Assembly: GCF_900188485.1 (NCBI RefSeq)
Contig: NZ_FZPH01000025.1
Span: 1-64,000 of the forward strand
DNA from: Asanoa hainanensis
Lineage (GTDB): Bacteria; Actinomycetota; Actinomycetes; Mycobacteriales; Micromonosporaceae
Reading direction: 5' to 3'
DNA length: 64,000 nt
Shown: one piece after another, positions 1-64,000 of the stretch
How positions within the stretch are numbered: the first letter of the stretch is position 1
Layout: each line of letters opens with the position of its first letter
Notes under the pieces: model-generated
Seen by the model: the letters and a program-made list of their open reading frames with translations, nothing else
Told to the model about the DNA's origin: nothing
Database searches by the model: none
Translations under genes and position numbers: made by a program

Positions 1-356
1 CTGATACCGACGGAATCACCTCGCGCCGCCGACCCGCTCGGGAGCGCGCGCCGATCGCGTCGCGACCGCGTCAGCGCGATTTCGTGTCGTGCCGGCCACG
101 AGGCGCTCCGCCGGCCATTGGCTGCTCGCGTAGCGGGCGCCCCGGTCTCATACCGCCGCGTCCATGCCGGCTCTCCGGTCATCGGCGAGCACGACGTGTT
201 TCCGTGTAGAGCCGTCGACCGGTGGGGTGCTCGTTCGCCGTAGCCACCGGAACGCGCCAACCTGTTCCGGTCACCTCGGGTAATCGCGCGGGCGGCTGGC
301 CGGGGGACTGTCGTGTCGTCACGATCCGTCGAACTTGGCTGATCGAGCCCGGTGCC

Positions 357-548
357 GTTCCAGGCTGCGGCTTCCTGGTTCGTTCACCCCGTTCCGGCGG
401 TGCGTTCCAAGGCACGTTCCGACGGCACCTGAGAGTCGATCAAGGAGCCGTTCCGGAACGCCTTCCAAGATCCTTCCGGGGTCGTTCCTGTCGTCTTGTT
501 CCGACCTCCGCTGCCGTTCAAGCGGCGGTCGTTCCAGGATCGGCGTTC
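357..548. repeat. GTTCC pentamer cluster 1
   Basis: I count ten GTTCC and one inverted GGAAC within about 190 bp, starting at 357, 391, 404, 416, 450, 455 (inverted), 484, 498, 531 and 544 among others. Many are extended to CGTTCCRG. Fewer than one would be expected by chance. The spacing is irregular (5-34 bp), which argues against a classical iteron. It resembles a multi-site protein-binding region. Confidence 0.6.
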
Positions 549-1387
549 CAATCCGGTGCATCGGGGAGGTGCCTGTTTCGCCGCGTCGATCTTCGACCCG
601 GTCGCGTCGGACGGCGGCAGCCGGGTCGGTCCGCGTCGAGGCGCCGCTGGGGCGGCGGCGCCCGGCTTGCATCCGTCGATCACTGCCGATCGACGGATGC
701 GCGTCGACGCGTGGCCGGCCGGCCTGGCCGACGACGAGAGTCCGGCGGGACATCCCCCCTTAGAGCCTCGCCTGTGGCTTCCTCGTTGAGGCCCTTCGCC
801 CCCCAGAATCCTGAGCGTGAGCGGCGATAGCAACTGGCATGAAGGGCAGCGATGGAGTCGACGCACCGGCCCGGGAAGTACCCAGGTGTGTTGATCACAC
901 GTTGTGAACCCGCACCCGCATCCCTCACTCCCGCCCGGTGGGGGAGTGGGAGCGACCGTAACCCGGGCCCGCCCGCGGCCGCGCGCGCGAGTATAAGCAA
1001 CCAACCCTCACACGAACCCTCACTCACTCAGCGTTACGGGAGAGAGCAACAATCTGACTCCTGGTTACCGCAGATGGTGGGCTAACCGACGCCCAGACCC
1101 GACGAAGACTGCGATGACGACCGCAGACCCCGGCGAACGAACCGCTCCAGGTGCCGACCCCTTGTCGGCATCCTGCAGAGGCAGCGCGGGGCGCCGACAG
1201 ATGCCCCGGCGACCGACGGGGTCCGCGCCTCGAGGGTCGGAGGGGCGGCGCCTATCTCCGGGCACCGAACCGCCCGAAGGCCGCCCCCGGTTCTGGCGAT
1301 CAAGAGGGTCGCGAGCTATCGCCAACAGGCTCGCGGACCGGCGCTCCTCCGAGGACGATCCGGCCCTTCCATCGCTCGCCGATCCCG

Positions 1388-1613
1388 GTTCCCTGCGCCC
1401 GTTCCGGCATACCGGAACAGCCCGACAGACGGGCGTTCCGGTCGGCGTGGACAGTCGACTGGGTGCGCTCCGGCTGGTGACCGTTCCGGCCCTCCCATCG
1501 TTCCAAACCCACCTGGATGAGACCGGTTCCAAGTTCCCAGAACCAACGCCGTTCCGGCCCGTGCCGGTCGGATGTTCCATGGCGTTCCAAGGTCATTCCA
1601 AGGTCCTCGGAAC
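1388..1613. repeat. GTTCC pentamer cluster 2
   Basis: This is a second cluster of the same pentamer. Direct copies start at 1388, 1401, 1435, 1483, 1500, 1526, 1533, 1551, 1574 and 1584, with inverted GGAAC at 1414 and 1609. It lies about 850 bp from cluster 1 with almost none between. The paired clusters suggest a centromere-like, origin or silencing site rather than coding sequence. Confidence 0.6.
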
Positions 1614-2085
1614 GCCGCCAACGCGGCGCCCGCCGTCACGCACTGTGACGGGTGGGGTCGTGGCGGCGGGGTCGCCCTTGCGGCCCGGGCGCCACGCAGC
1701 GTGTCAGGGCGTTGATGACCGCCGCGATGATGGCCGCGGCTGCCAAACCATTAGCGGGCCAGCAACTCTCCGTCCAGGGTGGCCGCAACGCAGTCGCCAA
1801 CCGCTCCGCTAACGCCCTGAACAGTTCCCGAACGACTTGGGGGAGGGGAGTCACAGCGCCCGGGAGCGGCCCTCGGTGGGGTGGCGAAGGTACGGGTTCA
1901 TCCGAGCAGCTCCGGTGTCCGCTCAGGCAGGATGCATGGTCCGACCTGGTCGCCAGCCGGGCGCGAGCGGCGATTCCGCGTGGCCGGCGACGGTCAGGCC
2001 CCCTCTTAGGAGGGACGCCGGCATCCATTGTGGGCCCCCGATCCATTGGTCCCAGGAACGTCTGCGACAGGCGCCCGGCAATCGC

Positions 2086-2102
2086 GTAAAGATTATCTTT
2101 AC
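2086..2102 (+). promoter_or_regulatory. Perfect palindromic operator over promoter
   Basis: GTAAAGATTATCTTTAC is an 8+1+8 perfect inverted repeat. Eight bases downstream lies a -10-like GATACT at 2110-2115, only 7 nt before the ATG at 2123, with no Shine-Dalgarno sequence. The transcript is therefore probably leaderless, and the palindrome would cover the -35 area. A dimeric repressor site is the simplest reading, perhaps autoregulatory because the next gene encodes a candidate helix-turn-helix protein. Confidence 0.65.
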
Positions 2103-2122
2103 GCCGTGGGATACTGACTTGC

Positions 2123-2839
2123 ATGAGTCGTACGGCTGACAAACCAGCGCCGCGATACAAGCTCCAGAACGCTGCTCAGGCGGCCGCGCAAATCAGGAAA
2201 CTTCGGGTCGAGGGGCGCGATCCTGACCTCGACGTGCGCTTCCCTGTGGAGGTGCGTGACGACGAGGACGTTGACGCGGTCATCGATTACGTTCATCGCC
2301 ACCGGCAGGTTAGCCGCCTGGTCCTGGGCGCCGAGCTCGAGTTTCGATCCACGCTGCTGGAGTACCAGCGCCAGCGAGACACCGACAGGCACGAGCGTCG
2401 TGTTCTCGCAGTGCTGGAGGCGGGTCGGCAGCTCGGCGTCCGGCCAACGGTGTACGGCGCGCCGATGGGGCTGCACAGCAAGCAGGCCGTTTACCACCGC
2501 CGGGTCACTCTGGCTGCGCGCCGGTCAGCTCACGTCAGCGATGAGGGTCGTGCGCAGGCGTGGCTAGACGAGCACGTCGCCGAGCTTCGCGGCCTGGCCG
2601 ACCTTCTCATCGACCACCGTGACGAGCTTCTGCTGCTGGTAGATGAGGGGCCGGCCCGCGAGAAGCTGGCCAACGACATCGACAATGCAGGTGCGTTGAT
2701 GAATACGCGCCGGCCGACGATGGACTTCTGCGGCGCGGTGGCATTCGCCGTCTTCGGGCTGCGCCCCCAGGCGGCGCGGCCAGCAGCAGACCCCGCCATC
2801 CGTGAGCAGCTCGCGCAGGGCCTGCGACTGCTGTGGTAA
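2123..2839 (+). CDS. Putative HTH DNA-binding protein
   Basis: This 238-residue, mostly helical, charged protein has no signal peptide or membrane segment. Residues about 96-134 look like a helix-turn-helix: a GRQLGV helix, then MGLHSKQAVYHRRVTL, whose SKQAVYxR pattern resembles the recognition helix of small actinobacterial DNA-binding proteins. No catalytic motif is visible. The start is the ATG 7 nt after a -10-like hexamer, which suggests leaderless translation, and a perfect 17-bp palindrome lies just upstream. It probably represses its own promoter and may act elsewhere on the plasmid. The family is not firmly identified. The gene converges with the decayed helicase on the other strand. 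Confidence 0.65.
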   Translation: MSRTADKPAPRYKLQNAAQAAAQIRKLRVEGRDPDLDVRFPVEVRDDEDVDAVIDYVHRHRQVSRLVLGAELEFRSTLLEYQRQRDTDRHERRVLAVLEAGRQLGVRPTVYGAPMGLHSKQAVYHRRVTLAARRSAHVSDEGRAQAWLDEHVAELRGLADLLIDHRDELLLLVDEGPAREKLANDIDNAGALMNTRRPTMDFCGAVAFAVFGLRPQAARPAADPAIREQLAQGLRLLW

Positions 2840-3049
2840 CCCCGAACCTGGCTCGGGGTCCTGGTCAGTGTGCCCCGAGGCTGGTTGTTTACGGGGTGAT
2901 GGCTGCTGATCCGCCGGCGCGGCTGGCCCACCGAAGGCCCTCTGGGAGCGAGCGCGGGATGAGTGCAGTCGCCTGGGGTTGGTCGACCCTGGTGACCCCG
3001 GCCCGCTTGGGGCCCGCCGGCTCGCTCTGTAGACCTGTGCGACCCGGCC

Positions 3050-5624
3050 GGAGAGCAGTTGGTCGAGCGGCGGCGGAGACGTTCTGCCGCGGGTCGGGTA
3101 GGTCAGGTCACCGACCCGCCGGTGCAGGTCCTCGATTTGGCGGGCGATGCGCCCGGTGACGCGCACGCCGGTCAGCTGTAGGCCCCCGCGAACGTAGCCG
3201 AGTTCACGAGAGACCCAAGTGTTGCCGAAGCCCCGGCGGGCCAGATCGGCGAGCAGCGCTCGGGTGTGGCCGGCGTCGACGCGGGCGCCGTCCTCGGTGA
3301 ACATCCGGCCGCGGGAACCGGCCCGTGTTGCCTGGCTCTTGCAGTCGGCCGCCGTGGTGGCCATCAGACAGCGCTCGTGTTCGCGTTCGAGGACCGGCCA
3401 CTCGCCGCTGACGATCTTGCGGATCACACCGGTCGGAACGCCGCTGGCGGTGACGATCGTTCCTCGCTTGCAGCCAGCCGACTCCAGCGCGGCCACATCC
3501 CCGCCGGCCCGGTTCGCGGACACCGGGTCCCGCGGAGCGTTCCGCCGGTCGATCCAATGCCGCTGCGCTGCGCGGCGATGCAGCGTGCACGGCTCGCACG
3601 GGCACTTGAGCGCCTCGCGGGATCCACCGCCGTGCTCGCGGCCTTCTCCGAGGTTGATTGGCTCACCGAACGCGTTGCCCAGGGTGCGTTCCCACTCCCA
3701 GCCGGGCACAGCCGCGAGCAGGTCGACGTACTGGGGGTCGAGCTCATCGCGGCGGTGCAGGAACCGCTGCCTGGCGGCCCACTGACCGAGCCCGATGGTG
3801 GCGCCGTAGATCTCTTCGACGACCTTGCCAGTCGGCAGTTGCTGCTCTCTGGCCACGAACTGCAGCAGCGCGGCGTAGGTCACCCCCCAGCGGGTGTGGG
3901 CCTGCTCCCACCGCCACAGCGGTTCGCCTTTGATGTCGCGGGGGAGGCGGCCTCGATCTCGTTGAGCAGCGCAGGTGGCAGGTTCTGGCCGAGGAGGTGG
4001 GTGCGGCGCAGGGCGTGGACCCAGCGGCCCAGGGCGAGCCCGTTCCGAAGACCCGCAGGGCCTGGATCATCGCGATGTCGATGTCGCGGAGGCCGGCGGT
4101 CCAGTCCCAACCGGGCAGCTGTTCGAGCCGGGCGGCGCGGACCGGGTCGAGTAGACCGTCGCGGTAGGTCTGGCGTTGTACCGCGAGCCAGACGCCGAGC
4201 TTCCACGGCTTGGCGCCCTTGCTGATGGTCTTGTTGAAGAGGGAATCGCCGCTGGTTCGGTCGGCGACGCTGCCGTAGACGTCGACGTAGGAGGTGAGCA
4301 GGTCGAAGGTGTCGTCCCAGTCGGCCTGCTCACGGTCCCAGTACCAGCCAGGGATCAGCTCGAGCCGGTGCACCTGCTCGGCGGCCAGGACCCCGCCGGT
4401 CCGGGCCCGCCGCTGGCCCTCGGCCCAATTGCCGATGCCGACGCTGTGATGCGAGATCGTCATGGCCAGGCGTCGGCCCGGGTTCTGCTGTGCCCAGTCC
4501 AGGGCGGCGGTGTAGAACTTCTCCCACCCGGACCCGACCTCTTCGACCAGGCGCAACTGGACCGCGTTCTCGTCGAATCCGTCGGGCAGCAGGAACTCCA
4601 CCCGTCCCGCGTCGGTCCGTCGGCGGCCGCCGTGTCGTAGGCCGGCGCGGACCGCGTCGTCGAGTTCTTCGGCGAGGCGGTGGTCGTGCGCGCGCAGGCC
4701 TCGCAGGACGGCCCACACGTGCCGGAACGCGCTCAGCGACATGCCGGTGTCGTCGTCAAGGTCCGCAGGCAGCGTGACCGGCAGGATGATGTAGCCGAGG
4801 TGCTTGCCCTCGGCGGCGCGCAACGCCCGCCCGATGGCCTGGATGATGTTGACAACGCTGGTGTATTTCCCGTCGAACAGGACCCCGTCGACGCCGGGCA
4901 CGTCGACACCCTCGTTGAGGCAGCGGGCGCTGGGGAGCACCCGCACCTGCTGATCCTGATCCTCGCCGAGCCAGCGCAGCGTCTCGGCCCGGCCCGCGGC
5001 ACCGACGCGTCGACCGACCGGGCTCGGATGAACTTGCCGCCCGGAGTGCGGGCCAGGTCCATGGTCTGCGCGAAGCTGCGGGCGGCGGCGACGCGAGAGT
5101 GGAAGGTGAGGATCCTGCGGATGCCGAAACGGTCGATCGCGTCGATCAACGCCCCCGGGGCCATGCCCGTCTCCGCCATGCCCGGTTCGGTCCGGCCTTC
5201 GCGGCTGACGGCCACCAAGACCCGGTAGTCGGTGAGCCGGCCCGATGCGATGCCTTGGCCAAAGGTGACCGTGTGCGCGACCGGGCCGAATCGGCTGTGG
5301 TCGTCCATCGACACGACGTCGTCGCCGTCGAGGACCCGCGGCGTCGCGGTCATGAACAGCCGCCTGCGGGCCGGGATCGCCCGGGCGTCCACGGCGACAA
5401 GGAATTCCTCACGGGGCCGCCAGCGTTTGTGCGACCAGCGCGAGGCTGGGCAGGAACACCAGTACCTGTTGGGCGTCGGCGGCCTGGGCGTGCCAGCGGG
5501 CCACCAGGGTCTTGCCGGTGCCGCACGCCATCACAAGCTGGGTGCGGTCGTGCACGGCGAGCGCCCGCTGCAGGGCGGCGAGGGCCGCGACCTGGTCGCT
5601 GTCCGGGGTCGGCTGGGCAGGCAT
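3050..5624 (-). pseudogene. Decayed DEAD/DEAH helicase with helicase-associated repeats
   Basis: Reading from the ATG at 5624 (good AGGAAGGA ribosome binding site), the protein starts normally with Walker A CGTGKT at residues 34-39 and motif Ia. An in-frame TGA occurs at 5409-5411. The next frame resumes at LFMTATPR, which is motif III, so the block carrying the DEAH box (about 100 residues in the family) is missing. Further frame changes occur near 5005 (before ETLRWLGEDQDQQ), near 4045 (after QALRVFG) and near 3950 (before LPRDIKGEPLW). In between, the SF2 C-terminal domain (QAIGRALR) and several Trp-rich helicase-associated repeats are clearly readable. The 3' part continues into a Cys-rich segment (KCPCEPC, near 3605) and an HTH region of a type common in actinobacterial mobile elements, perhaps originally a separate gene. 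The 3' limit is uncertain. Sequencing indels could explain the frame changes but not the lost DEAH block. Confidence 0.8.
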
Positions 5625-5746
5625 GTCAGTCCTTCCTGGAGCGAATCGGAACCGGACGGCGGCGTCGGGACGTGTGCACCGTGGAACGGGACACCGGCCG
5701 AGTCGGTCTCGTGGGTAACGGGCCGCGGCGGGCGAGGTCCTCGGCG

Positions 5747-5768
5747 CCCTTGCCGCCACCCGCAAGGG
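5747..5768 (-). terminator. Weak hairpin after the PP-loop gene
   Basis: CCCTTGC and GCAAGGG form a 7-bp stem with an 8-nt loop just past the stop of the minus-strand gene at 5772. There is no clear T tract. Confidence 0.35.
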
Positions 5769-5771
5769 AGT

Positions 5772-6842
5772 TCACGCGGTCTCCAGGTCGAACAGGGTGG
5801 CCTGCGCGATGCAGCCGCCGAGCCGGTCACGGTGGTGCTGATCCCATGGGCCGGTCGCCGCGTGCGCCGGGCAGTGGCGATCCGGATCGCCGTCCTGGAT
5901 GAGCACACGCACGCCGCAGATCGGGCACGGCACCCAGGTGACCCGAAACGGGCTGGCCGGACCGGCCTTAGCGATGATCTGCGCCATGGTCCGGTTGTCC
6001 TGGAACGGCATCCCGGTCGCCTGCTCGACGGCCAGGATCCGCTGGGCGGTGCCCGGGTTCGCGCGGGCCGAGATCAGCAAGTCGCGCTCGCCGGCGAGCA
6101 CGCACATCCGGCAGCTGAGCCTGGACATGCCCAGGTTCTTGTAAGCCGGGTGGTACGGGACTCCAGCCGCCCGAATGCCGGCCCAGACCTGGTCGGTACT
6201 GAGCTCGTGGATGGGCAGCCAGTCGTAGACCTTGCGGGTGTGCAGAGTCGACGCCCGGGGATTGAAAGACCACACCGGACGGCTGGCGCGGCGGGGCGAC
6301 TCGGCGGCGCGGAAACCGAAGGTCTGTACCACCACCATGGGGCGGCCGGTTACGCCGAGTTGGGCTCCTTGCGCCCGGATGAACCGTTCCGATGGGGCGG
6401 TCTTGTGCTCGCGGGTGCAGAACCGGAACTGCAGCCGAGGGAACCCACGGGGGGAGCCGTCGATGCGCCGTCTGGCGGCGATGTCGTCGATGAGGTCCGG
6501 GCCGTCGCGGCGGGTGACGATGAACGGCAGCCCGTACCGGGCGGCTTGCTCGGCGGCGAGCTCGCAGGTGCCAGCCCACTCGACGCCGTCGTGCGGATCG
6601 TCACCCAGGCCGTTGTGCTGCACCCAGATCCGGCGCTCGGTGATCAGCCTGTCCAGGAGCCCGGCCTCCCGCAGCCGGTCGGCGGCCGCCCGGACCATTT
6701 CTTGCGAGTCCTTGCCGCCCGAGGAATTCAGCAGCCAGAGATCCACCTCGGCGGGATTGCCACCCGGCCCGAACGGGAACACGAAACCCGCCAGCGGCTG
6801 CGGCTTGGCAGCCGGCTTGCCGGCTCTGTTGGTGGTGGACAC
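5772..6842 (-). CDS. PAPS-reductase-like PP-loop ATPase
   Basis: This 356-residue protein carries the PP-loop SSGGKDS (residues 40-46) of the PAPS reductase / N-type ATP pyrophosphatase superfamily. It has a conserved RFCTREHK segment, an SCRMC cysteine pair and a C-terminal CPIC...HCPAH zinc-ribbon-like end. Enzymes of this fold activate a substrate with ATP and often transfer sulfur; examples are sulfate assimilation, tRNA thiolation and the DndC subunit of DNA phosphorothioation. No sulfate-assimilation partners are nearby. Its neighbours are DNA modification genes, which favours a nucleic-acid target. The GTG at 6842 is chosen because GGAGG lies 8 nt upstream; longer extensions run into promoter element E1 (6948-6961). 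The exact substrate cannot be told from sequence. Confidence 0.75.
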   Translation of the reverse strand: MSTTNRAGKPAAKPQPLAGFVFPFGPGGNPAEVDLWLLNSSGGKDSQEMVRAAADRLREAGLLDRLITERRIWVQHNGLGDDPHDGVEWAGTCELAAEQAARYGLPFIVTRRDGPDLIDDIAARRRIDGSPRGFPRLQFRFCTREHKTAPSERFIRAQGAQLGVTGRPMVVVQTFGFRAAESPRRASRPVWSFNPRASTLHTRKVYDWLPIHELSTDQVWAGIRAAGVPYHPAYKNLGMSRLSCRMCVLAGERDLLISARANPGTAQRILAVEQATGMPFQDNRTMAQIIAKAGPASPFRVTWVPCPICGVRVLIQDGDPDRHCPAHAATGPWDQHHRDRLGGCIAQATLFDLETA

Positions 6843-6947
6843 TGGCGAACCTCCGCTGTCATCGCGATCGGGGAGAGGGGCCGCCTCGCGCCCATTTGGG
6901 GGACGCTCCTTGACGACTTCTGGTGACACCCGGGAGACCCCAAGTTG

Positions 6948-6961
6948 CCTATAATGATACC
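6948..6961 (-). promoter_or_regulatory. Shared element E1
   Basis: On the minus strand this reads GGTATCATTATAGG. It lies 106 bp before the GTG of the PP-loop gene and is followed by the leader block CCAGAAGTC (6915-6923). TATCAT fits a TANNNT -10 hexamer. It is one of ten copies of the same element in the island. Confidence 0.75.
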
Positions 6962-7124
6962 CTTTCCGAAGGATTCGCGCCAGATCCACAATGTTTTGAG
7001 CTGCAGAAATATGCGCCTGTGTGGGCCGCCGCCAGTCGCCTCACCCGGGGCGATCGGCGTTACCGGCACCGCGGAAGGACCGGGTGGTCTGCTAAGCGGA
7101 GTGCCTCGTGCCCACATCGGGTGG

Positions 7125-7158
7125 GGTCCGCCCGGCCGCCTGGGCCGCCGGGCGGACC
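7125..7158 (-). terminator. GC hairpin terminator
   Basis: GGTCCGCCCGG and CCGGGCGGACC form a perfect 11-bp stem with a 12-nt loop, immediately after the stop of the 7163-7768 gene. It closes the 8082 to 7163 operon. Confidence 0.65.
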
Positions 7159-7162
7159 AGGC

Positions 7163-7768
7163 TCACTCGTCGCGGGTGTCCTCGCCGTACGTGTTCGCGC
7201 CGCCTTGGTCGACCTCGACGAGCAGCGGACCGTGGCCGGGATCGATGGCGTCGCCCTCGATGCTGACGTAGACGCCGTCGTTGCGGCGCCGGACCATCAC
7301 CTCCACACCGAGTACGGCGAGCCAGAAATGGTCGGAGAGGTCACCGTCGCCCGGCACGCCCTGATAGCGCCAGGCAACGGACTCGCCGATGTCGGTCAAG
7401 TCGTGCCGGGTGAAATTCGGGTGGTCGCCGGGCTGACCCGGGCGAGGACGCCTGCGCTTCGCGTCGACCGCTTCTACCGGGATGCCGAGCAACGCGGCGA
7501 CCTGGTCGACGGTGAAGTCTCCACCCACGAACAGCAGCGAGGTATCGTCCGGTCCTTCGACCTCGATGCCGTCGGAGTAGAGCACCACCTGGCAGGCGCC
7601 GGTCGCTAGTAGCGCCAGCAGCAGCGTGCGCAGTGCCGCACCAGGAGTCACTGGGGCGGCGTCAGCGTCGCTGCACGAGTCGCCGGGCGGGACGTGCCGC
7701 CAGCCCTTCCGTGCGGCCCGCAGCGACCGGCCACACCGCTGGCAGGTGGAGCGCTTCGAGCGGCTCAT
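7163..7768 (-). CDS. Zinc-ribbon hypothetical protein
   Basis: This 201-residue protein has a basic N-terminus with a CQRCGRSL knuckle (CxxC) and a second CSD cysteine around residue 33. A hydrophobic helix (LRTLLLALLATGACQVVLY) follows, then an acidic C-terminal half ending in EDTRDE. I do not recognise a family. The ATG at 7768 overlaps the TGA of the upstream gene (ATGA), so it is translated from the same mRNA driven by element E2. Its context suggests a role with the modification enzymes, but function is unknown. Confidence 0.65.
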   Translation of the reverse strand: MSRSKRSTCQRCGRSLRAARKGWRHVPPGDSCSDADAAPVTPGAALRTLLLALLATGACQVVLYSDGIEVEGPDDTSLLFVGGDFTVDQVAALLGIPVEAVDAKRRRPRPGQPGDHPNFTRHDLTDIGESVAWRYQGVPGDGDLSDHFWLAVLGVEVMVRRRNDGVYVSIEGDAIDPGHGPLLVEVDQGGANTYGEDTRDE

Positions 7769-8082
7769 CGACGGCCCGCCGCTTGGTCGCCGGTCGCGAT
7801 GTCCTCGGCGGTCAGCAGGTACGCCTCGGCGACGTCGCGCTGCTGCACTCCGCAGGAGGTCGCCTGGCACTCAAGGTCGGCGAGCACGCCGTCGAGCCCG
7901 CGTTCGCGCACCTTGTCGGTCAGCGAGGCCAGATCGAGGCTGCCGTCGGGCCGCCGGATCGGGCCCAGGTCGGCGAGCGCGGTCAGGCGGTGCTCGGGAA
8001 CGTCGGCGCTGAACGACTCACGCACCGACCAAGACAGGCGGACCAGCCCGCCCAGGGCCGGGCTCATGTCTTCGATCTCCAT
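7765..8082 (-). CDS. Hypothetical protein, first gene of E2 operon
   Basis: This 105-residue protein starts at an ATG with AGGAAGGA 5 nt upstream. The N-terminus is MEIEDMSPALGGLVRLSW. The middle is Leu/Asp-rich (LTALADLGPIRRPDG) and the end carries two cysteines (ECQATSCGVQQ) and an acidic helix. No known domain is apparent. It sits 74 bp downstream of element E2 and overlaps the next gene by ATGA. Confidence 0.65.
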   Translation of the reverse strand: MEIEDMSPALGGLVRLSWSVRESFSADVPEHRLTALADLGPIRRPDGSLDLASLTDKVRERGLDGVLADLECQATSCGVQQRDVAEAYLLTAEDIATGDQAAGRR

Positions 8083-8155
8083 GTCCGTCCTTCCTGCCCG
8101 GCCGGGCCGGGCCAACCGGTCTTCTGATAGGGAAGCCGAGGCATCCTCGACGTCG

Positions 8156-8169
8156 CCTATAATGATACC
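8156..8169 (-). promoter_or_regulatory. Shared element E2
   Basis: GGTATCATTATAGG on the minus strand, 74 bp before the ATG at 8082. A leader block related to CCAGAAGTCC occurs at 8118-8127 (TCAGAAGACC). Confidence 0.75.
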
Positions 8170-8429
8170 CCGTCCAGTCGGGGGACAACAGGTCCACATT
8201 GGATTGACGCGCTGAGATGGGCCACGCGGCTTGGCCAGCCGGGCCTTCGGCGACGCGGAGATGACACCGCGTCGGTCGCGCCCTCTGGGTGCTGCGCGGG
8301 ATGCCGCCGTACGGGGCATCAGGGTCTAGGCGCGGAACCGCTACGGCAACGCGGTGCGCGCCCACCATGACCTGTTCCGCTTTCGGGGCCGACCAAACTC
8401 GTCCACAGTAGACTAGCGATCTTTGAAGG

Positions 8430-8443
8430 GGTATCATTATAGG
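8430..8443 (+). promoter_or_regulatory. Shared element E3
   Basis: GGTATCATTATAGG on the plus strand, 115 bp before the GTG of the ParB-like gene. TCCACAGTAGAC lies upstream at 8402-8413. A TAGACT-N17-TATCAT arrangement could be the -35 and -10 of the promoter. The same upstream block is found at E6, and in a closer-spaced form at E4, E5, E8 and E9. Confidence 0.75.
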
Positions 8444-8557
8444 CAAGCCCGCGCCCATTGCCGTTAAACCGGCACCTCACACCGACTTCGCCACGCGACG
8501 GCCGGGCTGAATCTGACCGCGCCGGATCAGCCGGCGCCCGACCGGGAAGGGACACCA

Positions 8558-10093
8558 GTGACTGACCTCGCCGAGGACATCGTCACCACGAGCGCGGCCG
8601 AGGAGGCGACGGGACGACGGCCGCACCTGGTCGAAGTCGACCCGGGCACCCTGGTACTCCGCGCGAACTACTCGCGCGTGAATGCGAAGAAGTCGCTCGA
8701 CCCGGACTTCCTCGCTTCGGTCAAGGAACACGGCGTACTCCAAGCGATCACGGCCTATGAGGACGGCGACGAACTGGTCGTCCTCATGGGGGAGCGCCGA
8801 ACCCTCGCCGCGATCGACGGCGGCCGCGAGACGGTGCCGGTCATGGTCGTCCCGCGGCCCGGGACCGGCGTACAAACCGTCGTTCGTCAGGTCGACGAGA
8901 ACGCTCGCCGGGCTGGCCTGACCGCCGGCGACCGCGTCAAGGCCACCGAGCAGCTCGCGGCCTTCGGCCTGGCTGCGGGAGACATCGCCAAGCAACTCAG
9001 GACACCCAAGAAGGACGTGGAGCAAGCGCTGCAGGTAGCACGGCACGCGGCAGCGTCCAAGATTGTCGCGCGGTACAGCGCAGTCACCCTCGACGTCGCG
9101 GCCGCCATCTCCGAACTCGACCCCAGGCAGGACCGCGACGCGATCAAGCAGATCAGCGTGGCGGCAGCAAAGGGCAAGAATGTCGAGTACGAGATCCGCC
9201 AGGCGCAAAAGAACCGCCAGCTCCGGGATGAGACCGAGAAGGCGCTGGCCGCGCTAGCCCAGGCCGGTGTGACGGTCATCGACGCGCCGGCGGACACCCA
9301 TGGCGACAAGCGGGTGCTGAGCAAGTGGGCCTCGCCGGACGGCAACGGGCTCAGCGAGAAGACCCACTGCGACTGCCCCGGCCATGCGGCCTACCTCGTC
9401 AACGACTACTGGCGCATCAACGTCGTCTACGTCTGCACTGACCCGAAGGCCAACAAGCACCGCAAGTACGCCTACTCGTGGCTCAGCGGATCCACGAGCC
9501 CCGAGAAGCAGCGCGAGGAGCGGCGCGAGGTCATCGCCAACAACAAGGCCTGGGCCATCGCGACCGAGGTCCGCCAGGACTTCGTCAAGGAGCTGTGCCG
9601 GCGGAAGACCCCGCCGCAAGGCACCGTGATGTTCCTCGCCCAGGCGCTGCTCGACGACGAGGGCCACTGGCTCCGTGAGGCGATGGAGAAGGGCGACGCA
9701 CACGCGCTGTCGTGGCTCGGTATCAAAGCCCCCACGTACGGGCGCAGCTCCGACCTCTCGAAGCTGCTCGCCGGCGCCAACGACGCACGGGCGCTGATGC
9801 TGATGCTGACCGTCGTGCTCGGCGCGCACGAGAAGGGCAGCGAGTTCGGCACTTGGCGCAGCCCGCGGGCGTACACCGTTCGCTACCTGAGGTTCCTCGA
9901 GACGCAGGGATACGTCCTGACCGATGTTGAGCGCATCCTCGTCAAGCGGGCCGAACCCAAGAAGGTCAGGCGGCCCAGGAATCCCGTCGAGCCACAGCAG
10001 ACTGACGCCACCTTGGGCACAGACGAACCGGACCAGCCCGAGGCCGACAACGCTCCCCGGGCCGCAGCCGAACCCGACCAGGCTCACCAGTAG
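8558..10093 (+). CDS. ParB/Spo0J-family DNA-binding protein
   Basis: This 511-residue protein starts at GTG with GGAAGGGA upstream. Residues about 23-110 form a ParB N-terminal domain with the MGERR box at 77-81 (ParB/Srx CTPase fold). A KorB-like HTH follows at about 120-160 (GLAAGDIAKQLRTPKKDVEQAL), then a long C-terminal part of unknown fold with an HCDCPGH cysteine cluster near residue 270. ParB proteins bind centromere sites and work with a ParA ATPase, but no parA is present in the window. The gene is driven by E3 and lies upstream of the replication origin. It could be the plasmid partition protein working with an unlinked ParA, or a transcriptional regulator of the island. Confidence 0.8.
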   Translation: MTDLAEDIVTTSAAEEATGRRPHLVEVDPGTLVLRANYSRVNAKKSLDPDFLASVKEHGVLQAITAYEDGDELVVLMGERRTLAAIDGGRETVPVMVVPRPGTGVQTVVRQVDENARRAGLTAGDRVKATEQLAAFGLAAGDIAKQLRTPKKDVEQALQVARHAAASKIVARYSAVTLDVAAAISELDPRQDRDAIKQISVAAAKGKNVEYEIRQAQKNRQLRDETEKALAALAQAGVTVIDAPADTHGDKRVLSKWASPDGNGLSEKTHCDCPGHAAYLVNDYWRINVVYVCTDPKANKHRKYAYSWLSGSTSPEKQREERREVIANNKAWAIATEVRQDFVKELCRRKTPPQGTVMFLAQALLDDEGHWLREAMEKGDAHALSWLGIKAPTYGRSSDLSKLLAGANDARALMLMLTVVLGAHEKGSEFGTWRSPRAYTVRYLRFLETQGYVLTDVERILVKRAEPKKVRRPRNPVEPQQTDATLGTDEPDQPEADNAPRAAAEPDQAHQ

Positions 10094-10097
10094 GGCA

Positions 10098-10140
10098 GGG
10101 GCGGCGGACCTGGCTGCGCCAGGGCCGGCTCCGCCGCCCC
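10098..10140 (+). terminator. Terminator of ParB-like gene
   Basis: GGGGCGGCGGA and TCCGCCGCCCC form an 11-bp perfect stem, 5 nt after the stop at 10093, followed by CTTGT. Confidence 0.65.
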
Positions 10141-10223
10141 TTGTACCGCCTGTCGAAAAACGTTCTTGTCGCTGGTCCTTGAGATGAGGGTCGGCCTGTG
10201 GTGAGAGGGCCGCGACTGTGACG

Positions 10224-10263
10224 ACACCCGCCGCTCGAACCGCCATACCAAGGCGGCGGGTGT
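10224..10263 (+). terminator. Second hairpin before oriV
   Basis: ACACCCGCCGC and GCGGCGGGTGT form an 11-bp perfect stem followed by TTTC. It probably insulates the origin from readthrough. Confidence 0.5.
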
Positions 10264-10707
10264 TTCAAGGTGGTCAGCGGAAAGCTCGTCACCACCCGCG
10301 CCAGGCCAGGGGGAGGCCGCCCGTTGTTGGCGACCGTCGTGGCCGGGCCCGCCACCCTGCCCGGTTCGAGCGTTCATTTTCCTCACCGGGGGCCGGGCGC
10401 AATTTTCAGCCCGCAGTAGCACCCCCGCGCGAGACGGGCTCGCCTTTGGCTTCCTGTTGTGGCGTCGGCACGCCGTTTTCGCAGACGGGCGCCGACCACG
10501 GCGATCTGTCCGGCTGATGTCGTTCACGCCATGGATGGCTCGGGATGGTCAAACCGTCGATCTAGTCAACGCGCCCATCGCCGTGCAGCGTGCGGGGCCG
10601 ACGGCATCGAGATGGGCGCCAATGGTGAACAACGTCGTTGACCAGGAGCACGTCGGGGCGCGCCTGCCAAGTTGCCGCGCGTGAACGTTTCCACAGAACG
10701 CTGCGAA

Positions 10708-10747
10708 CGACTACAGGAGAGTTCTTAACTACAGGAACCACTACAGG
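10708..10747 (+). repeat. Three ACTACAGG repeats
   Basis: Three copies of ACTACAGG lie within about 40 bp around AGTTCTTA, one of the few AT-richer patches of the region. It is next to the iterons and a candidate unwinding or accessory-binding site. Confidence 0.45.
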
Positions 10748-10791
10748 GCACCCGGAAAAAGCAGTGATGACCAGGCGATTCTTCCCGCCGT

Positions 10792-11264
10792 GGTCGGCGC
10801 GAAATGCGCACTGGTCGGCAAGCTATGCGTCGCCTCAAGCACATGACCAGGTCAGCGCGGTCGGCAACAAATGCGTGCACAGCTGTCAGCACACATCGTT
10901 TTCCACAGCCTGCCCCCGTATGGTCGGCGAGCTATGCGGGGACAAGCCCGCTCCTGGGTCGTGTGCCCGTCGTCTCCTCCTTCCTCGCGGAACCTAGGTC
11001 GGCAACCTATGCGTGTGCAACCCGCAACCCAGGAAGGGTTCGAGATTCGGCCGGCCCTCGCCCCGCTAGCGTCACAGCGAAATGCCCCGGTTCGAGGTCG
11101 GCAAGATATGCGCGCCAGACGACCTCGAAGCGACGGTCGGCGGGATATGCGTGGACGGCCGCCACGTCATCCACAACCAGCTTGAACGGCTAGCTCAGAT
11201 CTTCAGCGCGGAGGGATGCCGCACGGGCCACCGCGTGCGCGTCTATCGGTCGGCAGGATATGCG
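10792..11264 (+). repeat. Iteron array, 8 x 17 bp
   Basis: Eight direct repeats match GGTCGGCRRSHWATGCG, starting at 10792, 10813, 10859, 10922, 10997, 11096, 11135 and 11248. The flanks GGTCGGC and ATGCG are invariant and only the central five bases vary. All lie in the same orientation, pointing to repA. Arrays like this are binding sites for RepA-type initiators and control copy number. The last copy lies 87 bp before the chosen repA start. Confidence 0.9.
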
Positions 11265-11350
11265 TACCGCCTGCGAAGCTCAGGAAGCTGAGGCGGCGAC
11301 ACGCCGTGCTGCGACTTGGGTGTGTCTGTCGGGCCTGGAACGCTGTTCCC

Positions 11351-12256
11351 GTGCCCAGGCAGAAGATCACCGACCTTGAAAGGCTGCGTGCGGCCGCCGA
11401 GGTGTGGGACGACGACGCGCCCGACATCGGCTATCTGGCGCAGCTGCTGACCCAGACCAACCTGCCCTACAAAGACCCGGGCGACGTCGCTGTATGGAGC
11501 CGGCACAACGGCGACGTGCACCTGCTCGTCGAGCCGGGACGACGTGTCGCCGCTGACGGCACCTACCAGCCGATCTACCCGTACGGCATCATGCCACGGC
11601 TGCTGCTGATCTGGATGTCCAGCCAGGCGGTCAAGACCCGCTCCCCGACGCTGGTCCTGGGCGCGTCGCTCAGCGAGTTCATGCGCGACATCGGACTCAA
11701 GCCAACGGGTGGCAAGTCCGGTTCGATCACCCGGCTACGCGACCAGATGGAACGCCTCCTCAAGGCGCGGTTGACACTCGAAGTCCGCCAAGGCACGCAG
11801 CGCGACCGGGCCGTGCAGATCTCGGTCGCCCTGAAATGGGACCTGTTCTGGGGCCGCGGCGATCGGCAGGACGCGCTGCTGCCTTCCACGATCCAACTCT
11901 CGGCGGACTTCTTCAACGAGATCGTCGCGCACCCCGTCCCGTTGAATATGGGCGCGCTCGCCGCGCTGCGCGGCTCACCGATGCGCCTGGACATCTACGC
12001 CTGGCTGACCTGGCGGATGTCCTACCTGCGCCGCCCCACCCTGATTCCATGGGACGCCCTCATGGTCCAGTTCGGGTCAAACCTTGCCGACACCAAACAG
12101 GGCCGACAGCAGTTCCGCCGCGACTTCAGCAACCACCTGCGCGAGGTGGTGCTCGTCTACCGCGACGCCAACGTCGAGGCGACCGACACCGGACTAGCGC
12201 TGCGACCAAGCCGCACCCACATCCCGTTCCGGGGCATGCGTTCCGTCGACGGATAG
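11351..12256 (+). CDS. repA: Plasmid replication initiator RepA
   Basis: The protein matches the plasmid-encoded RepA family (RepA_C). Its core YGIMPRLLLIWMSSQAVKT and the LGASLSEFMRDIGL segment (about residues 80-115) are typical, followed by a winged-helix-like region with QLSADFFNEI and LPLNMGALAAL-type motifs. It binds the adjacent iterons to open the origin and recruit host replisome proteins. The GTG at 11351 gives 301 residues. The frame is open further upstream to 11216, but that extension would translate the last iteron and is Arg-rich. The start has no clear ribosome binding site, so it is uncertain. RepA may repress itself through the nearby iteron. Confidence 0.85.
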   Translation: MPRQKITDLERLRAAAEVWDDDAPDIGYLAQLLTQTNLPYKDPGDVAVWSRHNGDVHLLVEPGRRVAADGTYQPIYPYGIMPRLLLIWMSSQAVKTRSPTLVLGASLSEFMRDIGLKPTGGKSGSITRLRDQMERLLKARLTLEVRQGTQRDRAVQISVALKWDLFWGRGDRQDALLPSTIQLSADFFNEIVAHPVPLNMGALAALRGSPMRLDIYAWLTWRMSYLRRPTLIPWDALMVQFGSNLADTKQGRQQFRRDFSNHLREVVLVYRDANVEATDTGLALRPSRTHIPFRGMRSVDG

Positions 12257-12362
12257 CAGCGGGCCGAGCAACGGCAGCCGCCGCCGCGGCCAGACCGCTC
12301 GCCGACGCCGTGCGCGGTGCTGATTACGAGCGTCGAAATAGGGCCGGCCGGCCCGGTGTCGA

Positions 12363-13592
12363 TTACTGGCCGAACAGCAGGAGTTGATCCGGGTTCGGTC
12401 GCGACCGGTTGGCGCGGCGCAGGAGCGCGGGAGCGGGAAGAGCTGGCTCGGCGGTGTGTCGACCGTTGGCGCGGTCGCGTGCGCAGGCGCGGACGGCGTC
12501 CAGGGCCTCCTCGCGCCAGTGCAGGGCGTAGGTGAAGCAGTTGCGGCAGTCCGTCGGGCGCCGGGCGCCGATGACCGGGTCGGGCCGGCTGAGGTGGTTG
12601 CAGCCGGGCAGCATCAGGTGTTCGTCGCGGGCGGACTTGGACCATGCCTGGCTGTCCGCGCTGTCGAGTAGGTGTCCCGCGATCCGCAACGCGTTGATCG
12701 ACACCCCGAAGCCGTGCATGCGCATGCCCAGGCCGAGTTCGGTGAGGGTGCCCAGCACGCGGGCCACGCCTTTTTGGGAGCCGCGTCGGCAGATGCTGCC
12801 GACGCCGGCCCGTCGGCCGGTGAGGTCGACGCCGGCGCGCTGGTACATCTCGACGTGCTCGACGTATTCCCACGGCCACCAGCCCTGCAGCGTCGGCAGC
12901 CAGGCGATCATCGGGAACTCTTCGGCGAGGTAGAGGTAGGACTCCACGGTGAGCTCCTGGTGCTCGCGCACCGTCTTCCCGGTCCGCTTCAACACGGCGG
13001 GTTCGCACGGCCAGTCCTGCACACCGACGAAGTCGGGCATCAGATCTCGGGACGAGTGACCGACCGCCTCGGCGAAGCGGACCCACATCGCGCCGTAGTC
13101 GGCGGGCCACAGGTACCAGGGGTGGTCGCGGCGGCCGCGAGTGTTGAGCATCAGGGCCGCGTAGGCGCCCGAGTCGCCGGCCCAGGGCGTCCCGAACGTC
13201 TGCACGGGCCAGTCGTCGCCCTGCTGCTCGTACCGGCTCACGTAACGGGCCAGGGTGGTCGCGGAGATGAACAGCGGCACGGGGGAGCGGCGCAGGTGGT
13301 GAGGGTGCCCGACGCCGAGGTAGAAGGTCATCCGGCGAGCGGGGTCGGGGTGGAACTCGCTGCGGGTGTAGGGGGTGACCGGGCCCCACTGGGTGTGCCA
13401 GCGGTCCGGGCCGAGGCCGTACCGGGCGACGTGCGCGTCCCAGCGGGCGCGGCGCTGCTCGACGGTCGGCGGCGGCCACTCGGTCACGCCCCGGCGGCGC
13501 ATCAACTCGAGGAGCCGCGCGGCGCGCTGCGGGTCAACACCGTACCCGGCGATGGTGCGGCGCCGGATCGCGTCCAGGTCCTTGACGATCAC
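12363..13592 (-). CDS. DpdA/TGT-like base transglycosylase (queuine tRNA-ribosyltransferase-like)
   Basis: This 409-residue protein belongs to the family related to tRNA-guanine transglycosylase and DpdA, the enzymes that exchange guanine for a 7-deazaguanine base in tRNA or DNA. The core starts at MTFYLGVGHPHHL (residue 88). The first catalytic-type Asp is D140 in AGDSGAY. The second candidate is D193 in VQDWPCEP. GVGSICRRG (263-271), MHGFGV (292-297) and SADSQAW (311-317) follow family positions. A metal site is likely formed by C331/H333 and CRNC (349-352). The GTG start overlaps the TGA of the upstream DNA methylase (GTGA). DNA rather than tRNA is the likelier target because the operon also holds a Mom-like enzyme and a DNA methylase. 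No preQ0 synthesis genes are visible here, so the base would come from the host. Confidence 0.8.
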   Translation of the reverse strand: MIVKDLDAIRRRTIAGYGVDPQRAARLLELMRRRGVTEWPPPTVEQRRARWDAHVARYGLGPDRWHTQWGPVTPYTRSEFHPDPARRMTFYLGVGHPHHLRRSPVPLFISATTLARYVSRYEQQGDDWPVQTFGTPWAGDSGAYAALMLNTRGRRDHPWYLWPADYGAMWVRFAEAVGHSSRDLMPDFVGVQDWPCEPAVLKRTGKTVREHQELTVESYLYLAEEFPMIAWLPTLQGWWPWEYVEHVEMYQRAGVDLTGRRAGVGSICRRGSQKGVARVLGTLTELGLGMRMHGFGVSINALRIAGHLLDSADSQAWSKSARDEHLMLPGCNHLSRPDPVIGARRPTDCRNCFTYALHWREEALDAVRACARDRANGRHTAEPALPAPALLRRANRSRPNPDQLLLFGQ

Positions 13593-14716
13593 GCCGGCAC
13601 CTCGTGAGCGTCGAAGAGCGCGAGCTGCTCGACCGCCGGGCGAAGGGCCGGGATGATCTCGGCGAGGACCCGGCCCATCGCGAAGCGCAAGGCCTCGGGA
13701 TTGAGGTCGCCGCCCAGAAAGCGGCGCCCTTCGGACAGGCAGGTGACCAGCGTCGTGCCGGATCCGAGGAAGGGGTCGCAGACCAGGTCGCCACGGCGGG
13801 TGGTGGATCGGACCAGGCGGGACACCAGGGCCGGGTGCAGGGCGTTGTCGTAGCGCAGCAGGCCGGGTCGGCGCTCGTCCGGGATGTCGGTCCAGACGTC
13901 GACGGCGTAGATCTGGCCGGTCCGGCCGCGCGGCATCTCGGTCGGTCGGTCGAAGACCCGTTGCGGCGAGTCGAGCGGGCCGCGGGTCATCAGGGTGACC
14001 CGGTGGTGGGCGTGGACGTAGCGGCGGGTGCTGTAGAGCCCGAACGGCCGTTTGACGGCGATGGAGTTGACGTAGGTCAGGCCGGCGATGTCCTCGGCGG
14101 CGACCTGGACTCGGGCCGCCTGCTGACCGCCGGTGATCACGGCGAGGTAGCCGCCGGGGCGTAGCGCGGCGCCGGCGGCGGCGATCCATTCGGCGGTCCA
14201 GTCGGCGTACGCGGCCGGGTCGACGTCGATGTAGCCGCCGAGCACCTGGGAGTGGTCGCGGCCGTAGGTGCGCCGGTACGCCGAGCGGTGCTCGCCGCGA
14301 CCGAGGGCGTACGGCGGGTCCGCGACGATCAGGTCGATCGGTTCGTCGGCCTGGGCCAGCACGGTGGCCGCGGCGCCGAGCACGAGCTCGGCCTGACCCG
14401 GGTCGCCGGGCAGCCAGAGCAGCAGCGCCCGGCGCGGCCGGGCGGTGGTGCCCTCGATCAGCCAGGCCGCGCTCTGGTCGTCGTCCTGACGGGCCCGGCC
14501 CTGGCGGCGCAGGGACTGGAGGGCTGAGCGGATCCGCCGCTTGTACTGCTCCTGCCCGTCCTGGATGATGCGGCGTCCGTCGGCCCGGTCGGCCAGCCCC
14601 GCCCGCTCGGCGAGCTGGTACAGCTCCGGGAGGGTGTAGCAGCCGGACTCCAACGTGCGCAGCAGGTCCGCCGCCGTGCGCAGCTCGCGGACCCCGGTGC
14701 CTGGCTGCCTGGTCAC
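13589..14716 (-). CDS. N4/N6-type DNA methyltransferase
   Basis: This 375-residue protein carries DPPY at 133-136 (motif IV) and a later DPFLGSGTT (near residue 322; motif I). This order is that of beta-class amino-methylases that modify adenine-N6 or cytosine-N4. Residues 12-90 form a winged-helix-like N-terminal extension (SGCYTLPELYQLAERAGL). The GTG at 14716 overlaps the mom stop (GTGA) and its own stop overlaps the next start, so it sits in the middle of a coupled three-gene operon. No restriction endonuclease is adjacent, so it is an orphan methylase, consistent with self-protection. Target sequence is unknown. Confidence 0.85.
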   Translation of the reverse strand: MTRQPGTGVRELRTAADLLRTLESGCYTLPELYQLAERAGLADRADGRRIIQDGQEQYKRRIRSALQSLRRQGRARQDDDQSAAWLIEGTTARPRRALLLWLPGDPGQAELVLGAAATVLAQADEPIDLIVADPPYALGRGEHRSAYRRTYGRDHSQVLGGYIDVDPAAYADWTAEWIAAAGAALRPGGYLAVITGGQQAARVQVAAEDIAGLTYVNSIAVKRPFGLYSTRRYVHAHHRVTLMTRGPLDSPQRVFDRPTEMPRGRTGQIYAVDVWTDIPDERRPGLLRYDNALHPALVSRLVRSTTRRGDLVCDPFLGSGTTLVTCLSEGRRFLGGDLNPEALRFAMGRVLAEIIPALRPAVEQLALFDAHEVPA

Positions 14717-15567
14717 AGCGGCACGCCCATCGCGGCAAACAGGTCCGGCGAGGGCTTGGGGTACCGGGACGGGTCGCGGTGGGCCCGCACCGCCCGGCCG
14801 TTGCGGTCGCGCTTGTAGACCTTGACGTCCTTACGCAGCGGCATGGCGTAGCGGTGCTTGCCGGGCGTGCGGCGGCGGGTCACCTTCACGTCGAGCAGGG
14901 CCTGCCGCAGCCATTCGTGCGGCTTTTCTCCGGCCCGCATCGGCCGCGCCCCGAACGACACCAGCCGCCGCTCCGCGGCCGCATGTCCGCGCTCCTGCGC
15001 GCGGATCTTTTGCATCGTGCGCTCGTCGAGGCACGTGCCGTCGGGCAACCAGATGGTGGTCGTGGTCTTGCTGGTGCCGAGGTAGATGCAGTTGAACGCC
15101 TGGTAGATGATGCCGACGTGCCCCCAGGCCGGGTCGGCGAAGGTGATCACGGCGTGCAGGCCCTCGTCGAGCAGCAGGGCCCGACACTGCCCGAGCGTCC
15201 AGGTCTCGGCGTTGCCCTCGGTCGGGCCCAGCACCAGCCGTTGCAGCACCAGCGACTGCGTGTAGGGCTCCAGGTCGGGCAGCGGGTTGGTCAGCACCTT
15301 GTCCTGCGCTGGGTTTCCGTACACCGCAACGCCGATCAGCTCGCCGTGGCGGAACAGGCCGAACTGGTGGACGGCGGCCGGGTACGAGCGAAGGTAGTGG
15401 CGACTGGTGACGAACGGCTTTGCGACGGCCTCGGCGATCGGCTGGACCTCGTAGCCGCGCGGGCTGAACCGCTCGGAGGGGTCGGCGTACGACCAGGCCG
15501 GCATCGGCTGTCCTGGCTGGGATGGGTCGCGTTCGGGCCAGCGCTGGCACCAGCGCGACGCGGTCAT
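14713..15567 (-). CDS. mom: Mom-like adenine modification enzyme
   Basis: This 284-residue protein of the Mom family is GNAT-related; phage Mu Mom converts adenine in DNA to N6-methylcarbamoyl adenine and so blocks restriction enzymes. Diagnostic segments are SRHYLRSYPAAVHQFGLF (about 56-73), GVAVYGNP, the NAETWTLGQCRALLLDEG helix (about 119-136) and GHVGIIYQAFNCIYLG (about 150-165). The C-terminus is basic. The ATG at 15567 has no Shine-Dalgarno; it overlaps the TGA of a 32-codon upstream frame (ATGA), so translation is probably coupled. This is reminiscent of Mu, where com precedes mom and controls its translation. It is the first large gene of the E4 operon. Family assignment is confident; chemistry on this plasmid is inferred. 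Confidence 0.82.
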   Translation of the reverse strand: MTASRWCQRWPERDPSQPGQPMPAWSYADPSERFSPRGYEVQPIAEAVAKPFVTSRHYLRSYPAAVHQFGLFRHGELIGVAVYGNPAQDKVLTNPLPDLEPYTQSLVLQRLVLGPTEGNAETWTLGQCRALLLDEGLHAVITFADPAWGHVGIIYQAFNCIYLGTSKTTTTIWLPDGTCLDERTMQKIRAQERGHAAAERRLVSFGARPMRAGEKPHEWLRQALLDVKVTRRRTPGKHRYAMPLRKDVKVYKRDRNGRAVRAHRDPSRYPKPSPDLFAAMGVPL

Positions 15568-15662
15568 CGGGCCACGCCCCGGGTGTGGGCCGCGGATGGG
15601 ATCATGTCCGGCTCCTCGATGAGGGCTTGGAGGCCGGCGGCCCGCGCGGGATCTGTGATCAC
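15564..15662 (-). CDS. Possible leader peptide coupled to mom
   Basis: A 32-residue frame (VITDPARAAGLQALIEEP...) starts at GTG and ends in a TGA that overlaps the mom ATG. Its start lies 74 bp from element E4, within the 56-74 bp spacing seen for the first genes after E2 and E5-E9, whereas mom itself is 169 bp away. That supports it as the true first cistron. It has no clear ribosome binding site and, unlike Mu Com, no cysteine cluster. It may simply be a short regulatory uORF. Confidence 0.4.
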   Translation of the reverse strand: MITDPARAAGLQALIEEPDMIPSAAHTRGVAR

Positions 15663-15735
15663 GCACGCGGTCAGCCGGGGCCTGAGGTGGTGGTCGGGCT
15701 TCTGGTCTGGAGTCCGGGTGCCGACCCTCGCTCCG

Positions 15736-15749
15736 CCTATAATGATACC
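15736..15749 (-). promoter_or_regulatory. Shared element E4
   Basis: GGTATCATTATAGG on the minus strand, heading the mom-methylase-transglycosylase operon. TCCACA begins 16 bp upstream. The leader downstream has GGTCGGCACCCGG and CCAGAAGCCC (15696-15705), and its GGTCGG can pair with the CCGACC that follows. Confidence 0.75.
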
Positions 15750-15802
15750 TTATATCTATTGTGGACGGTAGATGAGACGTGAATTTGCCTGGGAAAACAG
15801 CT

Positions 15803-15836
15803 CTGCCCGACCTCCGTCGCTGCGAAGGTCGGGCAG
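15803..15836 (-). terminator. Hairpin terminator of DUF6349 gene
   Basis: CTGCCCGACCT and AGGTCGGGCAG form an 11-bp perfect stem with a 12-nt loop. On the minus strand it is followed by AGCTGTTTTCC. It ends the E5 transcript just before the E4 region. Confidence 0.7.
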
Positions 15837-15854
15837 GGGTGAGCGGGTGGGCGG

Positions 15855-16580
15855 TCAGCTATCGCGCTGCGCGGGCGGGTCGCCGTCGTGAGGGGTGGAG
15901 GACGCCGCCGCGTCTGCGGGGTCCTCGGCGGCTAGGTCGTAGCCGCCGAACGGGGTCCGGCCCGGCACGTGCCGGGTGGCCAGGCCGCTGCGGCGGGTGC
16001 GGATCGGACCGCCGTCGGTGAGCCATTTCGTCGGGTAGTGAGTGGCGACGCGGTCCACCCAGGCGCCGTGGCGCTTGCGGTCCTCGGGCACGCGGGGAAC
16101 CACCGGCAGGTCGCGCCAGCCCGGCCACGCGTGGTCGCAGGCGTCCTCGACGGCCGCGTTCTCCTGGTTGCGCGGCTCGCCCTCCCAGTCGCACCCGCGG
16201 CACGCCCCGCGATACAGCAGGTCGCCGACGCAGCAGCAGTTGTCGAGGCAGTCGCAGCGCAGATCCGCGCTCAGCACGGTGGGTTGGCAGCGCGCGGTCG
16301 GCGTGTCGGGGCAGGTGATGTGCACCTCCCAGGCATGCGAGCGGCGGATCGAGCTCCAGTTGCCGTAGCGGGCGCGCCACGCCTCGACCTCGGCCGTACG
16401 GGCCACCAGGCCACGTGAAGGCGAGTCGTAGAGACTCGGCGCCGCCGTCTGAGGCCCGGGCAGCGGGGCTACCTCGGCGTCCAGGTCATCGAAGAGGGAG
16501 AGTTGCCCGGGAAGAACCTTGGTCATCGGGTTACCTGCCAGTCCTGTGACGTGCCGACCGGTGCGCGGATTCGGGTTCAT
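15855..16580 (-). CDS. DUF6349-like protein, Cys-rich
   Basis: This 241-residue protein has an N-terminal PGQLSLFDD tract. Its conserved core (RRSHAWEVHITCPDTP, then RCDCLDNCCCVGDLLYRG, ACRGCDWEG and DACDHAWPGWRDLP) and GLATRHVPGRTPFGGYD near the end match what I recall of the actinobacterial DUF6349 family, whose function is unknown. At least ten cysteines suggest bound zinc or an iron-sulfur centre. It is transcribed alone from E5 (68 bp upstream) and ends at a hairpin. The ATG at 16580 has GGAGAGAG 8 nt upstream; an alternative ATG lies 18 codons in (MTKVLPGQ). Confidence 0.7.
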   Translation of the reverse strand: MNPNPRTGRHVTGLAGNPMTKVLPGQLSLFDDLDAEVAPLPGPQTAAPSLYDSPSRGLVARTAEVEAWRARYGNWSSIRRSHAWEVHITCPDTPTARCQPTVLSADLRCDCLDNCCCVGDLLYRGACRGCDWEGEPRNQENAAVEDACDHAWPGWRDLPVVPRVPEDRKRHGAWVDRVATHYPTKWLTDGGPIRTRRSGLATRHVPGRTPFGGYDLAAEDPADAAASSTPHDGDPPAQRDS

Positions 16581-17053
16581 GCCGGCTCTCTCCGAGCAGG
16601 TCCAGCCGACGGGGTGCGCTGGCCTGGCCGGCCCGCCCGAAGTCCATTGTATAATGATACCTTGTGTCTACTGTGGACGGAAGCGTTGAGAGGATCTGAG
16701 TAGCGGAAGTGGTCACCCCCGCCCGAGGGTCGTTGGCTCCGGCTCGGGAGGGGTGGACAGGTGCGCTCGCGGGTTACCGGCGTGCGGCGAGGGCGTATGG
16801 GTGCAACCCCAGACCCGGTGGTTGCGGGGATCGGGCCGTGGCCTGTGCTTCTCGGCCGGCGATGACCAACTCGGCGGACGGCGAGCCGGGTGGTGGGGGT
16901 GTGCAGCAGGACCGGGCGCCGGTCTCGGCGAACGGTGCGGCAGCGGCCAGGCGCGCCGCCGAGACCGACAGTGGCGGCGCGTCCGGCTTGGTCAGCCAGC
17001 TCGCGTCCTGCGCACCAGGGAGAAGGTGAACGGCCGCTGCCCGCGCGGCGTGC
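16581..17053. other. Intergenic with E5 and a long-loop inverted repeat
   Basis: This contains E5 and an inverted repeat GGTCTCGGCG / CGCCGAGACC (16921-16930 with 16957-16966) downstream of the minus-strand membrane gene, possibly its terminator. The Arg/Gly-rich open frames are not convincing. Confidence 0.5.
16648..16661 (-). promoter_or_regulatory. Shared element E5
   Basis: GGTATCATTATACA on the minus strand, 68 bp before the DUF6349 ATG. TCCACAGTAGAC begins 16 bp upstream, the same distance as at E4, E8 and E9. Confidence 0.75.
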
Positions 17054-17329
17054 TTACCGCTGGTCGTCCTGCTGGAGCCGCAGGTACCAGCGGTGCATCA
17101 GGTCCCAGGTCAGAGCTACGGCGAGCAGCGCGGCGCAGAACGAGGCGAGCAGATACAGCGCCATGCCGGGGATGGCGGCGTCACCGGCGCAGTAGATCCC
17201 TTCTTGCCAGCTGAGGCGGCACCCGTTCGGCGGCCGCCACAGGCACAGGCCGATCAACGTGCCGCAAAACGTGTTCCAGATCAGGAAGATCCAGGCCCAG
17301 ACAAGGGCTTGCGAAAACGATCTCTTCAC
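17054..17329 (-). CDS. Small membrane protein, two TM segments
   Basis: This 91-residue protein has one transmembrane helix at about residues 7-27 (ALVWAWIFLIWNTFCGTLIGL) and a second at about 50-72 (GMALYLLASFCAALLAVALTW). Between them lies a short loop with two cysteines (NGCRLSWQEGIYC), and the protein ends in a charged tail. The GTG start overlaps the TGA of the gene before it (GTGA), so the two are translationally coupled. No family recognised. Confidence 0.6.
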   Translation of the reverse strand: MKRSFSQALVWAWIFLIWNTFCGTLIGLCLWRPPNGCRLSWQEGIYCAGDAAIPGMALYLLASFCAALLAVALTWDLMHRWYLRLQQDDQR

Positions 17330-18120
17330 TGGTGCCGCCCCGAGGAGGTCATCGCCCGGAGCCGGTCGGCGATCTCCTGCGCGATCGCTTCCGGCTGCAT
17401 GTCCGCAGGCGGGGTCCATGGCTCGGCGGCACGGCAGGTCCAGCCGTCCGGCGCCATGATCTTCAGCTCGCCGGGGTACCAGAGCCAGTTGTCGTCGTTG
17501 ATGTGAACCGGCCCGGCGACCAGCCGGTGCTGGCCGGTCTCGAGCAGCGTCCCCAGGTTGATGACACCCTGGCCCTCGTCGCCCTCGTCGACCTCCGCGT
17601 ACTGGCCGTGGCCGGTCAGTGCGTCAATCAGCTCGTCGGTCTGGAAGCATTCGCCGAGCGCGTGGGCTAGGTGCAGCTCACGCGCGCATTCGAAGTTGTC
17701 ATCGTCGCCGATGGGGAAGTTGCCGGGCGCGTCATCGCACGCGGGCAGGTGCCTTTCGCCGTCGAGGACGAAGAGGGCCAGCTCGGCTGCGGCGATGGCG
17801 TCCTGCACGGGCGTGGGGTCGAGCAGGTCGCGGGTGCAACCGTCGGTCTGGCACTCGTGCTCACCGTCCTCGAACTCGGTGGACTCGCAGTGCCACAGAA
17901 CCTCGTCGTCCGGGCCGAGCACCAGGTGCAGCCACACGTTGAAGGCCATCTTCCCGTCGGCGGGCCAGACGTCGATGACCGCTCGGCGCGCGGTCGGGAA
18001 CGCCCGCCGGATCAGCCGGGCGGCCTCCTCCGTCTTCACCTCGGCAAAGGCGACGCCGGCCGAATGCCACGCCGAGATCGCGCGGTCGAAGCGGACGTCG
18101 AAATCGATCCGGTTGGTCAA
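17326..18120 (-). CDS. Hypothetical acidic protein
   Basis: This 264-residue protein starts at TTG (18120), where GAGGAGAAG gives a good ribosome binding site. The N-terminal part (RIDFDVRFDRAISAWHSAG) resembles a small alpha/beta domain. The middle is acidic with a CQTDGC pair (ECQTDGCTRDLLD) and a DDDNFEC segment. No enzyme motif is seen. It follows the cytosine methylase gene by about 190 bp, may share its E6 transcript, and overlaps the small membrane gene downstream. Confidence 0.6.
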   Translation of the reverse strand: MTNRIDFDVRFDRAISAWHSAGVAFAEVKTEEAARLIRRAFPTARRAVIDVWPADGKMAFNVWLHLVLGPDDEVLWHCESTEFEDGEHECQTDGCTRDLLDPTPVQDAIAAAELALFVLDGERHLPACDDAPGNFPIGDDDNFECARELHLAHALGECFQTDELIDALTGHGQYAEVDEGDEGQGVINLGTLLETGQHRLVAGPVHINDDNWLWYPGELKIMAPDGWTCRAAEPWTPPADMQPEAIAQEIADRLRAMTSSGRHQ

Positions 18121-18194
18121 TGTCTTCTCCTCTCGTCTGGCCGGGTGGCCACCGTGCCGGCACGCGCGGGTCGTGCCGGCCGGAAGCTCAGCGG

Positions 18195-18290
18195 TCAGTC
18201 GGTGCGGGCGACAGCCCATGCGTCAGACAGCGGAGCGAAATTGCTCAGCGCCTTGTTCAGGTCCTCGAAGCCGCCGACGATTGCGAGCAC
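18195..18290 (-). CDS. Possible small ORF
   Basis: A 31-codon frame (VLAIVGGFEDLNKALSNFAPL...) starts at GTG just after the cytosine methylase gene. Its composition is more protein-like than the surrounding frames, but it has no ribosome binding site. Confidence 0.25.
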   Translation of the reverse strand: MLAIVGGFEDLNKALSNFAPLSDAWAVARTD

Positions 18291-18313
18291 GTCGGCGGGC
18301 CGAGTCGAACGGT

Positions 18314-20071
18314 TCAGGCGGCCAGCGCGTACTCGCGTTCGAGTTGCGCACCGGTCATGCACTCGACGAGCGCGGAGACGATCAGCTCGGCGCAGGCCGC
18401 CACGACGGCGTTGCCGTACAGGCGGACCCGGGCGCGCTGCGTCTTGGCCTCGTTGCGGTAGGAGGGGTGGAACCCCATCAGCTTGCCGATCTCGTAGTCC
18501 AGCAGCATCCGGAAGTAGATGTCGGCGAGGTCGGGCAGCTCGGTGAGGACCTCCTGTGGCGGCAGGGCCAGGCCGTACCGGTCGCGGGTGGTCAGCGCTC
18601 CGGACGGTCCGGCGGCGGGGATCGCCGACTCGGCGGCGCCGTAGTAGGGCACCAGGAGGGCGTCCTGCCAGGTCACCAGCGACTGGTGGCCCGCGGTGGT
18701 GACCGTGCGAGCCGGTTCGTCGACGGGTGTGCACATCTCGGCGCCGCCGGTGTTGTTGCGCATCAGGAACGCGGGCGGCAGAACCAGGCCGTGGTGGTTG
18801 CCCGAGGCGGTGACCGTCCCGGCCGGCTGCGTCACCGGGTACGACGCGGTCTTTGACCCGCCTCCCCGCAACGGCGTGATGAACGGCATGGCGACGCCGG
18901 TCTCCGCGCGGGTGGTCTGGGTGCGCATCGGGCCGGTCGCCGGTGCGGCCGTCTTGTCCGGGCGGCCCTCGACCGGCACCAGCAGCGGCGGCAGGTCGAC
19001 GCTGTCGGACTCGCGGGTGGTCCGGGGGAGTGTCGGGGTGGTCAGCGGTACGGCGCCCTGGTCGCCGTGCCCGCGCCGGCTGGCGCCGGTCGGCACGAGT
19101 AGCGGACCCCAGTGGCGGACCTTTCCGGCCTCGATGCGTGAAGTGGTGGCGGGTTGCAGAGCCTTCATCCCTCGGGCCTCGCGGTCGCCGATGCGCACGC
19201 CCGGGTTGGACAGGTCGATCGCGCTCAGCGCGGGCACGACCTCGGGGAAGACCTCCCGGCCCCGGCAGCGCAGTTGCGGGCACTGGTAGATGTACTGGCG
19301 GCCGTAGCTGCCCATGTCCACGCCCGGCTTCTTGAACACCTGCACCGCGTCGACGATCTGGACGCAGTTGTCGCACCAGGCTTTGGGCCGCAGCCACTTG
19401 TCCCAGTCGGGGTGGCGGCCCAGCGAGCGGTGCCAGAAGCCGACGAACAGCCGGTTGCGGGACTGTCCGGCCCACGGCGCGCGGACCGGGCGGGCGTGCA
19501 TCGCGTTGAACGCGATGAGCCGCACGTAGTAGCCCAGGTTGCGCAGTTCGAGGATCCAGCGGTCCCACTCGGCCCACAGACGGCACTGGACGACGTTCTC
19601 CATCATGCCGATGAGCACCGGCTCGCGTGGGTTGCGTTCGATCATGGCGCGCAGGTAGCGCGGGATCTCGTTCATCAGCAGCCGCGACCGCTTGTACTGC
19701 TTGATCCGGCGCTGCAACTGCGGGTCGTCCTGTTTGGCACCGGGCATCTCGAACAGCGCGGTCTGCTCGGCGTTGGCCTTGTCGAAGTCACGCTTGATGC
19801 CCCTCGAATCGGTCCAGCCAGGGCAAGCGGGGGAGCTGGTGAACAGGTCGACCCGCGGCATGGTCGTCATGTCGAGCTTGGTGACGTCCTGCTGGTAGTG
19901 CCGAGCGTTGGGGAAGTTCAGCTCGTGCTGTTCACAGGCGTCCGCGTCGTGGTTCGCGGCGTCGGTCGTCTCGATCCACGTGCGGAACCGATCGCCGAAC
20001 CCGTCGCCGATGAAGTGGACGCCGTGGTCGGTGCCACCGAGGCCGGAGAACTCGGAATAGTGGGTGATCAT
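18314..20071 (-). CDS. DNA cytosine-C5 methyltransferase
   Basis: This 585-residue protein shows the C5-methylase motifs in order: motif I FSGLGG (8-13), motif IV SSPACPGW with catalytic Cys83, motif VI MMENVVQ (ENV at 158-160), motif VIII QSRNR (203-207) and a late motif X VRLYGNAV near residue 557. Unusually, the span between VIII and X is about 350 residues and contains repeated LLVP(V/T)-type and TVT(A/T)xGxH-type segments, so the target-recognition region is greatly enlarged. The ATG at 20071 has AAGG upstream and lies 59 bp from E6. No endonuclease partner is adjacent, so it is an orphan methylase for self-protection or regulation. Confidence 0.85.
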   Translation of the reverse strand: MITHYSEFSGLGGTDHGVHFIGDGFGDRFRTWIETTDAANHDADACEQHELNFPNARHYQQDVTKLDMTTMPRVDLFTSSPACPGWTDSRGIKRDFDKANAEQTALFEMPGAKQDDPQLQRRIKQYKRSRLLMNEIPRYLRAMIERNPREPVLIGMMENVVQCRLWAEWDRWILELRNLGYYVRLIAFNAMHARPVRAPWAGQSRNRLFVGFWHRSLGRHPDWDKWLRPKAWCDNCVQIVDAVQVFKKPGVDMGSYGRQYIYQCPQLRCRGREVFPEVVPALSAIDLSNPGVRIGDREARGMKALQPATTSRIEAGKVRHWGPLLVPTGASRRGHGDQGAVPLTTPTLPRTTRESDSVDLPPLLVPVEGRPDKTAAPATGPMRTQTTRAETGVAMPFITPLRGGGSKTASYPVTQPAGTVTASGNHHGLVLPPAFLMRNNTGGAEMCTPVDEPARTVTTAGHQSLVTWQDALLVPYYGAAESAIPAAGPSGALTTRDRYGLALPPQEVLTELPDLADIYFRMLLDYEIGKLMGFHPSYRNEAKTQRARVRLYGNAVVAACAELIVSALVECMTGAQLEREYALAA

Positions 20072-20129
20072 CGCTGCCTTCTGTCGACGGACTTCTGGAA
20101 CGTCGAGGCGGGTGCCGACCCAACCTCTG

Positions 20130-20143
20130 CATATAATGATACC
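20130..20143 (-). promoter_or_regulatory. Shared element E6
   Basis: GGTATCATTATATG on the minus strand, with TCCACAGTAGAC starting about 29 bp upstream (the wide spacing, as at E3). The downstream leader has GGTCGGCACCCG and CCAGAAGTCC (20089-20098). TCGACG and CGTCGA can form a stem that displays the latter in its loop. Confidence 0.75.
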
Positions 20144-20221
20144 CCTTCTAGGTTTCATTCGTCTACTGTGGACGGACTCCCACGGCCCGTGCTTTCGTTG
20201 TTAACCAACCGATAGCGGGCG

Positions 20222-20264
20222 GGCCAGGCGGAGATGTCGGGCGTTGCCGTGTCTGCGCCTGGCC
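20222..20264 (-). terminator. Hairpin after second cytosine methylase
   Basis: GGCCAGGCG and CGCCTGGCC form a 9-bp perfect stem, just past the stop at 20272. Confidence 0.5.
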
Positions 20265-20271
20265 GGCTGCG

Positions 20272-21261
20272 TCACCGGACTGCGAGGTCCGGGCCGAACA
20301 GGTCCAACTGCTGCTCCTCGTCGGGGGAGCCATGGGTCGGCTCGGCGCCGTCGGGGGAGGCATGCCGGACGCGCTTCGCGCCGCGGACGCCGGCGCGCAC
20401 GCCGGGGGTGATGCCCAGCGAGCGGCGCAGCGCCTCGTACTCGCCGTAGCCGCCGTCGTCCAGGGCCTTGCTGAAGGCGTCGACGACCGGGATTCCCTCC
20501 GGTGTCACCATGCTCGCGAGGCCGGGGACGTTCTCCATGACGAACGCCCGTGGCCTGATCTCGCAGATCAGCCGGGCGAACTCGAAGACCAACGAGTTGC
20601 GGGGGTCCATGACGTCGCGCGCGCCGGCCATCGAGAAGCCCTGGCACGGCGGCCCGCCGGTGACCAGCGCGACGTCGCCGACGTCCAGGCCGAGCGCGTC
20701 GAGGACCTGCGCGCCGGTCAGGTTCCGCACGTCGGCGACGAAGAACTGCTCGCAGCCGTACGGGTGGGCCGGCGGACGGTTCGTGTCGGCGAGGTAGTCG
20801 TTCGGGTAGCTGCCCGGGTCGTGTGGCCGGCCGTACCCGGAGATCCAGCCGCTTCCGGCCAGCGGGCCACGGTGAACGTATCCCTCGGGAGCGACGAGAT
20901 TGCCGTCGCCGTCGAGCTTGAGGCCCATCGCCTTGGCCAGGTGCCGCTCGAATGCCTCTTCCCGCTCGGGGCCGTCGAAGTGCACCTTTACCCCGGGCAC
21001 GGCGAGGTTGACCATGTAGGTGGTGGCCGCGATGAGGTCCATCTCCACCGCGGCGGCCACGTGGAAGCCAGCCTGGTGCAGGCCGCAGCCGAAACCACCG
21101 GCCCCGGCGAACAACTCGACCGCCACCGGCAGCTCGTAGCGCCGGCGCGGTCGCGGCGGGACGAGCAGGCCCAGCGGGGACCTGGTCCAGCCGGCGACCC
21201 GGTCGCTGCCGGGTGGTAGCGGCGATGACGCGCCCGGCCCTCGGTGGTTGGTCGTGTGCAC
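20272..21261 (-). CDS. DNA cytosine-C5 methyltransferase, short form
   Basis: This 329-residue protein has motif I ELFAGAGGFGCGL (49-61), motif IV TGGPPCQGFS with catalytic Cys206, and motif VI VMENV (ENV 243-245). It then ends after about 84 more residues with a QQLDLFG tail. Motif VIII (QxRxR) and motif X are not seen, so the usual second lobe and recognition domain are lacking. It may need a partner subunit, be inactive, or belong to an atypical short family. The GTG at 21261 has GGAAGGA 8 nt upstream. Its immediate upstream region lacks an E element and is separated from the next gene by a terminator, so it probably has its own promoter. Confidence 0.8.
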   Translation of the reverse strand: MHTTNHRGPGASSPLPPGSDRVAGWTRSPLGLLVPPRPRRRYELPVAVELFAGAGGFGCGLHQAGFHVAAAVEMDLIAATTYMVNLAVPGVKVHFDGPEREEAFERHLAKAMGLKLDGDGNLVAPEGYVHRGPLAGSGWISGYGRPHDPGSYPNDYLADTNRPPAHPYGCEQFFVADVRNLTGAQVLDALGLDVGDVALVTGGPPCQGFSMAGARDVMDPRNSLVFEFARLICEIRPRAFVMENVPGLASMVTPEGIPVVDAFSKALDDGGYGEYEALRRSLGITPGVRAGVRGAKRVRHASPDGAEPTHGSPDEEQQLDLFGPDLAVR

Positions 21262-21425
21262 GATCGGGGTCCTTCCAGTCGTCGAACTCTGGCCCTGACT
21301 CGAGTGGCCTTGGACGCGGCGGTACGGGCCGATGAGGCGGCCGATTCGGTGTGGGCTGCTACGTCGAGTACGAGCCCGGTGCCGGGTCGCGCACGACGCG
21401 TGGGTTCGGTCGGCGGAACGCTGCG

Positions 21426-21461
21426 CGTCCGGCGGCGGCCCTGTCGGCACGCCGCCGGACG
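21426..21461 (-). terminator. Strong GC hairpin terminator
   Basis: CGTCCGGCGGCG and CGCCGCCGGACG form a 12-bp perfect stem with a 12-nt loop. It lies just after the 21475-21927 gene and isolates the cytosine methylase downstream. Confidence 0.7.
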
Positions 21462-21474
21462 GCTTCCGAGCGGT

Positions 21475-21927
21475 CTAGGTGGTCGCGCCTGCCCGTGGCG
21501 CGGCGGCGACGCGGCTGAGTTCTGCGGCGATCCGCTTCGGGATCCGGGTCTTCTCGTAGTGGAAGTCGTCGGTCCGGCCGGGCGTGGACTCCGCGTAGTA
21601 CCTGGCCCGGCAGACGACCTGGTACCAGAGGTAGGTCAGCTCGCGCGCGGCGATCGCGTTCTCCCGCCCGGCGTGCGGGCAGGCGTCGAACGCCCGCCGC
21701 CACGCGTCGGAGACCCCGCCGCGGCGGTTGAACAGCCCGCGATGCAGGGCCGGGGCGAGCGCGGCGAGGGTGTATCGCTCGGGCAGCTCGAAGTCGGGCA
21801 GCGGCAGGCAGGCCGCCGCGTCAGGGTGAACCACGTCGATCGCGTCGCGGATCTGCTGACGCAGCGCCAGCAGGGTCGGTCGGATGTGGGTGAAGCGCGT
21901 CTGCCGGGTTGCCGCATCAACGGGCAC
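21475..21927 (-). CDS. Hypothetical protein, single-gene E7 unit
   Basis: This 150-residue, helix-rich protein contains THIRPTLLALRQQIRDAIDVVH, LPERYTLAALAPALHRGLF and AARELTYLWYQVVCRARYYAES segments and a basic C-terminus. No known domain is recognised. The GTG at 21927 has TGGAGG about 6 nt upstream and lies 56 bp from E7. Longer starts would translate the promoter element itself. It forms its own promoter-gene-terminator unit. Confidence 0.6.
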   Translation of the reverse strand: MPVDAATRQTRFTHIRPTLLALRQQIRDAIDVVHPDAAACLPLPDFELPERYTLAALAPALHRGLFNRRGGVSDAWRRAFDACPHAGRENAIAARELTYLWYQVVCRARYYAESTPGRTDDFHYEKTRIPKRIAAELSRVAAAPRAGATT

Positions 21928-21982
21928 GGGTGCCTCCAAGCTCGGACCTCTGGTGAAGAGGCCGGATGCCGTCCGCCCCTCC

Positions 21983-21996
21983 TCTATAATGATACC
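21983..21996 (-). promoter_or_regulatory. Shared element E7
   Basis: GGTATCATTATAGA on the minus strand, 56 bp before a GTG start. The leader block CCAGAGGTCC is at 21944-21953, and CGG-CCTCT / AGAGG-CCG can fold around TCACC. A small hairpin (ACCCCT / AGGGGT, 21994-22008) overlaps both the element and the stop codon of the upstream methylase. This copy lacks the upstream TCCACA. Confidence 0.7.
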
Positions 21997-22000
21997 CCTT

Positions 22001-23341
22001 TTAGGGGTCTGAAGGTAGCTCTCGACGGCGAGGATTTGTTGAGCCAGGGCCAAGTTGGTCAACGATCAGGTCCAGCAGATCGAGCTGGACGGCGCGGGGC
22101 GCAGCGGGAACGGCCTCGTGCGTCGTGGCGGCGGGCAGCGCGTCGACGACGGAGTCGTCGGTATCGGCCTCGGCGGCCGGCGGCGTCCATGCCCGGCGCG
22201 CCACCGGGAGCGCCTTGTCGACCAGGTCGCCGTCGTTGCCGCACTCCACGCACAGGACAGCCGGGTCGCCCTCCATGCCGTGGCTGTCCGGGAGCAGCGG
22301 CCAGCAGTAGGTGTGTAGCCCGAACACACCCCGGGCGTCGTTGTCGCCGTCGGCGTAGCCCCAGACCAGGCGGGGGCAGAGCATGCACCGGCCGGCGAAC
22401 CGCACGAGCCGGTCCGAGCCGTGCCACGCGTCGTAGCGCACCTGCACCGGCATGGCCCGGCCCGCGCCCAGGCTGGTCTGCGGCTGCTGCACCCGCGCCG
22501 GCACCTCGTCGCCGGTGTAGCGGCGCAGCAGCCAGGTTGGCCGGTTGTCGTCGGCCGGGGGCTTGTCCAGCCACAGAACACCCACGCCGATTCCGATCCC
22601 GGGAAAGTCCGTGGAGGTCAGCGGGCGGAAGCCGCCGTGGTCGGCGGCGAGCGCGCGCACCGCCCGGAACCGTGGGCCCCGTCGGTCGGTGAATCCGGCG
22701 GGGACGATCGCGACCAGCCGGGCGCCCGGCGCCAGCAGCCCGTAGGCCAGTGTGACGTGCTCGATCCAGATCGAGTCTGCGCCAGTGATGTTGAACGGCG
22801 GGTTCATCACCACGGCGTCGAACCGGATGGGACGCTGCTCCGCGTACTCCTCCAGCGTGGTCCGTCGGCAGCTTGCGCCGGTGTCGAGCAGCGTCTCGTA
22901 GCGGGCTGCGTCCGGCTCCAGCGCCAGGACGTCCAGCTCGCGGCCTGCCCGCCGGATTTCGCGCACGAGCGAGCCGTCGCCGGCTGAGGGCTCGAGTATC
23001 CGGGCGCCGGCCGGTAGCGACGCCAGGTCTGCGAACTCCGGCCCGCAGACTCGTCTGGCGAGCGCCGCCGGGGTCGGCACGTAGCCCTCGCTGTGCCGGT
23101 TGGCGATCGCCTGGCCATCGGCGAGGATGCGCCGCACGACGGGGGCGGCCGGACCGGGAAACAGCCATCCGGACTTGCGTGGGATGTAGGTGCCCCCAGC
23201 GGTTTCCAGCACCTGTTTCGTCGCCGCCCAGGCCGGGGCGGCGATGCGCTGGGTCAGCAGCACGGCGTTGCCATCGACGGTGGCGCCGTCGAGGGCGGCG
23301 CGGGCCGCCGCGGTCAGGGTTACCGGTCTGCCACCGGGCAT
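22001..23341 (-). CDS. Adenine-type DNA methylase with zinc-ribbon tail
   Basis: This is a 446-residue class I SAM-dependent methylase. It has an N-terminal domain (1-80), motif I ILEPSAGDGS (115-124), an acidic loop (LALEPD) and motif IV NPPF (180-183), the order of gamma-type N6-adenine methylases. After about residue 310 the protein carries several CxxC pairs (CMLCPRLVWG, CVECGN), probably zinc-binding, and a low-complexity acidic tail ending near VQLDLLDL. The ATG at 23341 has GAGGACG upstream. It probably shares the E8 transcript with the gene before it, and its stop codon TAA lies next to E7. It is an orphan methylase. Confidence 0.75.
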   Translation of the reverse strand: MPGGRPVTLTAAARAALDGATVDGNAVLLTQRIAAPAWAATKQVLETAGGTYIPRKSGWLFPGPAAPVVRRILADGQAIANRHSEGYVPTPAALARRVCGPEFADLASLPAGARILEPSAGDGSLVREIRRAGRELDVLALEPDAARYETLLDTGASCRRTTLEEYAEQRPIRFDAVVMNPPFNITGADSIWIEHVTLAYGLLAPGARLVAIVPAGFTDRRGPRFRAVRALAADHGGFRPLTSTDFPGIGIGVGVLWLDKPPADDNRPTWLLRRYTGDEVPARVQQPQTSLGAGRAMPVQVRYDAWHGSDRLVRFAGRCMLCPRLVWGYADGDNDARGVFGLHTYCWPLLPDSHGMEGDPAVLCVECGNDGDLVDKALPVARRAWTPPAAEADTDDSVVDALPAATTHEAVPAAPRAVQLDLLDLIVDQLGPGSTNPRRRELPSDP

Positions 23342-23548
23342 GGGACGTCCTCGTCTCCGCGTGCGGGCTTGTGGCCGGAGCTCGGATTGCCGTCCCTGGC
23401 TCCGTGATCCCCCGCCTGCCGCGAGGGGATGACCCGGTATCGGCCCGCCGGGTAGGGCGAAGCCGCCCGGAACCGCCAGGAGGCGGCCCGGGCGGGCTGT
23501 GCTAGTCGCCGTGGGTGACCTGCCGCCAACGTCGATGGCGGCTCGTGG

Positions 23549-24823
23549 TCAGCGGGTCGGTTCGTCGACCAACGGTTGACCCGCACCGCGCACCGGGTCC
23601 GGCGCCAGCAGCTCCCGGTCGCCGTCAGCGGTGCGGTGCACCAGTCGCACGGTGTGCAGGACGTTCGACGGGGCGTGGGCGGCCAGTGCGGCCACCTCCG
23701 CCGTGACGTGGGCGATCGCGGCGGCGTCGTCCATGCGCCCAGCCGAGTCGATGAAGGTCGTCGCCTCCGTCGGCTGCCCGCCGTCGCGCCGCGCGGTCTG
23801 GAGCACGATGTAGCCGGTGGTCGGCAAAGTGACCCGGGTCAGGCCCGGAGCCCCAGCCGGTCGCGGCAGCGCCTCCCACCGCTCGCCGGTCCAGACCTGG
23901 ATCGCGTGCGCGTCCGGGCACTGCCGCCACATCCGAGCCGCGACCGCCGCACGGTCGTCCGCCGTGGCGCCGGGCACGCCGTAGTACGCGCTGGCGAACG
24001 TGTCCACCACCTCGTCATCCCCGCCGATGATGGCCGCGAAGGTGCGGACCGGCAGCGTGCCGGCCCGCACGAACCGGGCGACGTCGCCCGCGGCGCGCGC
24101 CTCTTCGAAAAGCCACGCGAGCACGAACTCCTCGTGCATCGTCTCGCCGTGCTCGTCTCGGCAGGCGGCGACGAACGCGTCCATCTGGGCGCGGTTGAGA
24201 ACGTCGCGGTCGTACCCGTACCAAACGGTGGGGCCGCCCTGGCCGCCGTTCTCGATCGAGCCGGCCGGCGTGCCGTCCCAGAGCAGTTCCGCCGTGTACG
24301 CCTCGCCATCGGAGGTGTTCATCGCCTTGAGCTTGCGCAGCGTCATCCGGGCGTGCGGCACGGTCATGCCGGTGTGCGGCAGCACGATCGGTCCGGTCTG
24401 GACCCGGCCCGCGTGCCAGTCCAGGATGGCCAGCCGGCGCAGGCCGACGCTGACGGCGTCACGCTTGATCCGGTGCCAGGACGGGTACACGATGTCCGGC
24501 AGGGTCAGGCGCCAGACGCCCGACTCCCCGTACGGCATCTCAGCCCGAGGCCGCTTCTCCACACCGATCCGGCTGTCGCGCTCGGGGATAGGCGTCTCGG
24601 CCGGTGCGACCCGCTCCGGGCCGCAATACCGGACGGGGAGACCGCCCGTACCGACCCCGAACTTCAACTGGGTGAACGTCGGGTTGTCACCCGGGCCGCC
24701 GTAGATGACGGGGCTGTCGTCGTACCACGAGATGACCGTGGCGCCAACGGCGACGCCGGCCGGTTGAGCGTCCCCCGGCGCGGTCGCTTCCCCGGTGACG
24801 GGTGGGTTGGATTGGTTGGACAT
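23549..24823 (-). CDS. Hypothetical protein, 424 aa
   Basis: No known family is recognised. The protein has a Pro/Ala-rich start, a central region rich in aromatic and charged residues (SGVWRLTLPDIVYPSWHRIKR), a CRDEHGETMHEEFVLAWLFEEAR helix with possible metal ligands, and a C-terminal beta-rich part (TRVTLPTTGYIVLQTARRDG). No signal peptide or membrane helix. The ATG at 24823 has AAGGAG 6 nt upstream and lies 60 bp from E8, like other first genes of the island. Confidence 0.6.
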   Translation of the reverse strand: MSNQSNPPVTGEATAPGDAQPAGVAVGATVISWYDDSPVIYGGPGDNPTFTQLKFGVGTGGLPVRYCGPERVAPAETPIPERDSRIGVEKRPRAEMPYGESGVWRLTLPDIVYPSWHRIKRDAVSVGLRRLAILDWHAGRVQTGPIVLPHTGMTVPHARMTLRKLKAMNTSDGEAYTAELLWDGTPAGSIENGGQGGPTVWYGYDRDVLNRAQMDAFVAACRDEHGETMHEEFVLAWLFEEARAAGDVARFVRAGTLPVRTFAAIIGGDDEVVDTFASAYYGVPGATADDRAAVAARMWRQCPDAHAIQVWTGERWEALPRPAGAPGLTRVTLPTTGYIVLQTARRDGGQPTEATTFIDSAGRMDDAAAIAHVTAEVAALAAHAPSNVLHTVRLVHRTADGDRELLAPDPVRGAGQPLVDEPTR

Positions 24824-24882
24824 GCACACTCCTTGGCTCGCGGACTTCCGGTCGGGAGGTCGGGTGCCGCCCCTAACCCCTG

Positions 24883-24896
24883 CCTATAATGATACC
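24883..24896 (-). promoter_or_regulatory. Shared element E8
   Basis: GGTATCATTATAGG on the minus strand with TCCACA 16 bp upstream. The leader carries GGCGGCACCCG and CCGGAAGTCC (24842-24851), able to form a short stem GACCTCC / GGAAGTC. It lies 60 bp before the start at 24823. Confidence 0.75.
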
Positions 24897-24957
24897 TCTT
24901 GTCCTGTGTGGACGGTAGCCGGAAGCAGCTCAGACTTGGAGAGGCGGCACGTCAGAA

Positions 24958-25003
24958 CGCCGAAACGCCGCCCGGACCGCGGTCGGTCGGGCGGCGTTCG
25001 GCG
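24958..25003 (-). terminator. Long GC hairpin terminator
   Basis: CGCCGAAACGCCGCCCG pairs with CGGGCGGCGTTCGGCG (16 bp with one bulged A). It sits just after the stop at 25012 and ends the E9 operon. Confidence 0.75.
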
Positions 25004-25011
25004 CGCGTGGC

Positions 25012-25299
25012 TTAAGCGGCGCGGGCGCTGGGCCGCTGTGCTCCGTATGGTCGGCGGCGCCGGATGGGCCGGCCGGTGGGCACGTGGGTGATCTCGGTGG
25101 CGCTGCCGGCGTCCTCGACCACCAGGGTGAGTGTCTCGTCGGTGTTGATCCGCCAGATCCGGGCAGCGAAGACGCCGTAGCAGGCGTCGAGGCAGTCGGC
25201 CAGGCTGACCGGTCGCCCGTCGCGCCACCGCTCGTAGAACTGGTTGCCCCAACTGAAGCAGTAGAGGCCGCTGGCCCCGTCCTGGCGATCGGCGGTCAT
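25012..25299 (-). CDS. Small hypothetical protein
   Basis: This 95-residue protein has an N-terminal segment GLYCFSWGNQFYERWRDG, a Cys/Asp middle (LADCLDACYGVF) and a basic tail. The ATG at 25299 overlaps the stop of the upstream gene (ATGA). The DNA encoding the WGNQFYERWRDG part (25215-25264) is repeated almost exactly inside the giant gene at 57856-57905, where it is read on the opposite strand. No function assigned. Confidence 0.6.
   Translation of the reverse strand: MTADRQDGASGLYCFSWGNQFYERWRDGRPVSLADCLDACYGVFAARIWRINTDETLTLVVEDAGSATEITHVPTGRPIRRRRPYGAQRPSARAA
25215..25264. repeat. 50-bp duplicate, copy 1
   Basis: 49 of 50 bases match 57856-57905 in direct orientation. Here the segment is antisense to the small gene at 25012-25299. 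Confidence 0.9.
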
Positions 25300-26258
25300 C
25301 GGGCCAGCTCCGCGTGCGGCGCGGCGGCCGCGGCGGCGTACCGGGTGGTGCGGGTCTCCTCGTAGCTCAGACCGAGGTCGCGGACGTGCTGGATCACCTG
25401 GTCGAGGCCTGCGTCGGTGACGCAGCTCCATTGGCCGTTGTCCAGGCTGATGTCACGCAGCTCGCCGGGTGCGCCCTTCCATCGCCCGAACCAGGACGCC
25501 CGCAGGCCGAGCAGCGGACCCAACCCCCGGAACTGGTCCTCGCTCATGCCCAGGACCAGCAGGCCGCGCTCGGTCGTGACACCCCCGATCGGCAGGCGCT
25601 CCCAGGTCTCACCGTCGGGCCAGTGTCCAGGCCCGCTGGCGTCGACCCCGACGGCGGGGCGGCCGTCGACCAGCACGGTCAGGGTGTCATCGCCGACCAC
25701 CACGAGCCGATCGGGTTGCCGCCCGGGCACCTCGATGACTACCTCCCGCCCGATGCCCGGTGAAGGGGTGTACGCGAGCGCGGCGTTGACCGCCGAGGCA
25801 ATATCCAGCGCGACCAGGCGCGCGGGCGGATCGTCAGTATCGCGAGGGTCCATGGTGGAGTGCCGGAACGCGGAGCGGTCGAGGTCGGCGGGAACCAGGA
25901 TCACCTGGTCGAGGGCGATCTCGATGCGGTCGCCGAGGTTGCGCGTGGCCGAGCCGCCCACGGCGTCCAGCGCTAGGGCCTCGGGCGTGTCGGCGAGCAG
26001 GTCGCCGAACCACAGCAGCTCGCCGGCCGGGCCGCGTACCGCCTCAAGGCTCACGCCCAGCCGGTCGCCGTCGAGGTCCCACGCAAAGAATATGGTCTGC
26101 GCGCCCGGCACGGCCTGCGCGACCAGGCGCGCGGCCCGGCCGGCGGCGAGGGTGAACGCCCGGTCCGTCGCGTGGGCGATCGTGGTGTGCTCACGGGCGA
26201 TTGCCAAGTCGAGGGCGTCGACCGGGTCGACTCCGGGGACGGTGTCGAGTTGGGGCAT
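25296..26258 (-). CDS. Hypothetical protein, 320 aa
   Basis: No family recognised. The N-terminal half looks like an alpha/beta fold (TIFFAWDLDGDRLGVSLEAV), and the second half has beta-rich stretches (VVIEVPGRQPDRLVVVGDDTL) and a Trp-rich ASWFGRWKGAPGEL. A polyalanine run precedes the C-terminus. The ATG at 26258 has GGAAGGAG upstream and lies 63 bp from E9. Its stop overlaps the next start. It is probably soluble and cytoplasmic. Confidence 0.6.
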   Translation of the reverse strand: MPQLDTVPGVDPVDALDLAIAREHTTIAHATDRAFTLAAGRAARLVAQAVPGAQTIFFAWDLDGDRLGVSLEAVRGPAGELLWFGDLLADTPEALALDAVGGSATRNLGDRIEIALDQVILVPADLDRSAFRHSTMDPRDTDDPPARLVALDIASAVNAALAYTPSPGIGREVVIEVPGRQPDRLVVVGDDTLTVLVDGRPAVGVDASGPGHWPDGETWERLPIGGVTTERGLLVLGMSEDQFRGLGPLLGLRASWFGRWKGAPGELRDISLDNGQWSCVTDAGLDQVIQHVRDLGLSYEETRTTRYAAAAAAPHAELAR

Positions 26259-26320
26259 GGCGCTCCTTCCACGTAGGGACTTCTGGGTGCAGCGGGTCCG
26301 GTTGCCGACCAGACCGTGCA

Positions 26321-26334
26321 TCAATAATGATACC
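26321..26334 (-). promoter_or_regulatory. Shared element E9
   Basis: GGTATCATTATTGA on the minus strand with TCCACAATAG starting 16 bp upstream. The leader block CCAGAAGTCC is at 26277-26286. It lies 63 bp before the start at 26258. Confidence 0.75.
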
Positions 26335-26400
26335 CCTAATCTATTGTGGACGGTAGTCGGGCCCGGCACGCAACCTGCGAAAACGGTTGCCAAGAAACGG

Positions 26401-26432
26401 CCGAACGCCGCCCAATCGGGGGCGGCGTTCGG
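26401..26432 (-). terminator. Perfect 13-bp hairpin terminator
   Basis: CCGAACGCCGCCC and GGGCGGCGTTCGG form a stem with a 6-nt loop. It ends the operon that runs from 29172 down to 26462, just before the E9 region. Confidence 0.75.
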
Positions 26433-26461
26433 TTGGGTGTCGCGGTAGCCGGTCGGCTCGG

Positions 26462-26713
26462 TTACTCCCGCCAGGGCTCCTCGTCCTCGCCTTCCTCGCG
26501 TGGCTTCGGGAGCCGCACGCCTGCCGTAGCGAACGCGGCGAGAATTTCCTCCCAGCCTCGCGCGGCGGCGTGGCCGGGGTTCGGGTCGTCGTCGTCGAGG
26601 GCCTGCTCGACAATGTCGAGGATCCGCTCGGTCAGGTGGGTGCGGGCATCGACCCTCAGCGCGCGCAGCGAGCGCTGGGCGTCGGTTCGGGCGGGCTTGG
26701 GCTGGTAGGGCAC
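26462..26713 (-). CDS. Small hypothetical protein
   Basis: This 83-residue, helical, strongly acidic protein (LDDDDPNPGHAAARGWEEILAAFATAG) ends in EEGEDEEPWRE. The GTG at 26713 lies 5 nt after the previous stop, with AGGAGG overlapping the end of that gene. It is the last gene before the perfect hairpin terminator. No family recognised. Confidence 0.55.
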   Translation of the reverse strand: MPYQPKPARTDAQRSLRALRVDARTHLTERILDIVEQALDDDDPNPGHAAARGWEEILAAFATAGVRLPKPREEGEDEEPWRE

Positions 26714-26718
26714 GGTGA

Positions 26719-27402
26719 TCAGTCCTCCTTGTTGTTGGTCGAGGTGAAGGTCACGCCGGCGCCGGCGAAGACCCTGTCGAGGTCCTGCCAGCGGTCCGGG
26801 TTCCACTCGGTGCCAGGCTCGCCTTCGCCGTCGATGTCGCCGAACTCCATCGCCATGTAGACCCGGTCCAGCATGCGCAGCCGCACGGCGAACGGCAGGC
26901 GGGCCAACGCGCGTTGTCCATCGGTGCGGCCCGGGGGCGGCTCGTAGCCGTTCGCGTCGACGGCGGCCGGCCAGGTGGTCGCGGGCAGGTAGACGTGGGC
27001 GCGGCCGTCGACCACGGCGATCCGGTAGACGAACGGGTCGCCGTTGCCGGTGTACTCGCCGTGCAGATACCCGTCGAAGGTCCGCCGCTGCCCATCGGGA
27101 GTGGTCCCAAACGCGTCGACAATTTCCTGCACCGCCGCCGCGAGGTCGGCCGAACCGCCCTCGGTCCACCCGTCGGTGCCGACTGCGATCGCGATGCCGT
27201 GCCCGGCCGGACCGTCGCTGACGCCTAGGTTGTTCGCCGTGCCGGATGCGACCGCCAGGTAGACACCGCTGCGCATCGCGTCGCTACGGGGTCGCACCTC
27301 GGCGCACATGTCGATGTCACGCTCGGGCAAGGCAGTGATCTCGGCGGGTGTGATCGGCGGCGCGATCGTCAACTCGCCGATGATCGCGTGCGGGTCGTTC
27401 AT
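26719..27402 (-). CDS. Hypothetical protein, 227 aa
   Basis: The protein starts at an ATG with GAGGAGG 9 nt upstream. It has an IxxELTIAPPITPAEI start, a Gly/Ala-rich beta segment (GVYLAVASGTANNLGV), a repeated YxHGEYTGNGDPFVYRIAV core and a helical C-terminus (RLRMLDRVYMAMEFGD). No catalytic motif seen. It is in the middle of the minus-strand block that begins at 29172. Confidence 0.55.
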   Translation of the reverse strand: MNDPHAIIGELTIAPPITPAEITALPERDIDMCAEVRPRSDAMRSGVYLAVASGTANNLGVSDGPAGHGIAIAVGTDGWTEGGSADLAAAVQEIVDAFGTTPDGQRRTFDGYLHGEYTGNGDPFVYRIAVVDGRAHVYLPATTWPAAVDANGYEPPPGRTDGQRALARLPFAVRLRMLDRVYMAMEFGDIDGEGEPGTEWNPDRWQDLDRVFAGAGVTFTSTNNKED

Positions 27403-27559
27403 GAAGAGGGTCCTCCTCGTCATCGATGGAGCCCGGGCTGTCCGGGCATCCTGCGGGGCGCTGCGGGTCTTTGCCGTCGTCGTCAGGTCAGGCGGCGGCG
27501 TGCCGCGTCGGCTTCCGTGTCGTCTTGTTGTCGGTCGTCGTCGGCTGGTGCTTGTTCCT

Positions 27560-28165
27560 TCAGAACAGGCAGCCCTGCGGGTCAGCCTGTTCGGCGACGG
27601 TGCCGCCGAAGCTTCGGTTGCAGTCCGGGCAGGCGTCGCTGCGCTTGACACGGCCCTTGCTGTCGAGCCGGACCGCGCCGGCTGCGTCGCCCAGCAGCCC
27701 GTCCGCGGTCGGTCGGTACAGGTCCCAGGCGCGATCCCACGCGGCGCACACCTTGAAGACGGCGCCGCACCTGCACGCCCACACGGGCAGCGCCCGTTCG
27801 TATTCACACTGCCACCAGCCCATGAAGTGATGGGCCAGCTCCTTCCAGTTCCAGACCGGGCAGTCTTCGCACGGTCCCGCCCGCCACAGCACGATGAGCT
27901 CGGCGAGAACCCAGTCCGGCCACTCGTCCGCCTCCGGGTCGAGGTAGCTGTGCCGAACAGCCAGGTGCTCGGCGGCAGCGTCCACAACCTCCCCGAGCGG
28001 GGTAAGCGCGTCGCTGACGGTGAGCAGTCCTGCCGGCGACGCGGTCACCGGGTTGAGGCACACGCCGGCATGAAAACGCCCGCACAGCTCGCATCCAGCC
28101 GGGCTCACCCACTCGTGAGGCACCGACAGCGGTGCGCCACTGCGAACGCGTTCGGTCCGGGACAT
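27560..28165 (-). CDS. Multi-zinc-knuckle hypothetical protein
   Basis: This 201-residue protein has four cysteine groups: CELCGRFHAGVC near residue 25, CEDC near residue 99, CRCGAVFKVC near residue 131 and CPDCNRSFGG near residue 178. The arrangement suggests two to three zinc sites and a nucleic-acid-binding role. Between them lies a Trp-rich stretch (HHFMGWWQCEYERA). GGAGGAGAACC precedes the ATG. No named family recognised. Confidence 0.6.
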   Translation of the reverse strand: MSRTERVRSGAPLSVPHEWVSPAGCELCGRFHAGVCLNPVTASPAGLLTVSDALTPLGEVVDAAAEHLAVRHSYLDPEADEWPDWVLAELIVLWRAGPCEDCPVWNWKELAHHFMGWWQCEYERALPVWACRCGAVFKVCAAWDRAWDLYRPTADGLLGDAAGAVRLDSKGRVKRSDACPDCNRSFGGTVAEQADPQGCLF

Positions 28166-28217
28166 GGTTCTCCTCCGTGCCGGTGGGCTTCCTGGATGCC
28201 GTGCCTGGGGTGGACGG

Positions 28218-28442
28218 CTAGATCGGTGAGTAGTCCCGGAACGCGCTCCCGATCGGCGCCTCCAGCACGATGATGTCCTCGTCAGGGTCGAGGAAGTCGC
28301 GTTCGGCGCGGGTGTGGTCGCAGTGGCGCTGCCAGGCGGCCATCATGGCGTCGCGCGCCTCTTTCTCGGTGGCTCCGGTCGTCACGAAGCGGTAGTGGCT
28401 CGTGAAGACGAGGGCCACGGCTACGGTCGGCTGGTCGGTCAT
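28218..28442 (-). CDS. Small hypothetical protein, 74 aa
   Basis: It starts MTDQPTVAVALVFTSHYRF, a beta strand followed by an ATEKEARDAMMAAWQRH helix and an acidic segment (DPDEDIIVLEAPIG). It is likely a small alpha/beta domain. The ribosome binding site (AAGGGG) is weak. No function assigned. Confidence 0.5.
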   Translation of the reverse strand: MTDQPTVAVALVFTSHYRFVTTGATEKEARDAMMAAWQRHCDHTRAERDFLDPDEDIIVLEAPIGSAFRDYSPI

Positions 28443-28543
28443 GCCTCAGATCCCCTTCGCGGGCGATGTCGGCTGGTCGGGCGTGCACCGCACGGTCCGG
28501 GCCCTGGCTGATCCAAGGTCCGGGCCGCACGGATGGCGCCCGG

Positions 28544-28771
28544 TCAGCGCGCTGTAGGCCGGCGCCGTGGCTGGTTGCGCAGGGTTGAGTCAAAGCCGAG
28601 CGCGTCCAACTCGTCGCCGGATAGCGGCTGCGAGGGGTCGGCGCGTTGTGCCTGGGCGTCGACCAGGTCGTCGATGTCAGCAGGGGTGAGCGGCTGAAGG
28701 CCGGTGAAGGTGCCCGCGTTGGTGAGGACCGCCCGGGCCGCCTCTCGCTGAGCGGTGGTGGGCCGGCTCAT
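28544..28771 (-). CDS. Small hypothetical protein, 75 aa
   Basis: This helical protein (TTAQREAARAVLTNAG) has an acidic middle (TPADIDDLVDAQ) and a basic tail (RNQPRRRPTAR). The ATG at 28771 overlaps the stop of the upstream gene (ATGA), so it is co-translated. No family recognised. Confidence 0.5.
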   Translation of the reverse strand: MSRPTTAQREAARAVLTNAGTFTGLQPLTPADIDDLVDAQAQRADPSQPLSGDELDALGFDSTLRNQPRRRPTAR

Positions 28772-29172
28772 CGCAGGTACGCCGTGGCGACGGTGATGGC
28801 CGCGTCGAAGACCGGGGTACCTCGGTCCTCGTTCTCGTAGATGCCGTCCAGGAGGTTCGCCAGCCGGATCAGGTTGTGGGAGACGGCGTCGGCTGCGGTC
28901 GCCTCTTGCATCGCGGCCCAGAGCGCGTTCGCCTCTTCGGCCACGTCCTCGCAGACCCGGTCGTCACCCTTGACCGCCTCGACCAACTTCTGGACCGCTG
29001 TGGCGACCTCGGCGCCGATGGGGGGTGGGGTGCCGAGGCAGCTCTCGCGGATCTCTTCCGCTGCTTGGGCGATTCCCGGCTCGGCGGTGTCGAGCTTCGG
29101 GGCCACTGCGCTGTGTTCGTCGGCCCCGAGGCCTGCTTGAGGTAGGTCCTGGGCCAAGTTCGGGTTCGCCAC
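28768..29172 (-). CDS. Hypothetical helical protein, 134 aa
   Basis: It starts at GTG with AAGGAG upstream. An almost entirely helical, acidic protein (EVATAVQKLVEAVKGDDRV, VAEEANALWAAMQEAT, NLIRLANLLDGIYENE). It heads the minus-strand block down to 26462. A copy of the shared element (E10) lies 39 bp upstream but in the reverse orientation. Function unknown. Confidence 0.55.
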   Translation of the reverse strand: MANPNLAQDLPQAGLGADEHSAVAPKLDTAEPGIAQAAEEIRESCLGTPPPIGAEVATAVQKLVEAVKGDDRVCEDVAEEANALWAAMQEATAADAVSHNLIRLANLLDGIYENEDRGTPVFDAAITVATAYLR

Positions 29173-29210
29173 CTGTCGTCTCCTTCGCTCGTCCGACCAT
29201 TCACATAAAG

Positions 29211-29224
29211 GGTATCATTATAGG
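29211..29224 (+). promoter_or_regulatory. Shared element E10
   Basis: GGTATCATTATAGG on the plus strand. The nearest gene it faces is mobC, about 600 bp away. The nearest gene start is the minus-strand 29172, for which the element is reversed. The core TATCATTATA is a near-palindrome (8 of 10), so it might work as an operator in either direction. It marks the right end of the island. Confidence 0.6.
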
Positions 29225-29721
29225 CCGCCTGCGTCGACCCCCTCCAAGAGCCGCAAAATGCCGGCTCGCTTCCCAGATGCCGGTGTGCCGGTGACTCTCA
29301 GACCCCGGGTCCGCGGCGACGATCGCGAGCACGTCTTGGATCGGGCGCGCTGAGGCCCGCTCGCGTTGGTGGCCCCCCCGCTCGCGGCCGCGCGAGGCCA
29401 GGCGCCTCCCGCGTCGTCAATCCCGGCGGACACAGCGCTCCGCAGTGGCATGCCTCCCCAGGACCACGTGCTGCGTCACCGCTTCGAGCAACCCGCCCAC
29501 GCGGTCCAGGGCCGACTCCCTGATCCGGAAGCTGCGTGAGTCCCCTGTGGTCCGTGCACCAGCGGCCTGGAGCGTCTCCCGGCTCGACCGGCTGGGGCCG
29601 GTCGCGGCGCGTCAAGATCAACCAGGCGACCGGCCCGGCTCCGCCGGCGAGCTCTCAGACTGGCCACTACTGCGGTGGCCGCCCCCATCCATCGACCCGG
29701 CTGGGCCGGGGAGCAAGTTAT

Positions 29722-29740
29722 AGCTCCTGTAACAGGAGCT
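29722..29740. promoter_or_regulatory. Candidate oriT palindrome
   Basis: AGCTCCTGTAACAGGAGCT is a perfect 9+1+9 inverted repeat, followed by GGTCCGACC. It lies directly upstream of mobC and the relaxase gene, where relaxosomes usually assemble. A MobC operator is the alternative. Confidence 0.55.
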
Positions 29741-29822
29741 GGTCCGACCGGGCGCGGTCGGAGCCTGGAAGAGCGTGGCGCTCGTGGACCGTCAGCGAGT
29801 CCGCTAACGGTGGCAGCAACCG

Positions 29823-30269
29823 GTGACGACAACGCTCGGCGACATGGCGCATGGCGACACTCGAGTGCGGGAGGGTCGTGGCCGTGACCGGACCCACCTG
29901 TATCCGGGCCGGCCGCGGCGGATCGCTCCGAGCTTCACCGAACAGGAGATGGCCGACGTCCAGAAGGCGGCGGAAGACGCCGGTCTGACGCCGACCGGGT
30001 TTTTGGCCGAGGCGGGCTTGGCCGCCGCCCGGGGAACCCCGCCCGCGTCGCTCGACCGCGGCCGCGAGGGCCTGGCGCAGCTGCAGGCCGAGTTGTTCGA
30101 CGCGCGTGTCGCCGTCGGTCGGATTGGCACCAACCTCAACCAGGCCGTGGCCGCCCTGAACGCCACCGGGGCGGCCCCGGACTGGTTGATACAAGCCGTC
30201 GCGATGTGCGAGCGCAGGATGCAGGCCCTCGATGAGGTGATCTCGATGGTCGACCGGCGGCTCCAGTGA
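29823..30269 (+). CDS. mobC: MobC-like relaxosome accessory protein
   Basis: This 148-residue protein has a basic N-terminus, then a ribbon-helix-helix-like segment (RRIAPSFTEQEMADVQKAAEDAG) and the MobC signature VGRIGTNLNQAVAALN near residue 100. MobC proteins bind oriT, melt it locally and load the relaxase. The GTG at 29823 has no clear ribosome binding site; ATG at 29844 is an alternative. The end overlaps the relaxase start (GTGA). It probably binds the palindrome at 29722. Confidence 0.8.
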   Translation: MTTTLGDMAHGDTRVREGRGRDRTHLYPGRPRRIAPSFTEQEMADVQKAAEDAGLTPTGFLAEAGLAAARGTPPASLDRGREGLAQLQAELFDARVAVGRIGTNLNQAVAALNATGAAPDWLIQAVAMCERRMQALDEVISMVDRRLQ

Positions 30270-31738
30270 TCCCATCGATCCACAAGCGCGGTACCCGGGT
30301 CGGCGGGCTCATCCGCTACCTGTACGGGCCCGGTCGTCGAGAAGAACACCGCGACCCCCGGTTGGTGGCCGCGTGGGACGGCGCCGGACCGCTGTCCCGC
30401 CTCGAGCCGGTGGCGGGCCCGGGCGGCAAGCTCGATTTCACCCAACTGGTCGATCTGCTCGAGCAGCCTGTCCGGGCGGGCCGCAACCCACCGCAGCGCA
30501 CGGTGTGGCACACCTCCGTGCGTAATCACGCCTCCGACCGGACGCTGAGCGACCAGCAGTGGGCGCACATCGCCAGGGAGATGGTCGCCGGCTCCGGTCT
30601 GGCGCCCCACGGCGACACCCGGGCAGTGCGGTGGATCGCGGTCCGCCACGCCGACGACCACATCCACATCGTCGCCACCCTGGTCCGTCAGGACCGTCGC
30701 ACCGAGTGGGGACGCAACGACCGCTGGCGATGCCAGCGGACCGCCCGGGACCTTGAGGAGCGCTACGGTCTGCACCGGGTCGGGCCCGCCGACCGCACCG
30801 CCGACACCCGCGCCCACCGGGCCGAGGTCAACAAGGCCCGGCGCACCGGTCGCCGCGAACCCGCCCGTAACCGGCTGCGCCGGGAGGTGCGCTTCGCCGC
30901 GGCGGCCGCCGGATCCAGCGCCGAGTTCTTCGACCTGCTTCGGGCGGCGGGCCTGCAGGTCCGCCTGCGGCACAGCAGCACCGATCCCGGACAGGTCACC
31001 GGCTACGCGGTCGCCCTCGATGGGCACACCATCGCCGATGGCACGCCGGTCTGGTACGGCGGCGGCCGGCTGGCGCCCGACCTGACCCTGCCCCAGCTGC
31101 GGACCCGCTGGGACGAGACCTCGACCGGCGAGGCGGCCCCGCCACTGATCGAGCAGGCCGAGGTCTACCGGCAGGCCGCCGAGCAGGTGCGCGCCGCCGC
31201 CGAGGCCATCCGCCAGCGTGCCGCGGGTGGCCAGGGTGCCGCCGGCGCGGACGCGTACGCGGCCGCTGACGCCCTCACCGTCACCGCTCGAATGATGGAA
31301 GGCGACGACCCGCGAGGGCCGCTGCATCGCGCGGCCCGCGTGCTCGACCGAGCCACCCGCGAACCGTACCGGCGTCCGCTGCCGCGGACCCGCCGCGCCG
31401 AGGGCCTGCGGTCCATGTCGCGGCTGATGAAACTGGCCGGACAACTCAGCGACAACGCGGCCGTGTTCGAAGCACTCCGCATGGTCATGCAGATGTCGCT
31501 GCTGGCCGACGCCCTCGCCGACATGCGCGAAAGCCAACAACGCCTGCACCAGGCCCGCGCCGCCCGCGCCGCCGCCGGGCTGCTGCGCACCGCTGGCACC
31601 AGGCAGGGCACGACGTCGCCGGCCGTGGCGGACACGGGGGTAACGCCGCAGCCAACGCCACCGTCAACCCCTCCACCAACCGGCGCCCACGATCGTCGAC
31701 GTCAGGCCCGGTCCACCAACACGGGCCGCGGCAGGTGA
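30266..31738 (+). CDS. Relaxase / mobilization nuclease
   Basis: This 490-residue protein has the relaxase three-His metal motif in RHADDHIHIVATL (residues 127-139), with candidate catalytic tyrosines Y18 or Y20 in LIRYLYGPGR. This is the layout of MOBP-type relaxases of the relaxase/mobilization nuclease domain. It nicks oriT and stays bound to the 5' end during transfer. The C-terminal 200 residues are helical and Ala/Arg-rich, with no helicase or primase motif. The GTG start overlaps the mobC stop. Confidence 0.85.
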   Translation: MIPSIHKRGTRVGGLIRYLYGPGRREEHRDPRLVAAWDGAGPLSRLEPVAGPGGKLDFTQLVDLLEQPVRAGRNPPQRTVWHTSVRNHASDRTLSDQQWAHIAREMVAGSGLAPHGDTRAVRWIAVRHADDHIHIVATLVRQDRRTEWGRNDRWRCQRTARDLEERYGLHRVGPADRTADTRAHRAEVNKARRTGRREPARNRLRREVRFAAAAAGSSAEFFDLLRAAGLQVRLRHSSTDPGQVTGYAVALDGHTIADGTPVWYGGGRLAPDLTLPQLRTRWDETSTGEAAPPLIEQAEVYRQAAEQVRAAAEAIRQRAAGGQGAAGADAYAAADALTVTARMMEGDDPRGPLHRAARVLDRATREPYRRPLPRTRRAEGLRSMSRLMKLAGQLSDNAAVFEALRMVMQMSLLADALADMRESQQRLHQARAARAAAGLLRTAGTRQGTTSPAVADTGVTPQPTPPSTPPPTGAHDRRRQARSTNTGRGR

Positions 31739-31759
31739 CGCGACCCCGGGGAGGGGTAG

Positions 31760-32755
31760 ATGGATCGGATCGGGCAAGACCAACACGCCGACCTGGCCGC
31801 TGAGCTCGGCCAGCGAGTCGGCCAAGGCATCGCCGTGCTCTCGACGCTCACGGAGGCCAGCGCTCGGCTGGCCGCCGAGGAGATGCGCCGGCGGGCACGA
31901 CGGGAGGAGCAACAGCACACCGACGAGGACAGACGAGACCGGGATGCGCAGAGGCTGGCGGGCGAGAGCGACAAGCTGGCCCAGTACGCGGCCCGGCAGC
32001 GCGTGGAGCACGACCAACGGGTGGTCGGGCAGGCAGCCGATCCGGATTGGCTGGCTCGAGCGGACCTGTTGGACCTCGCCACGGTCTGGCGCACGGCGCG
32101 GGCACGCGAGCATGAAGGGCCCGAGTACGCCGAGGCCGCCGAGCGCGTCGAGGAGCGGTTGCGGCAGATGTATCCGCGGCCGATGGACCTCTACGACCAG
32201 AGAGTGAGCGCGGGTGTGCCACGCGCCGACGCGATGCGCACCGCGGCGCAGGAGATGGCCCGCACTCCGGTGATGCGGGCCCACGGCGGCGGCCGGGCGG
32301 CGGCCTTGCACCCCGGCGACGTAGCGATCGGGGAAGCGGCTTTCGCCGCCGCTGTCACCGACGAGCAGATCCGGTTGTCCACCGGCGTCGACCCGCGTGA
32401 CTACGCCGAACAACTGGACCAGCTCGGCGCCGGCGGTGCCGCTGCCGCGCAGGCGCTGCGTGAAACCCTCGCCGCCCGAGCCGGGCAGGACCTCGCCGAC
32501 GGCCGCAGCGACGCGGCCACGCCCGACAACCCGGCGACCGCCGTCAACGAACACACGACCGGCCTGGTCGACCACAAGCGCGCCACCGCGGACGGCGAGC
32601 GTGACAGTGCCGCCGCCGGCACCCGTAACGCCGCGCAGCTCGCCGCGGAGTGGTACCCGGAGGGACTCAACCACCCCGCGGCCCTGCCCGGACACGTGGC
32701 TGGCAAACGCCCGGCCGCCACCAGCCCGACGCGCACGGCAGGGAGGACCCGATGA
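31760..32755 (+). CDS. Transfer-region hypothetical protein with WYP tail
   Basis: This 331-residue, mostly helical protein has a coiled-coil-like segment (AAEEMRRRARREEQQHTDEDRRD) near residues 36-58 and an Ala-rich middle. Near its C-terminus is NAAQLAAEWYPEG, a pattern also present near the end of the 33680-35224 product (SPAKLAGQWYPQS). GGGGAGGGG precedes the ATG. Its stop overlaps the DUF4913 start. Its place after the relaxase suggests a DNA-transfer role, perhaps as a transported or docking protein; this is not shown by sequence. Confidence 0.65.
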   Translation: MDRIGQDQHADLAAELGQRVGQGIAVLSTLTEASARLAAEEMRRRARREEQQHTDEDRRDRDAQRLAGESDKLAQYAARQRVEHDQRVVGQAADPDWLARADLLDLATVWRTARAREHEGPEYAEAAERVEERLRQMYPRPMDLYDQRVSAGVPRADAMRTAAQEMARTPVMRAHGGGRAAALHPGDVAIGEAAFAAAVTDEQIRLSTGVDPRDYAEQLDQLGAGGAAAAQALRETLAARAGQDLADGRSDAATPDNPATAVNEHTTGLVDHKRATADGERDSAAAGTRNAAQLAAEWYPEGLNHPAALPGHVAGKRPAATSPTRTAGRTR

Positions 32756-33159
32756 CCCGCTCCGTAGTCGAGGACCCGCCCGCCGGCGAACTGGCCGAGG
32801 AGCGGCAGGCTCAGCCGCCGCTGTATCCGAGCGTGGAAGCCTGGGTGGGCGGCTACTTCACCCCGATGTTCCTGCACCGAGTGCCCGGCAACCAACGCAT
32901 CCGGTGGTGTCCCCAGTGGTGGCAGCACGCGGAAGCGATCGCCCGGCTCACGCTGTTGTGGAACACCTGGGAGGGCGCACGGTGGGAACCGGCAGCCAAA
33001 TCCGGATGGTGGCTCGATCTGGACCACCACCTGCCGATCCTGCTCGGCATCGACGGACCGTTCCGCAACTGCCGCCACCCGGAGGGCAACCGAGCCGGCA
33101 AACACGAATCGCCGGCGGACGCCGCCATCGATCCGGCCCCGGACGGTTGGTGGGACTGA
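32752..33159 (+). CDS. DUF4913-like protein
   Basis: This 135-residue protein matches what I know of the DUF4913 family: LYPSVEAWVGGYFTPMF, RWCPQWWQHAEAIARLTLLW, WEGARWEP, WWLDLDHHLPILLGIDGPF and a final Cys (NCRHPEG). This family is common on actinobacterial integrative and conjugative elements and has no known function. ATGA overlap with the gene before it. Confidence 0.8.
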   Translation: MTRSVVEDPPAGELAEERQAQPPLYPSVEAWVGGYFTPMFLHRVPGNQRIRWCPQWWQHAEAIARLTLLWNTWEGARWEPAAKSGWWLDLDHHLPILLGIDGPFRNCRHPEGNRAGKHESPADAAIDPAPDGWWD

Positions 33160-33181
33160 GCGGCGGGGACCGCGTTCGCGG

Positions 33182-33217
33182 TTATCCACAGCCTTGACGC
33201 GACTTCGGTTATCCACA
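33182..33217 (+). promoter_or_regulatory. Two perfect DnaA boxes
   Basis: TTATCCACA occurs at 33182-33190 and 33209-33217, same orientation, 27 bp apart, inside a short intergenic gap. These are the consensus 9-mers for the host initiator DnaA and are far from the iteron origin. Confidence 0.7.
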
Positions 33218-33261
33218 GCACGACCACACCTGGCTTGCCCAACCACGGAAGGAGGCGGACA

Positions 33262-33678
33262 GTGCCGCCCATGAACAGTTACCGCATCGCATTGATGGAC
33301 GCGACCGACCGGCTGAACAGCACGACGAACCTCGACGGGCCTGACGCGCAGCAGGCCCTGCTGCTCGCCGCGTACGCCGGTGTCGCCCCCGATACGGCCA
33401 TGCCCGCCGACTGGGACTTCTACACCGTGGCGATGACCGACGCCATCGGCGAGCTCCAGGAGGGTCTCGACCTCTCCGAGCAGGTCACCCTCACGTCCCG
33501 TCCTGTCCTGCCGGCAGCCAGCGACCCTGGCCTGAGGGAGGGGGTCACCACAGCCGTGCGTCGACTGGCCGACCTGTACGCCACCGCCGCCGGCGGCCAG
33601 GCCGGCCCGGGGTGGCGTCGGCTGGTCTGGGCCCAGGTCGCGCACCGACTCGACGACGCCGTCGCGGAGCTGACCTGA
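33262..33678 (+). CDS. Hypothetical protein, 138 aa
   Basis: The GTG at 33262 has GGAAGGAGG upstream; an internal ATG lies 3 codons later. It is a helical protein (YRIALMDATDRLNSTTNL, DAIGELQEGLDLSEQVTL, TTAVRRLADLYATAAGG) with no known domain. It ends 1 nt before the next gene, so the two form a unit. It is presumed to be part of the transfer region. Confidence 0.6.
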   Translation: MPPMNSYRIALMDATDRLNSTTNLDGPDAQQALLLAAYAGVAPDTAMPADWDFYTVAMTDAIGELQEGLDLSEQVTLTSRPVLPAASDPGLREGVTTAVRRLADLYATAAGGQAGPGWRRLVWAQVAHRLDDAVAELT

Positions 33679-33679
33679 C

Positions 33680-35224
33680 ATGGACTACGGCGACTACCTC
33701 GAAACCGCGGCGGCGCAACTGGCGCGCGCCCATGCCATCCTGCGCCAACCGCGCCCGCCGGACCCTGCCGTCCGCGCATCCGCCGCCCTGGCCAGGATCC
33801 GGCTGTACCGCAGTGTGGAGCGGCAGGTCGTGGCCGTCGGTGGAGTGCGGGAGGCCGACCTGCCGCAACGCGGTGTCGTCCCGGACCGGCAGCGGGCCGG
33901 CGGCAACCAGACGGCAGCGGCGAACCTGGCGACGGCGCTGCGCTACGCGACCGCACACTCGATCACGGCAAGCGAGGGCGTCGGGAACATCCCACCCATC
34001 GGGCCCGCCGCGGTCGCGCTGCACAGCGCCCACCAGGCGTTACAGATCGCCGGCGACATCCTGATCAGCAACACCGGGCCATACACCGGACCCGGCGACG
34101 ACCACCAACCGAGCACCGCAGACGGCATCGCCCTTCTCGCGGGCGTCGGCCGCGAGAACAACCTCGCCGCTGTCGCGCGCCTCGCGGCCGCCGCCGCGGA
34201 CATGGACGTGCGCCTGGCCCGCTGGCTGTGGCCGGAGGAGGCGCCAGCACCGCTGGGAAGGGTGCTGGCCGCCGCCGAGCAAGACGCCTGGCAGACGAAG
34301 AACGGCTCGCTGCGGAACGATGCGCGCACCATCGTCGGCCTCGGTCACGGAGCTCAGGCGCCGGTCCGGGCCCTGGCCATCGGGCCCGCGGTCGACGACC
34401 CGCACCGGTGGGCATCCCCAGCCTCACTACAGGAATGCGTGGCAGCGGTAGACGCCGCCCGCGCGTGGCTGACCCGCCGCGGCGACGACCTGACGGTGCA
34501 GCAGGTGGTCCGCGTCGCGACCGCGGCGGTGGGCATCACCCGGTCGGTTGGGCACGTGCAAGCGCACACGACTGGGACACCCGCGCTCGACGAGTTGGCC
34601 GCGACGACCGCCCGGCCATGGCGGGGCGTACTCGAGTTCGCCAACGAGTTGCGCAGCCCCGTGCCGGATCGCGGCAACCTGAGTACGTTGACCGCTGCCA
34701 TGTCCGGAGTGGCGACATGGCTGCAGGGCCAGCTTCGGCCAGCCGGCCAGTGGGCCGATCCGCCCCGGTGGGCCGCGGACGAGGCGGCTCGGTCGGCGTG
34801 GCGCACCGGCACGGCGCAGATCCTTTCCCGGATGCCGGATCTGGCCGACCAACTCCACGACGCGACACTGCGCGCTCACGGTCGTGGCGGGGTGCTCACC
34901 GAAGCGCGGCGCCTGATCCGCCGACCCGGCCAGCTGATCCGCGCCACGCACTGGGTGACCGCGCCCCCGGAGCACCCTGTGTTCACCGAGCTGCTCGGCG
35001 GGCTGCGCGCGGCGGGCACCGCGACCCGCGCCCTGGCCGCCCGCGCGGACGTGGCGGAACGGCCCGGTGTGGGGGCAGCGGCCGCACTGGGTGCTCCGAT
35101 GAGCCCGGCGAAGCTGGCCGGGCAGTGGTACCCGCAGAGCCCGGCCGAGCCGGTCGAACGGGCGAGCCGGACACGAAGCCGGGCGGCTCAGCTGCAGGGT
35201 GCGCCGCAGGTCAAGCGACGCTGA
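33680..35224 (+). CDS. Hypothetical helical protein with WYP tail, 514 aa
   Basis: An Ala-rich, helical protein of 514 residues without membrane segments or a nucleotide-binding motif. Near the end, SPAKLAGQWYPQSPAEP matches the tail of the 31760-32755 product in the pattern LAxxWYP, followed by a basic end (RTRSRAAQLQG...KRR). Positively charged tails with a conserved motif recall type IV secretion signals, but this is inference. The gene converges with the primase. Confidence 0.6.
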   Translation: MDYGDYLETAAAQLARAHAILRQPRPPDPAVRASAALARIRLYRSVERQVVAVGGVREADLPQRGVVPDRQRAGGNQTAAANLATALRYATAHSITASEGVGNIPPIGPAAVALHSAHQALQIAGDILISNTGPYTGPGDDHQPSTADGIALLAGVGRENNLAAVARLAAAAADMDVRLARWLWPEEAPAPLGRVLAAAEQDAWQTKNGSLRNDARTIVGLGHGAQAPVRALAIGPAVDDPHRWASPASLQECVAAVDAARAWLTRRGDDLTVQQVVRVATAAVGITRSVGHVQAHTTGTPALDELAATTARPWRGVLEFANELRSPVPDRGNLSTLTAAMSGVATWLQGQLRPAGQWADPPRWAADEAARSAWRTGTAQILSRMPDLADQLHDATLRAHGRGGVLTEARRLIRRPGQLIRATHWVTAPPEHPVFTELLGGLRAAGTATRALAARADVAERPGVGAAAALGAPMSPAKLAGQWYPQSPAEPVERASRTRSRAAQLQGAPQVKRR

Positions 35225-35256
35225 ACGAACCACCGACAACGTCCGCTGATGGTGGC

Positions 35257-37263
35257 TCAGCTGTTGCGTTGAGCCGCCGCAGCGGCGGGCAGCGCAGCCC
35301 GCCGAGGCCGCTCACGCAACGCCGCTCTGGCAGACGCTGGCGCCGTCGTCGGCCCCTGATCCTGGCGCGCCAGCCGCGCGGCGTTCATGGCGTCGCGGAC
35401 ACGGTCCGGGCGAGGCCGCACCACCAGCACGGCCGCCGCCGGGCCCCCGAGCCGGCTGAGGGCGGCCGCACCGGCGGCGGGCTGCTGGCGCTCCAGCGCC
35501 TCCCGCAACTGCGCCGGTGTCGCGGCGGACAGCGACCGGCCGGACAACACGATCCGCGTCACCGGCACATCGATGCGGTTGACGCCGATGGCCCCACCGC
35601 GTACCGATGCGGTCAACGCGCCGTCCCCCGGGCGGGTCGGGGCGCCGGGACCGGCCCGCCCGCGCAGCGTGTGGTCAATCGTCAACGGGCCTATCCATCG
35701 GGGCGTCATGGCGTAGGCGCGGGCATCTCCGGCCCACGCGACGGTGAACCTCTCGCGCCCCGCGACCGGCCGGTCGCCGTCGAACGAGGTGAGCACCACG
35801 ATGCTGGCGTTGCCCTGGTGTGCCGCGCCGAGGGCGGCAAAGTGGGTATTGACCGCCGTGCGGGCGATCTCGACGGCCCTCCGCGCGCCGACCAGGACCG
35901 CGACCCGGCCGGCGACCTCGCCGGCCAGAGCAGCGGCGTCGCGGTCAGCGGCGGTGTCGCCGGCGCCTTCGGCGATCACCCAGGCGGTGTGGCCGGTGCC
36001 CGGGTCGTGTTCGACCCAGGTCGCGGCCGCGCCCGACGAACTGGTCCGGGCGTACTGGTGTCCCACGGCCTCCGGGTCGGGAAACCCGGCGCCGCTCATC
36101 GGCGTGGCCGCTCCGGCGGCGGACTCGACCGCAGCCGCATCCGGCGCAGGGGCCTGCCCCGGATCGCCGATCAGGTCGTCGTCCCCGGGGGGGTAGATCG
36201 CCTCGAAGACGGTCAACGGGTTGAGGTCCAGTCGTAGCGTCACCTGGTGGGTCAACCGCGCCGCAGCCACCGCATCCCGGTCGCCTACCTCGGCCAGCAG
36301 CGGCGCCACGGCGCGCAGTGCGTCCAGGCGTATCTGAAACGACTCCGAGGACGGGTCCCGACCGAAACGCGCGAGTTCGGCGAGCCGTTGACGGAGCCGG
36401 TCCAGGTGCGGGGTCATCCGGTGCTCGGCGACAACGTCGACCAGCGGCGTGCGAGCCAGCGCGAGAGCGGCGACCGCGGCCATTGACCCGTCGGCGATCA
36501 GTGACGCCGGATCCGACCCGGCCGGAAACGACATGGCCTCAACCGGCCCTGACCAGTCGCGCAGCAACTCGTAGGACTTGTCGATCGCACCCTGCCCAGC
36601 GGCGTCGGCGTCGAATGCGGCAGCGATCGGGGTGCCGGACGGGACCGCGTCGGCCAGCAGCGCGACTTGCTCGGCGGTCAGCGCGGTGCCGCACGGAGCG
36701 ACCGCCACATACGGGCGGTTGCGGTCGGGTAGCGACGGGCGCAGCCCGGCCACCGCGACCACGTCCGCGGGACCTTCCACGATCATGACCAGGTCGGGCT
36801 GAGCTCCGTCGCGGAGTTGCTCCGCGAGTCCGTACAGCACGGCCTTCTTCGAATAGATCGCTGTGCTGGTGGTGTTGCGGTACTTCGGAGTGCCGGGCCG
36901 TCCGGACACGTCACGGCCGGTGAAGGCGACGACCTGGCCGTCTGCATCGCGGATCGGGAACATGACCCGGTCACGGAACACATCGATCAGGTTTCCGTTG
37001 CTGGTTTTGGTGATCAGCCCGGCGTCGAGCAACTCCGAGTCAGTGAACCCGGCAGCCCGAAGGTGCTCTCGCAGAACCACCCAGCCGCGTGGCGCGTAGC
37101 CGATGGTCCACGGCGTGTCCTGGGCGGTCGCCGCCACGATTCCGCGGCTGCGAAGGTACGCCAGTGCCCGGGGTTGGTCGGTCAGGTGGGAGCGGTAGAA
37201 CTCGGTGGCTATTTCGTGCGCGGCGATGAGTCGCCGCGGGTCGGGGTCGGTGCGTCCGTTCAT
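35257..37263 (-). CDS. DnaG-like primase fused to PP2C-like domain
   Basis: This 668-residue protein has a bacterial primase core with FRDRVMFPIRDADGQVVAFTGR (96-117) and a TOPRIM domain with E163 in VEGPAD and D218/D220 in AFDADAAG, so the metal site is intact. The usual N-terminal CHC2 zinc finger is absent. After a linker at about 370-410, residues 420-625 resemble a PP2C-family phosphatase (VIAEGAGDTAADRDA, FTVAWAGDARAYAM, TRIVLSGRSLS), but the metal-binding Asp of the VADG-type motif and of the CSDG-type motif appear replaced, so it may be non-catalytic. It could prime the transferred strand in the recipient. ATGA overlap with the VirD4-like gene. Confidence 0.75.
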   Translation of the reverse strand: MNGRTDPDPRRLIAAHEIATEFYRSHLTDQPRALAYLRSRGIVAATAQDTPWTIGYAPRGWVVLREHLRAAGFTDSELLDAGLITKTSNGNLIDVFRDRVMFPIRDADGQVVAFTGRDVSGRPGTPKYRNTTSTAIYSKKAVLYGLAEQLRDGAQPDLVMIVEGPADVVAVAGLRPSLPDRNRPYVAVAPCGTALTAEQVALLADAVPSGTPIAAAFDADAAGQGAIDKSYELLRDWSGPVEAMSFPAGSDPASLIADGSMAAVAALALARTPLVDVVAEHRMTPHLDRLRQRLAELARFGRDPSSESFQIRLDALRAVAPLLAEVGDRDAVAAARLTHQVTLRLDLNPLTVFEAIYPPGDDDLIGDPGQAPAPDAAAVESAAGAATPMSGAGFPDPEAVGHQYARTSSSGAAATWVEHDPGTGHTAWVIAEGAGDTAADRDAAALAGEVAGRVAVLVGARRAVEIARTAVNTHFAALGAAHQGNASIVVLTSFDGDRPVAGRERFTVAWAGDARAYAMTPRWIGPLTIDHTLRGRAGPGAPTRPGDGALTASVRGGAIGVNRIDVPVTRIVLSGRSLSAATPAQLREALERQQPAAGAAALSRLGGPAAAVLVVRPRPDRVRDAMNAARLARQDQGPTTAPASARAALRERPRRAALPAAAAAQRNS

Positions 37264-39290
37264 GGCCGCCGTGCCGAGCCGCGGAAGCGCGGCATCCGCG
37301 ACGTGGTCGAGTGGATCGAGTCGACGGGCCCGCCGGAGCTGTCGGCCTCGCCGGTTCCGTCTGCTCCCGAGCTCTCCCGCAACGGCGCAGGCTCAATGCC
37401 GGCCGGGGTCCCAGTGCTCGGCTGAGGTGCGCGCTCGATGACGGTCGGGGACGCGAGCGCAGGCAGCTTCACTCCCTGGGCGGACAGGTCGCTGATGAGT
37501 CGTTCCTGCTCGGCGGCGTCGGAGATTTCGGCGATCGCGGCGGCGGTTTCGGCGGTGAGCGTGGCCGCGGCGGGCTGGCGGTACCACGGGCTGAGCTCGA
37601 GCATGGCCGGCCGTGCGCCGGAGGCGAGCAGGATCGCGTGGCCGCGTTTGAGCGCCCGAACGTCCTCGGGGCCCAGGATGCGCTGCCGGCGGACGCTGAT
37701 TTGGCGCGACATGGTGCCGGAGCCGTCGCGGGTCATCGATAGCGTGGCGACGTCGTGCTCGCCGACCAGAGCGGATACGTCGGCGGCGAACCGGGGGTCG
37801 TCTGCGCCGGCGCCGATGAGCTTTACGGTTGCGGCTCCCCACAGGGTGCCCATGCCCCGGTCGCCCCACACCGTGGTGCCCTGTTGATAGGTCTGCAGGA
37901 TGGTGACCAGGATGATGCCGCGGCCGCCGTAGTGGCTGTAGAGCTGCGGCAGGTCGGCCAGGGGGCAGATGTTCGCCGCCTCGTCGAGCATGCACAGCAT
38001 GGGTGGGTCGAGACGGCCGCCGCGTGCTTCGGCGCGACGCACACCGTGGCGCATGACCTGGTCGGTCAGGGCCGCCACGAGCGGTCCGCTGGAGCCGGCG
38101 CCGTCCTTGGACAGCAAGTACAGGGTGTCGCGGCTGAGGGGGAACAGGTCCGGGTTGAACTGGTCGAGGCCTGTCTCGGTGCCGGGTTGGTTGACCCAGG
38201 CCATGATGCGGGGGTCTTGGAGGCATTTTGCCGCCGTACGGGCGGTCTCGTAGATGCCGTCTCTGGTCTCCGGCGCACCGTTCTGCCGGCCCCGCAGTGC
38301 TCGGGCCACCTCGGGAAATCCGCCTTCGAACAGCAGGCCGACAGGTTCGTCGTCGCCTGCGTCGGCCAGCCACGCCTGCACGTCGCTCATGCCGACGCCC
38401 CTGGCCGCGGCGGCGAGGAAGAAGCTGGTCAGCAGGTCCTCGGCGGCGAGCAGCCAGAAGTCCTCGCCCTTGTCCCGCTTGATGGGCTGCACGAAGTGCG
38501 ATGCCATCCGCGAGGCGTCTTCGACCGAGCTGATGCTGCTCAGCGGATTCCACCACCAGCCTTGTCCGGTGCGGGTGATGCCCTGTGGGTCGAACACCCA
38601 GTTCCGGCCCACGCGGGCCCGGGCCGCGCGGGTCGTTGCCCACACGTCAGCCCGGTTGGAGGTCGCCACCACCGCGCCTGGGGCGTCGAGGATCAACGGC
38701 ACCGCCAGCGAGGTCGTCTTTCCGGCCCGCGGGCCCATCACCGCGAGCACCCCGTCCTCCCAGGAGGCCCGCAGCGTCGGCCCGCGTCGGCCGGGGAGCA
38801 CCATCGTGCCCAGCGCGACGCCGAGGTCGGCGCCGGCGAGCTTCTTGACCGGGGTGTCGCCGAGGCTGGGCCGCAGCTGCAACGCCCGCTTGGTCACCCC
38901 GGCGGGTGTGAGGTCGGCAACCTCGCGAGGACGGGCCATCGACGGCAGCGGGTCCCCGGCGTGTGTGCGCCGACGCTCCCAGATGACCCAGCCGGCCGTC
39001 ACGGGCGCCGCGGCGGCCGCCACCAGCGCGCCGTAGACGACGGCGACGGCGGTGTGATTGACGTGCGGATACAGCACGGCCCATTGGCCATGGAGCAGCC
39101 CGTCGACGAATGCCGCGCCGAAGGCTGGCCCGCCGGGCCGGTTCGTCATCGCCGAGGTCAGCGCACCGGCGGCCCACGCCAGCCATGCCAGCGCGACCGC
39201 CCCCCACGCCGCGGCGAGCAGCACGAACGGCGTCAGCGGCATGGTGCCGGCGCTGGAGCGGGGTTGCACCGGGTGTTGGGACAGGCTCAT
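37260..39290 (-). CDS. Type IV coupling protein, VirD4/TraG-like
   Basis: This 676-residue protein has two N-terminal membrane segments (about 20-45 and 78-102), Walker A MGPRAGKTT (185-193) and Walker B MLCMLDEAANI (431-441), as in TraG/TraD/VirD4 ATPases. These link the relaxosome to the secretion channel and pump DNA. The C-terminus is Pro/Ser-rich. The ATG at 39290 overlaps the VirB4 stop (ATGA), and its own stop overlaps the primase start. Confidence 0.88.
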   Translation of the reverse strand: MSLSQHPVQPRSSAGTMPLTPFVLLAAAWGAVALAWLAWAAGALTSAMTNRPGGPAFGAAFVDGLLHGQWAVLYPHVNHTAVAVVYGALVAAAAAPVTAGWVIWERRRTHAGDPLPSMARPREVADLTPAGVTKRALQLRPSLGDTPVKKLAGADLGVALGTMVLPGRRGPTLRASWEDGVLAVMGPRAGKTTSLAVPLILDAPGAVVATSNRADVWATTRAARARVGRNWVFDPQGITRTGQGWWWNPLSSISSVEDASRMASHFVQPIKRDKGEDFWLLAAEDLLTSFFLAAAARGVGMSDVQAWLADAGDDEPVGLLFEGGFPEVARALRGRQNGAPETRDGIYETARTAAKCLQDPRIMAWVNQPGTETGLDQFNPDLFPLSRDTLYLLSKDGAGSSGPLVAALTDQVMRHGVRRAEARGGRLDPPMLCMLDEAANICPLADLPQLYSHYGGRGIILVTILQTYQQGTTVWGDRGMGTLWGAATVKLIGAGADDPRFAADVSALVGEHDVATLSMTRDGSGTMSRQISVRRQRILGPEDVRALKRGHAILLASGARPAMLELSPWYRQPAAATLTAETAAAIAEISDAAEQERLISDLSAQGVKLPALASPTVIERAPQPSTGTPAGIEPAPLRESSGADGTGEADSSGGPVDSIHSTTSRMPRFRGSARRP

Positions 39291-40774
39291 CGCCGACCAC
39301 CCGCCCGGGCCACCGACCGCACATCGGTTCCTCGTACCGCCATGTCCGTGTCGTACAGGTCCCACTCGTCGCCGACCAGTGTCAGCGCGACCGGAAGCCC
39401 TGGCCTCTCCCCGGTCTTGATCAGGTATTTGCCCCGGCCGGGGTGGACGCTGCCGGCGAACAGCGCCTCCGGTGCGGCCCAGGAGGACACCATTTCCCGC
39501 TCCGGCGCGGACAGCCGGGTGATCTGGTTGATCCGATCCAACTCCCGCCCCGGCAGCGCCGCCATCACCTTGATCGCGGCCCTTTCGAAGAAGCCCCTGG
39601 CCTTGGCCCGGTCCTCCTCTGTTGGCAACGCTTCGAGGTCGTCGAGACTGTGCGTGATCATGAGCGAGGCCATGCCGCGCTGACGGTTGAGCCGGGTCAG
39701 GGCGTCGGCGTGGTCGACAAGGCCGGGCGCGCCGCGTAGTGCTCTCCAGAGCTCGTCCATCACGCCGAAGAACTGCCGCCGTGGCGCGAGGCCCTGCTCG
39801 GCAAGCACGGCGGCCGCATCGACCACGCCGAACGAGTACGCCCAGGTGCACAGCATCGCCGCCGCGACGAGCTGGTCGCCGGCGGCGGCGACGTGGGAAA
39901 TGTCCACCGACACCGCCGGTGCGTCCAGGTCGATCGGGGTTGTGGTCTCGGCGTCGAACACGCCCTTGAGCGAGCCTTCGCACAGCAGCGCCAGGGTGGG
40001 GATCAACTCAGCGACCCGCCGCTGGTACTCCTCCGCCGAACCGGCCCGGGCGGCGGCCCGCAGCTCGTCCGGTCCTTCCTCGAGGAGCCCGAGAACGTCG
40101 GGCACGGTGGGCTCACGGTCCAACCGGGCGGTCAGCACGTCTACGGTGCGGCCGAGAATGACCTCCTCCGGGTTGGTGACCCGGCCGGCGCGCACCAGGG
40201 TGCACAGCGCGAGGAGCAGTGACAGCCGGCGGCCTCGGATCTCCAGGCGCAACCGGTCAGCGTCCGGTCCACTCATCCGCGCCAGCGCGCGTCCCAGCGG
40301 CCCGGAATCCAGCGGGTTGATCCGGTCCAAGCCGCGGCCGACCCGGATCACCTGGCCGCCCAGGTGGCTGACCAGCCGGGTGTAGTCGGGTTTGGTGTCG
40401 CCGAGGACCAGGGCCTGCGTGCCGTATCCGACCAGACCCGTGATGAGGCGTTTTGCCAACGAGCTCTTACCCACCCCTGGTTGGCCGAGGAGGAACATGC
40501 CCGGGTTGGTCACCAGACCGGCGTTCAGCCAGGCCAGCGGGTCGAGGCAGAGGACCTCGCCCCACAACATGTGCCTTCCGATGGGCACGCCGAGCATGGG
40601 TGAGCCGGATCCGGCCACGAAGGGGTACATCCCGCACAGCTGCACGGTCGTTCCCTGGTATTCCATTCCCGGCGCGAGGTGGCTGACTCGGCCGGCGCCG
40701 GGCACGCGGAATCCCCATGACGGGGCGACCGGCCCGCCGGAGGGCGCGTCCACCGCGGAGTCGTATGTGGTCAT
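39287..40774 (-). CDS. VirB4-like T4SS ATPase
   Basis: This 495-residue protein has Walker A GQPGVGKS (97-104), Walker B FFGVMDE (335-341) and the later THSLDD segment typical of VirB4/TraC-type motors. It lacks the N-terminal VirB4 half, which here is supplied by the adjacent SCO6880-type protein. It would power pilus assembly or substrate movement at the inner face of the membrane. GAGGAGC precedes the ATG, and the stop overlaps the virD4 start. Confidence 0.85.
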   Translation of the reverse strand: MTTYDSAVDAPSGGPVAPSWGFRVPGAGRVSHLAPGMEYQGTTVQLCGMYPFVAGSGSPMLGVPIGRHMLWGEVLCLDPLAWLNAGLVTNPGMFLLGQPGVGKSSLAKRLITGLVGYGTQALVLGDTKPDYTRLVSHLGGQVIRVGRGLDRINPLDSGPLGRALARMSGPDADRLRLEIRGRRLSLLLALCTLVRAGRVTNPEEVILGRTVDVLTARLDREPTVPDVLGLLEEGPDELRAAARAGSAEEYQRRVAELIPTLALLCEGSLKGVFDAETTTPIDLDAPAVSVDISHVAAAGDQLVAAAMLCTWAYSFGVVDAAAVLAEQGLAPRRQFFGVMDELWRALRGAPGLVDHADALTRLNRQRGMASLMITHSLDDLEALPTEEDRAKARGFFERAAIKVMAALPGRELDRINQITRLSAPEREMVSSWAAPEALFAGSVHPGRGKYLIKTGERPGLPVALTLVGDEWDLYDTDMAVRGTDVRSVARAGGRR

Positions 40775-40793
40775 CGGTAGCTCCTCACACCGG

Positions 40794-42281
40794 TCAGCGG
40801 GGCCACTGGGTGGCCAGTTGCGGTGGGCAGATTCCGCACGGAAGGGTGGTCACGAACCCTGCGGCCTGGCTGGCCCACAGCCGCCGCAGTCGGATCTTGG
40901 CGACCTCGGCGCGGGACTCGACGTCGGCGATGGCTCGACCGAGCTCGGCCTTGTCGGTCACGGTGACCGTGACGAACATCGACATCAGCCCGACGCCTGA
41001 GCCGGCGGCTTCCTCCTGGGCCGCGCGCAGTGCGCGGTCCTTGTCCGCGCGGTCGCGGGCGTTCTCGTCGCGCTTCTGGGCCGCTCGCAATGCGTCGCGG
41101 AACGCCGCGGCGTTGACCTCCCGCTCGACGATGGTGGCCGCCTGCCCGGCGGAGAACGGGCGGTATACCAGGCTGACCCGCTTGGGATAGGGGCCGGGGG
41201 CGAGCAGCCGGGACAGTACGTCGGCGTGTACCTGCGCCCGCGGGGCCTCGTGCCACGCCCACGACACGCTCCAGCCCGAGTCGTGCTGGTAGTGGTCGTA
41301 GTGCTCTTCGGCCGCGACCGGCCCGGCCGTGTCCCAGTCCAGCCAACGGCCCGGATTCGAGTCGCCGCCGCTGACCAGCCGTGCCACGTCGCCACGCGCC
41401 AGCGGGTCGTAGGCGGTGCGCACGGTCGCGGTGAGGTCTTGGGCGGTGGCCCGACCCAGCACGGTCACCCCGCAGCTGCCGAGTGAGTCCATCAGGCCCG
41501 GCAGGGTCCGGCCGATCTCCGCGACGGACTCGTCGAGGTTGCGGGGCCGGGCAGGGGAGTGGGCGGGGTCGAAGGTGACCGTCACCCGGGTCTCGACATC
41601 GGCGGCCGCCGCCGGGCTCGTCTCGACCAGCTGTGCGAGCACCCGCCGGGCGGATGCTGGAGCGTTCGGGGCGACGCGCCGGGCGACGTAGTCAGCCAAC
41701 CGTGACCCGGACGCTGGCGCGGTGTCCACCGTGATGGTCACCCACCGCACGATCGGCAGATATCCGAGCGAGGACAGCCACCCACCCCAGTTCGACACCC
41801 ACGACGTCGCCTGATCGCGGTCGACCAGCCACGTCGACGTCGCCGCCGTCCGAACGGTGGCCGTCATCGTGCCGACCCGCTTGTGCCAGACGAGCCCGAA
41901 GTCCCCGGCAGGGTCGGTGACGGCGAGCAGCGTGGTGGGGGCCAGCAGCCCGGGTAGCCGCCAAGCCTGGGCATGAGCCACCGTCACACCGGATCGATAC
42001 GACGTGTAGCCACGTGCCGATCCCCACCCCCATCGGACCCGCTGCAGCACTCCATGCAGCAGCGGTACGCCATCCCAGCGAAGAACGGTTCCACCGATGA
42101 TCAACAGTGCGGGCCCGGCCGCGATCGCCAGAGCGGTCGGACTCAGCGAGGCGGAGATGATCAGTACGGTGAGGGCGATGAGCACCAGCAATGTCTGCCC
42201 GGAGCCCAGGCCCATCAGCCCCATACCCCGGCTGCGCCGCCACCCGCCGTACGTGCGTACCTGGCCGTCAGTTGACGTCAT
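40794..42281 (-). CDS. SCO6880-family T4SS membrane protein
   Basis: This 495-residue protein has a PrgI-like N-terminus with two close membrane helices (about 22-70, LLVLIALTVLIISASLSPTA then LAIAAGPALLIIGGTVL), followed by a long soluble domain with WHEAPRAQVHADVLSRLL and a coiled DKDRALRAAQEEAAG stretch. This matches the SCO6880 family found beside VirB4 ATPases in actinobacterial conjugation loci. It starts 8 nt after the TrbL-like gene and ends 20 nt before virB4. Confidence 0.82.
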   Translation of the reverse strand: MTSTDGQVRTYGGWRRSRGMGLMGLGSGQTLLVLIALTVLIISASLSPTALAIAAGPALLIIGGTVLRWDGVPLLHGVLQRVRWGWGSARGYTSYRSGVTVAHAQAWRLPGLLAPTTLLAVTDPAGDFGLVWHKRVGTMTATVRTAATSTWLVDRDQATSWVSNWGGWLSSLGYLPIVRWVTITVDTAPASGSRLADYVARRVAPNAPASARRVLAQLVETSPAAAADVETRVTVTFDPAHSPARPRNLDESVAEIGRTLPGLMDSLGSCGVTVLGRATAQDLTATVRTAYDPLARGDVARLVSGGDSNPGRWLDWDTAGPVAAEEHYDHYQHDSGWSVSWAWHEAPRAQVHADVLSRLLAPGPYPKRVSLVYRPFSAGQAATIVEREVNAAAFRDALRAAQKRDENARDRADKDRALRAAQEEAAGSGVGLMSMFVTVTVTDKAELGRAIADVESRAEVAKIRLRRLWASQAAGFVTTLPCGICPPQLATQWPR

Positions 42282-42288
42282 CGGATCC

Positions 42289-43689
42289 TCACCCGTCCTT
42301 CGTGGAGGTGGACATCGCCCCAGCGGCGCTGTCGGCGGCGGCGCGAGATGTCTTGGCGGCCGCGCCGACCGCGACGACCGCGCCGGCGACGATGGGGGCC
42401 GCCGGGCCCGTCGCGGCGGAAGCCGCGACACCCGCGCTGGTCGCGGCGCCAGTGGTCGCTCCCGCGCCGGCGCCGGCCGCCGCGGCGCCCGTCGTGGCCC
42501 CGGTCGTGGCTGCGGTGCCTGAGCCGCTGGCAGACGTAACGCTGGCGACCTTGCCGGAGCTGACATCCCCCTGGAACACCGGCGGTCTCGCCCCGCCGCC
42601 GGTGCCAGAGATTGGCCCCGGGCCAGGGCTCGGGGCAGATGGCGGACCGAGACCCGAGCCATTGCCCCGGTCGAAGGTGTCGCTGAGGTAGCGGGCGTGC
42701 TCATTGACGCCCGAGCCACCACCAGAGCCGCGCATTGAGGCGGCGGCGTGCATACCGGCCGCGCCGGCAGTGGCAAGCATGCCCAGTCCGCCGCCCCCGC
42801 TCTGGAGCGATCCGACAGTCCAGTTGAAGAACCTGAGCAGCACCGGGAGCGCCACCAGGGCGGCGACCATCATCGCCAAGCCGAACAGGAGAATGCGCGG
42901 GTCATTGGAGTTGTTCTCGCCCGTCATCCAGATCATCACCGCGTAGGTGACGGCGGCGAAGTCCTTGTAGAAGATCAAGGTGAGCATCCAGGCCATGACC
43001 TTGGGCAACCAGCCGTTTGTGGCGTTGGTGAAGCTGCCGGAGGCGGCCAGCGGAGTCAGCGCGGCGAGGATCAGGACCGCGCCGTCGCGGAAGAGCATGA
43101 GGATTGCCTGGATGAAGGCGCAGATCATCGCGATGAAGCTGATCAGGATGACGAGCCCGATCGGCATGCCACCGGCTGGCAGGCCGCCGGGGAGAAACGC
43201 CGGTAGGAGCAGACCTCCGAGTCGCTTGCCGAGACTCGGCTCGCCGACCGAGCCGAGCGCGAGGTTGATCACATAGGTCGCGAACCCATCGGTGCCGGCA
43301 AGCAGCAGGTTCGTGCCGAACACCCCAACGGCCGACCACAGTGCGGTGTTCCACAAGCCGCGCAGCACGTTGACCAGCGGGGCTGGCTTGCGTGAGAGCA
43401 CCATCAGCAGGCCGTTCCAGAGCATGCCGCCGGTCGCGATGATGACGGTGATCGGCAGGATGAGCGCCCGCAGGTTCGCGACCGAACTGATCGTGGCCGC
43501 GTAGGGGTCGGTGTTGCCGCGATCCGGGTACAAGCTGATCGAAGGCACCATCACCCACCAGCTCGCGGAAAGGTTGATCAGCCACTGCGCCGCAGCGACG
43601 AGCATCTGCCCCACCTGTCCGAACATGCCGTTGGCGACGGTGTTGGCGACCTCGGCGGCGATGCACGTCGTGTCCCACGGGGTGCACAT
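42289..43689 (-). CDS. VirB6/TrbL-like polytopic membrane protein
   Basis: This 466-residue protein has a short exported-side N-terminus with two cysteines (MCTPWDTTC), about six hydrophobic helices between residues 28 and 305 (for example RALILPITVIIATGGMLWNG, IGLVILISFIAMICAFIQA and LLFGLAMMVAALVALPVLL), then a Gly/Ala/Thr-rich cytoplasmic tail of about 150 residues. This is the TrbL/VirB6 layout of the T4SS inner-membrane channel. CGGAGG lies just upstream and the preceding stop is 1 nt before the ATG. Confidence 0.82.
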   Translation of the reverse strand: MCTPWDTTCIAAEVANTVANGMFGQVGQMLVAAAQWLINLSASWWVMVPSISLYPDRGNTDPYAATISSVANLRALILPITVIIATGGMLWNGLLMVLSRKPAPLVNVLRGLWNTALWSAVGVFGTNLLLAGTDGFATYVINLALGSVGEPSLGKRLGGLLLPAFLPGGLPAGGMPIGLVILISFIAMICAFIQAILMLFRDGAVLILAALTPLAASGSFTNATNGWLPKVMAWMLTLIFYKDFAAVTYAVMIWMTGENNSNDPRILLFGLAMMVAALVALPVLLRFFNWTVGSLQSGGGGLGMLATAGAAGMHAAASMRGSGGGSGVNEHARYLSDTFDRGNGSGLGPPSAPSPGPGPISGTGGGARPPVFQGDVSSGKVASVTSASGSGTAATTGATTGAAAAGAGAGATTGAATSAGVAASAATGPAAPIVAGAVVAVGAAAKTSRAAADSAAGAMSTSTKDG

Positions 43690-43690
43690 G

Positions 43691-44461
43691 TCAGCCTCCG
43701 TCCGCGAATCGTTTGAACCCTGCGCCGTCGGTGACCACCGAAGTCTCCGTCGACCAGTCGCCGTCAGCCGGAGCGACCAACGCCCAGTCGCCGTCGACCC
43801 ACTGCAGTTCGGAGACCAGAGAGACCAAGACGGAGCCGCCAGATGCGCCCGGGCCCTCGATGAGCAGCCGTACGGTGGGTCTGTCGATGGACTCGACGTC
43901 GACCTGGTAACCGCGGATCGTGGAGTAGAGCCGGCCGGCTGGCTCGCCGTGTGGCAGCCCGAGCTGGGCCCGCGCCTGCTGGTAGTCGTCCTCTACCCGG
44001 TCCGCGAGGGCTGCGGCATCCGGGCCGACGACCTGGTCGCGCAGGGTCGGCTCGAACACCGCGGGGCCGGCCTGCGGGCTCAGCCGCACGCTGATGTGCG
44101 CTGCGGCGAGGACCGCGCCAAATGGTGTCCGGGCGAAGCCGCGCGCACGGCCGCCCGCGCTGTCGGCCGGGCCGGCGGTCGCGGAGACCGGCACGCCGGC
44201 CCCCGCGACCGTGGTCCAGGCCACCGTGCTGGACGGTGCCGTCGACAGCGGCGCCGGGTCCGCCGGTTCCGTCGTGACGTGCAGGGCGCCGGGGCCGGCC
44301 GTGCCGGGACCGCCCTGACCCGTGGCCGTCGCCCCGGTCTGACCATTCAGCGCGACAACCAGCCCGGTCACGCCGGCGGTGATGGCCAGCAGCACGGTGC
44401 TGGCCACGACCCCGATGGCGCGGGTGCGGCGGCGGGCACGCAGTGCGATGTCGTCGGTCAT
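43691..44461 (-). CDS. VirB8-like single-pass T4SS protein
   Basis: This 256-residue protein has a basic cytoplasmic start (RARRRTRA), one membrane helix (about 15-37, IGVVASTVLLAITAGVTGLVVAL), a low-complexity Gly/Thr linker, and a C-terminal alpha/beta domain from about 120 (RVEDDYQQARAQLGLPHGEP, STIRGYQVDVESI, LQWVDGDWALV). This fits the VirB8/TcpC periplasmic-domain topology of Gram-positive T4SSs, though the similarity is structural rather than by clear motifs. Confidence 0.65.
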   Translation of the reverse strand: MTDDIALRARRRTRAIGVVASTVLLAITAGVTGLVVALNGQTGATATGQGGPGTAGPGALHVTTEPADPAPLSTAPSSTVAWTTVAGAGVPVSATAGPADSAGGRARGFARTPFGAVLAAAHISVRLSPQAGPAVFEPTLRDQVVGPDAAALADRVEDDYQQARAQLGLPHGEPAGRLYSTIRGYQVDVESIDRPTVRLLIEGPGASGGSVLVSLVSELQWVDGDWALVAPADGDWSTETSVVTDGAGFKRFADGG

Positions 44462-44465
44462 CGCG

Positions 44466-44774
44466 TCACAGCACTGTGGATACGACGGTCGCCCCGATCG
44501 CGGCGATGGTCAGCCCGCCGAGGACCCAGGGGATGCCGGTGGCGCCGTCCACCGCCGTGGCGGACCGGTTACGTCGGCCGAGGATCATCATGCCGCCGCA
44601 GATGAACATGCCCAGCACGCCACCGACGAGCAGCGCCCATTTGCCCCAGCCGAGGAACATGTCGGCGACCGGACCCAGCCCTGGAATCTCGGCGGGCGCT
44701 GGGTTGGGGGCCTCGCCGGGGTCCGGCGCGGCCAGATAGGCCTGTGCCGCGTCGACAATGTGGGCGATCAGCAT
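44466..44774 (-). CDS. Small pilin-like (VirB2/TrbC-type) membrane protein
   Basis: This 102-residue protein is first in the T4SS operon. A polar N-terminal half contains GEAPNPAPAEIPGLGPV, then two membrane helices follow: about 43-66 (WALLVGGVLGMFICGGMMILG) and about 82-101 (WVLGGLTIAAIGATVVSTVL). Size, topology and position match VirB2/TrbC-like components. AAGGAG precedes the ATG. It diverges from the plus-strand gene at 44963. Confidence 0.65.
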   Translation of the reverse strand: MLIAHIVDAAQAYLAAPDPGEAPNPAPAEIPGLGPVADMFLGWGKWALLVGGVLGMFICGGMMILGRRNRSATAVDGATGIPWVLGGLTIAAIGATVVSTVL

Positions 44775-44962
44775 CTCGCACTCCTTCAATCCGGGTAGCT
44801 GGCCCGTCCTGCGGCGAGCCCGTGACCTGGACGATGTCCGCTGGTCGATAGCGGGGGAGTTGGCGACGACGTAGGTGCTGGCGCTGATGGCGTTGCGGGT
44901 AGCGCTGCCGCCCACCCTTGCCGGGTTTCGTGAGGCGATCACGACCTTGCAAGGAGGTAGGT
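44775..44962. promoter_or_regulatory. Divergent promoter region of the transfer genes
   Basis: This 188-bp gap separates the minus-strand T4SS operon from the plus-strand run that ends with the giant helicase. Both sets must start here. I cannot point to clear -10 and -35 boxes. Confidence 0.45.
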
Positions 44963-45547
44963 ATGCGCGCGCTGCCCCGCACGGCCGCGGTCGCGACCGC
45001 GGTGGTGGTCGTCGTCGCGGCGATGGCGCTGGTGCTCGGTCCCGGCGGCGTCGACGACCGTCCGCCAACGGCCGCGACCGAGCCGTCGCCAACGCCGTTA
45101 GTAAGTCCACCGACCGACCCCGGCGCCGACTACGGCGACCCGACGCAGGTGTGCCTGCGGTTCGCGGGCGCGTTGTACCGCCACGACACCGGTATCGACG
45201 CGAGCGCCCGGGCCGCGCAGCAGCGGGCCATGGCGTACGCGACAGGACGGCTGGCCTCCGCCGTCGATGCCCAGCCGGACCGATCCGACGCCCAGTGGTC
45301 GACCTGGCAGAGCCACCGCGCCGTGACCGACCCGACGGCCGCAAACGTGATCGACGCCGATGAGCAACCCGCAGACGGGCCCGTCGACGCCTACCGAGCG
45401 GCCCGGGTCACCTTCACCCCGGTCGGCGCCGACGGATGGTACGGCCCCGCCGAGACCTGGGTCGTCTTCTGCGTGTTGCACCGTGACGAGGGCGGCTGGC
45501 GGGTCGCCCACTACGACCTTGACGACCTCGGTCAGGCAGTTCAATGA
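44963..45547 (+). CDS. Membrane-anchored transfer-region protein
   Basis: This 194-residue protein starts at an ATG with AAGGAGG. It has an N-terminal membrane helix (ALPRTAAVATAVVVVVAAMA), a Pro/Thr-rich linker (PPTAATEPSPTPLVSPP) and an extracytoplasmic domain with PTQVCLRFAGALYRHD, WVVFCVLHRDEGGWRVAHYDLDD. The fold may be NTF2/VirB8-like, suggesting a second T4SS scaffold protein; this is inferred. Its stop overlaps the transglycosylase start. Confidence 0.6.
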   Translation: MRALPRTAAVATAVVVVVAAMALVLGPGGVDDRPPTAATEPSPTPLVSPPTDPGADYGDPTQVCLRFAGALYRHDTGIDASARAAQQRAMAYATGRLASAVDAQPDRSDAQWSTWQSHRAVTDPTAANVIDADEQPADGPVDAYRAARVTFTPVGADGWYGPAETWVVFCVLHRDEGGWRVAHYDLDDLGQAVQ

Positions 45548-46656
45548 GCGGCGACCGCGAGGCCGGCCCACCGCGGGGCCTGATGCTCCTCGCCATCAGC
45601 GCGCTGGTGGTGGTCATGGTCTGCAGCTCGGGCCTGCTCGTCATCGGCGGCGCGGTCGGTGGCGGCCTGACGGCCACACCACCGCCAACCCAGGGCACGC
45701 CCCTACGACCGGACGCCCCGGTCCCACCTCAGTACCTGAGCTGGGTGCTGAAGGCGGGCGCGCTGTGCCCAGAGCTCGGCCCGGCCGAGATCGCCGCGCA
45801 GATTGACCTCGAGTCCGGCTGGAACCGCGACGCCGTCGCCCACAACCCGGCCAGCCGCGGCGGCGACGCCATGGGCATCGCGCAGTTCCAGCAAGGCACC
45901 TGGGCCAGCTGGGGCGGGGACCGGGACCAGGACGGACGAAACTCCCCCTTCGACGCCGAGGACGCGATCCTCGCGATGGGGCACCTCATGTGCGACCTGG
46001 CCGAATGGGCCAGCCAGAACGTGGAGGCGCAGCACCTGCGCGGGGACCTTCTCGACTTGGCCTGGGCCAGCTACTTCTGCGGCCGCGGCTGCGTGCTCGC
46101 CGCCGGGGGCGTGCCTGCCGCCGGCCTCGCTCACGACTACCCGGGCAAGGTCCGTGAGCGACTCGCGAAATACGGCGCGCCCAACGCTGGTGGAGTACCG
46201 GTCGGCCCGGGCGGCTGGACCCTTCCCCTCAAGCCCGGCACCTACAGCGTCGGCAGCGGCTTCGGCAACCGCTGGGGCAGGCTGCACGCCGGCGTCGACC
46301 TGATGGCCAAGACCGGCACCCCGATCTACGCCGCCGCCGCCGGCACCGTTCTCGACGCCGGCTGCACCAGCGCCTACTGCGACCGTCCCGGCAGCCTCAA
46401 CCTGCCCGGCTGCGGGCTGCGCATCAACCTCGGCCACGCCGGCCGGATCGTCACCCGCTACTGCCACGCCGTGCGGCTCAACGTCCGCGAGGGCCAGCGG
46501 GTCGCCGCCGGGCAAATCATCGCCTGGGTCGGCTCCACCGGCCACTCATCGGGACCACATCTGCATTTCGAGGTCCACCACAGCGCACCACCGGCGAGCA
46601 ACGACAACGCCGAAAACCCGATCACCTTCCTCCGCAAGGCCGGACTGCGGCCATGA
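45544..46656 (+). CDS. Lytic transglycosylase plus M23 peptidase
   Basis: This 370-residue protein has a membrane anchor at about 13-38, a soluble lytic transglycosylase domain (about 62-190; catalytic-type E90 in DLESGWN, then DAMGIAQF) and an M23 endopeptidase domain (about 240-360; H248 and D252 in HAGVD, H339 and H341 in HLHFEVH). It would open the peptidoglycan for the conjugation channel, like VirB1 or TcpG-type hydrolases. ATGA overlaps link it to both neighbours. Confidence 0.9.
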   Translation: MSGDREAGPPRGLMLLAISALVVVMVCSSGLLVIGGAVGGGLTATPPPTQGTPLRPDAPVPPQYLSWVLKAGALCPELGPAEIAAQIDLESGWNRDAVAHNPASRGGDAMGIAQFQQGTWASWGGDRDQDGRNSPFDAEDAILAMGHLMCDLAEWASQNVEAQHLRGDLLDLAWASYFCGRGCVLAAGGVPAAGLAHDYPGKVRERLAKYGAPNAGGVPVGPGGWTLPLKPGTYSVGSGFGNRWGRLHAGVDLMAKTGTPIYAAAAGTVLDAGCTSAYCDRPGSLNLPGCGLRINLGHAGRIVTRYCHAVRLNVREGQRVAAGQIIAWVGSTGHSSGPHLHFEVHHSAPPASNDNAENPITFLRKAGLRP

Positions 46657-47366
46657 CGACCACCCCGTTGTCCCTAGCTACGCCGGCAGGAGTGACACCA
46701 ATGACGGCAACGCAAACCTTCCCCACGGCATACGCCACCGCCCGCGCCGTGGCGGCCGGCAACTGGTCACGCCGTTCGTACCTCGCGCCATCGGACCGGT
46801 TCATCCTGGCCGTCGACACGATCTGGGCGGTGGGCTACACCACCGGCTACCGCGCCGGACACCACTGCGTCACCCGGCACGTTCACACATCCGCCCGCGC
46901 GGCTGCCCCGCAAACCCCGGCCGGCGACCCACGCCGTTGCGCCGCCGCACTCGTCGACGCTGCAGCCGAGGTGGCCGAGCGGTGCACCCCGCTCATCGCG
47001 CCCACGCCAGCCGCCATCCTTGCCGCAGCCGAGGCCACCACCGACCCCCATCCGAACCCGGCATTGTCCTCGTGCAGCAGCGTCGTGTGGACACAGGCGC
47101 TGCGTGCCGGCGCTCTTGCGGGCATCGCCACCGCCGCCACCGACATCCTCATTGACTTCAGGATCGGCGTCGGACTCCGCGCCCTGGGCCGGGTCCGCGT
47201 GGCGGACCTGACCGCCGCTGAATGGGCGGCCGCCGTCCTCATCGACGCCAATCGGACCGCCGCGTCCACGCCCTGGATCGCCGGCGCCACCAACCCCCTG
47301 AAGTCCAGTCGGCGAGCCGACCCGACACGGGCGTCGAAGACCACGAGTATGAAGGGCGCTCTGTAA
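46653..47366 (+). CDS. Hypothetical transfer-region protein
   Basis: This 237-residue protein is Ala/Thr-rich with a helical core (RFILAVDTIWAVGYTTGYRAGHH; GALAGIATAATDILIDFRIGVG). A few cysteines and histidines sit near residues 72-78 (HHCVTRHVH). Its TAA overlaps the ATG of the giant gene (TAATG) and its own ATG overlaps the hydrolase stop, so it is part of the same coupled run. No family recognised. Confidence 0.6.
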   Translation: MTTTPLSLATPAGVTPMTATQTFPTAYATARAVAAGNWSRRSYLAPSDRFILAVDTIWAVGYTTGYRAGHHCVTRHVHTSARAAAPQTPAGDPRRCAAALVDAAAEVAERCTPLIAPTPAAILAAAEATTDPHPNPALSSCSSVVWTQALRAGALAGIATAATDILIDFRIGVGLRALGRVRVADLTAAEWAAAVLIDANRTAASTPWIAGATNPLKSSRRADPTRASKTTSMKGAL

Positions 47367-50300
47367 TGGCACGGCGCCGCCGGGAGGAGAATCCGAACCA
47401 GCTCTCACTGGACTTCCTGTGGGGAGCCGAACCCGAGCAACTGCACCGAGCGGAGAGGAAACCAGAACCGGATGAATCAGTACGGCCGCAGGGCGCAGAC
47501 GTACTGGCAGCAGCACCTGCCGACCCAGTACGCCCAGATCGCGAACCCGACGAGTTTCTTCGAGGAGATGGGGGAGGCGCTAGCCCAGCAGATCGACGAA
47601 TTGGCGGACGCGATCGCCAACCGGACCCCGTCGACAGGGGACTTCATGGCCAACCTCGGCCGGCTGAACGGAGCCAGGCAGGAAGCCGAGATGGAGGTGC
47701 TCCGGGAGATGCTGCCCCAGCCGGAGACGACGGCAGCTCAGACGGACGAAGCGACCGTGAGTTAATCGCGGCTGTCGCGGAACAGCGACTGCCTCATCCC
47801 AACCCGCATTCCTGTACGCACTGCACCAACCGGGCCACGCTGCAGCTCACCCTGCCCACGGGCGACCAGGTCACCGTGTGCCGGCCACACGCCAGGCTCT
47901 ATCGCGTCGACCCGGCGGTCGCGCCGCTCACCTCACCGGCCATCGACTCCGCGCTCACGCCGGCGTTACTCCCCAGCCCCGAACCCACGATCGCCGACTG
48001 GACCGATCCGGCCATCAGACTCGCGCCCGACGCGGGGGCGGGCATGGGGCCCTCGAGCGGCGCCCCGGCGCCAGGCCTCGTCGCAGACCAGCATGTCCCT
48101 GCAGCCGTCCCCCGGTTCCGGCCCAGGAGCCAAGACGACCTAGCCCCGTCGGGCGAGATGGCTCGTATTCGAGCCAATCTCGCCGCCCTGCGGACCCTGC
48201 GGGCCATTCAGGCCGATCAGCGGCCGGCCACCGCCGAGGAGCAGTCGGTGTTGGGCCGCTGGTCGGGATGGGGCGCCGTTCCCGCCGCGCTCGATCCGGA
48301 CAACGAGAAGTTCGCGTGGGTCCGCGAAACGTTGGGTGAGTTCCTCGACGAGCGTGAGCTCGCCGCTGCCCGACGCACCGTCATCAACGCCCACTACACC
48401 GACCTTGCCCTGGTCCAAGCCGTCTGGGACGGCATGGCCCGCCTCGGCTTCGCAGGCGGTCAGGTGCTCGAACCCGGCTGCGGCGCCGGCAACTTCATCG
48501 CCGCCGCCCCGGACGCGGCCGAGATCACCGGCGTTGAGCTCGATCCGACCACCGCGGCGATCGCCGCCGCGCTCCACCCGCGGGCCCGCGTCCTGGCCGA
48601 GAGTTTCGCCGACACCCGCGTGACCACCGGCAGCTTCGACGCCGTGGTGGGCAACGTGCCGTTCGGCGACGTGCGGCTGCACGACAAGCGCGACAACCTC
48701 GGCAACCACTCCATCCACAACCACTTCATCCTCAAGGCGCTCAGGGCCACCCGCCCGGGTGGTCTCGTCGCGGTGATCACCTCGGCGTACACCATGGACG
48801 CCGCAAACCCAGGCGCCCGCCGGGAGATGCAGCAGATGGGCGATCTGGTCGGCGCCGTCCGGCTGCCGAGCAAAGCCCACGCTCGGGCCGCCGGCACCGA
48901 CGCGCTGACCGACGTGCTGGTGTTCCGTCGCCGGGAAGCCGACCGGTCAGCGGCGCCATTCGACTGGGAATACACCAACCCGCTCGACGTCGACGGCACC
49001 ACCGTGCGCATCAATTCGTACTTCACTGACCACCCCGAGCGAATCCTGGGTCGCATCGTGGTCGGCGACGGCCTGTACCGGCGCGACGAGGTTGCCGTTA
49101 GCGGCGACCCGGCGACGGCACCGTTCCAACTGCGCGACGCGCTGGCGCAGATCGCCGAGCAGGCCAGCGACACCGACCTGACCATGAGCCCTGGCTCCAG
49201 CGCGCCCGTAGAGGTGCGCGCCGCCGCCCAGCTTCCCGACTCCGTTACCCGTCCCGACGGCTACCTGCGCGCCAACGACGACGGCACCTTCAGCCGGCTC
49301 GACGACGGCGCGTGGGAGTCCTACGCCCCGGCGAAGACCCAGTCCGCTGAACTGCGGGCCCTGATCGGGCTGCGCGACACCGCCGTGAGCCTGCTCGAAG
49401 CCGAAGCCGCGTCGCTGGACGACACCCCGCAGATCGACCGGCTCCGGGGCCTCCTCAACTACCGCTACGACGTCTACCAGGCCAGGTTCGGGCCGATCAA
49501 CCGGTTCACAGACTCGCCGCGACGGCGCAAGGACAAAGACACCGGGAAGATGGTGCCGGCGCTCGACGAGGAGACCGGCGAGCAGCTGATGAACCGCAAG
49601 CGGCCTCCGCAGGGCGGCTTTCGGCATGACCCGTTCGCGCCGGTCGTGCGGGCGTTGGAGGTCTTCAACGAGGAGACGCAGACCGGCGAGAAGGCCGACA
49701 TCTTCCGCCAGCGCGTGGTGTCGCCGCGGCCGCCGCGCCTGGGCGCCGACACCCCGGCGGACGCCTTGGCGATCTGCCTCGATGAGTACGGCGAGGTGCG
49801 GCTGGCGACGGTGGCATGGCTGCTCGGCGTCGACGAGGACGAGGCCCGCCGCGCCCTCGGGACCCTGGTCTACGACGATCCGGCCACCAACCGGCTCGAG
49901 CCGGCCGCGGCGTACCTGTCCGGCGACGTCAAGACCAAACTCGCCACCGCGCGCAACGCCGCCGACGAGGACGAGCGGTACGCGGTCAACGTCCAGGCTT
50001 TGACCGACGTCGTGCCGCCCGACCTGACCGCGGGGGAGATCAGTGACACCGGCGCGGTCAAGATGGGCGCCCCCTGGATCGGTGACGAGTACGTCCAGCA
50101 GTTCCTGCAGGAGATCCTCGAAGACCTGACCGTCAAGGTCGAGCACGGCGGCGGCGGGATGTGGACCGTCCACTCCGACAACAACAACTCGGTGCTGGCC
50201 CGCTCCACCTGGGGCACCGACCGCAGATCGGCCGCCGAGATCGCCCAACACATCCTGGAGCAGCGCGAGTTCGTCATCAAGGACACCGTCAGCCGCAATC

Positions 50301-53300
50301 CCAAGCGGACCGTGGTCAACCTCGACGCGGTCATGGCGGCCACGGAGAAAGCCGTCGAGATGCGGGAGCGGTTCGCCGACTGGGTCTGGGAGGACCCGAC
50401 CCGGGCCGCCACGCTCGTAGCCCGCTACAACGACATCTTCCAGCGGTACGTCCTGCGCAACTACGACGACCTGAAGCTGTCCCTGCCCGGACTGGCGCAC
50501 GCGTTCAAGCCCGACGCGCACCAGGTCGCCGGCGTCGCCCGCATCATCCACGAGCCGGCCGTAGGCCTCTACCACGCCGTCGGCGCCGGCAAGACCGCCA
50601 CCATGATCATGGGCGCGATGGAGCTACGTCGCCTCGGCTTGGTCCGCAAGCCCGTGGTGGTCGTGCCCAACCAGCTGCTCGACCAGTGGACTCGCGAGTT
50701 CCTGCGCCTGTACCCCCAGGCCAAGATCCTCGCCGCATCGACCGAGGATCTGGAGAAGGACCGCCGCCGGCTGATGGTCGCGCGGATGGCCACCGGCGAC
50801 TGGGACGCGGTGATCCTCACCGAGAGCGCCTTCGAGATGCTGCCGATGAGCGCGGAAGCCGAACAGGCGTACATCGATGAGCAGATGGCCCAACTCGACG
50901 CGCAGATCAGCGAGGCCCGCGAGAACGGCCAAGAGCTCACCCTCAAGCGGCTGGAAACCAAGAAGGCCAACCGCGAGCAGCGACTGGAGGAGCGGCTCGA
51001 CAACGACAAGGACGCCGGGATCTGGTGGGAGCTCACCGGCATCGACTACATCTTCCGAGACGAGTCCCACCGCGACAAAAACCTGCGGACCGTCTCCAAC
51101 GTCCCCGGGATGTCGATCAAGGGAAGCCAGCGGGCCACCCAGATGGACATGAAGCTCGGGTGGCTGCGCGACCACAACCCGCGCTGGGGCACCCGGGCCA
51201 CCGGTACTCCGCTGGCAAACTCGATCGTCGAGATGTACACCGAGTTCCGTTTCCTGCGCCCGGACCTGATGGAACAGCAGGGCATCATCGACGTCGACTC
51301 GTGGCTGGCCACCTACGCCGAAGGCAAGGTGATCATCGAGGTCACGCCGGACGGCGGTGGACTACGCAACAAGACCCGCCTGGACTTCGTCAACCTCGAC
51401 AAGCTGGTCACGTCGCTGCACGTGTTCGCCGACGTCAAGACCAAGGACGACCTCAACCTGGCGCGCCCGCCACTGGCGTTGCGCGCCGACGGGCAGCGGC
51501 TGCCTGAGATGGTGGTCGTGCCGCCCAGCGACGCACTGCTGGAGAAGGTCGCCGAGCTGGTCGACCGCGCGGCCAAGCTCAAGGGCAAGCGACCGGAAAA
51601 AGGCGACGACAACATCCTGAAGATCGTCGCCGAAGGGTCGGCGGCGGCTCTTGACCTACGGCTGGTCGGACTGACCACCGACGAGATTCAGAAACTCGAC
51701 GTGGCCGCCGACCGGGTGGCCGGCTACTACCACGCCAACAAGGACCGGATCTACCTCGGGCCCGACGGTGAGCCGCACCCGAACCCCGGCGCCCTGCAGC
51801 AGGTCTTCTGCGACCTCGGAACCCCGAGCAAGAAAGACCCCACGCGGTGGACGGCGTACGGCGCGCTGCGGCAGAAGCTCGTTGACCGCGGCGTCCCCCG
51901 TGAGGCAATCCGGTTCATCCACGAGGCGGAGGACGACCGGGCCCGGGCCGAGCTGTTCGCGAGTTGCCGCGACGGCCGCACCGCCGTGCTCATCTCGTCC
52001 ACAGAGAAGGGCGGCACCGGCGTCAACGCTCAGGACCGGATGCTCGTCCTGCACCACCTGGACACCCCGTACCGGCCATGTGATCTCGAGCAGCGTGAGG
52101 GCCGCATCGACCGGCGGGGTAACCAGAACGAGGAAATCCGCATCGAGCGGTACGTCACCGAGCGGTCCCTGGACGCCTTCAAATGGCAGAAGGTCGCCTA
52201 CAAGGCCACCCTCGCCGAGCGCGTCCTGACCGGGCGCGCCGGCCCCCGCACCGAGGACATCGGCGACGTCACCCTGTCCTACGAGGAAATGAAGGCCGCC
52301 TCCACCGGCAACCCGCTCCTGGTCGACCACGCCAAGGCGAAGGTCGAACTGACACGGCTCGACCGCCTCGAGCGCGGCTACCACCGCTCCCAGTCCCAAC
52401 TCCGCTGGACTATCACCAAGAACCGGCAGGACATCGTCATCAGTCGAGCGACGATCACCGAGGTCGACGCGGCGATCGAACGGCGAGTAGACACCCGCGG
52501 CGACGCGTTCGCCATCACCGTGCGCGGCACCCGATACACGAAGCGAGGCGAGGCCAACGAGCGGCTCAGGAACGTGCTGGGACTGGTCCTCGCCGATCCC
52601 CGCAGCCGGTCGGGACCGGCAGTCGAGATCGGAGAGATCAGCGGTTTCGCCATCACCGCGACCGTGACGAAGATTGTCGTTGGGGATGGCCGCAAGGAAC
52701 TCATCCATTACGAGGACGCGGTATATCTGCAGCTCACCGACGTCCCTTCCTCCGGCATGAACATCACACAGGATGCCCTCAAGAAGGGCGACATCGTCGC
52801 CCGACTCGAGAACCGGCTGGGCAGACTGGAAGCGGTGCGGTCTGACGCCGAGGCCAACATCACGCGGTACGAAGCCGAGATCCGCCGCGCCGAGGACGAC
52901 CTGGCCAAGCCGTTCCGGCACGCGGCCGCGCTGGATGAGGCGCGAGCCCGGTTCCGCCAACTCGACATCGAGGTCGTCGCCTTCGCGGCCGCGTCGGAGG
53001 CAGAGGCCAACTCGGCTCCAGGCGACGACAGCGACGATGACAGCGACGGCGAGGAACAGGCATCCGAGGAACCTGCGGAGGATGCCGGGCGCGCTTACGG
53101 GCCAGGTGTCGGCGCCCGCGGATCGGCGGTGTATGGCCGCGGAGGCGGGCCGGGCACATCGCCAGGCCCCCGCCACCAGCCGACGGCACCGAGAACCGGG
53201 CCGGGCATGGACCGGTCGGGCGAGAACGCCAGCCACGCGAACACCGAGGCAGCGGCCAGCGCCCCACCGTCGCTGCCGCAGGTTCTGGCCGACCCCGTCC

Positions 53301-56300
53301 TGACCGATGCGGATCGGGAGTGGATCACCGAAAAGCTCGACCAGGTCGTCACCAACCAACAGGTCGTGGACGCGGCCCGAGCCAACGCGTACGACAACTT
53401 CGCGCTGGTCGTGAAAACCCATCTCGACGATCTGATGATGGATGCCGTCGACAGCGGCATGACCGATCTGGGACGGCTGTACTTCGCGTCCCCCAGCGAC
53501 GACGCGCCGTTCCGGCCGGCCTTCCTGGCCACCGCCGGGAGGGCGCTCTACGACCGAGTTCGCGCCACGCCGCCCACCGCTCCCGCAGCGGATACCCGGG
53601 CAACGCCCGCATCGGCGCCACCTGCCGGCGAGATCCGGGCCGAACACTCAGGCGCCCCCTCGGACCCGCAGCCGACCGCAGCGTCTGAAAGCGTGCCGGT
53701 CGGCAGGGCCGCAGCCCGGCCAACACCGCCGCAGACGAGCGCGCCGGCACTGGAAGAGACGCATCGGCGGCGCCGAGGGCACCCCTTCTACCCGCCCGCC
53801 AAACTCGCGGCCACCATTCCGCCGCTGTACGCCACCGAGAAGCTGGCCGACGGCGACAAGGTCGTCCACCTGCACTACTTCGGTGGCAGCAACGACTTCT
53901 GGCTCGTCGAATACGACCCGGCCACAGGGGAGGGCTTCGGGTACTCCTGCGTCGGCGGCGACACTGACATGGCCGAATGGGGCTACATCGACCTGCCTGA
54001 ACTCGAGCGGATCAACAAGGGCCTGCTCATTATCGAGCGCGACCTCCACTGGACCCCCAGACCAGCGCGTGAACTGAACCTTCCCGGGTGGCGAGCTGAC
54101 ACCGAGCCGACCCTCACGCCTGCTGACGAACCCGCGGACGCGCCGGAGGAATCGACACCCACCCCAGAAGCACCGCCGCCGGCGCCACGAACTGAGCACA
54201 ACGCCGACGCGGTAGCCGCCGACGGGCGAGAACCGGCGATGGACGCCGAGCCGACCCGTGTGAGCGACGGGCCGGTCGAGACAGCTGCTCCGGTGGTTGA
54301 GGAGCCGGCCACCGGCCCGGCCGTTCACACCTTCGCCACGACCATCGAGGCGTACGACGACACGAACTCGCAGCGCCGCGAGGACATCAGAGACGGCGAC
54401 GTCCTGGTGATCGAGTCGGAGGGTGTCGTCGGGTTCGTGCTGGCTGCCTGGCCGGTCGCGGTCACGGTCGAGCGCGGCGAGCTGCACAAGACCGACGGCC
54501 CGGCCCGGGAGCACGAGGGCGGTCGTTACGCCGCGAGCGTCGACCTCGCCGCGGAGGTCGCACGTGAGAAGGGCTTCGCGCTCGACCCGGCCGTCATCCC
54601 GCCGGCCGTCGCGGTCGAGCCGGCCACCCCAGTCGAACCTCCTGCTCCTGGCGACCTGGCGGCCGAGTCTGTGATGCCCGGCGACGAAGCCGAGCCGTCC
54701 CCGCCGAGTCCGACGCCCACGTGGGTCGACCAAATCAAGATCAAGGTCGGGCCTCCCACGGTCGTCACCGGCACCACCGGGCACCCCCGCGAGGAAGGCC
54801 TGCGCGGCCTACTGAAACAGCACCGTTTCCAGTACCGGGGCGGTCAGTGGCGTTACACCGGTCGCTGGGCCGACCGTGACGCCGCGGTCGCCGACGTCCA
54901 GCGCTGGCTGGCCGCCAGGGCCAAGACCGAATCAGGCGCCGTCAAGCTGGCGACCGCGGCCAAGTTTCCGCCCACAGCCCAGCAACAGCGCATCATCGAC
55001 GCCTACCTTGCCGGACAGAACATCGTGGTCCAGGCTCTGGCCGGCACTGGCAAGACCAGCACCCTGCAGATGCTCGCCGCCGCCCGGCCCGCGCGCATCG
55101 CGTACATCGCGTTCAACCGGCCCATCGCCGACGAGGCCGCCGCGAAATTCCCGGGCAACGTGGTCGCCGACACCAGCCACGGGTTCGCCCGCGCAGGCCT
55201 GCGAACCAGCCCGCTGCGGAACAAGGTGGCGCGCGTCAACCAGGGCGCTCGTTGGCCGGAGGACTGGGCGCGGATCCTCGACATCCGGGACATCCCACAG
55301 GGCGACGACGTGGTCGAGGCCGAATCACAGGCCCACATGGTGATGGCCACCATCAAGAATTTCCGGGAGAGCGCGGCCGGCACCCTCGGCCCTCAGCACC
55401 TGCCGGGGAACCTGCGTGAACCGGGCGCCGGCCCGCTCGGCGACAGGATCCTCGAGTACGCGCGTCGCGCCTGGGCGGACATCACCGATCCCGACGGCGA
55501 GCTGCTGTTCGAGCACGACGACTACCTGAAGATCTGGGCACTGGGCAACCCCCGGATGCCCTACGAGGTGATCTTCTTCGACGAGGCCCAGGACATCAAC
55601 GACGTACTGCGCAAGGTCATCCAGGACCAGCCGGTTCCGACCGTCGTGGTGGGCGACTCCAACCAGTCGATCTACGGGTTTAGAGGCGCGATCGACGCGC
55701 TGAGCCGCTGGCCCGGCGACATCACGCTGCCACTGACTCAGAGTTGGCGCTTCGGCCCGCAGATCGCCGCAGTCGGCAACGACTTCCTCCGGCTGCTCAA
55801 GTCGCCGTACCTGCTGACCGGCAACCCTGGCATGACCAGCACGGTCGGGTTCGTCGACCAGCCCGACGCGGTACTCGCCCGGACCAACGCCGGCGCAGTC
55901 GCCGCGGTGTTCGACGCCTTCGACGACGGCCGCCAGGTCGCCCTCGCCGGCGGCGGCCGCGAGATCCGCGACATCGCCAAGGCCGCCCAGAACCTGCAAA
56001 ACGGGCGCCGCACCACGCACCCCGAGTTGTCGCGGTTTCCCGACTGGGACGCCGTCCAGGAGTACGTCGAGAACGACGAGAACGCCCAGTCGCTGCGAGC
56101 TTTCGTTCGCCTCATCGACCGGCGCGGCGCCGCCCAGCTCATCCAGATGGCTGGCGACCTGGTCCCGGAAGAGGCGACCCGGGCGGACGGCACACCGGCG
56201 TACGACGTGATCGTCTCGACGGTGCACAAGAGCAAAGGGCGGGAGTGGCCACGAGTTCGGATCGCCGAGGACTTCCCAGCGCCGGAAGAGGACCAGAGCA

Positions 56301-59300
56301 CCGGCAAGGTGCGCCTGCCTGACCCCGAGGAACTGCGGCTGGCGTACGTCGCGGCCACGAGGGCCCGCGAGACGGTGGAGCTCGGCGGACTGTCCTGGAT
56401 CCGTGACCTCCCACCCGAGCTCACCGATGCCCTCAGCAAGCGACCGGCGCGCCGCGAGGTGCACACGGTGCCCGCCACCACGACAAGTCAGGGCCCAGAA
56501 TCCAACCCGCTCGCGGCAGCGGCGGCGCCGATCGTCCAGGCCAGTGAGTCGGACGTCCTTGATCCGCAGCCGGCCAACGCTCCCCGCCCGAGCCCGGCCG
56601 CACCCGCCGCCGCGGCAACTCAGGAGTCGCTGTTCGACAGCAGCGCGGAGGCCCGCCTCCTGCAACGCGTCGCCGCCCGGATGCCCGCGAACCCCGTCAC
56701 CCGAACAGACGACAACCAGCCGGCAGTGCTGCTCACCGCCGTGGCGACCGGCACCTACGGCCAGGTGCACGGCGTCGACGGCAACGGCCAGCCGATCACC
56801 GGCGAAGGATACGTGCTGGACGCTAAGCCCTGGCGCGGCGGCATCCGCGGCCGGGGCGACGACCGGGCCGTAGTGGTGCGGCTGGCTGACCTTCCCGACG
56901 GCCCCGAGGCGACCACTGTCCAGACCGATGTGGACGGCCGGTTGATCGTCCTGCAGCCGCCGGAAGGCAAACCGGCCGGCGAGGCCGAGCCATGGACGCG
57001 GATGCGCCAGGAACAGCAGATCCTCGCCGCCCGATCGGTGCTCGGGCTCGCGGTCCAGGTCATCGACGGGCCGCACAACGAACTGTGGCGAGTCGAGGGA
57101 TGCCCGGAGCAGATCGGGGGAGAGGTCGCGTGGTGGCTGTTCGGCGGCCGCTACGGATCCTGGGAAGGCAGGGCCCGGCCAGTCTTCCAGCAGCGACGGA
57201 TCGACGAGGCCATCGCCGCCGGCCGCCTGGCCGCCGATTGGTCAGCGTCAGCGGCTCAGAGCACGGCAGAACACGAATCTCAGGCCACCGAGCCGTCGGC
57301 TGCCCTGGCCGACGATGCCGGGACGGAGGCGAGTCTGACCAACGAGCCTACGGCGCCGGACGAAGAGGTCAGCGCTGCTCGCCAGGCCCGCCTGGCGAAG
57401 GCGCTCGACGACTTCGGCCCCCGCTACACCAGCACCACAACCAAGGGTTACCTCGGCGACGGGTCAGTCGTGCGCTATGTCATCGACGGGCACATTGAGG
57501 AGCGGGTCAGCGAGGCGGAACGCCGTTGGATGAAGGAGTACCTCGACGCTCACCGCGAAATCCTGACGGCAACGCCGCTGCGCCCCGAGGACCTGGACGC
57601 CCGAGACCGGGCCGCCTCCGACTCGCTAGCCGAGCGCGCCGCCCGGGCGGTCGAGGAAGGACGCTTCGAGGAAGCCCTGAACATCATCGACGAGGCCGAG
57701 CCGCTCTACAGCCACGTCGACGAGTGGCCCGCATACCGGATCTGGGTAACTGAGGCGGCTGCAGCGGCGGAGCAATCCGACGAACCCACGCTCGAGGCGC
57801 CCGGGGTCGGCGAGCCAGCGTCTGACGGCCCCGACAACGATGAACCGCCAGCGGTGCCCGTCGCGCCACCGCTCGTAGAACTCGTTGCCCCAACTGAAGC
57901 AGTAGCTGGAATGACCACGATGCAGCGGTACGCCGCTAGCACCCTGGCGCAGGCGCAAACACCGTACAGCCGTCCGGAGTCGAGGCTGAGCGTCTATTGG
58001 CAGATTCCGGCCAGCGAGGTGGCCGGGTTGCCCGATGAGGTGCGCAACGGGTTGCTCGCCGACCTGCAGGGCATCATGGCGTCCGGCGAACCGCGCCAAC
58101 GGTCCGCCGCACGTCGGCAACTCGACCGCTGGACGGGTGTCGATGCTGGGCACAGCGAGGCCCAGGCGGAAGCACTGGCGAGCGCCGGGAGTACGTCGCA
58201 TCGGAAGGACTCCGCCAGGGTGGATGCCTACGGACGGATGTCGGCGGCCGAGTACGCGGCGCTGGAGCCGGTACACCGCGACGCAATCGAGGCCGACCTA
58301 CAGGCGATCGCGGACAGCGGCGCCACCCGGACGATCCCACACAACCGCACCAGCATGGGCACGACGATACGAGGCGTGACCGCGAACCACGTCCACGCGG
58401 CCAAGGTCATCCTGGGCCGGATCACCGCCGGCCCGAAGCCCTTCACCAGCAACGCCTCGATGGTCGGCAAAGGCGTCTTCGCCACGAACCTCAATCCCGG
58501 TGACCGCGTTGTGCTATCCGGCAGGGAAGTCACCGTCGACCGGGTCGGACTCGACGGCAAGGTGTACCTCCGCGGCGGACGCACGCTGCCCGAACGCAGC
58601 CACAAGCTGGCCGAAGCCGGTCCTGATCCGGTCGCCCCACCCGCCGCTTCCCAGCGAGACCAACCGGCCAACCAGGCCGGTGAAACGAACCCCCACTCGG
58701 ACGGGCCAGCAGAACAGCCCGACCACGGCGACCGCAACCCCGAGGAACCGAACGGCGAACCCGTCGAACTCACCGCCCGGGAACAGGCCATCATCCGCAA
58801 CGCCGTGGCCGACCACGCCGCCGGCTACTACGGCGGCCCGCTCGCGTTGCCGCGCTCCGATGTGCCCCGCCACATCGCCGACGGACACCTCGAGGAGCTG
58901 GAGGCCGTGCACGGTCGGGACCTCATCTGGGAAGCCGTCGCGGCGGTGATCGACTCCGACACCACCGTGCTGCACCGCACCCATGATGAGCGGGAACAGC
59001 GCCGCCTCGGACGGCAAGCACAGGCAGAAGACTTCTCCCGACAGGCGCTGGCGGCGTTCAAGCAGGAGGACTACGACCAAGCCATGGCATTAGCCGAACA
59101 GGGCGAGATGATCGACCCGCTCTACCGACCTAGCCGAAGCGAACGGCGTCCCAACGGGATGAGCTGGACCGACATACGCAGCGCGATCAGCCGCCGCCGC
59201 GGCGGACAGCCGCAGCCGCCCGCGCCTGGCCTGGAACATCCAGCCCTTGCCGATGCTCCAGCAGCGCCGGCGACCCCGTCGCGGCTGGCGCGGCTGGACA

Positions 59301-59404
59301 CCGCCACGGCCGTGCCCTCCGGGCCGGTCACGCCAGCCCGGCAACTCGGCGCGCACTCGAGTTGCGCATCGACAGCGGTCGGACGGAGTGGGCCGAATGT
59401 CTGA
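47366..59404 (+). CDS. Giant methylase-SF2 helicase-DUF2958-UvrD helicase fusion
   Basis: A 4,012-residue protein. Domains in order: acidic low-complexity N-terminus (1-145); zinc-finger-like C150/C153/C172/H175; SAM-binding motif VLEPGCGAGNF (367-377) and GNVPFG (429-434, an NPPY-like motif IV), an adenine-methylase core; an SF2/SNF2-type helicase with Walker A VGAGKT (1072-1077), DESH (1232-1235) and motif VI QREGRIDRRG (from 1576); an acidic linker; DUF2958 (about 2133-2242); another linker; and a UvrD/Rep-like SF1 helicase with GTGKT (2560-2564), DEAQD (2739-2743) and VAATRARE (near 2995). The last 1,000 residues have no known domain but contain internally repeated modules. The ATG overlaps the previous stop (TAATG). 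Methylase-helicase giants of this kind occur on conjugative plasmids and phages and are thought to protect or process incoming DNA; adding a second helicase is unusual. A second small gene lies nested in another frame near the 5' end. Confidence 0.85.
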   Translation: MARRRREENPNQLSLDFLWGAEPEQLHRAERKPEPDESVRPQGADVLAAAPADPVRPDREPDEFLRGDGGGASPADRRIGGRDRQPDPVDRGLHGQPRPAERSQAGSRDGGAPGDAAPAGDDGSSDGRSDRELIAAVAEQRLPHPNPHSCTHCTNRATLQLTLPTGDQVTVCRPHARLYRVDPAVAPLTSPAIDSALTPALLPSPEPTIADWTDPAIRLAPDAGAGMGPSSGAPAPGLVADQHVPAAVPRFRPRSQDDLAPSGEMARIRANLAALRTLRAIQADQRPATAEEQSVLGRWSGWGAVPAALDPDNEKFAWVRETLGEFLDERELAAARRTVINAHYTDLALVQAVWDGMARLGFAGGQVLEPGCGAGNFIAAAPDAAEITGVELDPTTAAIAAALHPRARVLAESFADTRVTTGSFDAVVGNVPFGDVRLHDKRDNLGNHSIHNHFILKALRATRPGGLVAVITSAYTMDAANPGARREMQQMGDLVGAVRLPSKAHARAAGTDALTDVLVFRRREADRSAAPFDWEYTNPLDVDGTTVRINSYFTDHPERILGRIVVGDGLYRRDEVAVSGDPATAPFQLRDALAQIAEQASDTDLTMSPGSSAPVEVRAAAQLPDSVTRPDGYLRANDDGTFSRLDDGAWESYAPAKTQSAELRALIGLRDTAVSLLEAEAASLDDTPQIDRLRGLLNYRYDVYQARFGPINRFTDSPRRRKDKDTGKMVPALDEETGEQLMNRKRPPQGGFRHDPFAPVVRALEVFNEETQTGEKADIFRQRVVSPRPPRLGADTPADALAICLDEYGEVRLATVAWLLGVDEDEARRALGTLVYDDPATNRLEPAAAYLSGDVKTKLATARNAADEDERYAVNVQALTDVVPPDLTAGEISDTGAVKMGAPWIGDEYVQQFLQEILEDLTVKVEHGGGGMWTVHSDNNNSVLARSTWGTDRRSAAEIAQHILEQREFVIKDTVSRNPKRTVVNLDAVMAATEKAVEMRERFADWVWEDPTRAATLVARYNDIFQRYVLRNYDDLKLSLPGLAHAFKPDAHQVAGVARIIHEPAVGLYHAVGAGKTATMIMGAMELRRLGLVRKPVVVVPNQLLDQWTREFLRLYPQAKILAASTEDLEKDRRRLMVARMATGDWDAVILTESAFEMLPMSAEAEQAYIDEQMAQLDAQISEARENGQELTLKRLETKKANREQRLEERLDNDKDAGIWWELTGIDYIFRDESHRDKNLRTVSNVPGMSIKGSQRATQMDMKLGWLRDHNPRWGTRATGTPLANSIVEMYTEFRFLRPDLMEQQGIIDVDSWLATYAEGKVIIEVTPDGGGLRNKTRLDFVNLDKLVTSLHVFADVKTKDDLNLARPPLALRADGQRLPEMVVVPPSDALLEKVAELVDRAAKLKGKRPEKGDDNILKIVAEGSAAALDLRLVGLTTDEIQKLDVAADRVAGYYHANKDRIYLGPDGEPHPNPGALQQVFCDLGTPSKKDPTRWTAYGALRQKLVDRGVPREAIRFIHEAEDDRARAELFASCRDGRTAVLISSTEKGGTGVNAQDRMLVLHHLDTPYRPCDLEQREGRIDRRGNQNEEIRIERYVTERSLDAFKWQKVAYKATLAERVLTGRAGPRTEDIGDVTLSYEEMKAASTGNPLLVDHAKAKVELTRLDRLERGYHRSQSQLRWTITKNRQDIVISRATITEVDAAIERRVDTRGDAFAITVRGTRYTKRGEANERLRNVLGLVLADPRSRSGPAVEIGEISGFAITATVTKIVVGDGRKELIHYEDAVYLQLTDVPSSGMNITQDALKKGDIVARLENRLGRLEAVRSDAEANITRYEAEIRRAEDDLAKPFRHAAALDEARARFRQLDIEVVAFAAASEAEANSAPGDDSDDDSDGEEQASEEPAEDAGRAYGPGVGARGSAVYGRGGGPGTSPGPRHQPTAPRTGPGMDRSGENASHANTEAAASAPPSLPQVLADPVLTDADREWITEKLDQVVTNQQVVDAARANAYDNFALVVKTHLDDLMMDAVDSGMTDLGRLYFASPSDDAPFRPAFLATAGRALYDRVRATPPTAPAADTRATPASAPPAGEIRAEHSGAPSDPQPTAASESVPVGRAAARPTPPQTSAPALEETHRRRRGHPFYPPAKLAATIPPLYATEKLADGDKVVHLHYFGGSNDFWLVEYDPATGEGFGYSCVGGDTDMAEWGYIDLPELERINKGLLIIERDLHWTPRPARELNLPGWRADTEPTLTPADEPADAPEESTPTPEAPPPAPRTEHNADAVAADGREPAMDAEPTRVSDGPVETAAPVVEEPATGPAVHTFATTIEAYDDTNSQRREDIRDGDVLVIESEGVVGFVLAAWPVAVTVERGELHKTDGPAREHEGGRYAASVDLAAEVAREKGFALDPAVIPPAVAVEPATPVEPPAPGDLAAESVMPGDEAEPSPPSPTPTWVDQIKIKVGPPTVVTGTTGHPREEGLRGLLKQHRFQYRGGQWRYTGRWADRDAAVADVQRWLAARAKTESGAVKLATAAKFPPTAQQQRIIDAYLAGQNIVVQALAGTGKTSTLQMLAAARPARIAYIAFNRPIADEAAAKFPGNVVADTSHGFARAGLRTSPLRNKVARVNQGARWPEDWARILDIRDIPQGDDVVEAESQAHMVMATIKNFRESAAGTLGPQHLPGNLREPGAGPLGDRILEYARRAWADITDPDGELLFEHDDYLKIWALGNPRMPYEVIFFDEAQDINDVLRKVIQDQPVPTVVVGDSNQSIYGFRGAIDALSRWPGDITLPLTQSWRFGPQIAAVGNDFLRLLKSPYLLTGNPGMTSTVGFVDQPDAVLARTNAGAVAAVFDAFDDGRQVALAGGGREIRDIAKAAQNLQNGRRTTHPELSRFPDWDAVQEYVENDENAQSLRAFVRLIDRRGAAQLIQMAGDLVPEEATRADGTPAYDVIVSTVHKSKGREWPRVRIAEDFPAPEEDQSTGKVRLPDPEELRLAYVAATRARETVELGGLSWIRDLPPELTDALSKRPARREVHTVPATTTSQGPESNPLAAAAAPIVQASESDVLDPQPANAPRPSPAAPAAAATQESLFDSSAEARLLQRVAARMPANPVTRTDDNQPAVLLTAVATGTYGQVHGVDGNGQPITGEGYVLDAKPWRGGIRGRGDDRAVVVRLADLPDGPEATTVQTDVDGRLIVLQPPEGKPAGEAEPWTRMRQEQQILAARSVLGLAVQVIDGPHNELWRVEGCPEQIGGEVAWWLFGGRYGSWEGRARPVFQQRRIDEAIAAGRLAADWSASAAQSTAEHESQATEPSAALADDAGTEASLTNEPTAPDEEVSAARQARLAKALDDFGPRYTSTTTKGYLGDGSVVRYVIDGHIEERVSEAERRWMKEYLDAHREILTATPLRPEDLDARDRAASDSLAERAARAVEEGRFEEALNIIDEAEPLYSHVDEWPAYRIWVTEAAAAAEQSDEPTLEAPGVGEPASDGPDNDEPPAVPVAPPLVELVAPTEAVAGMTTMQRYAASTLAQAQTPYSRPESRLSVYWQIPASEVAGLPDEVRNGLLADLQGIMASGEPRQRSAARRQLDRWTGVDAGHSEAQAEALASAGSTSHRKDSARVDAYGRMSAAEYAALEPVHRDAIEADLQAIADSGATRTIPHNRTSMGTTIRGVTANHVHAAKVILGRITAGPKPFTSNASMVGKGVFATNLNPGDRVVLSGREVTVDRVGLDGKVYLRGGRTLPERSHKLAEAGPDPVAPPAASQRDQPANQAGETNPHSDGPAEQPDHGDRNPEEPNGEPVELTAREQAIIRNAVADHAAGYYGGPLALPRSDVPRHIADGHLEELEAVHGRDLIWEAVAAVIDSDTTVLHRTHDEREQRRLGRQAQAEDFSRQALAAFKQEDYDQAMALAEQGEMIDPLYRPSRSERRPNGMSWTDIRSAISRRRGGQPQPPAPGLEHPALADAPAAPATPSRLARLDTATAVPSGPVTPARQLGAHSSCASTAVGRSGPNV
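47472..47765 (+). CDS. Small nested gene in another frame of the giant gene
   Basis: This 97-residue protein has strongly natural composition (AQTYWQQHLPTQYAQIANPT, FFEEMGEALAQQIDELADAI, ANLGRLNGARQEAEMEVLRE), typical of small proteins encoded beside such helicases on actinobacterial mobile elements. The giant gene's own frame here reads low-complexity Pro/Arg/Gly/Asp, as expected where the other frame is under selection. The ribosome binding site is weak (AGAGGA about 12 nt upstream). Either both frames are translated, or a frameshift separates the true start of the giant protein. Confidence 0.65.
   Translation: MNQYGRRAQTYWQQHLPTQYAQIANPTSFFEEMGEALAQQIDELADAIANRTPSTGDFMANLGRLNGARQEAEMEVLREMLPQPETTAAQTDEATVS
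57856..57905. repeat. 50-bp duplicate, copy 2
   Basis: Direct repeat of 25215-25264 with one mismatch. Here the plus strand is read as part of the giant protein (PVAPPLVELVAPTEAV). The minus strand would encode the WGNEFYERWRDG peptide of the small gene. Confidence 0.9.
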
Positions 59405-59490
59405 GCGTCATCACCTCATGGCCCGACGGCCACAGAAAGGCGGCAACCCGGCGTCGCCCCGGCCGGCAGGCTGGGCGCCCCGCCCAACGG

Positions 59491-60246
59491 TCAGGGCAGC
59501 AGACTGGCCGCGATCAATGCGCCGGCAACGAGGCCCGGCCCGAGAATGACCTGGTCGCCGCGATGGCGCCGCCGAGCCAACGCCCACACTGCAGCCAGCA
59601 GGAACGCCAGCCACACGCCGGCGTACACGGCTGTCCAACTCACCCAACCGGTGACGAGCCCGGTGGAGAAGGCGAGCTTGACGTCGCCCCACCCCATCAT
59701 CCTTGGCCGCACCAGCGCGACCAGACCGAAGACAGCCGTGACGAGCACGCCGGCCAGCGTCCCCCGTATCCAGTCGGCACCACGATCCTCGACGAGCGCC
59801 ACGACACCAAGCGCGGCTAACAACCCGCCCGCAGTCAGCCCCGTCAGGACATTCGGCAATCGACGCACGACACCGTCAACCGAGGCCAGCATCACGCCGA
59901 GGCCCGCGAACCAGACGTAGGCCGCAAGCTCCCACCCCGCACGATGAGAGACGTACAGGACGATGCCAGCCGCCAACGCGGCCAACTCCACCGATCCGGC
60001 TGGCGCGCCGACCCGCTCCCGACAGGAGGGGCAGCGGGCCGAGGGAAGGAACGCGGTCGATCGCCACGGGTACGCCAGCGGGTGCGCGCAGTGGTCGCAG
60101 GAGCGGCGCCAAGGTTCGCCGACCGGGACCGCGAAGAACGCTACCGCCGCCCGCAACGGTGGCGTGATCGCCGCCACCAGCCACCACGATGCCGGCAACC
60201 TGGCCCTTCGCTCGGCCATCCGAACATTTCCATCTTCCAGTGCCAT
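59491..60246 (-). CDS. Prepilin peptidase (A24 family)
   Basis: This 251-residue, multi-pass membrane protein has the two catalytic aspartates of type IV prepilin peptidases: D124 in ASVDGVVRRLPN and D188 in GWGDVKL. It also has the zinc-binding cytoplasmic loop C50-x2-C53 and C72-x2-C75. It would cleave leader peptides of Tad-type pilins, which fits the TadE-like fragment at the right edge. Start uncertain: ATG 60246 is preceded by GGGGGTGG, while 60219 or GTG 60255 are alternatives. It converges with the giant gene. Confidence 0.88.
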   Translation of the reverse strand: MALEDGNVRMAERRARLPASWWLVAAITPPLRAAVAFFAVPVGEPWRRSCDHCAHPLAYPWRSTAFLPSARCPSCRERVGAPAGSVELAALAAGIVLYVSHRAGWELAAYVWFAGLGVMLASVDGVVRRLPNVLTGLTAGGLLAALGVVALVEDRGADWIRGTLAGVLVTAVFGLVALVRPRMMGWGDVKLAFSTGLVTGWVSWTAVYAGVWLAFLLAAVWALARRRHRGDQVILGPGLVAGALIAASLLP

Positions 60247-60342
60247 TCGCGCCACCCCCGGACGCGCAAGCCTAGATACCCGAGGTAGACGGCGCCAAGC
60301 AGCGGCTCGGGCGTTCTACACGCAGGGTTGGTGCAAGGAAAA

Positions 60343-60363
60343 ACGGCCCCGCAAGGGGGCCGT
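60343..60363 (-). terminator. Intrinsic terminator of the LysM-BTAD gene
   Basis: ACGGCCCC and GGGGCCGT form an 8-bp stem with a 5-nt loop, followed on the minus strand by a run of five T. It lies about 100 bp after the stop at 60461, the clearest rho-independent terminator in the window. Confidence 0.85.
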
Positions 60364-60366
60364 CGG

Positions 60367-60386
60367 GCCAGGGCATAAACCCTGGC
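60367..60386. terminator. Second hairpin next to the terminator
   Basis: GCCAGGG-CATAAA-CCCTGGC is a perfect 7-bp stem adjacent to the T-tract terminator. It may back it up. Confidence 0.5.
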
Positions 60387-60460
60387 GGGGTAACGACACG
60401 ATAGCACTTTGGCGCGGCGCGGGACAAGCGCGTTGAGCGGGTCCCCGCTGGCTCTTTGGG

Positions 60461-63400
60461 TTACCGGACGCCGACGTGCATGCGCTCGGGCATCAGCTCG
60501 CACAGGAGTTGGTAGGTGTCCTTGTCCAGGTCCTCCGGGACCTCGGCTTCCCGCACGCGGATGAGGTCGCCGAGGATCTGCTCGAGCTCGGCAATGTTCC
60601 GCTCTGCGTTGGCCACCCGCAGGAGGTCCCGCCAGGTGATGTCGCTGGTCCGGTCCGGATCGGCCAGCCACGCCTGGTCGACCGCCCACCGGGCGCCGGT
60701 GATGTCGCCGCCGTCCAGGCACAGGTCGACCAGGCGGTGGGCGGTGTCCACCACCCCGGAGGTCAGGTGATGCGGCTGGATGTCAGAGGTGGGTAGCCAG
60801 GTGTACGGGTTTCGGGCAACTGCCGAGTAGGCGATGTCTGCGCCGGCGAGGGGCGCACCGCGGATCAGGGCGAGTGCTTGACGCAGATCTCGGGCGCCGG
60901 CTGGGCCTCGGCTCTCGCCTCGGCTGCGCAGGCGCCGGAACAGGTGCCAGTCGAGTAGGTAGCCCTCGCGCAGACGGTACCGGCGGTCGGCGGTGGCATC
61001 GGGCAGCCACGGCTCGCCATCATCGGTCTGGCCGAGCCAGCGCCGTGCGCGCGACACGTCGACCCGCCTGCTGGCCGGTTTGACGTGCTGGCCGGGCCAT
61101 AGCGCGTCGTCGAACGCGTCAGTCGTGGCGCCGCGCTCGCCGCGGGCCGCCAGGTAGGTGATGATTTCGGCGTAGAAACGGACACGCTCGGATGGGACGC
61201 GCCCGGGGGCCTCGACGGTGACTGGTCCGAGGATCGCGATACGCGGGCTTGTGGGGTCGCCTTCGATCCACCGGCGCACGTCGGCGTCCAGACTCGGGTC
61301 GTTGTGCCGACGCCGGATCGGCGACGTCACGCGTCGGCGTGTGCGCAGGGGTAGGGATGGCAGGGCGACGATAGCCGGTACCTTGGCCGCGTCGGCTCCC
61401 GCCGCGTTGACGTCGGCGGAGTCGGGCACGGGGCCGAGGCCAGCGGACAGAACCGCGGCGACAGTCTCACCGGAGGCAGGTTCGTCGGGTTGGTCGGCCC
61501 GGTTCGGTACGGATGCATCGCGGTCCTCGGTCGCAGTGGGCGCGTGCGGCTCGTCGAGCAGGCCGCCGGCGGCGTCGGCGCCCTCGGCCCAAACCTCCGG
61601 CTCCGGCGCGGGCGGGACCAGCGGCCAGTCGTCATCGACCGCCGCGGCCGGCGTTGGGTCGGCGTTGCGGGTGCCCTGCCGGGCGGTGGTGAGAAGGTTG
61701 GCGAGGTCGCCCAGTTCGCCGCGGGGCAGTCGGGCAGCGATGAGGCTGGCATCGCTGCCGCTCAGGCCAAGAAACTCGACCGTCAAACGGCCGTTGGCGT
61801 CGATCGAGACCGGCCAGCGCCCGACCTCTCCGTCAGTTACGACAGCGACAGCAACAGCGCAGCGACCCGCAGCGGTGAGATCGTCGTCCAAGGCCTGGAG
61901 TGCGGCGATCTCGTCCGGGTCCGGCTTGTGCGCCAGGAGGACGTGCGGCATCCACGCATCGGCGGCGATGTCCGCGACTCTGCCGGAGAGCGGGTCGTCG
62001 GCCCCGAGATGGTCGAGTGACTGCACGACCTGGGAGGCGCGTCGACGGATCCGGTCGATAGCGACCGCGACGCTCGGAGCGGCATTGACTCGGTCGCCAG
62101 CCAGGGCGATGAATTCGCCCGTCTCGGTGGCGTCGAATCCTGCGACGGTGACCTCGACATGGTCGCTCCAGGTGTTGCAGGAGAGTTCAGCAGCGAGGTA
62201 GCGCAGGAGGTCGGCGCTGCGCTCGGGATGACCGGTGATGGACACGACCCCGAGTCGCTCCAGGTCGAGCAGCAAGTGGACCCCGGGGCGGGATGCGACC
62301 GTGACCAGGGTCGGCAGCGGCGCGATCTGGCCGTCGACGTCCAGGAGCTCCACGTCACCGGGCAGCGTCCATGTCGTCTCGTCACCGATCCACGGCGCGG
62401 TCGGGTTCGGGCAGGCCCTGGTGAGAAGGAGGTTGACCGTATCGCCGGTCAGCCACGCGCCGACGATGTCGGGCATCTGCTCGGCGGGACGATCGACCAG
62501 CGCCTTGGCGAGGACTCGCAGCGCCCGGTCGAGCCGGTCCACCGCGATCGGTTGCGCGACCACCCGCAGTTCCTCCTCCACCTCCGGCCTAACGGGCTCG
62601 GGCAGCCGCCGGCCGACCGGGCGGTGCTGCTCCTGGCGGCGGCGTCGCCGCCGCAGCGTGGTGAGAGTTAGCGCCGCGAGCAGGCCTGCGCTGATAAGCG
62701 GCACGCCCAGCAGAAGTGTGGTGTCGCGAGCGTCGCCGCCTGTCTCGGATTGGTCATCGGTGAGAGCAGACTGCACCCTTGGCCTAGGCGTCGGGCTCGC
62801 GGGTGCGGTACTCGGGGTTGACGTTGGCTCGGCCGCCGCGCCCGTCGCATTTGGACTCGGGGCGACAGGGTCGGTCGCCGCCCCGGAGCCTGCGCTCGCT
62901 GGAGTGGATGTCGGCGCGGCCGTCCGCGTAGGTCCAGGCCCTGCACCATCGTCTGCGGGGGCGCTGGCCACCTCGGGGTCGTCTGCGGGGACAGCGGGCT
63001 GGTCCACCGCCGGATCACGGTCGACGAGTTTGCCGGTCGCGTGTGGTCGTGCTCCCCGCTCGACGGCGCCCTTCGGGAGCTCAATAACCTGGCCCGAACG
63101 GATTAGGTCCGGATTCCGCAGGTCGTTGAGGCGGGCGAGTTCCGGGTAGCGATCGAAGTCGCCAAGGTACCGGTCCGCGATGCCGCCAAGGTAATCACCC
63201 TTCGCGACGCGGTACTCGTCGCCGTCAGGTGACTCAGCGCGGGCATTGGGGTCGGCACTGATCAGCACGGTCCCCGTGTTGGCCGTGAGGTCGACCGAGA
63301 CGACCGCCGCCGACGACGGCGTTGCGGTGGCGGGCGCCGGCGCTGCGGTGGCGGAGATGGCCGGCCCGGCCACCAGCAGGCTGACGGCTGCGACCAGCAC

Positions 63401-63724
63401 AGCCGCCACTCGCTGCTGGGGTCCCAGCACAGGTAGGCGACGGGCGACTCGGCCGCGTACGTGCGCCACAACCTCCCTGACCACCGACACGGCGAACGAC
63501 AGCCAGGCCAGCCAGCCGACGACCGCGACCGCCGCGATGAACAGGGCGCCGCTCTCGTCTGGTCTGATCATTGCCTGGCCTGCTTCGGCCAGGGTGGGAA
63601 GCCGGTCCGGCATGGCGGCGAGCTGCACCAGCGCGATTGGAATACCGACCAGCAGTCCTAACAGCGTGACCAGTGCTGCGACGCCAGACGCGATCTGGCC
63701 AGCGCTACGGACGGGGCCTCGCAT
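60461..63724 (-). CDS. Membrane LysM-BTAD protein
   Basis: This 1,087-residue protein has three N-terminal membrane helices (about 8-30, 60-85 and 103-122), a LysM domain (about 172-217, YRVAKGDYLGGIADRYLG), a Pro/Thr/Ser-rich linker, another helix (about 340-360, LLLGVPLISAGLLAALTLTTL) followed by RRRRRR, a long cytoplasmic region, and a C-terminal winged helix plus bacterial transcriptional activator domain (about 850-1087, ending ERMHVGVR). This family often accompanies Tad/Flp pilus genes in actinobacteria. It could sense the cell wall and regulate pilus genes. The ATG at 63724 lies 6 nt from AGGAGG. Confidence 0.8.
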   Translation of the reverse strand: MRGPVRSAGQIASGVAALVTLLGLLVGIPIALVQLAAMPDRLPTLAEAGQAMIRPDESGALFIAAVAVVGWLAWLSFAVSVVREVVAHVRGRVARRLPVLGPQQRVAAVLVAAVSLLVAGPAISATAAPAPATATPSSAAVVSVDLTANTGTVLISADPNARAESPDGDEYRVAKGDYLGGIADRYLGDFDRYPELARLNDLRNPDLIRSGQVIELPKGAVERGARPHATGKLVDRDPAVDQPAVPADDPEVASAPADDGAGPGPTRTAAPTSTPASAGSGAATDPVAPSPNATGAAAEPTSTPSTAPASPTPRPRVQSALTDDQSETGGDARDTTLLLGVPLISAGLLAALTLTTLRRRRRRQEQHRPVGRRLPEPVRPEVEEELRVVAQPIAVDRLDRALRVLAKALVDRPAEQMPDIVGAWLTGDTVNLLLTRACPNPTAPWIGDETTWTLPGDVELLDVDGQIAPLPTLVTVASRPGVHLLLDLERLGVVSITGHPERSADLLRYLAAELSCNTWSDHVEVTVAGFDATETGEFIALAGDRVNAAPSVAVAIDRIRRRASQVVQSLDHLGADDPLSGRVADIAADAWMPHVLLAHKPDPDEIAALQALDDDLTAAGRCAVAVAVVTDGEVGRWPVSIDANGRLTVEFLGLSGSDASLIAARLPRGELGDLANLLTTARQGTRNADPTPAAAVDDDWPLVPPAPEPEVWAEGADAAGGLLDEPHAPTATEDRDASVPNRADQPDEPASGETVAAVLSAGLGPVPDSADVNAAGADAAKVPAIVALPSLPLRTRRRVTSPIRRRHNDPSLDADVRRWIEGDPTSPRIAILGPVTVEAPGRVPSERVRFYAEIITYLAARGERGATTDAFDDALWPGQHVKPASRRVDVSRARRWLGQTDDGEPWLPDATADRRYRLREGYLLDWHLFRRLRSRGESRGPAGARDLRQALALIRGAPLAGADIAYSAVARNPYTWLPTSDIQPHHLTSGVVDTAHRLVDLCLDGGDITGARWAVDQAWLADPDRTSDITWRDLLRVANAERNIAELEQILGDLIRVREAEVPEDLDKDTYQLLCELMPERMHVGVR

Positions 63725-63812
63725 CACGCACCTCCTCTCTCGCCAAGCGCGAAAACCCTTATCCCATCACCGATCCGCGCGCGCAGTGAACCGGGCGCAC
63801 CCGCTGGACCCT

Positions 63813-64000
63813 TCACCCGGTGAGCAGCTGCGCCGTGCTTTGCCCAGCCACGGGGAGCTCGCCTATACCGATCAGCGACAACATCTGAGTCTGGTAGGTG
63901 ATGGTGACGGTTACCGTCACGCTCTGCCCGTCCGCGCTGGGAGCTACCTCGCCGTCCGCCCCGGCGGCCGCGAGGTAGCTCTCACCGGCCGCGATGGCCG
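63813..64000 (-). CDS. TadE-like pseudopilin, C-terminal part (truncated by window)
   Basis: The last 62 residues of a protein running off the right edge: AIAAGESYLAAAGADGEV, then SVTVTVTITYQTQMLSLIGIGEL and AGQSTAQLLTG. The alternating beta strands and the TYQTQM(L)SxIGIGEL pattern are typical of the exported end of TadE/TadG-family pilus proteins. Together with the prepilin peptidase it points to a Tad-type pilus locus extending rightward. Confidence 0.7.
   Translation of the reverse strand, partial: AIAAGESYLAAAGADGEVAPSADGQSVTVTVTITYQTQMLSLIGIGELPVAGQSTAQLLTG

Follow-up and report, generated by a model that had tools for sequence, protein, structure and literature searches.

The window analysed here (bases 1 to 64,000 of an 87,103-base contig of Asanoa hainanensis) carries on its minus strand, at 12363..15666, three frames in which the original prediction had recognized a Mom-like enzyme, a DNA methylase and a DpdA-like transglycosylase coupled in one operon. 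The frames, the families and the 4-nt GTGA overlaps at both junctions (mom/methylase and methylase/dpdA) were all borne out. Judged by its genes for RepA_C, ParB-like, MobA/VirD2-type relaxase and DnaG-type primase proteins, the element is a plasmid, as had also been predicted. The genes that matter here are the following:

5772..6989 (start uncertain), minus strand: PAPS-reductase-like PP-loop protein (PF01507, E 1.1e-7; alignment; linkage)
8558..10093, plus strand: ParB-like protein (phrog_6218, E 3.7e-46)
11216..12256, plus strand: RepA plasmid replication protein (PF04796, E 8.6e-28)
12363..13592, minus strand: DpdA-like guanine transglycosylase, 409 aa, from GTG 13592 to the stop at 12363 (PF23859, alignments, model)
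13589..14716, minus strand: DNA methylase, 375 aa, start GTG 14716 (PF01555, motifs, PADLOC type II MTase models)
14713..15567, minus strand: Mom family protein (PF25680, phrog_1384 Mom-like, 8bv8, 12-sequence alignment)
15564..15605, minus strand: possible 13-codon leader frame, its ATGA overlapping the mom ATG (translation only)
15855..16580, minus strand: DUF6349 protein, function unknown (PF19876, E 1.2e-54)
18314..20158, minus strand: C5-cytosine-methylase-like protein (phrog_116, E 2.6e-33; TIGR00675 weak, below cut-off)
20272..21450, minus strand: second C5-cytosine methylase (PF00145, E 3.7e-27)
30266..31738, plus strand: MobA/VirD2-type relaxase (PF03432, E 5.4e-8)
47222-59404: giant methylase-helicase frame, 4060 aa

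The order mom-methylase-dpdA is kept in three related loci (L005, L006 and L049), which are 62 to 63% identical to the window in DpdA and 73 to 74% in the methylase and whose operon genes overlap by GTGA and ATGA; in L006, mom is broken into two pieces. This retention of order and overlaps argues that the translational coupling is conserved and not due to chance, and such coupling would have the three products made in step. Relatives of the ParB-like protein (35% identical) are encoded directly before mom in L005, L006, L048, and L049.

The Mom-like protein matched PF25680 (E 1.1e-29; 104 bits against a curated cut-off of 27.1). A sequence search also matched it to the solved "methylcarbamoylase mom" 8bv8 (E 1e-5 with the single sequence, 4.1e-11 with a 12-sequence profile), which we take to be the Mom of phage Mu; NCBIfam and PADLOC gave no match. 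The open frame reaches GTG 15666 (15666 to 14713), ATG 15567 being the more likely start. Numbered from this ATG, H57, Y58, R110, D145, and Y155 are invariant across 12 Mom sequences including that of the window, in a region that aligns with 8bv8, and we assume from work on Mu that this His-Tyr, Arg, Asp, and Tyr are the candidate catalytic residues. The plasmid protein is thus of the same family as Mu Mom by sequence and keeps these residues, but its gene sits on a plasmid and is coupled to a methylase and DpdA. In the Asanoa host, it could attach a small carbamoylmethyl-type group to adenines.

The methylase matched PF01555 (E 2.2e-26; 93.6 bits, cut-off 26.7) and has DPPY at residue 133, followed at 316 by FLGSGTT as its FxGxGT motif, presumably the order of the beta class. 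DPPY suggests that it is probably an N6-adenine enzyme, and in the host it may methylate adenines (or cytosines) at a site of its own. It had been proposed that the three families alter bases in different ways; the families stand, but there may be fewer than three kinds of modification, since the methylase, if N6-adenine, and Mom would target the same atom.

For the third gene product, PF23859 was matched at E 1.2e-39 (136 bits; curated cut-off 27), no TGT model was matched at E up to 1 in the Pfam search, and NCBIfam and PADLOC gave no match. The protein has D140, D193, Q236, H293, D313, and C331/C349/C352; D140, D313, and H293, to which we assign the roles of the catalytic aspartates and the conserved His of DpdA, are invariant in a 50-sequence alignment (45 viral loci plus the window, L004, L005, L006, and L007), and the motifs are common to CAjan DpdA. 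As PDB sequence searches with DpdA alone or as a profile gave no match up to E 1, a fold comparison was needed, and the structure prediction proposed at the outset, compared with 7ui4 and TGT, gave the TGT/DpdA barrel. The predicted fold and the catalytic-type residues are those of the solved DNA preQ0 insertase DpdA (7ui4) and of phage DpdA (CAjan and others; PMC6884629), from which the Asanoa protein differs by an N-terminal extension of ~85 residues before the family match. Sequence and model together suggest an intact guanine transglycosylase. Moreover, 38 of the 60 codon differences between dpdA and its counterpart on the sister plasmid are silent, which, with the retained catalytic-type residues and coupling, argues that the gene is not freely decaying.

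Unlike in those relatives, neither preQ0 synthesis nor import genes were detected in the Asanoa genome, plasmid included (listed as 99.97% complete): QueC, VUT/YhhQ, QueT, and TGT had no match there, while the same searches of 14 control genomes were positive for QueC in 12, for VUT/YhhQ in 9, for QueT in 1 (a thin control), and for TGT in all 14. Hence no preQ0 source (QueC or a VUT/QueT importer) was found in element or host, which leaves the DpdA step without a known substrate there. The closest tested precedent for a DpdA without a precursor pathway is mycobacteriophage Orion, which has DpdA only in a pathway-less host and whose DNA, according to PMC6884629, is without 7-deazaguanine. In view of the missing substrate and of Orion, the original claim of multiply modified plasmid DNA is more than the evidence can bear. 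For the plasmid to bear all three modifications at once in this host, 7-deazaguanine would have to come from the environment via an unknown importer; the intact look of DpdA speaks for this, as does the indication in PMC11130926 that importers of queuosine precursors are not all identified, but the genome searches and Orion speak against it, and we consider it distinctly unlikely. The same missing supply, the missing tRNA TGT, the Orion precedent and the PHROG family name (queuine tRNA-ribosyltransferase) would fit a DpdA that acts on tRNA or is idle, leaving only Mom and the methylase to matter; against a match to the Pfam DpdA family rather than to any TGT model, and the signs that dpdA is not decaying freely, this seems very improbable.

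Mom and DpdA, each already known singly, recur as neighbors on DNA other than this plasmid (co-occurrence p = 7e-9, a value that counts species as independent although they are related). Neither needs the other in general, as 62 of 68 viral Mom loci had no DpdA (up to 6 kb of flank each side) and 97 of 119 DpdA rows had no Mom within 5 kb, many contigs ending sooner. The 119-row tree omits L001-L003, L011-L044, L047, L064, L090 (CAjan), L095, and L103, which were duplicates or superfluous, as well as DpdA matches shorter than 180 aa; the viral DpdA loci were the best 80 of 491, 64 of them left after redundancy filtering, and the plasmid records examined were 40 of 55 with DpdA and 60 of 94 with Mom. 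VUT lay beside DpdA in 14 of these best 80 of 491 viral loci; this VUT(YhhQ)-DpdA pair, seen in phages and plasmids, likewise sets a same-family DpdA beside one partner gene, but there the partner is an importer and here it is Mom.

In the DpdA clade of the window (14 rows, SH-aLRT 99), Mom is found within 5 kb of DpdA in 10 rows, a VUT/Que gene in none, and Mom adjacency is scattered over the tree (10 changes). This would suit a pathway in which Mom and DpdA of this clade jointly make one hypermodified base, or in which the base that DpdA inserts is guanine-like but not preQ0 and may be prepared by the PAPS-reductase-like PP-loop enzyme, and such a pathway would account for the absence of 7-deazaguanine genes beside DpdA. 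That enzyme has SGGKDS at residue 90 and C293/C296 in its longest frame, and some of its relatives adjoin Mom or DpdA: PAPS-like genes adjoin both in L007 and DpdA in L094/L095, and lie within ~2 kb of Mom in G047, G061, G169, G249, and G253. (Its predicted model, with a mean pLDDT of 57.4 and a best fold match at E 4.3e-3, mostly to PP-loop enzymes, was not used as evidence.) In the same direction point the lack of a strong QueC or VUT match in 20 of 29 DpdA-bearing genomes and a GNAT occasionally fused with TGT in BREX-related capture (BRC) loci, as reported in PMC12839542. Nevertheless, although Mom and precursor genes looked mutually exclusive near DpdA in the window clade, strikingly so, the pattern is not significant over the 119 rows (VUT/Que gene in 2 of 22 rows with Mom versus 18 of 97 without; p 0.36). 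Single-frame Mom-DpdA fusions were absent from the 68 viral Mom loci, 62 of which also had no DpdA in their flanks. Among the 14 genomes that carry both genes, three have a strong QueC (G018, G111, and G253) and two others a VUT match (G119 and G197). The conserved residues look TGT-like, which would allow a standard base. We find such a pathway unlikely.

In the open-licence literature, which covers few subscription papers, the pairing was found only in BREX-related loci, as a GNAT-TGT pair without a name. The BRC module (PMC12839542, in two sections of which the GNAT is not termed Mom) resembles the operon in pairing an acyltransferase-fold gene with a TGT-type gene for predicted DNA marking. 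The modifications may mark self DNA for a Dpd- or BRC-like defense system instead of shielding the plasmid, as a gene for DUF4007, a BRC component according to the same text, lies a few kb from DpdA-Mom pairs on two Streptomyces plasmids and as the Asanoa plasmid has the giant methylase-helicase gene. However, PglZ, DUF6079, DUF4007, and HerA had no match among 35 scanned window proteins, nor had DUF328 (DpdC of the bacterial Dpd island), and DUF4007 was the only one of the four BRC components named in the 40 kb surrounding each of the two Streptomyces pairs, although many genes there are annotated merely as "hypothetical" or "ATP-binding protein"; we hold this role to be very doubtful.

A repeated box recurs before the Mom operon and other genes:

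15738..15768, minus strand: promoter/operator-like element CCGTCCACA-n10-GGTATCATTATA before the Mom operon
6950..6961, minus strand: same box before the PAPS-reductase-like gene, inside the longest frame
8158..8169, minus strand: same box near the 5' end of frames 7765/7163
8430..8441, plus strand: same box before parB
16650..16661, minus strand: same box before the DUF6349 gene
20132..20143, minus strand: same box before the C5-methylase-like gene, inside the longest frame (true start probably downstream)
21985..21996, minus strand: same box before gene 21475, inside the longest frame
24885..24896, minus strand: same box before gene 23549
26323..26334, minus strand: same box (1 mismatch) before gene 25296, inside the longest frame
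29211..29222, plus strand: same box upstream of the NikA-like/relaxase unit

This promoter-like box is common to the operon and to partition, transfer, PAPS-reductase-like and other methylase genes; it could, however, be an operator rather than a promoter, and need not concern transfer. A single-strand (Frpo-like) promoter was rejected, as four of the ten box regions, taken as single-stranded DNA, folded no better than shuffles (z 0.72, -0.93, 0.79, and -0.76); standard sigma-70 promoters in 12-30 kb numbered 1 against 0.7 expected, and Rfam, at gathering scores, matched nothing in the window. As with the anti-defense genes of plasmid leading regions (PMC11541004), the methylases here cluster on the same strand of a mobile plasmid, but oriT was not located and the box regions lack single-strand-promoter-like folding.

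Altogether, Mom, the orphan-looking methylases and the mobilizable plasmid favor an anti-restriction role as the most economical reading, and to this extent the protection from restriction first proposed stands, short of multiply modified DNA. Whether the operon is indeed a plasmid-borne DNA self-modification cassette appears evenly balanced to us; the 4060-aa methylase-helicase might be a restriction enzyme or a partner, which counts against it. In such a cassette, DpdA activity would be conditional on supply, as no known route lets the host synthesize or take up the base: guanine would be replaced by a 7-deazaguanine-type base only where one could be had, by scavenging or while the plasmid resides in a different host. 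Plasmid DNA modified by the cassette would withstand restriction in its next host. Should Mom-linked DpdA instead be a 7-deazaguanine-independent branch that, with Mom and perhaps the PAPS-reductase-like protein, yields a different or further-modified guanine-type base, for which we see a small chance, it would represent a hypermodification by two enzymes that has yet to be described. A transglycosylase that looks intact, in a host where its known substrate is missing, poses a sharp and cheap question, namely, which base is inserted, and the sister genome, which carries a near-identical operon and a QueC-type gene, offers a natural comparison.

The original prediction placed three coupled frames for base-altering enzymes at 12363-15662, and we found them there, on the minus strand:

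15666 (probable ATG 15567) to 14713, minus strand, Mom-like protein (PF25680, E 1.1e-29; phrog_1384)
14716 to 13589, minus strand, methylase (PF01555, E 2.2e-26; phrog_67)
13592 to 12363, minus strand, DpdA-like protein (PF23859, E 1.2e-39; phrog_1279)

The claimed Mom, methylase and DpdA families were borne out by Pfam, with scores all well above the family cut-offs, and by PHROG families that agree in meaning, and the GTGA overlaps are indeed present at both the mom/methylase and methylase/dpdA junctions. The contig (87,103 bases) also carries RepA, ParB-like, relaxase, and primase genes. Upstream, a putative 13-codon leader frame (15564-15605, minus strand) has an ATGA overlap with the mom start; the mom gene of Mu is likewise overlapped with a small upstream gene.

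The Mom-DpdA pair is recurrent. Among 300 Micromonosporaceae genomes, DpdA and Mom were each found in 29 and both in 14, versus 2.8 expected. Eleven of these 14 have both matches on the same contig and strand, separated by 68 to 1800 bases; the distance is 6,773 bases in genome G253, and the genes lie on separate contigs in G030 and G125. Two of the close pairs (G000 and G018) are near-identical plasmids, and Mom comes first in nine of the 11, DpdA in G010 and G044. The Mom-methylase-DpdA order also occurs in Asanoa siamensis (locus L004), Micromonospora zingiberis (L005), Salinispora pacifica (L006, where Mom spans two frames), and in G119 (L049), with a ParB-like gene immediately before mom in L005, L006, and L049. 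Viral contig L098 has the order DpdA-methylase-Mom, its methylase belonging to the family of the window operon (578 bits), and Streptomycetaceae plasmids show the reverse order, DpdA-Mom, the two genes overlapping by GTGA in AP028456 and CP107915. At least nine plasmid records hold both genes among the matches listed (DpdA, 40 of 55; Mom, 60 of 94), the two being nonadjacent in three of nine. Evidence against a general recurrence comes from the viral Mom loci, only 6 of 68 of which have DpdA within the up to 6 kb of flanking sequence covered, and from the 119 DpdA rows, 22 of which have Mom within 5 kb. Natural broken copies were also seen: the split Mom of L006 (4030-4895) and, in G111 (L048, 10261-18242), a DpdA in two pieces several kilobases apart.

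A quick maximum-likelihood tree of these 119 rows places the window DpdA in a clade of 14 rows (SH-aLRT 99), of which 10 have Mom nearby and none has a VUT or Que gene. Over all rows, VUT lies alongside 17 and Que genes alongside three, and two have both Mom and VUT; a general avoidance between Mom and precursor genes around DpdA was not significant. Mom presence requires 10 changes over the tree, which argues that Mom was gained or lost as a DpdA companion several times.

The window DpdA is without known substrate in its host. Two GTP cyclohydrolase I genes are present in the host genome, which gave no match to QueC, VUT, TGT, or QueT profiles, for which 12, 9, 14, and only 1 of 14 control genomes were positive, respectively. 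Strong QueC (best E < 1e-20) occurs in seven of the 29 DpdA-bearing genomes, VUT in two others, and neither in 20; for the 14 genomes with both Mom and DpdA, the counts are three, two, and nine. A TGT search covered 24 of the 29 DpdA-bearing genomes plus three of the window's genus that lack DpdA, 27 in all, and gave weak matches in four, two of them above the cut-off. In DpdA-bearing G052, G064, G111, and G145, the weak TGT match and a strong QueC gene are ~5 kb apart and may mark a distinct 7-deazapurine or Dpd cluster. As reported by Hutinet et al. 2019 (PMC6884629), phage Orion, with DpdA alone and a host without the pathway, yielded no 7-deazaguanine, and Salmonella phage 7-11, also with DpdA alone and a host with the pathway, yielded a small amount of dADG. 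A VUT (YhhQ-type) importer gene adjoins or overlaps DpdA in 14 of the best 80 of 491 viral DpdA loci and on two plasmids (L009, L089, L115, L124, L129, L140, L143, L153, L163, L164, and others); this pair could be a salvage-only 7-deazaguanine cassette.

The window contains 10 copies of the 12-mer GGTATCATTATA (at most one mismatch), versus 0.02 expected (6950, 8158, 8430, 15738, 16650, 20132, 21985, 24885, 26323, and 29211), and bases 64001-84000 of the contig contain one more. By eye, each copy lies on the same strand as a gene or unit, at or before its 5' end: the Mom operon, DUF6349, C5 methylase, 21475, 23549, 25296, PAPS-like, 7765/7163, parB, and NikA-like/relaxase units. Four copies are extended by CCGTCCACA ten bases upstream. 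The box is present in related loci L005, L006, L008, L049, L064, and L083 and absent, at the same tolerance, from L007 and L048. The box resembles a promoter or operator, apparently one dedicated to this family of plasmids, and is presumably functional.

One box-preceded gene encodes a further enzyme:

5772-6989, minus strand, PAPS-reductase-like PP-loop protein (SGGKDS, two conserved cysteines)

It lies 5 kb past dpdA, across repA and parB, and is therefore outside the Mom-methylase-DpdA operon. Relatives occur near Mom in G047, G061, G169, G249, and G253 and adjoin Mom and DpdA in L007 and DpdA in L094 and L095; PAPS-like and Mom genes co-occur in 9 of 300 genomes versus 1.4 expected, some PAPS-like matches being weak. 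A Psychrobacter phage is also described with PAPS-reductase, ParB-domain, and Mom genes (PMC10434257). Elsewhere (47222-59404, plus strand), a 4060-aa frame matches an Eco57I-type methylase (under its cut-off), SNF2/ResIII helicase, and UvrD helicase; it may be a giant of the anti-restriction or restriction kind.

No paper in the open-licence literature searched was recognised as dealing with the Mom-DpdA pair. The nearest precedent is a subset of BREX-related capture loci with GNAT and TGT genes, occasionally fused, for which DNA marking is predicted (PMC12839542); Mom and deazaguanine systems of jumbo phages are treated separately (PMC7824862), and plasmid leading regions contain methylases and anti-defence genes (PMC11541004). 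The literature covered further includes PMC12707154, PMC11130926, PMC8306585, and PMC12783734. Altogether, the Mom-methylase-DpdA operon is real, conserved, and coupled, and it would likely act as an anti-restriction cassette.
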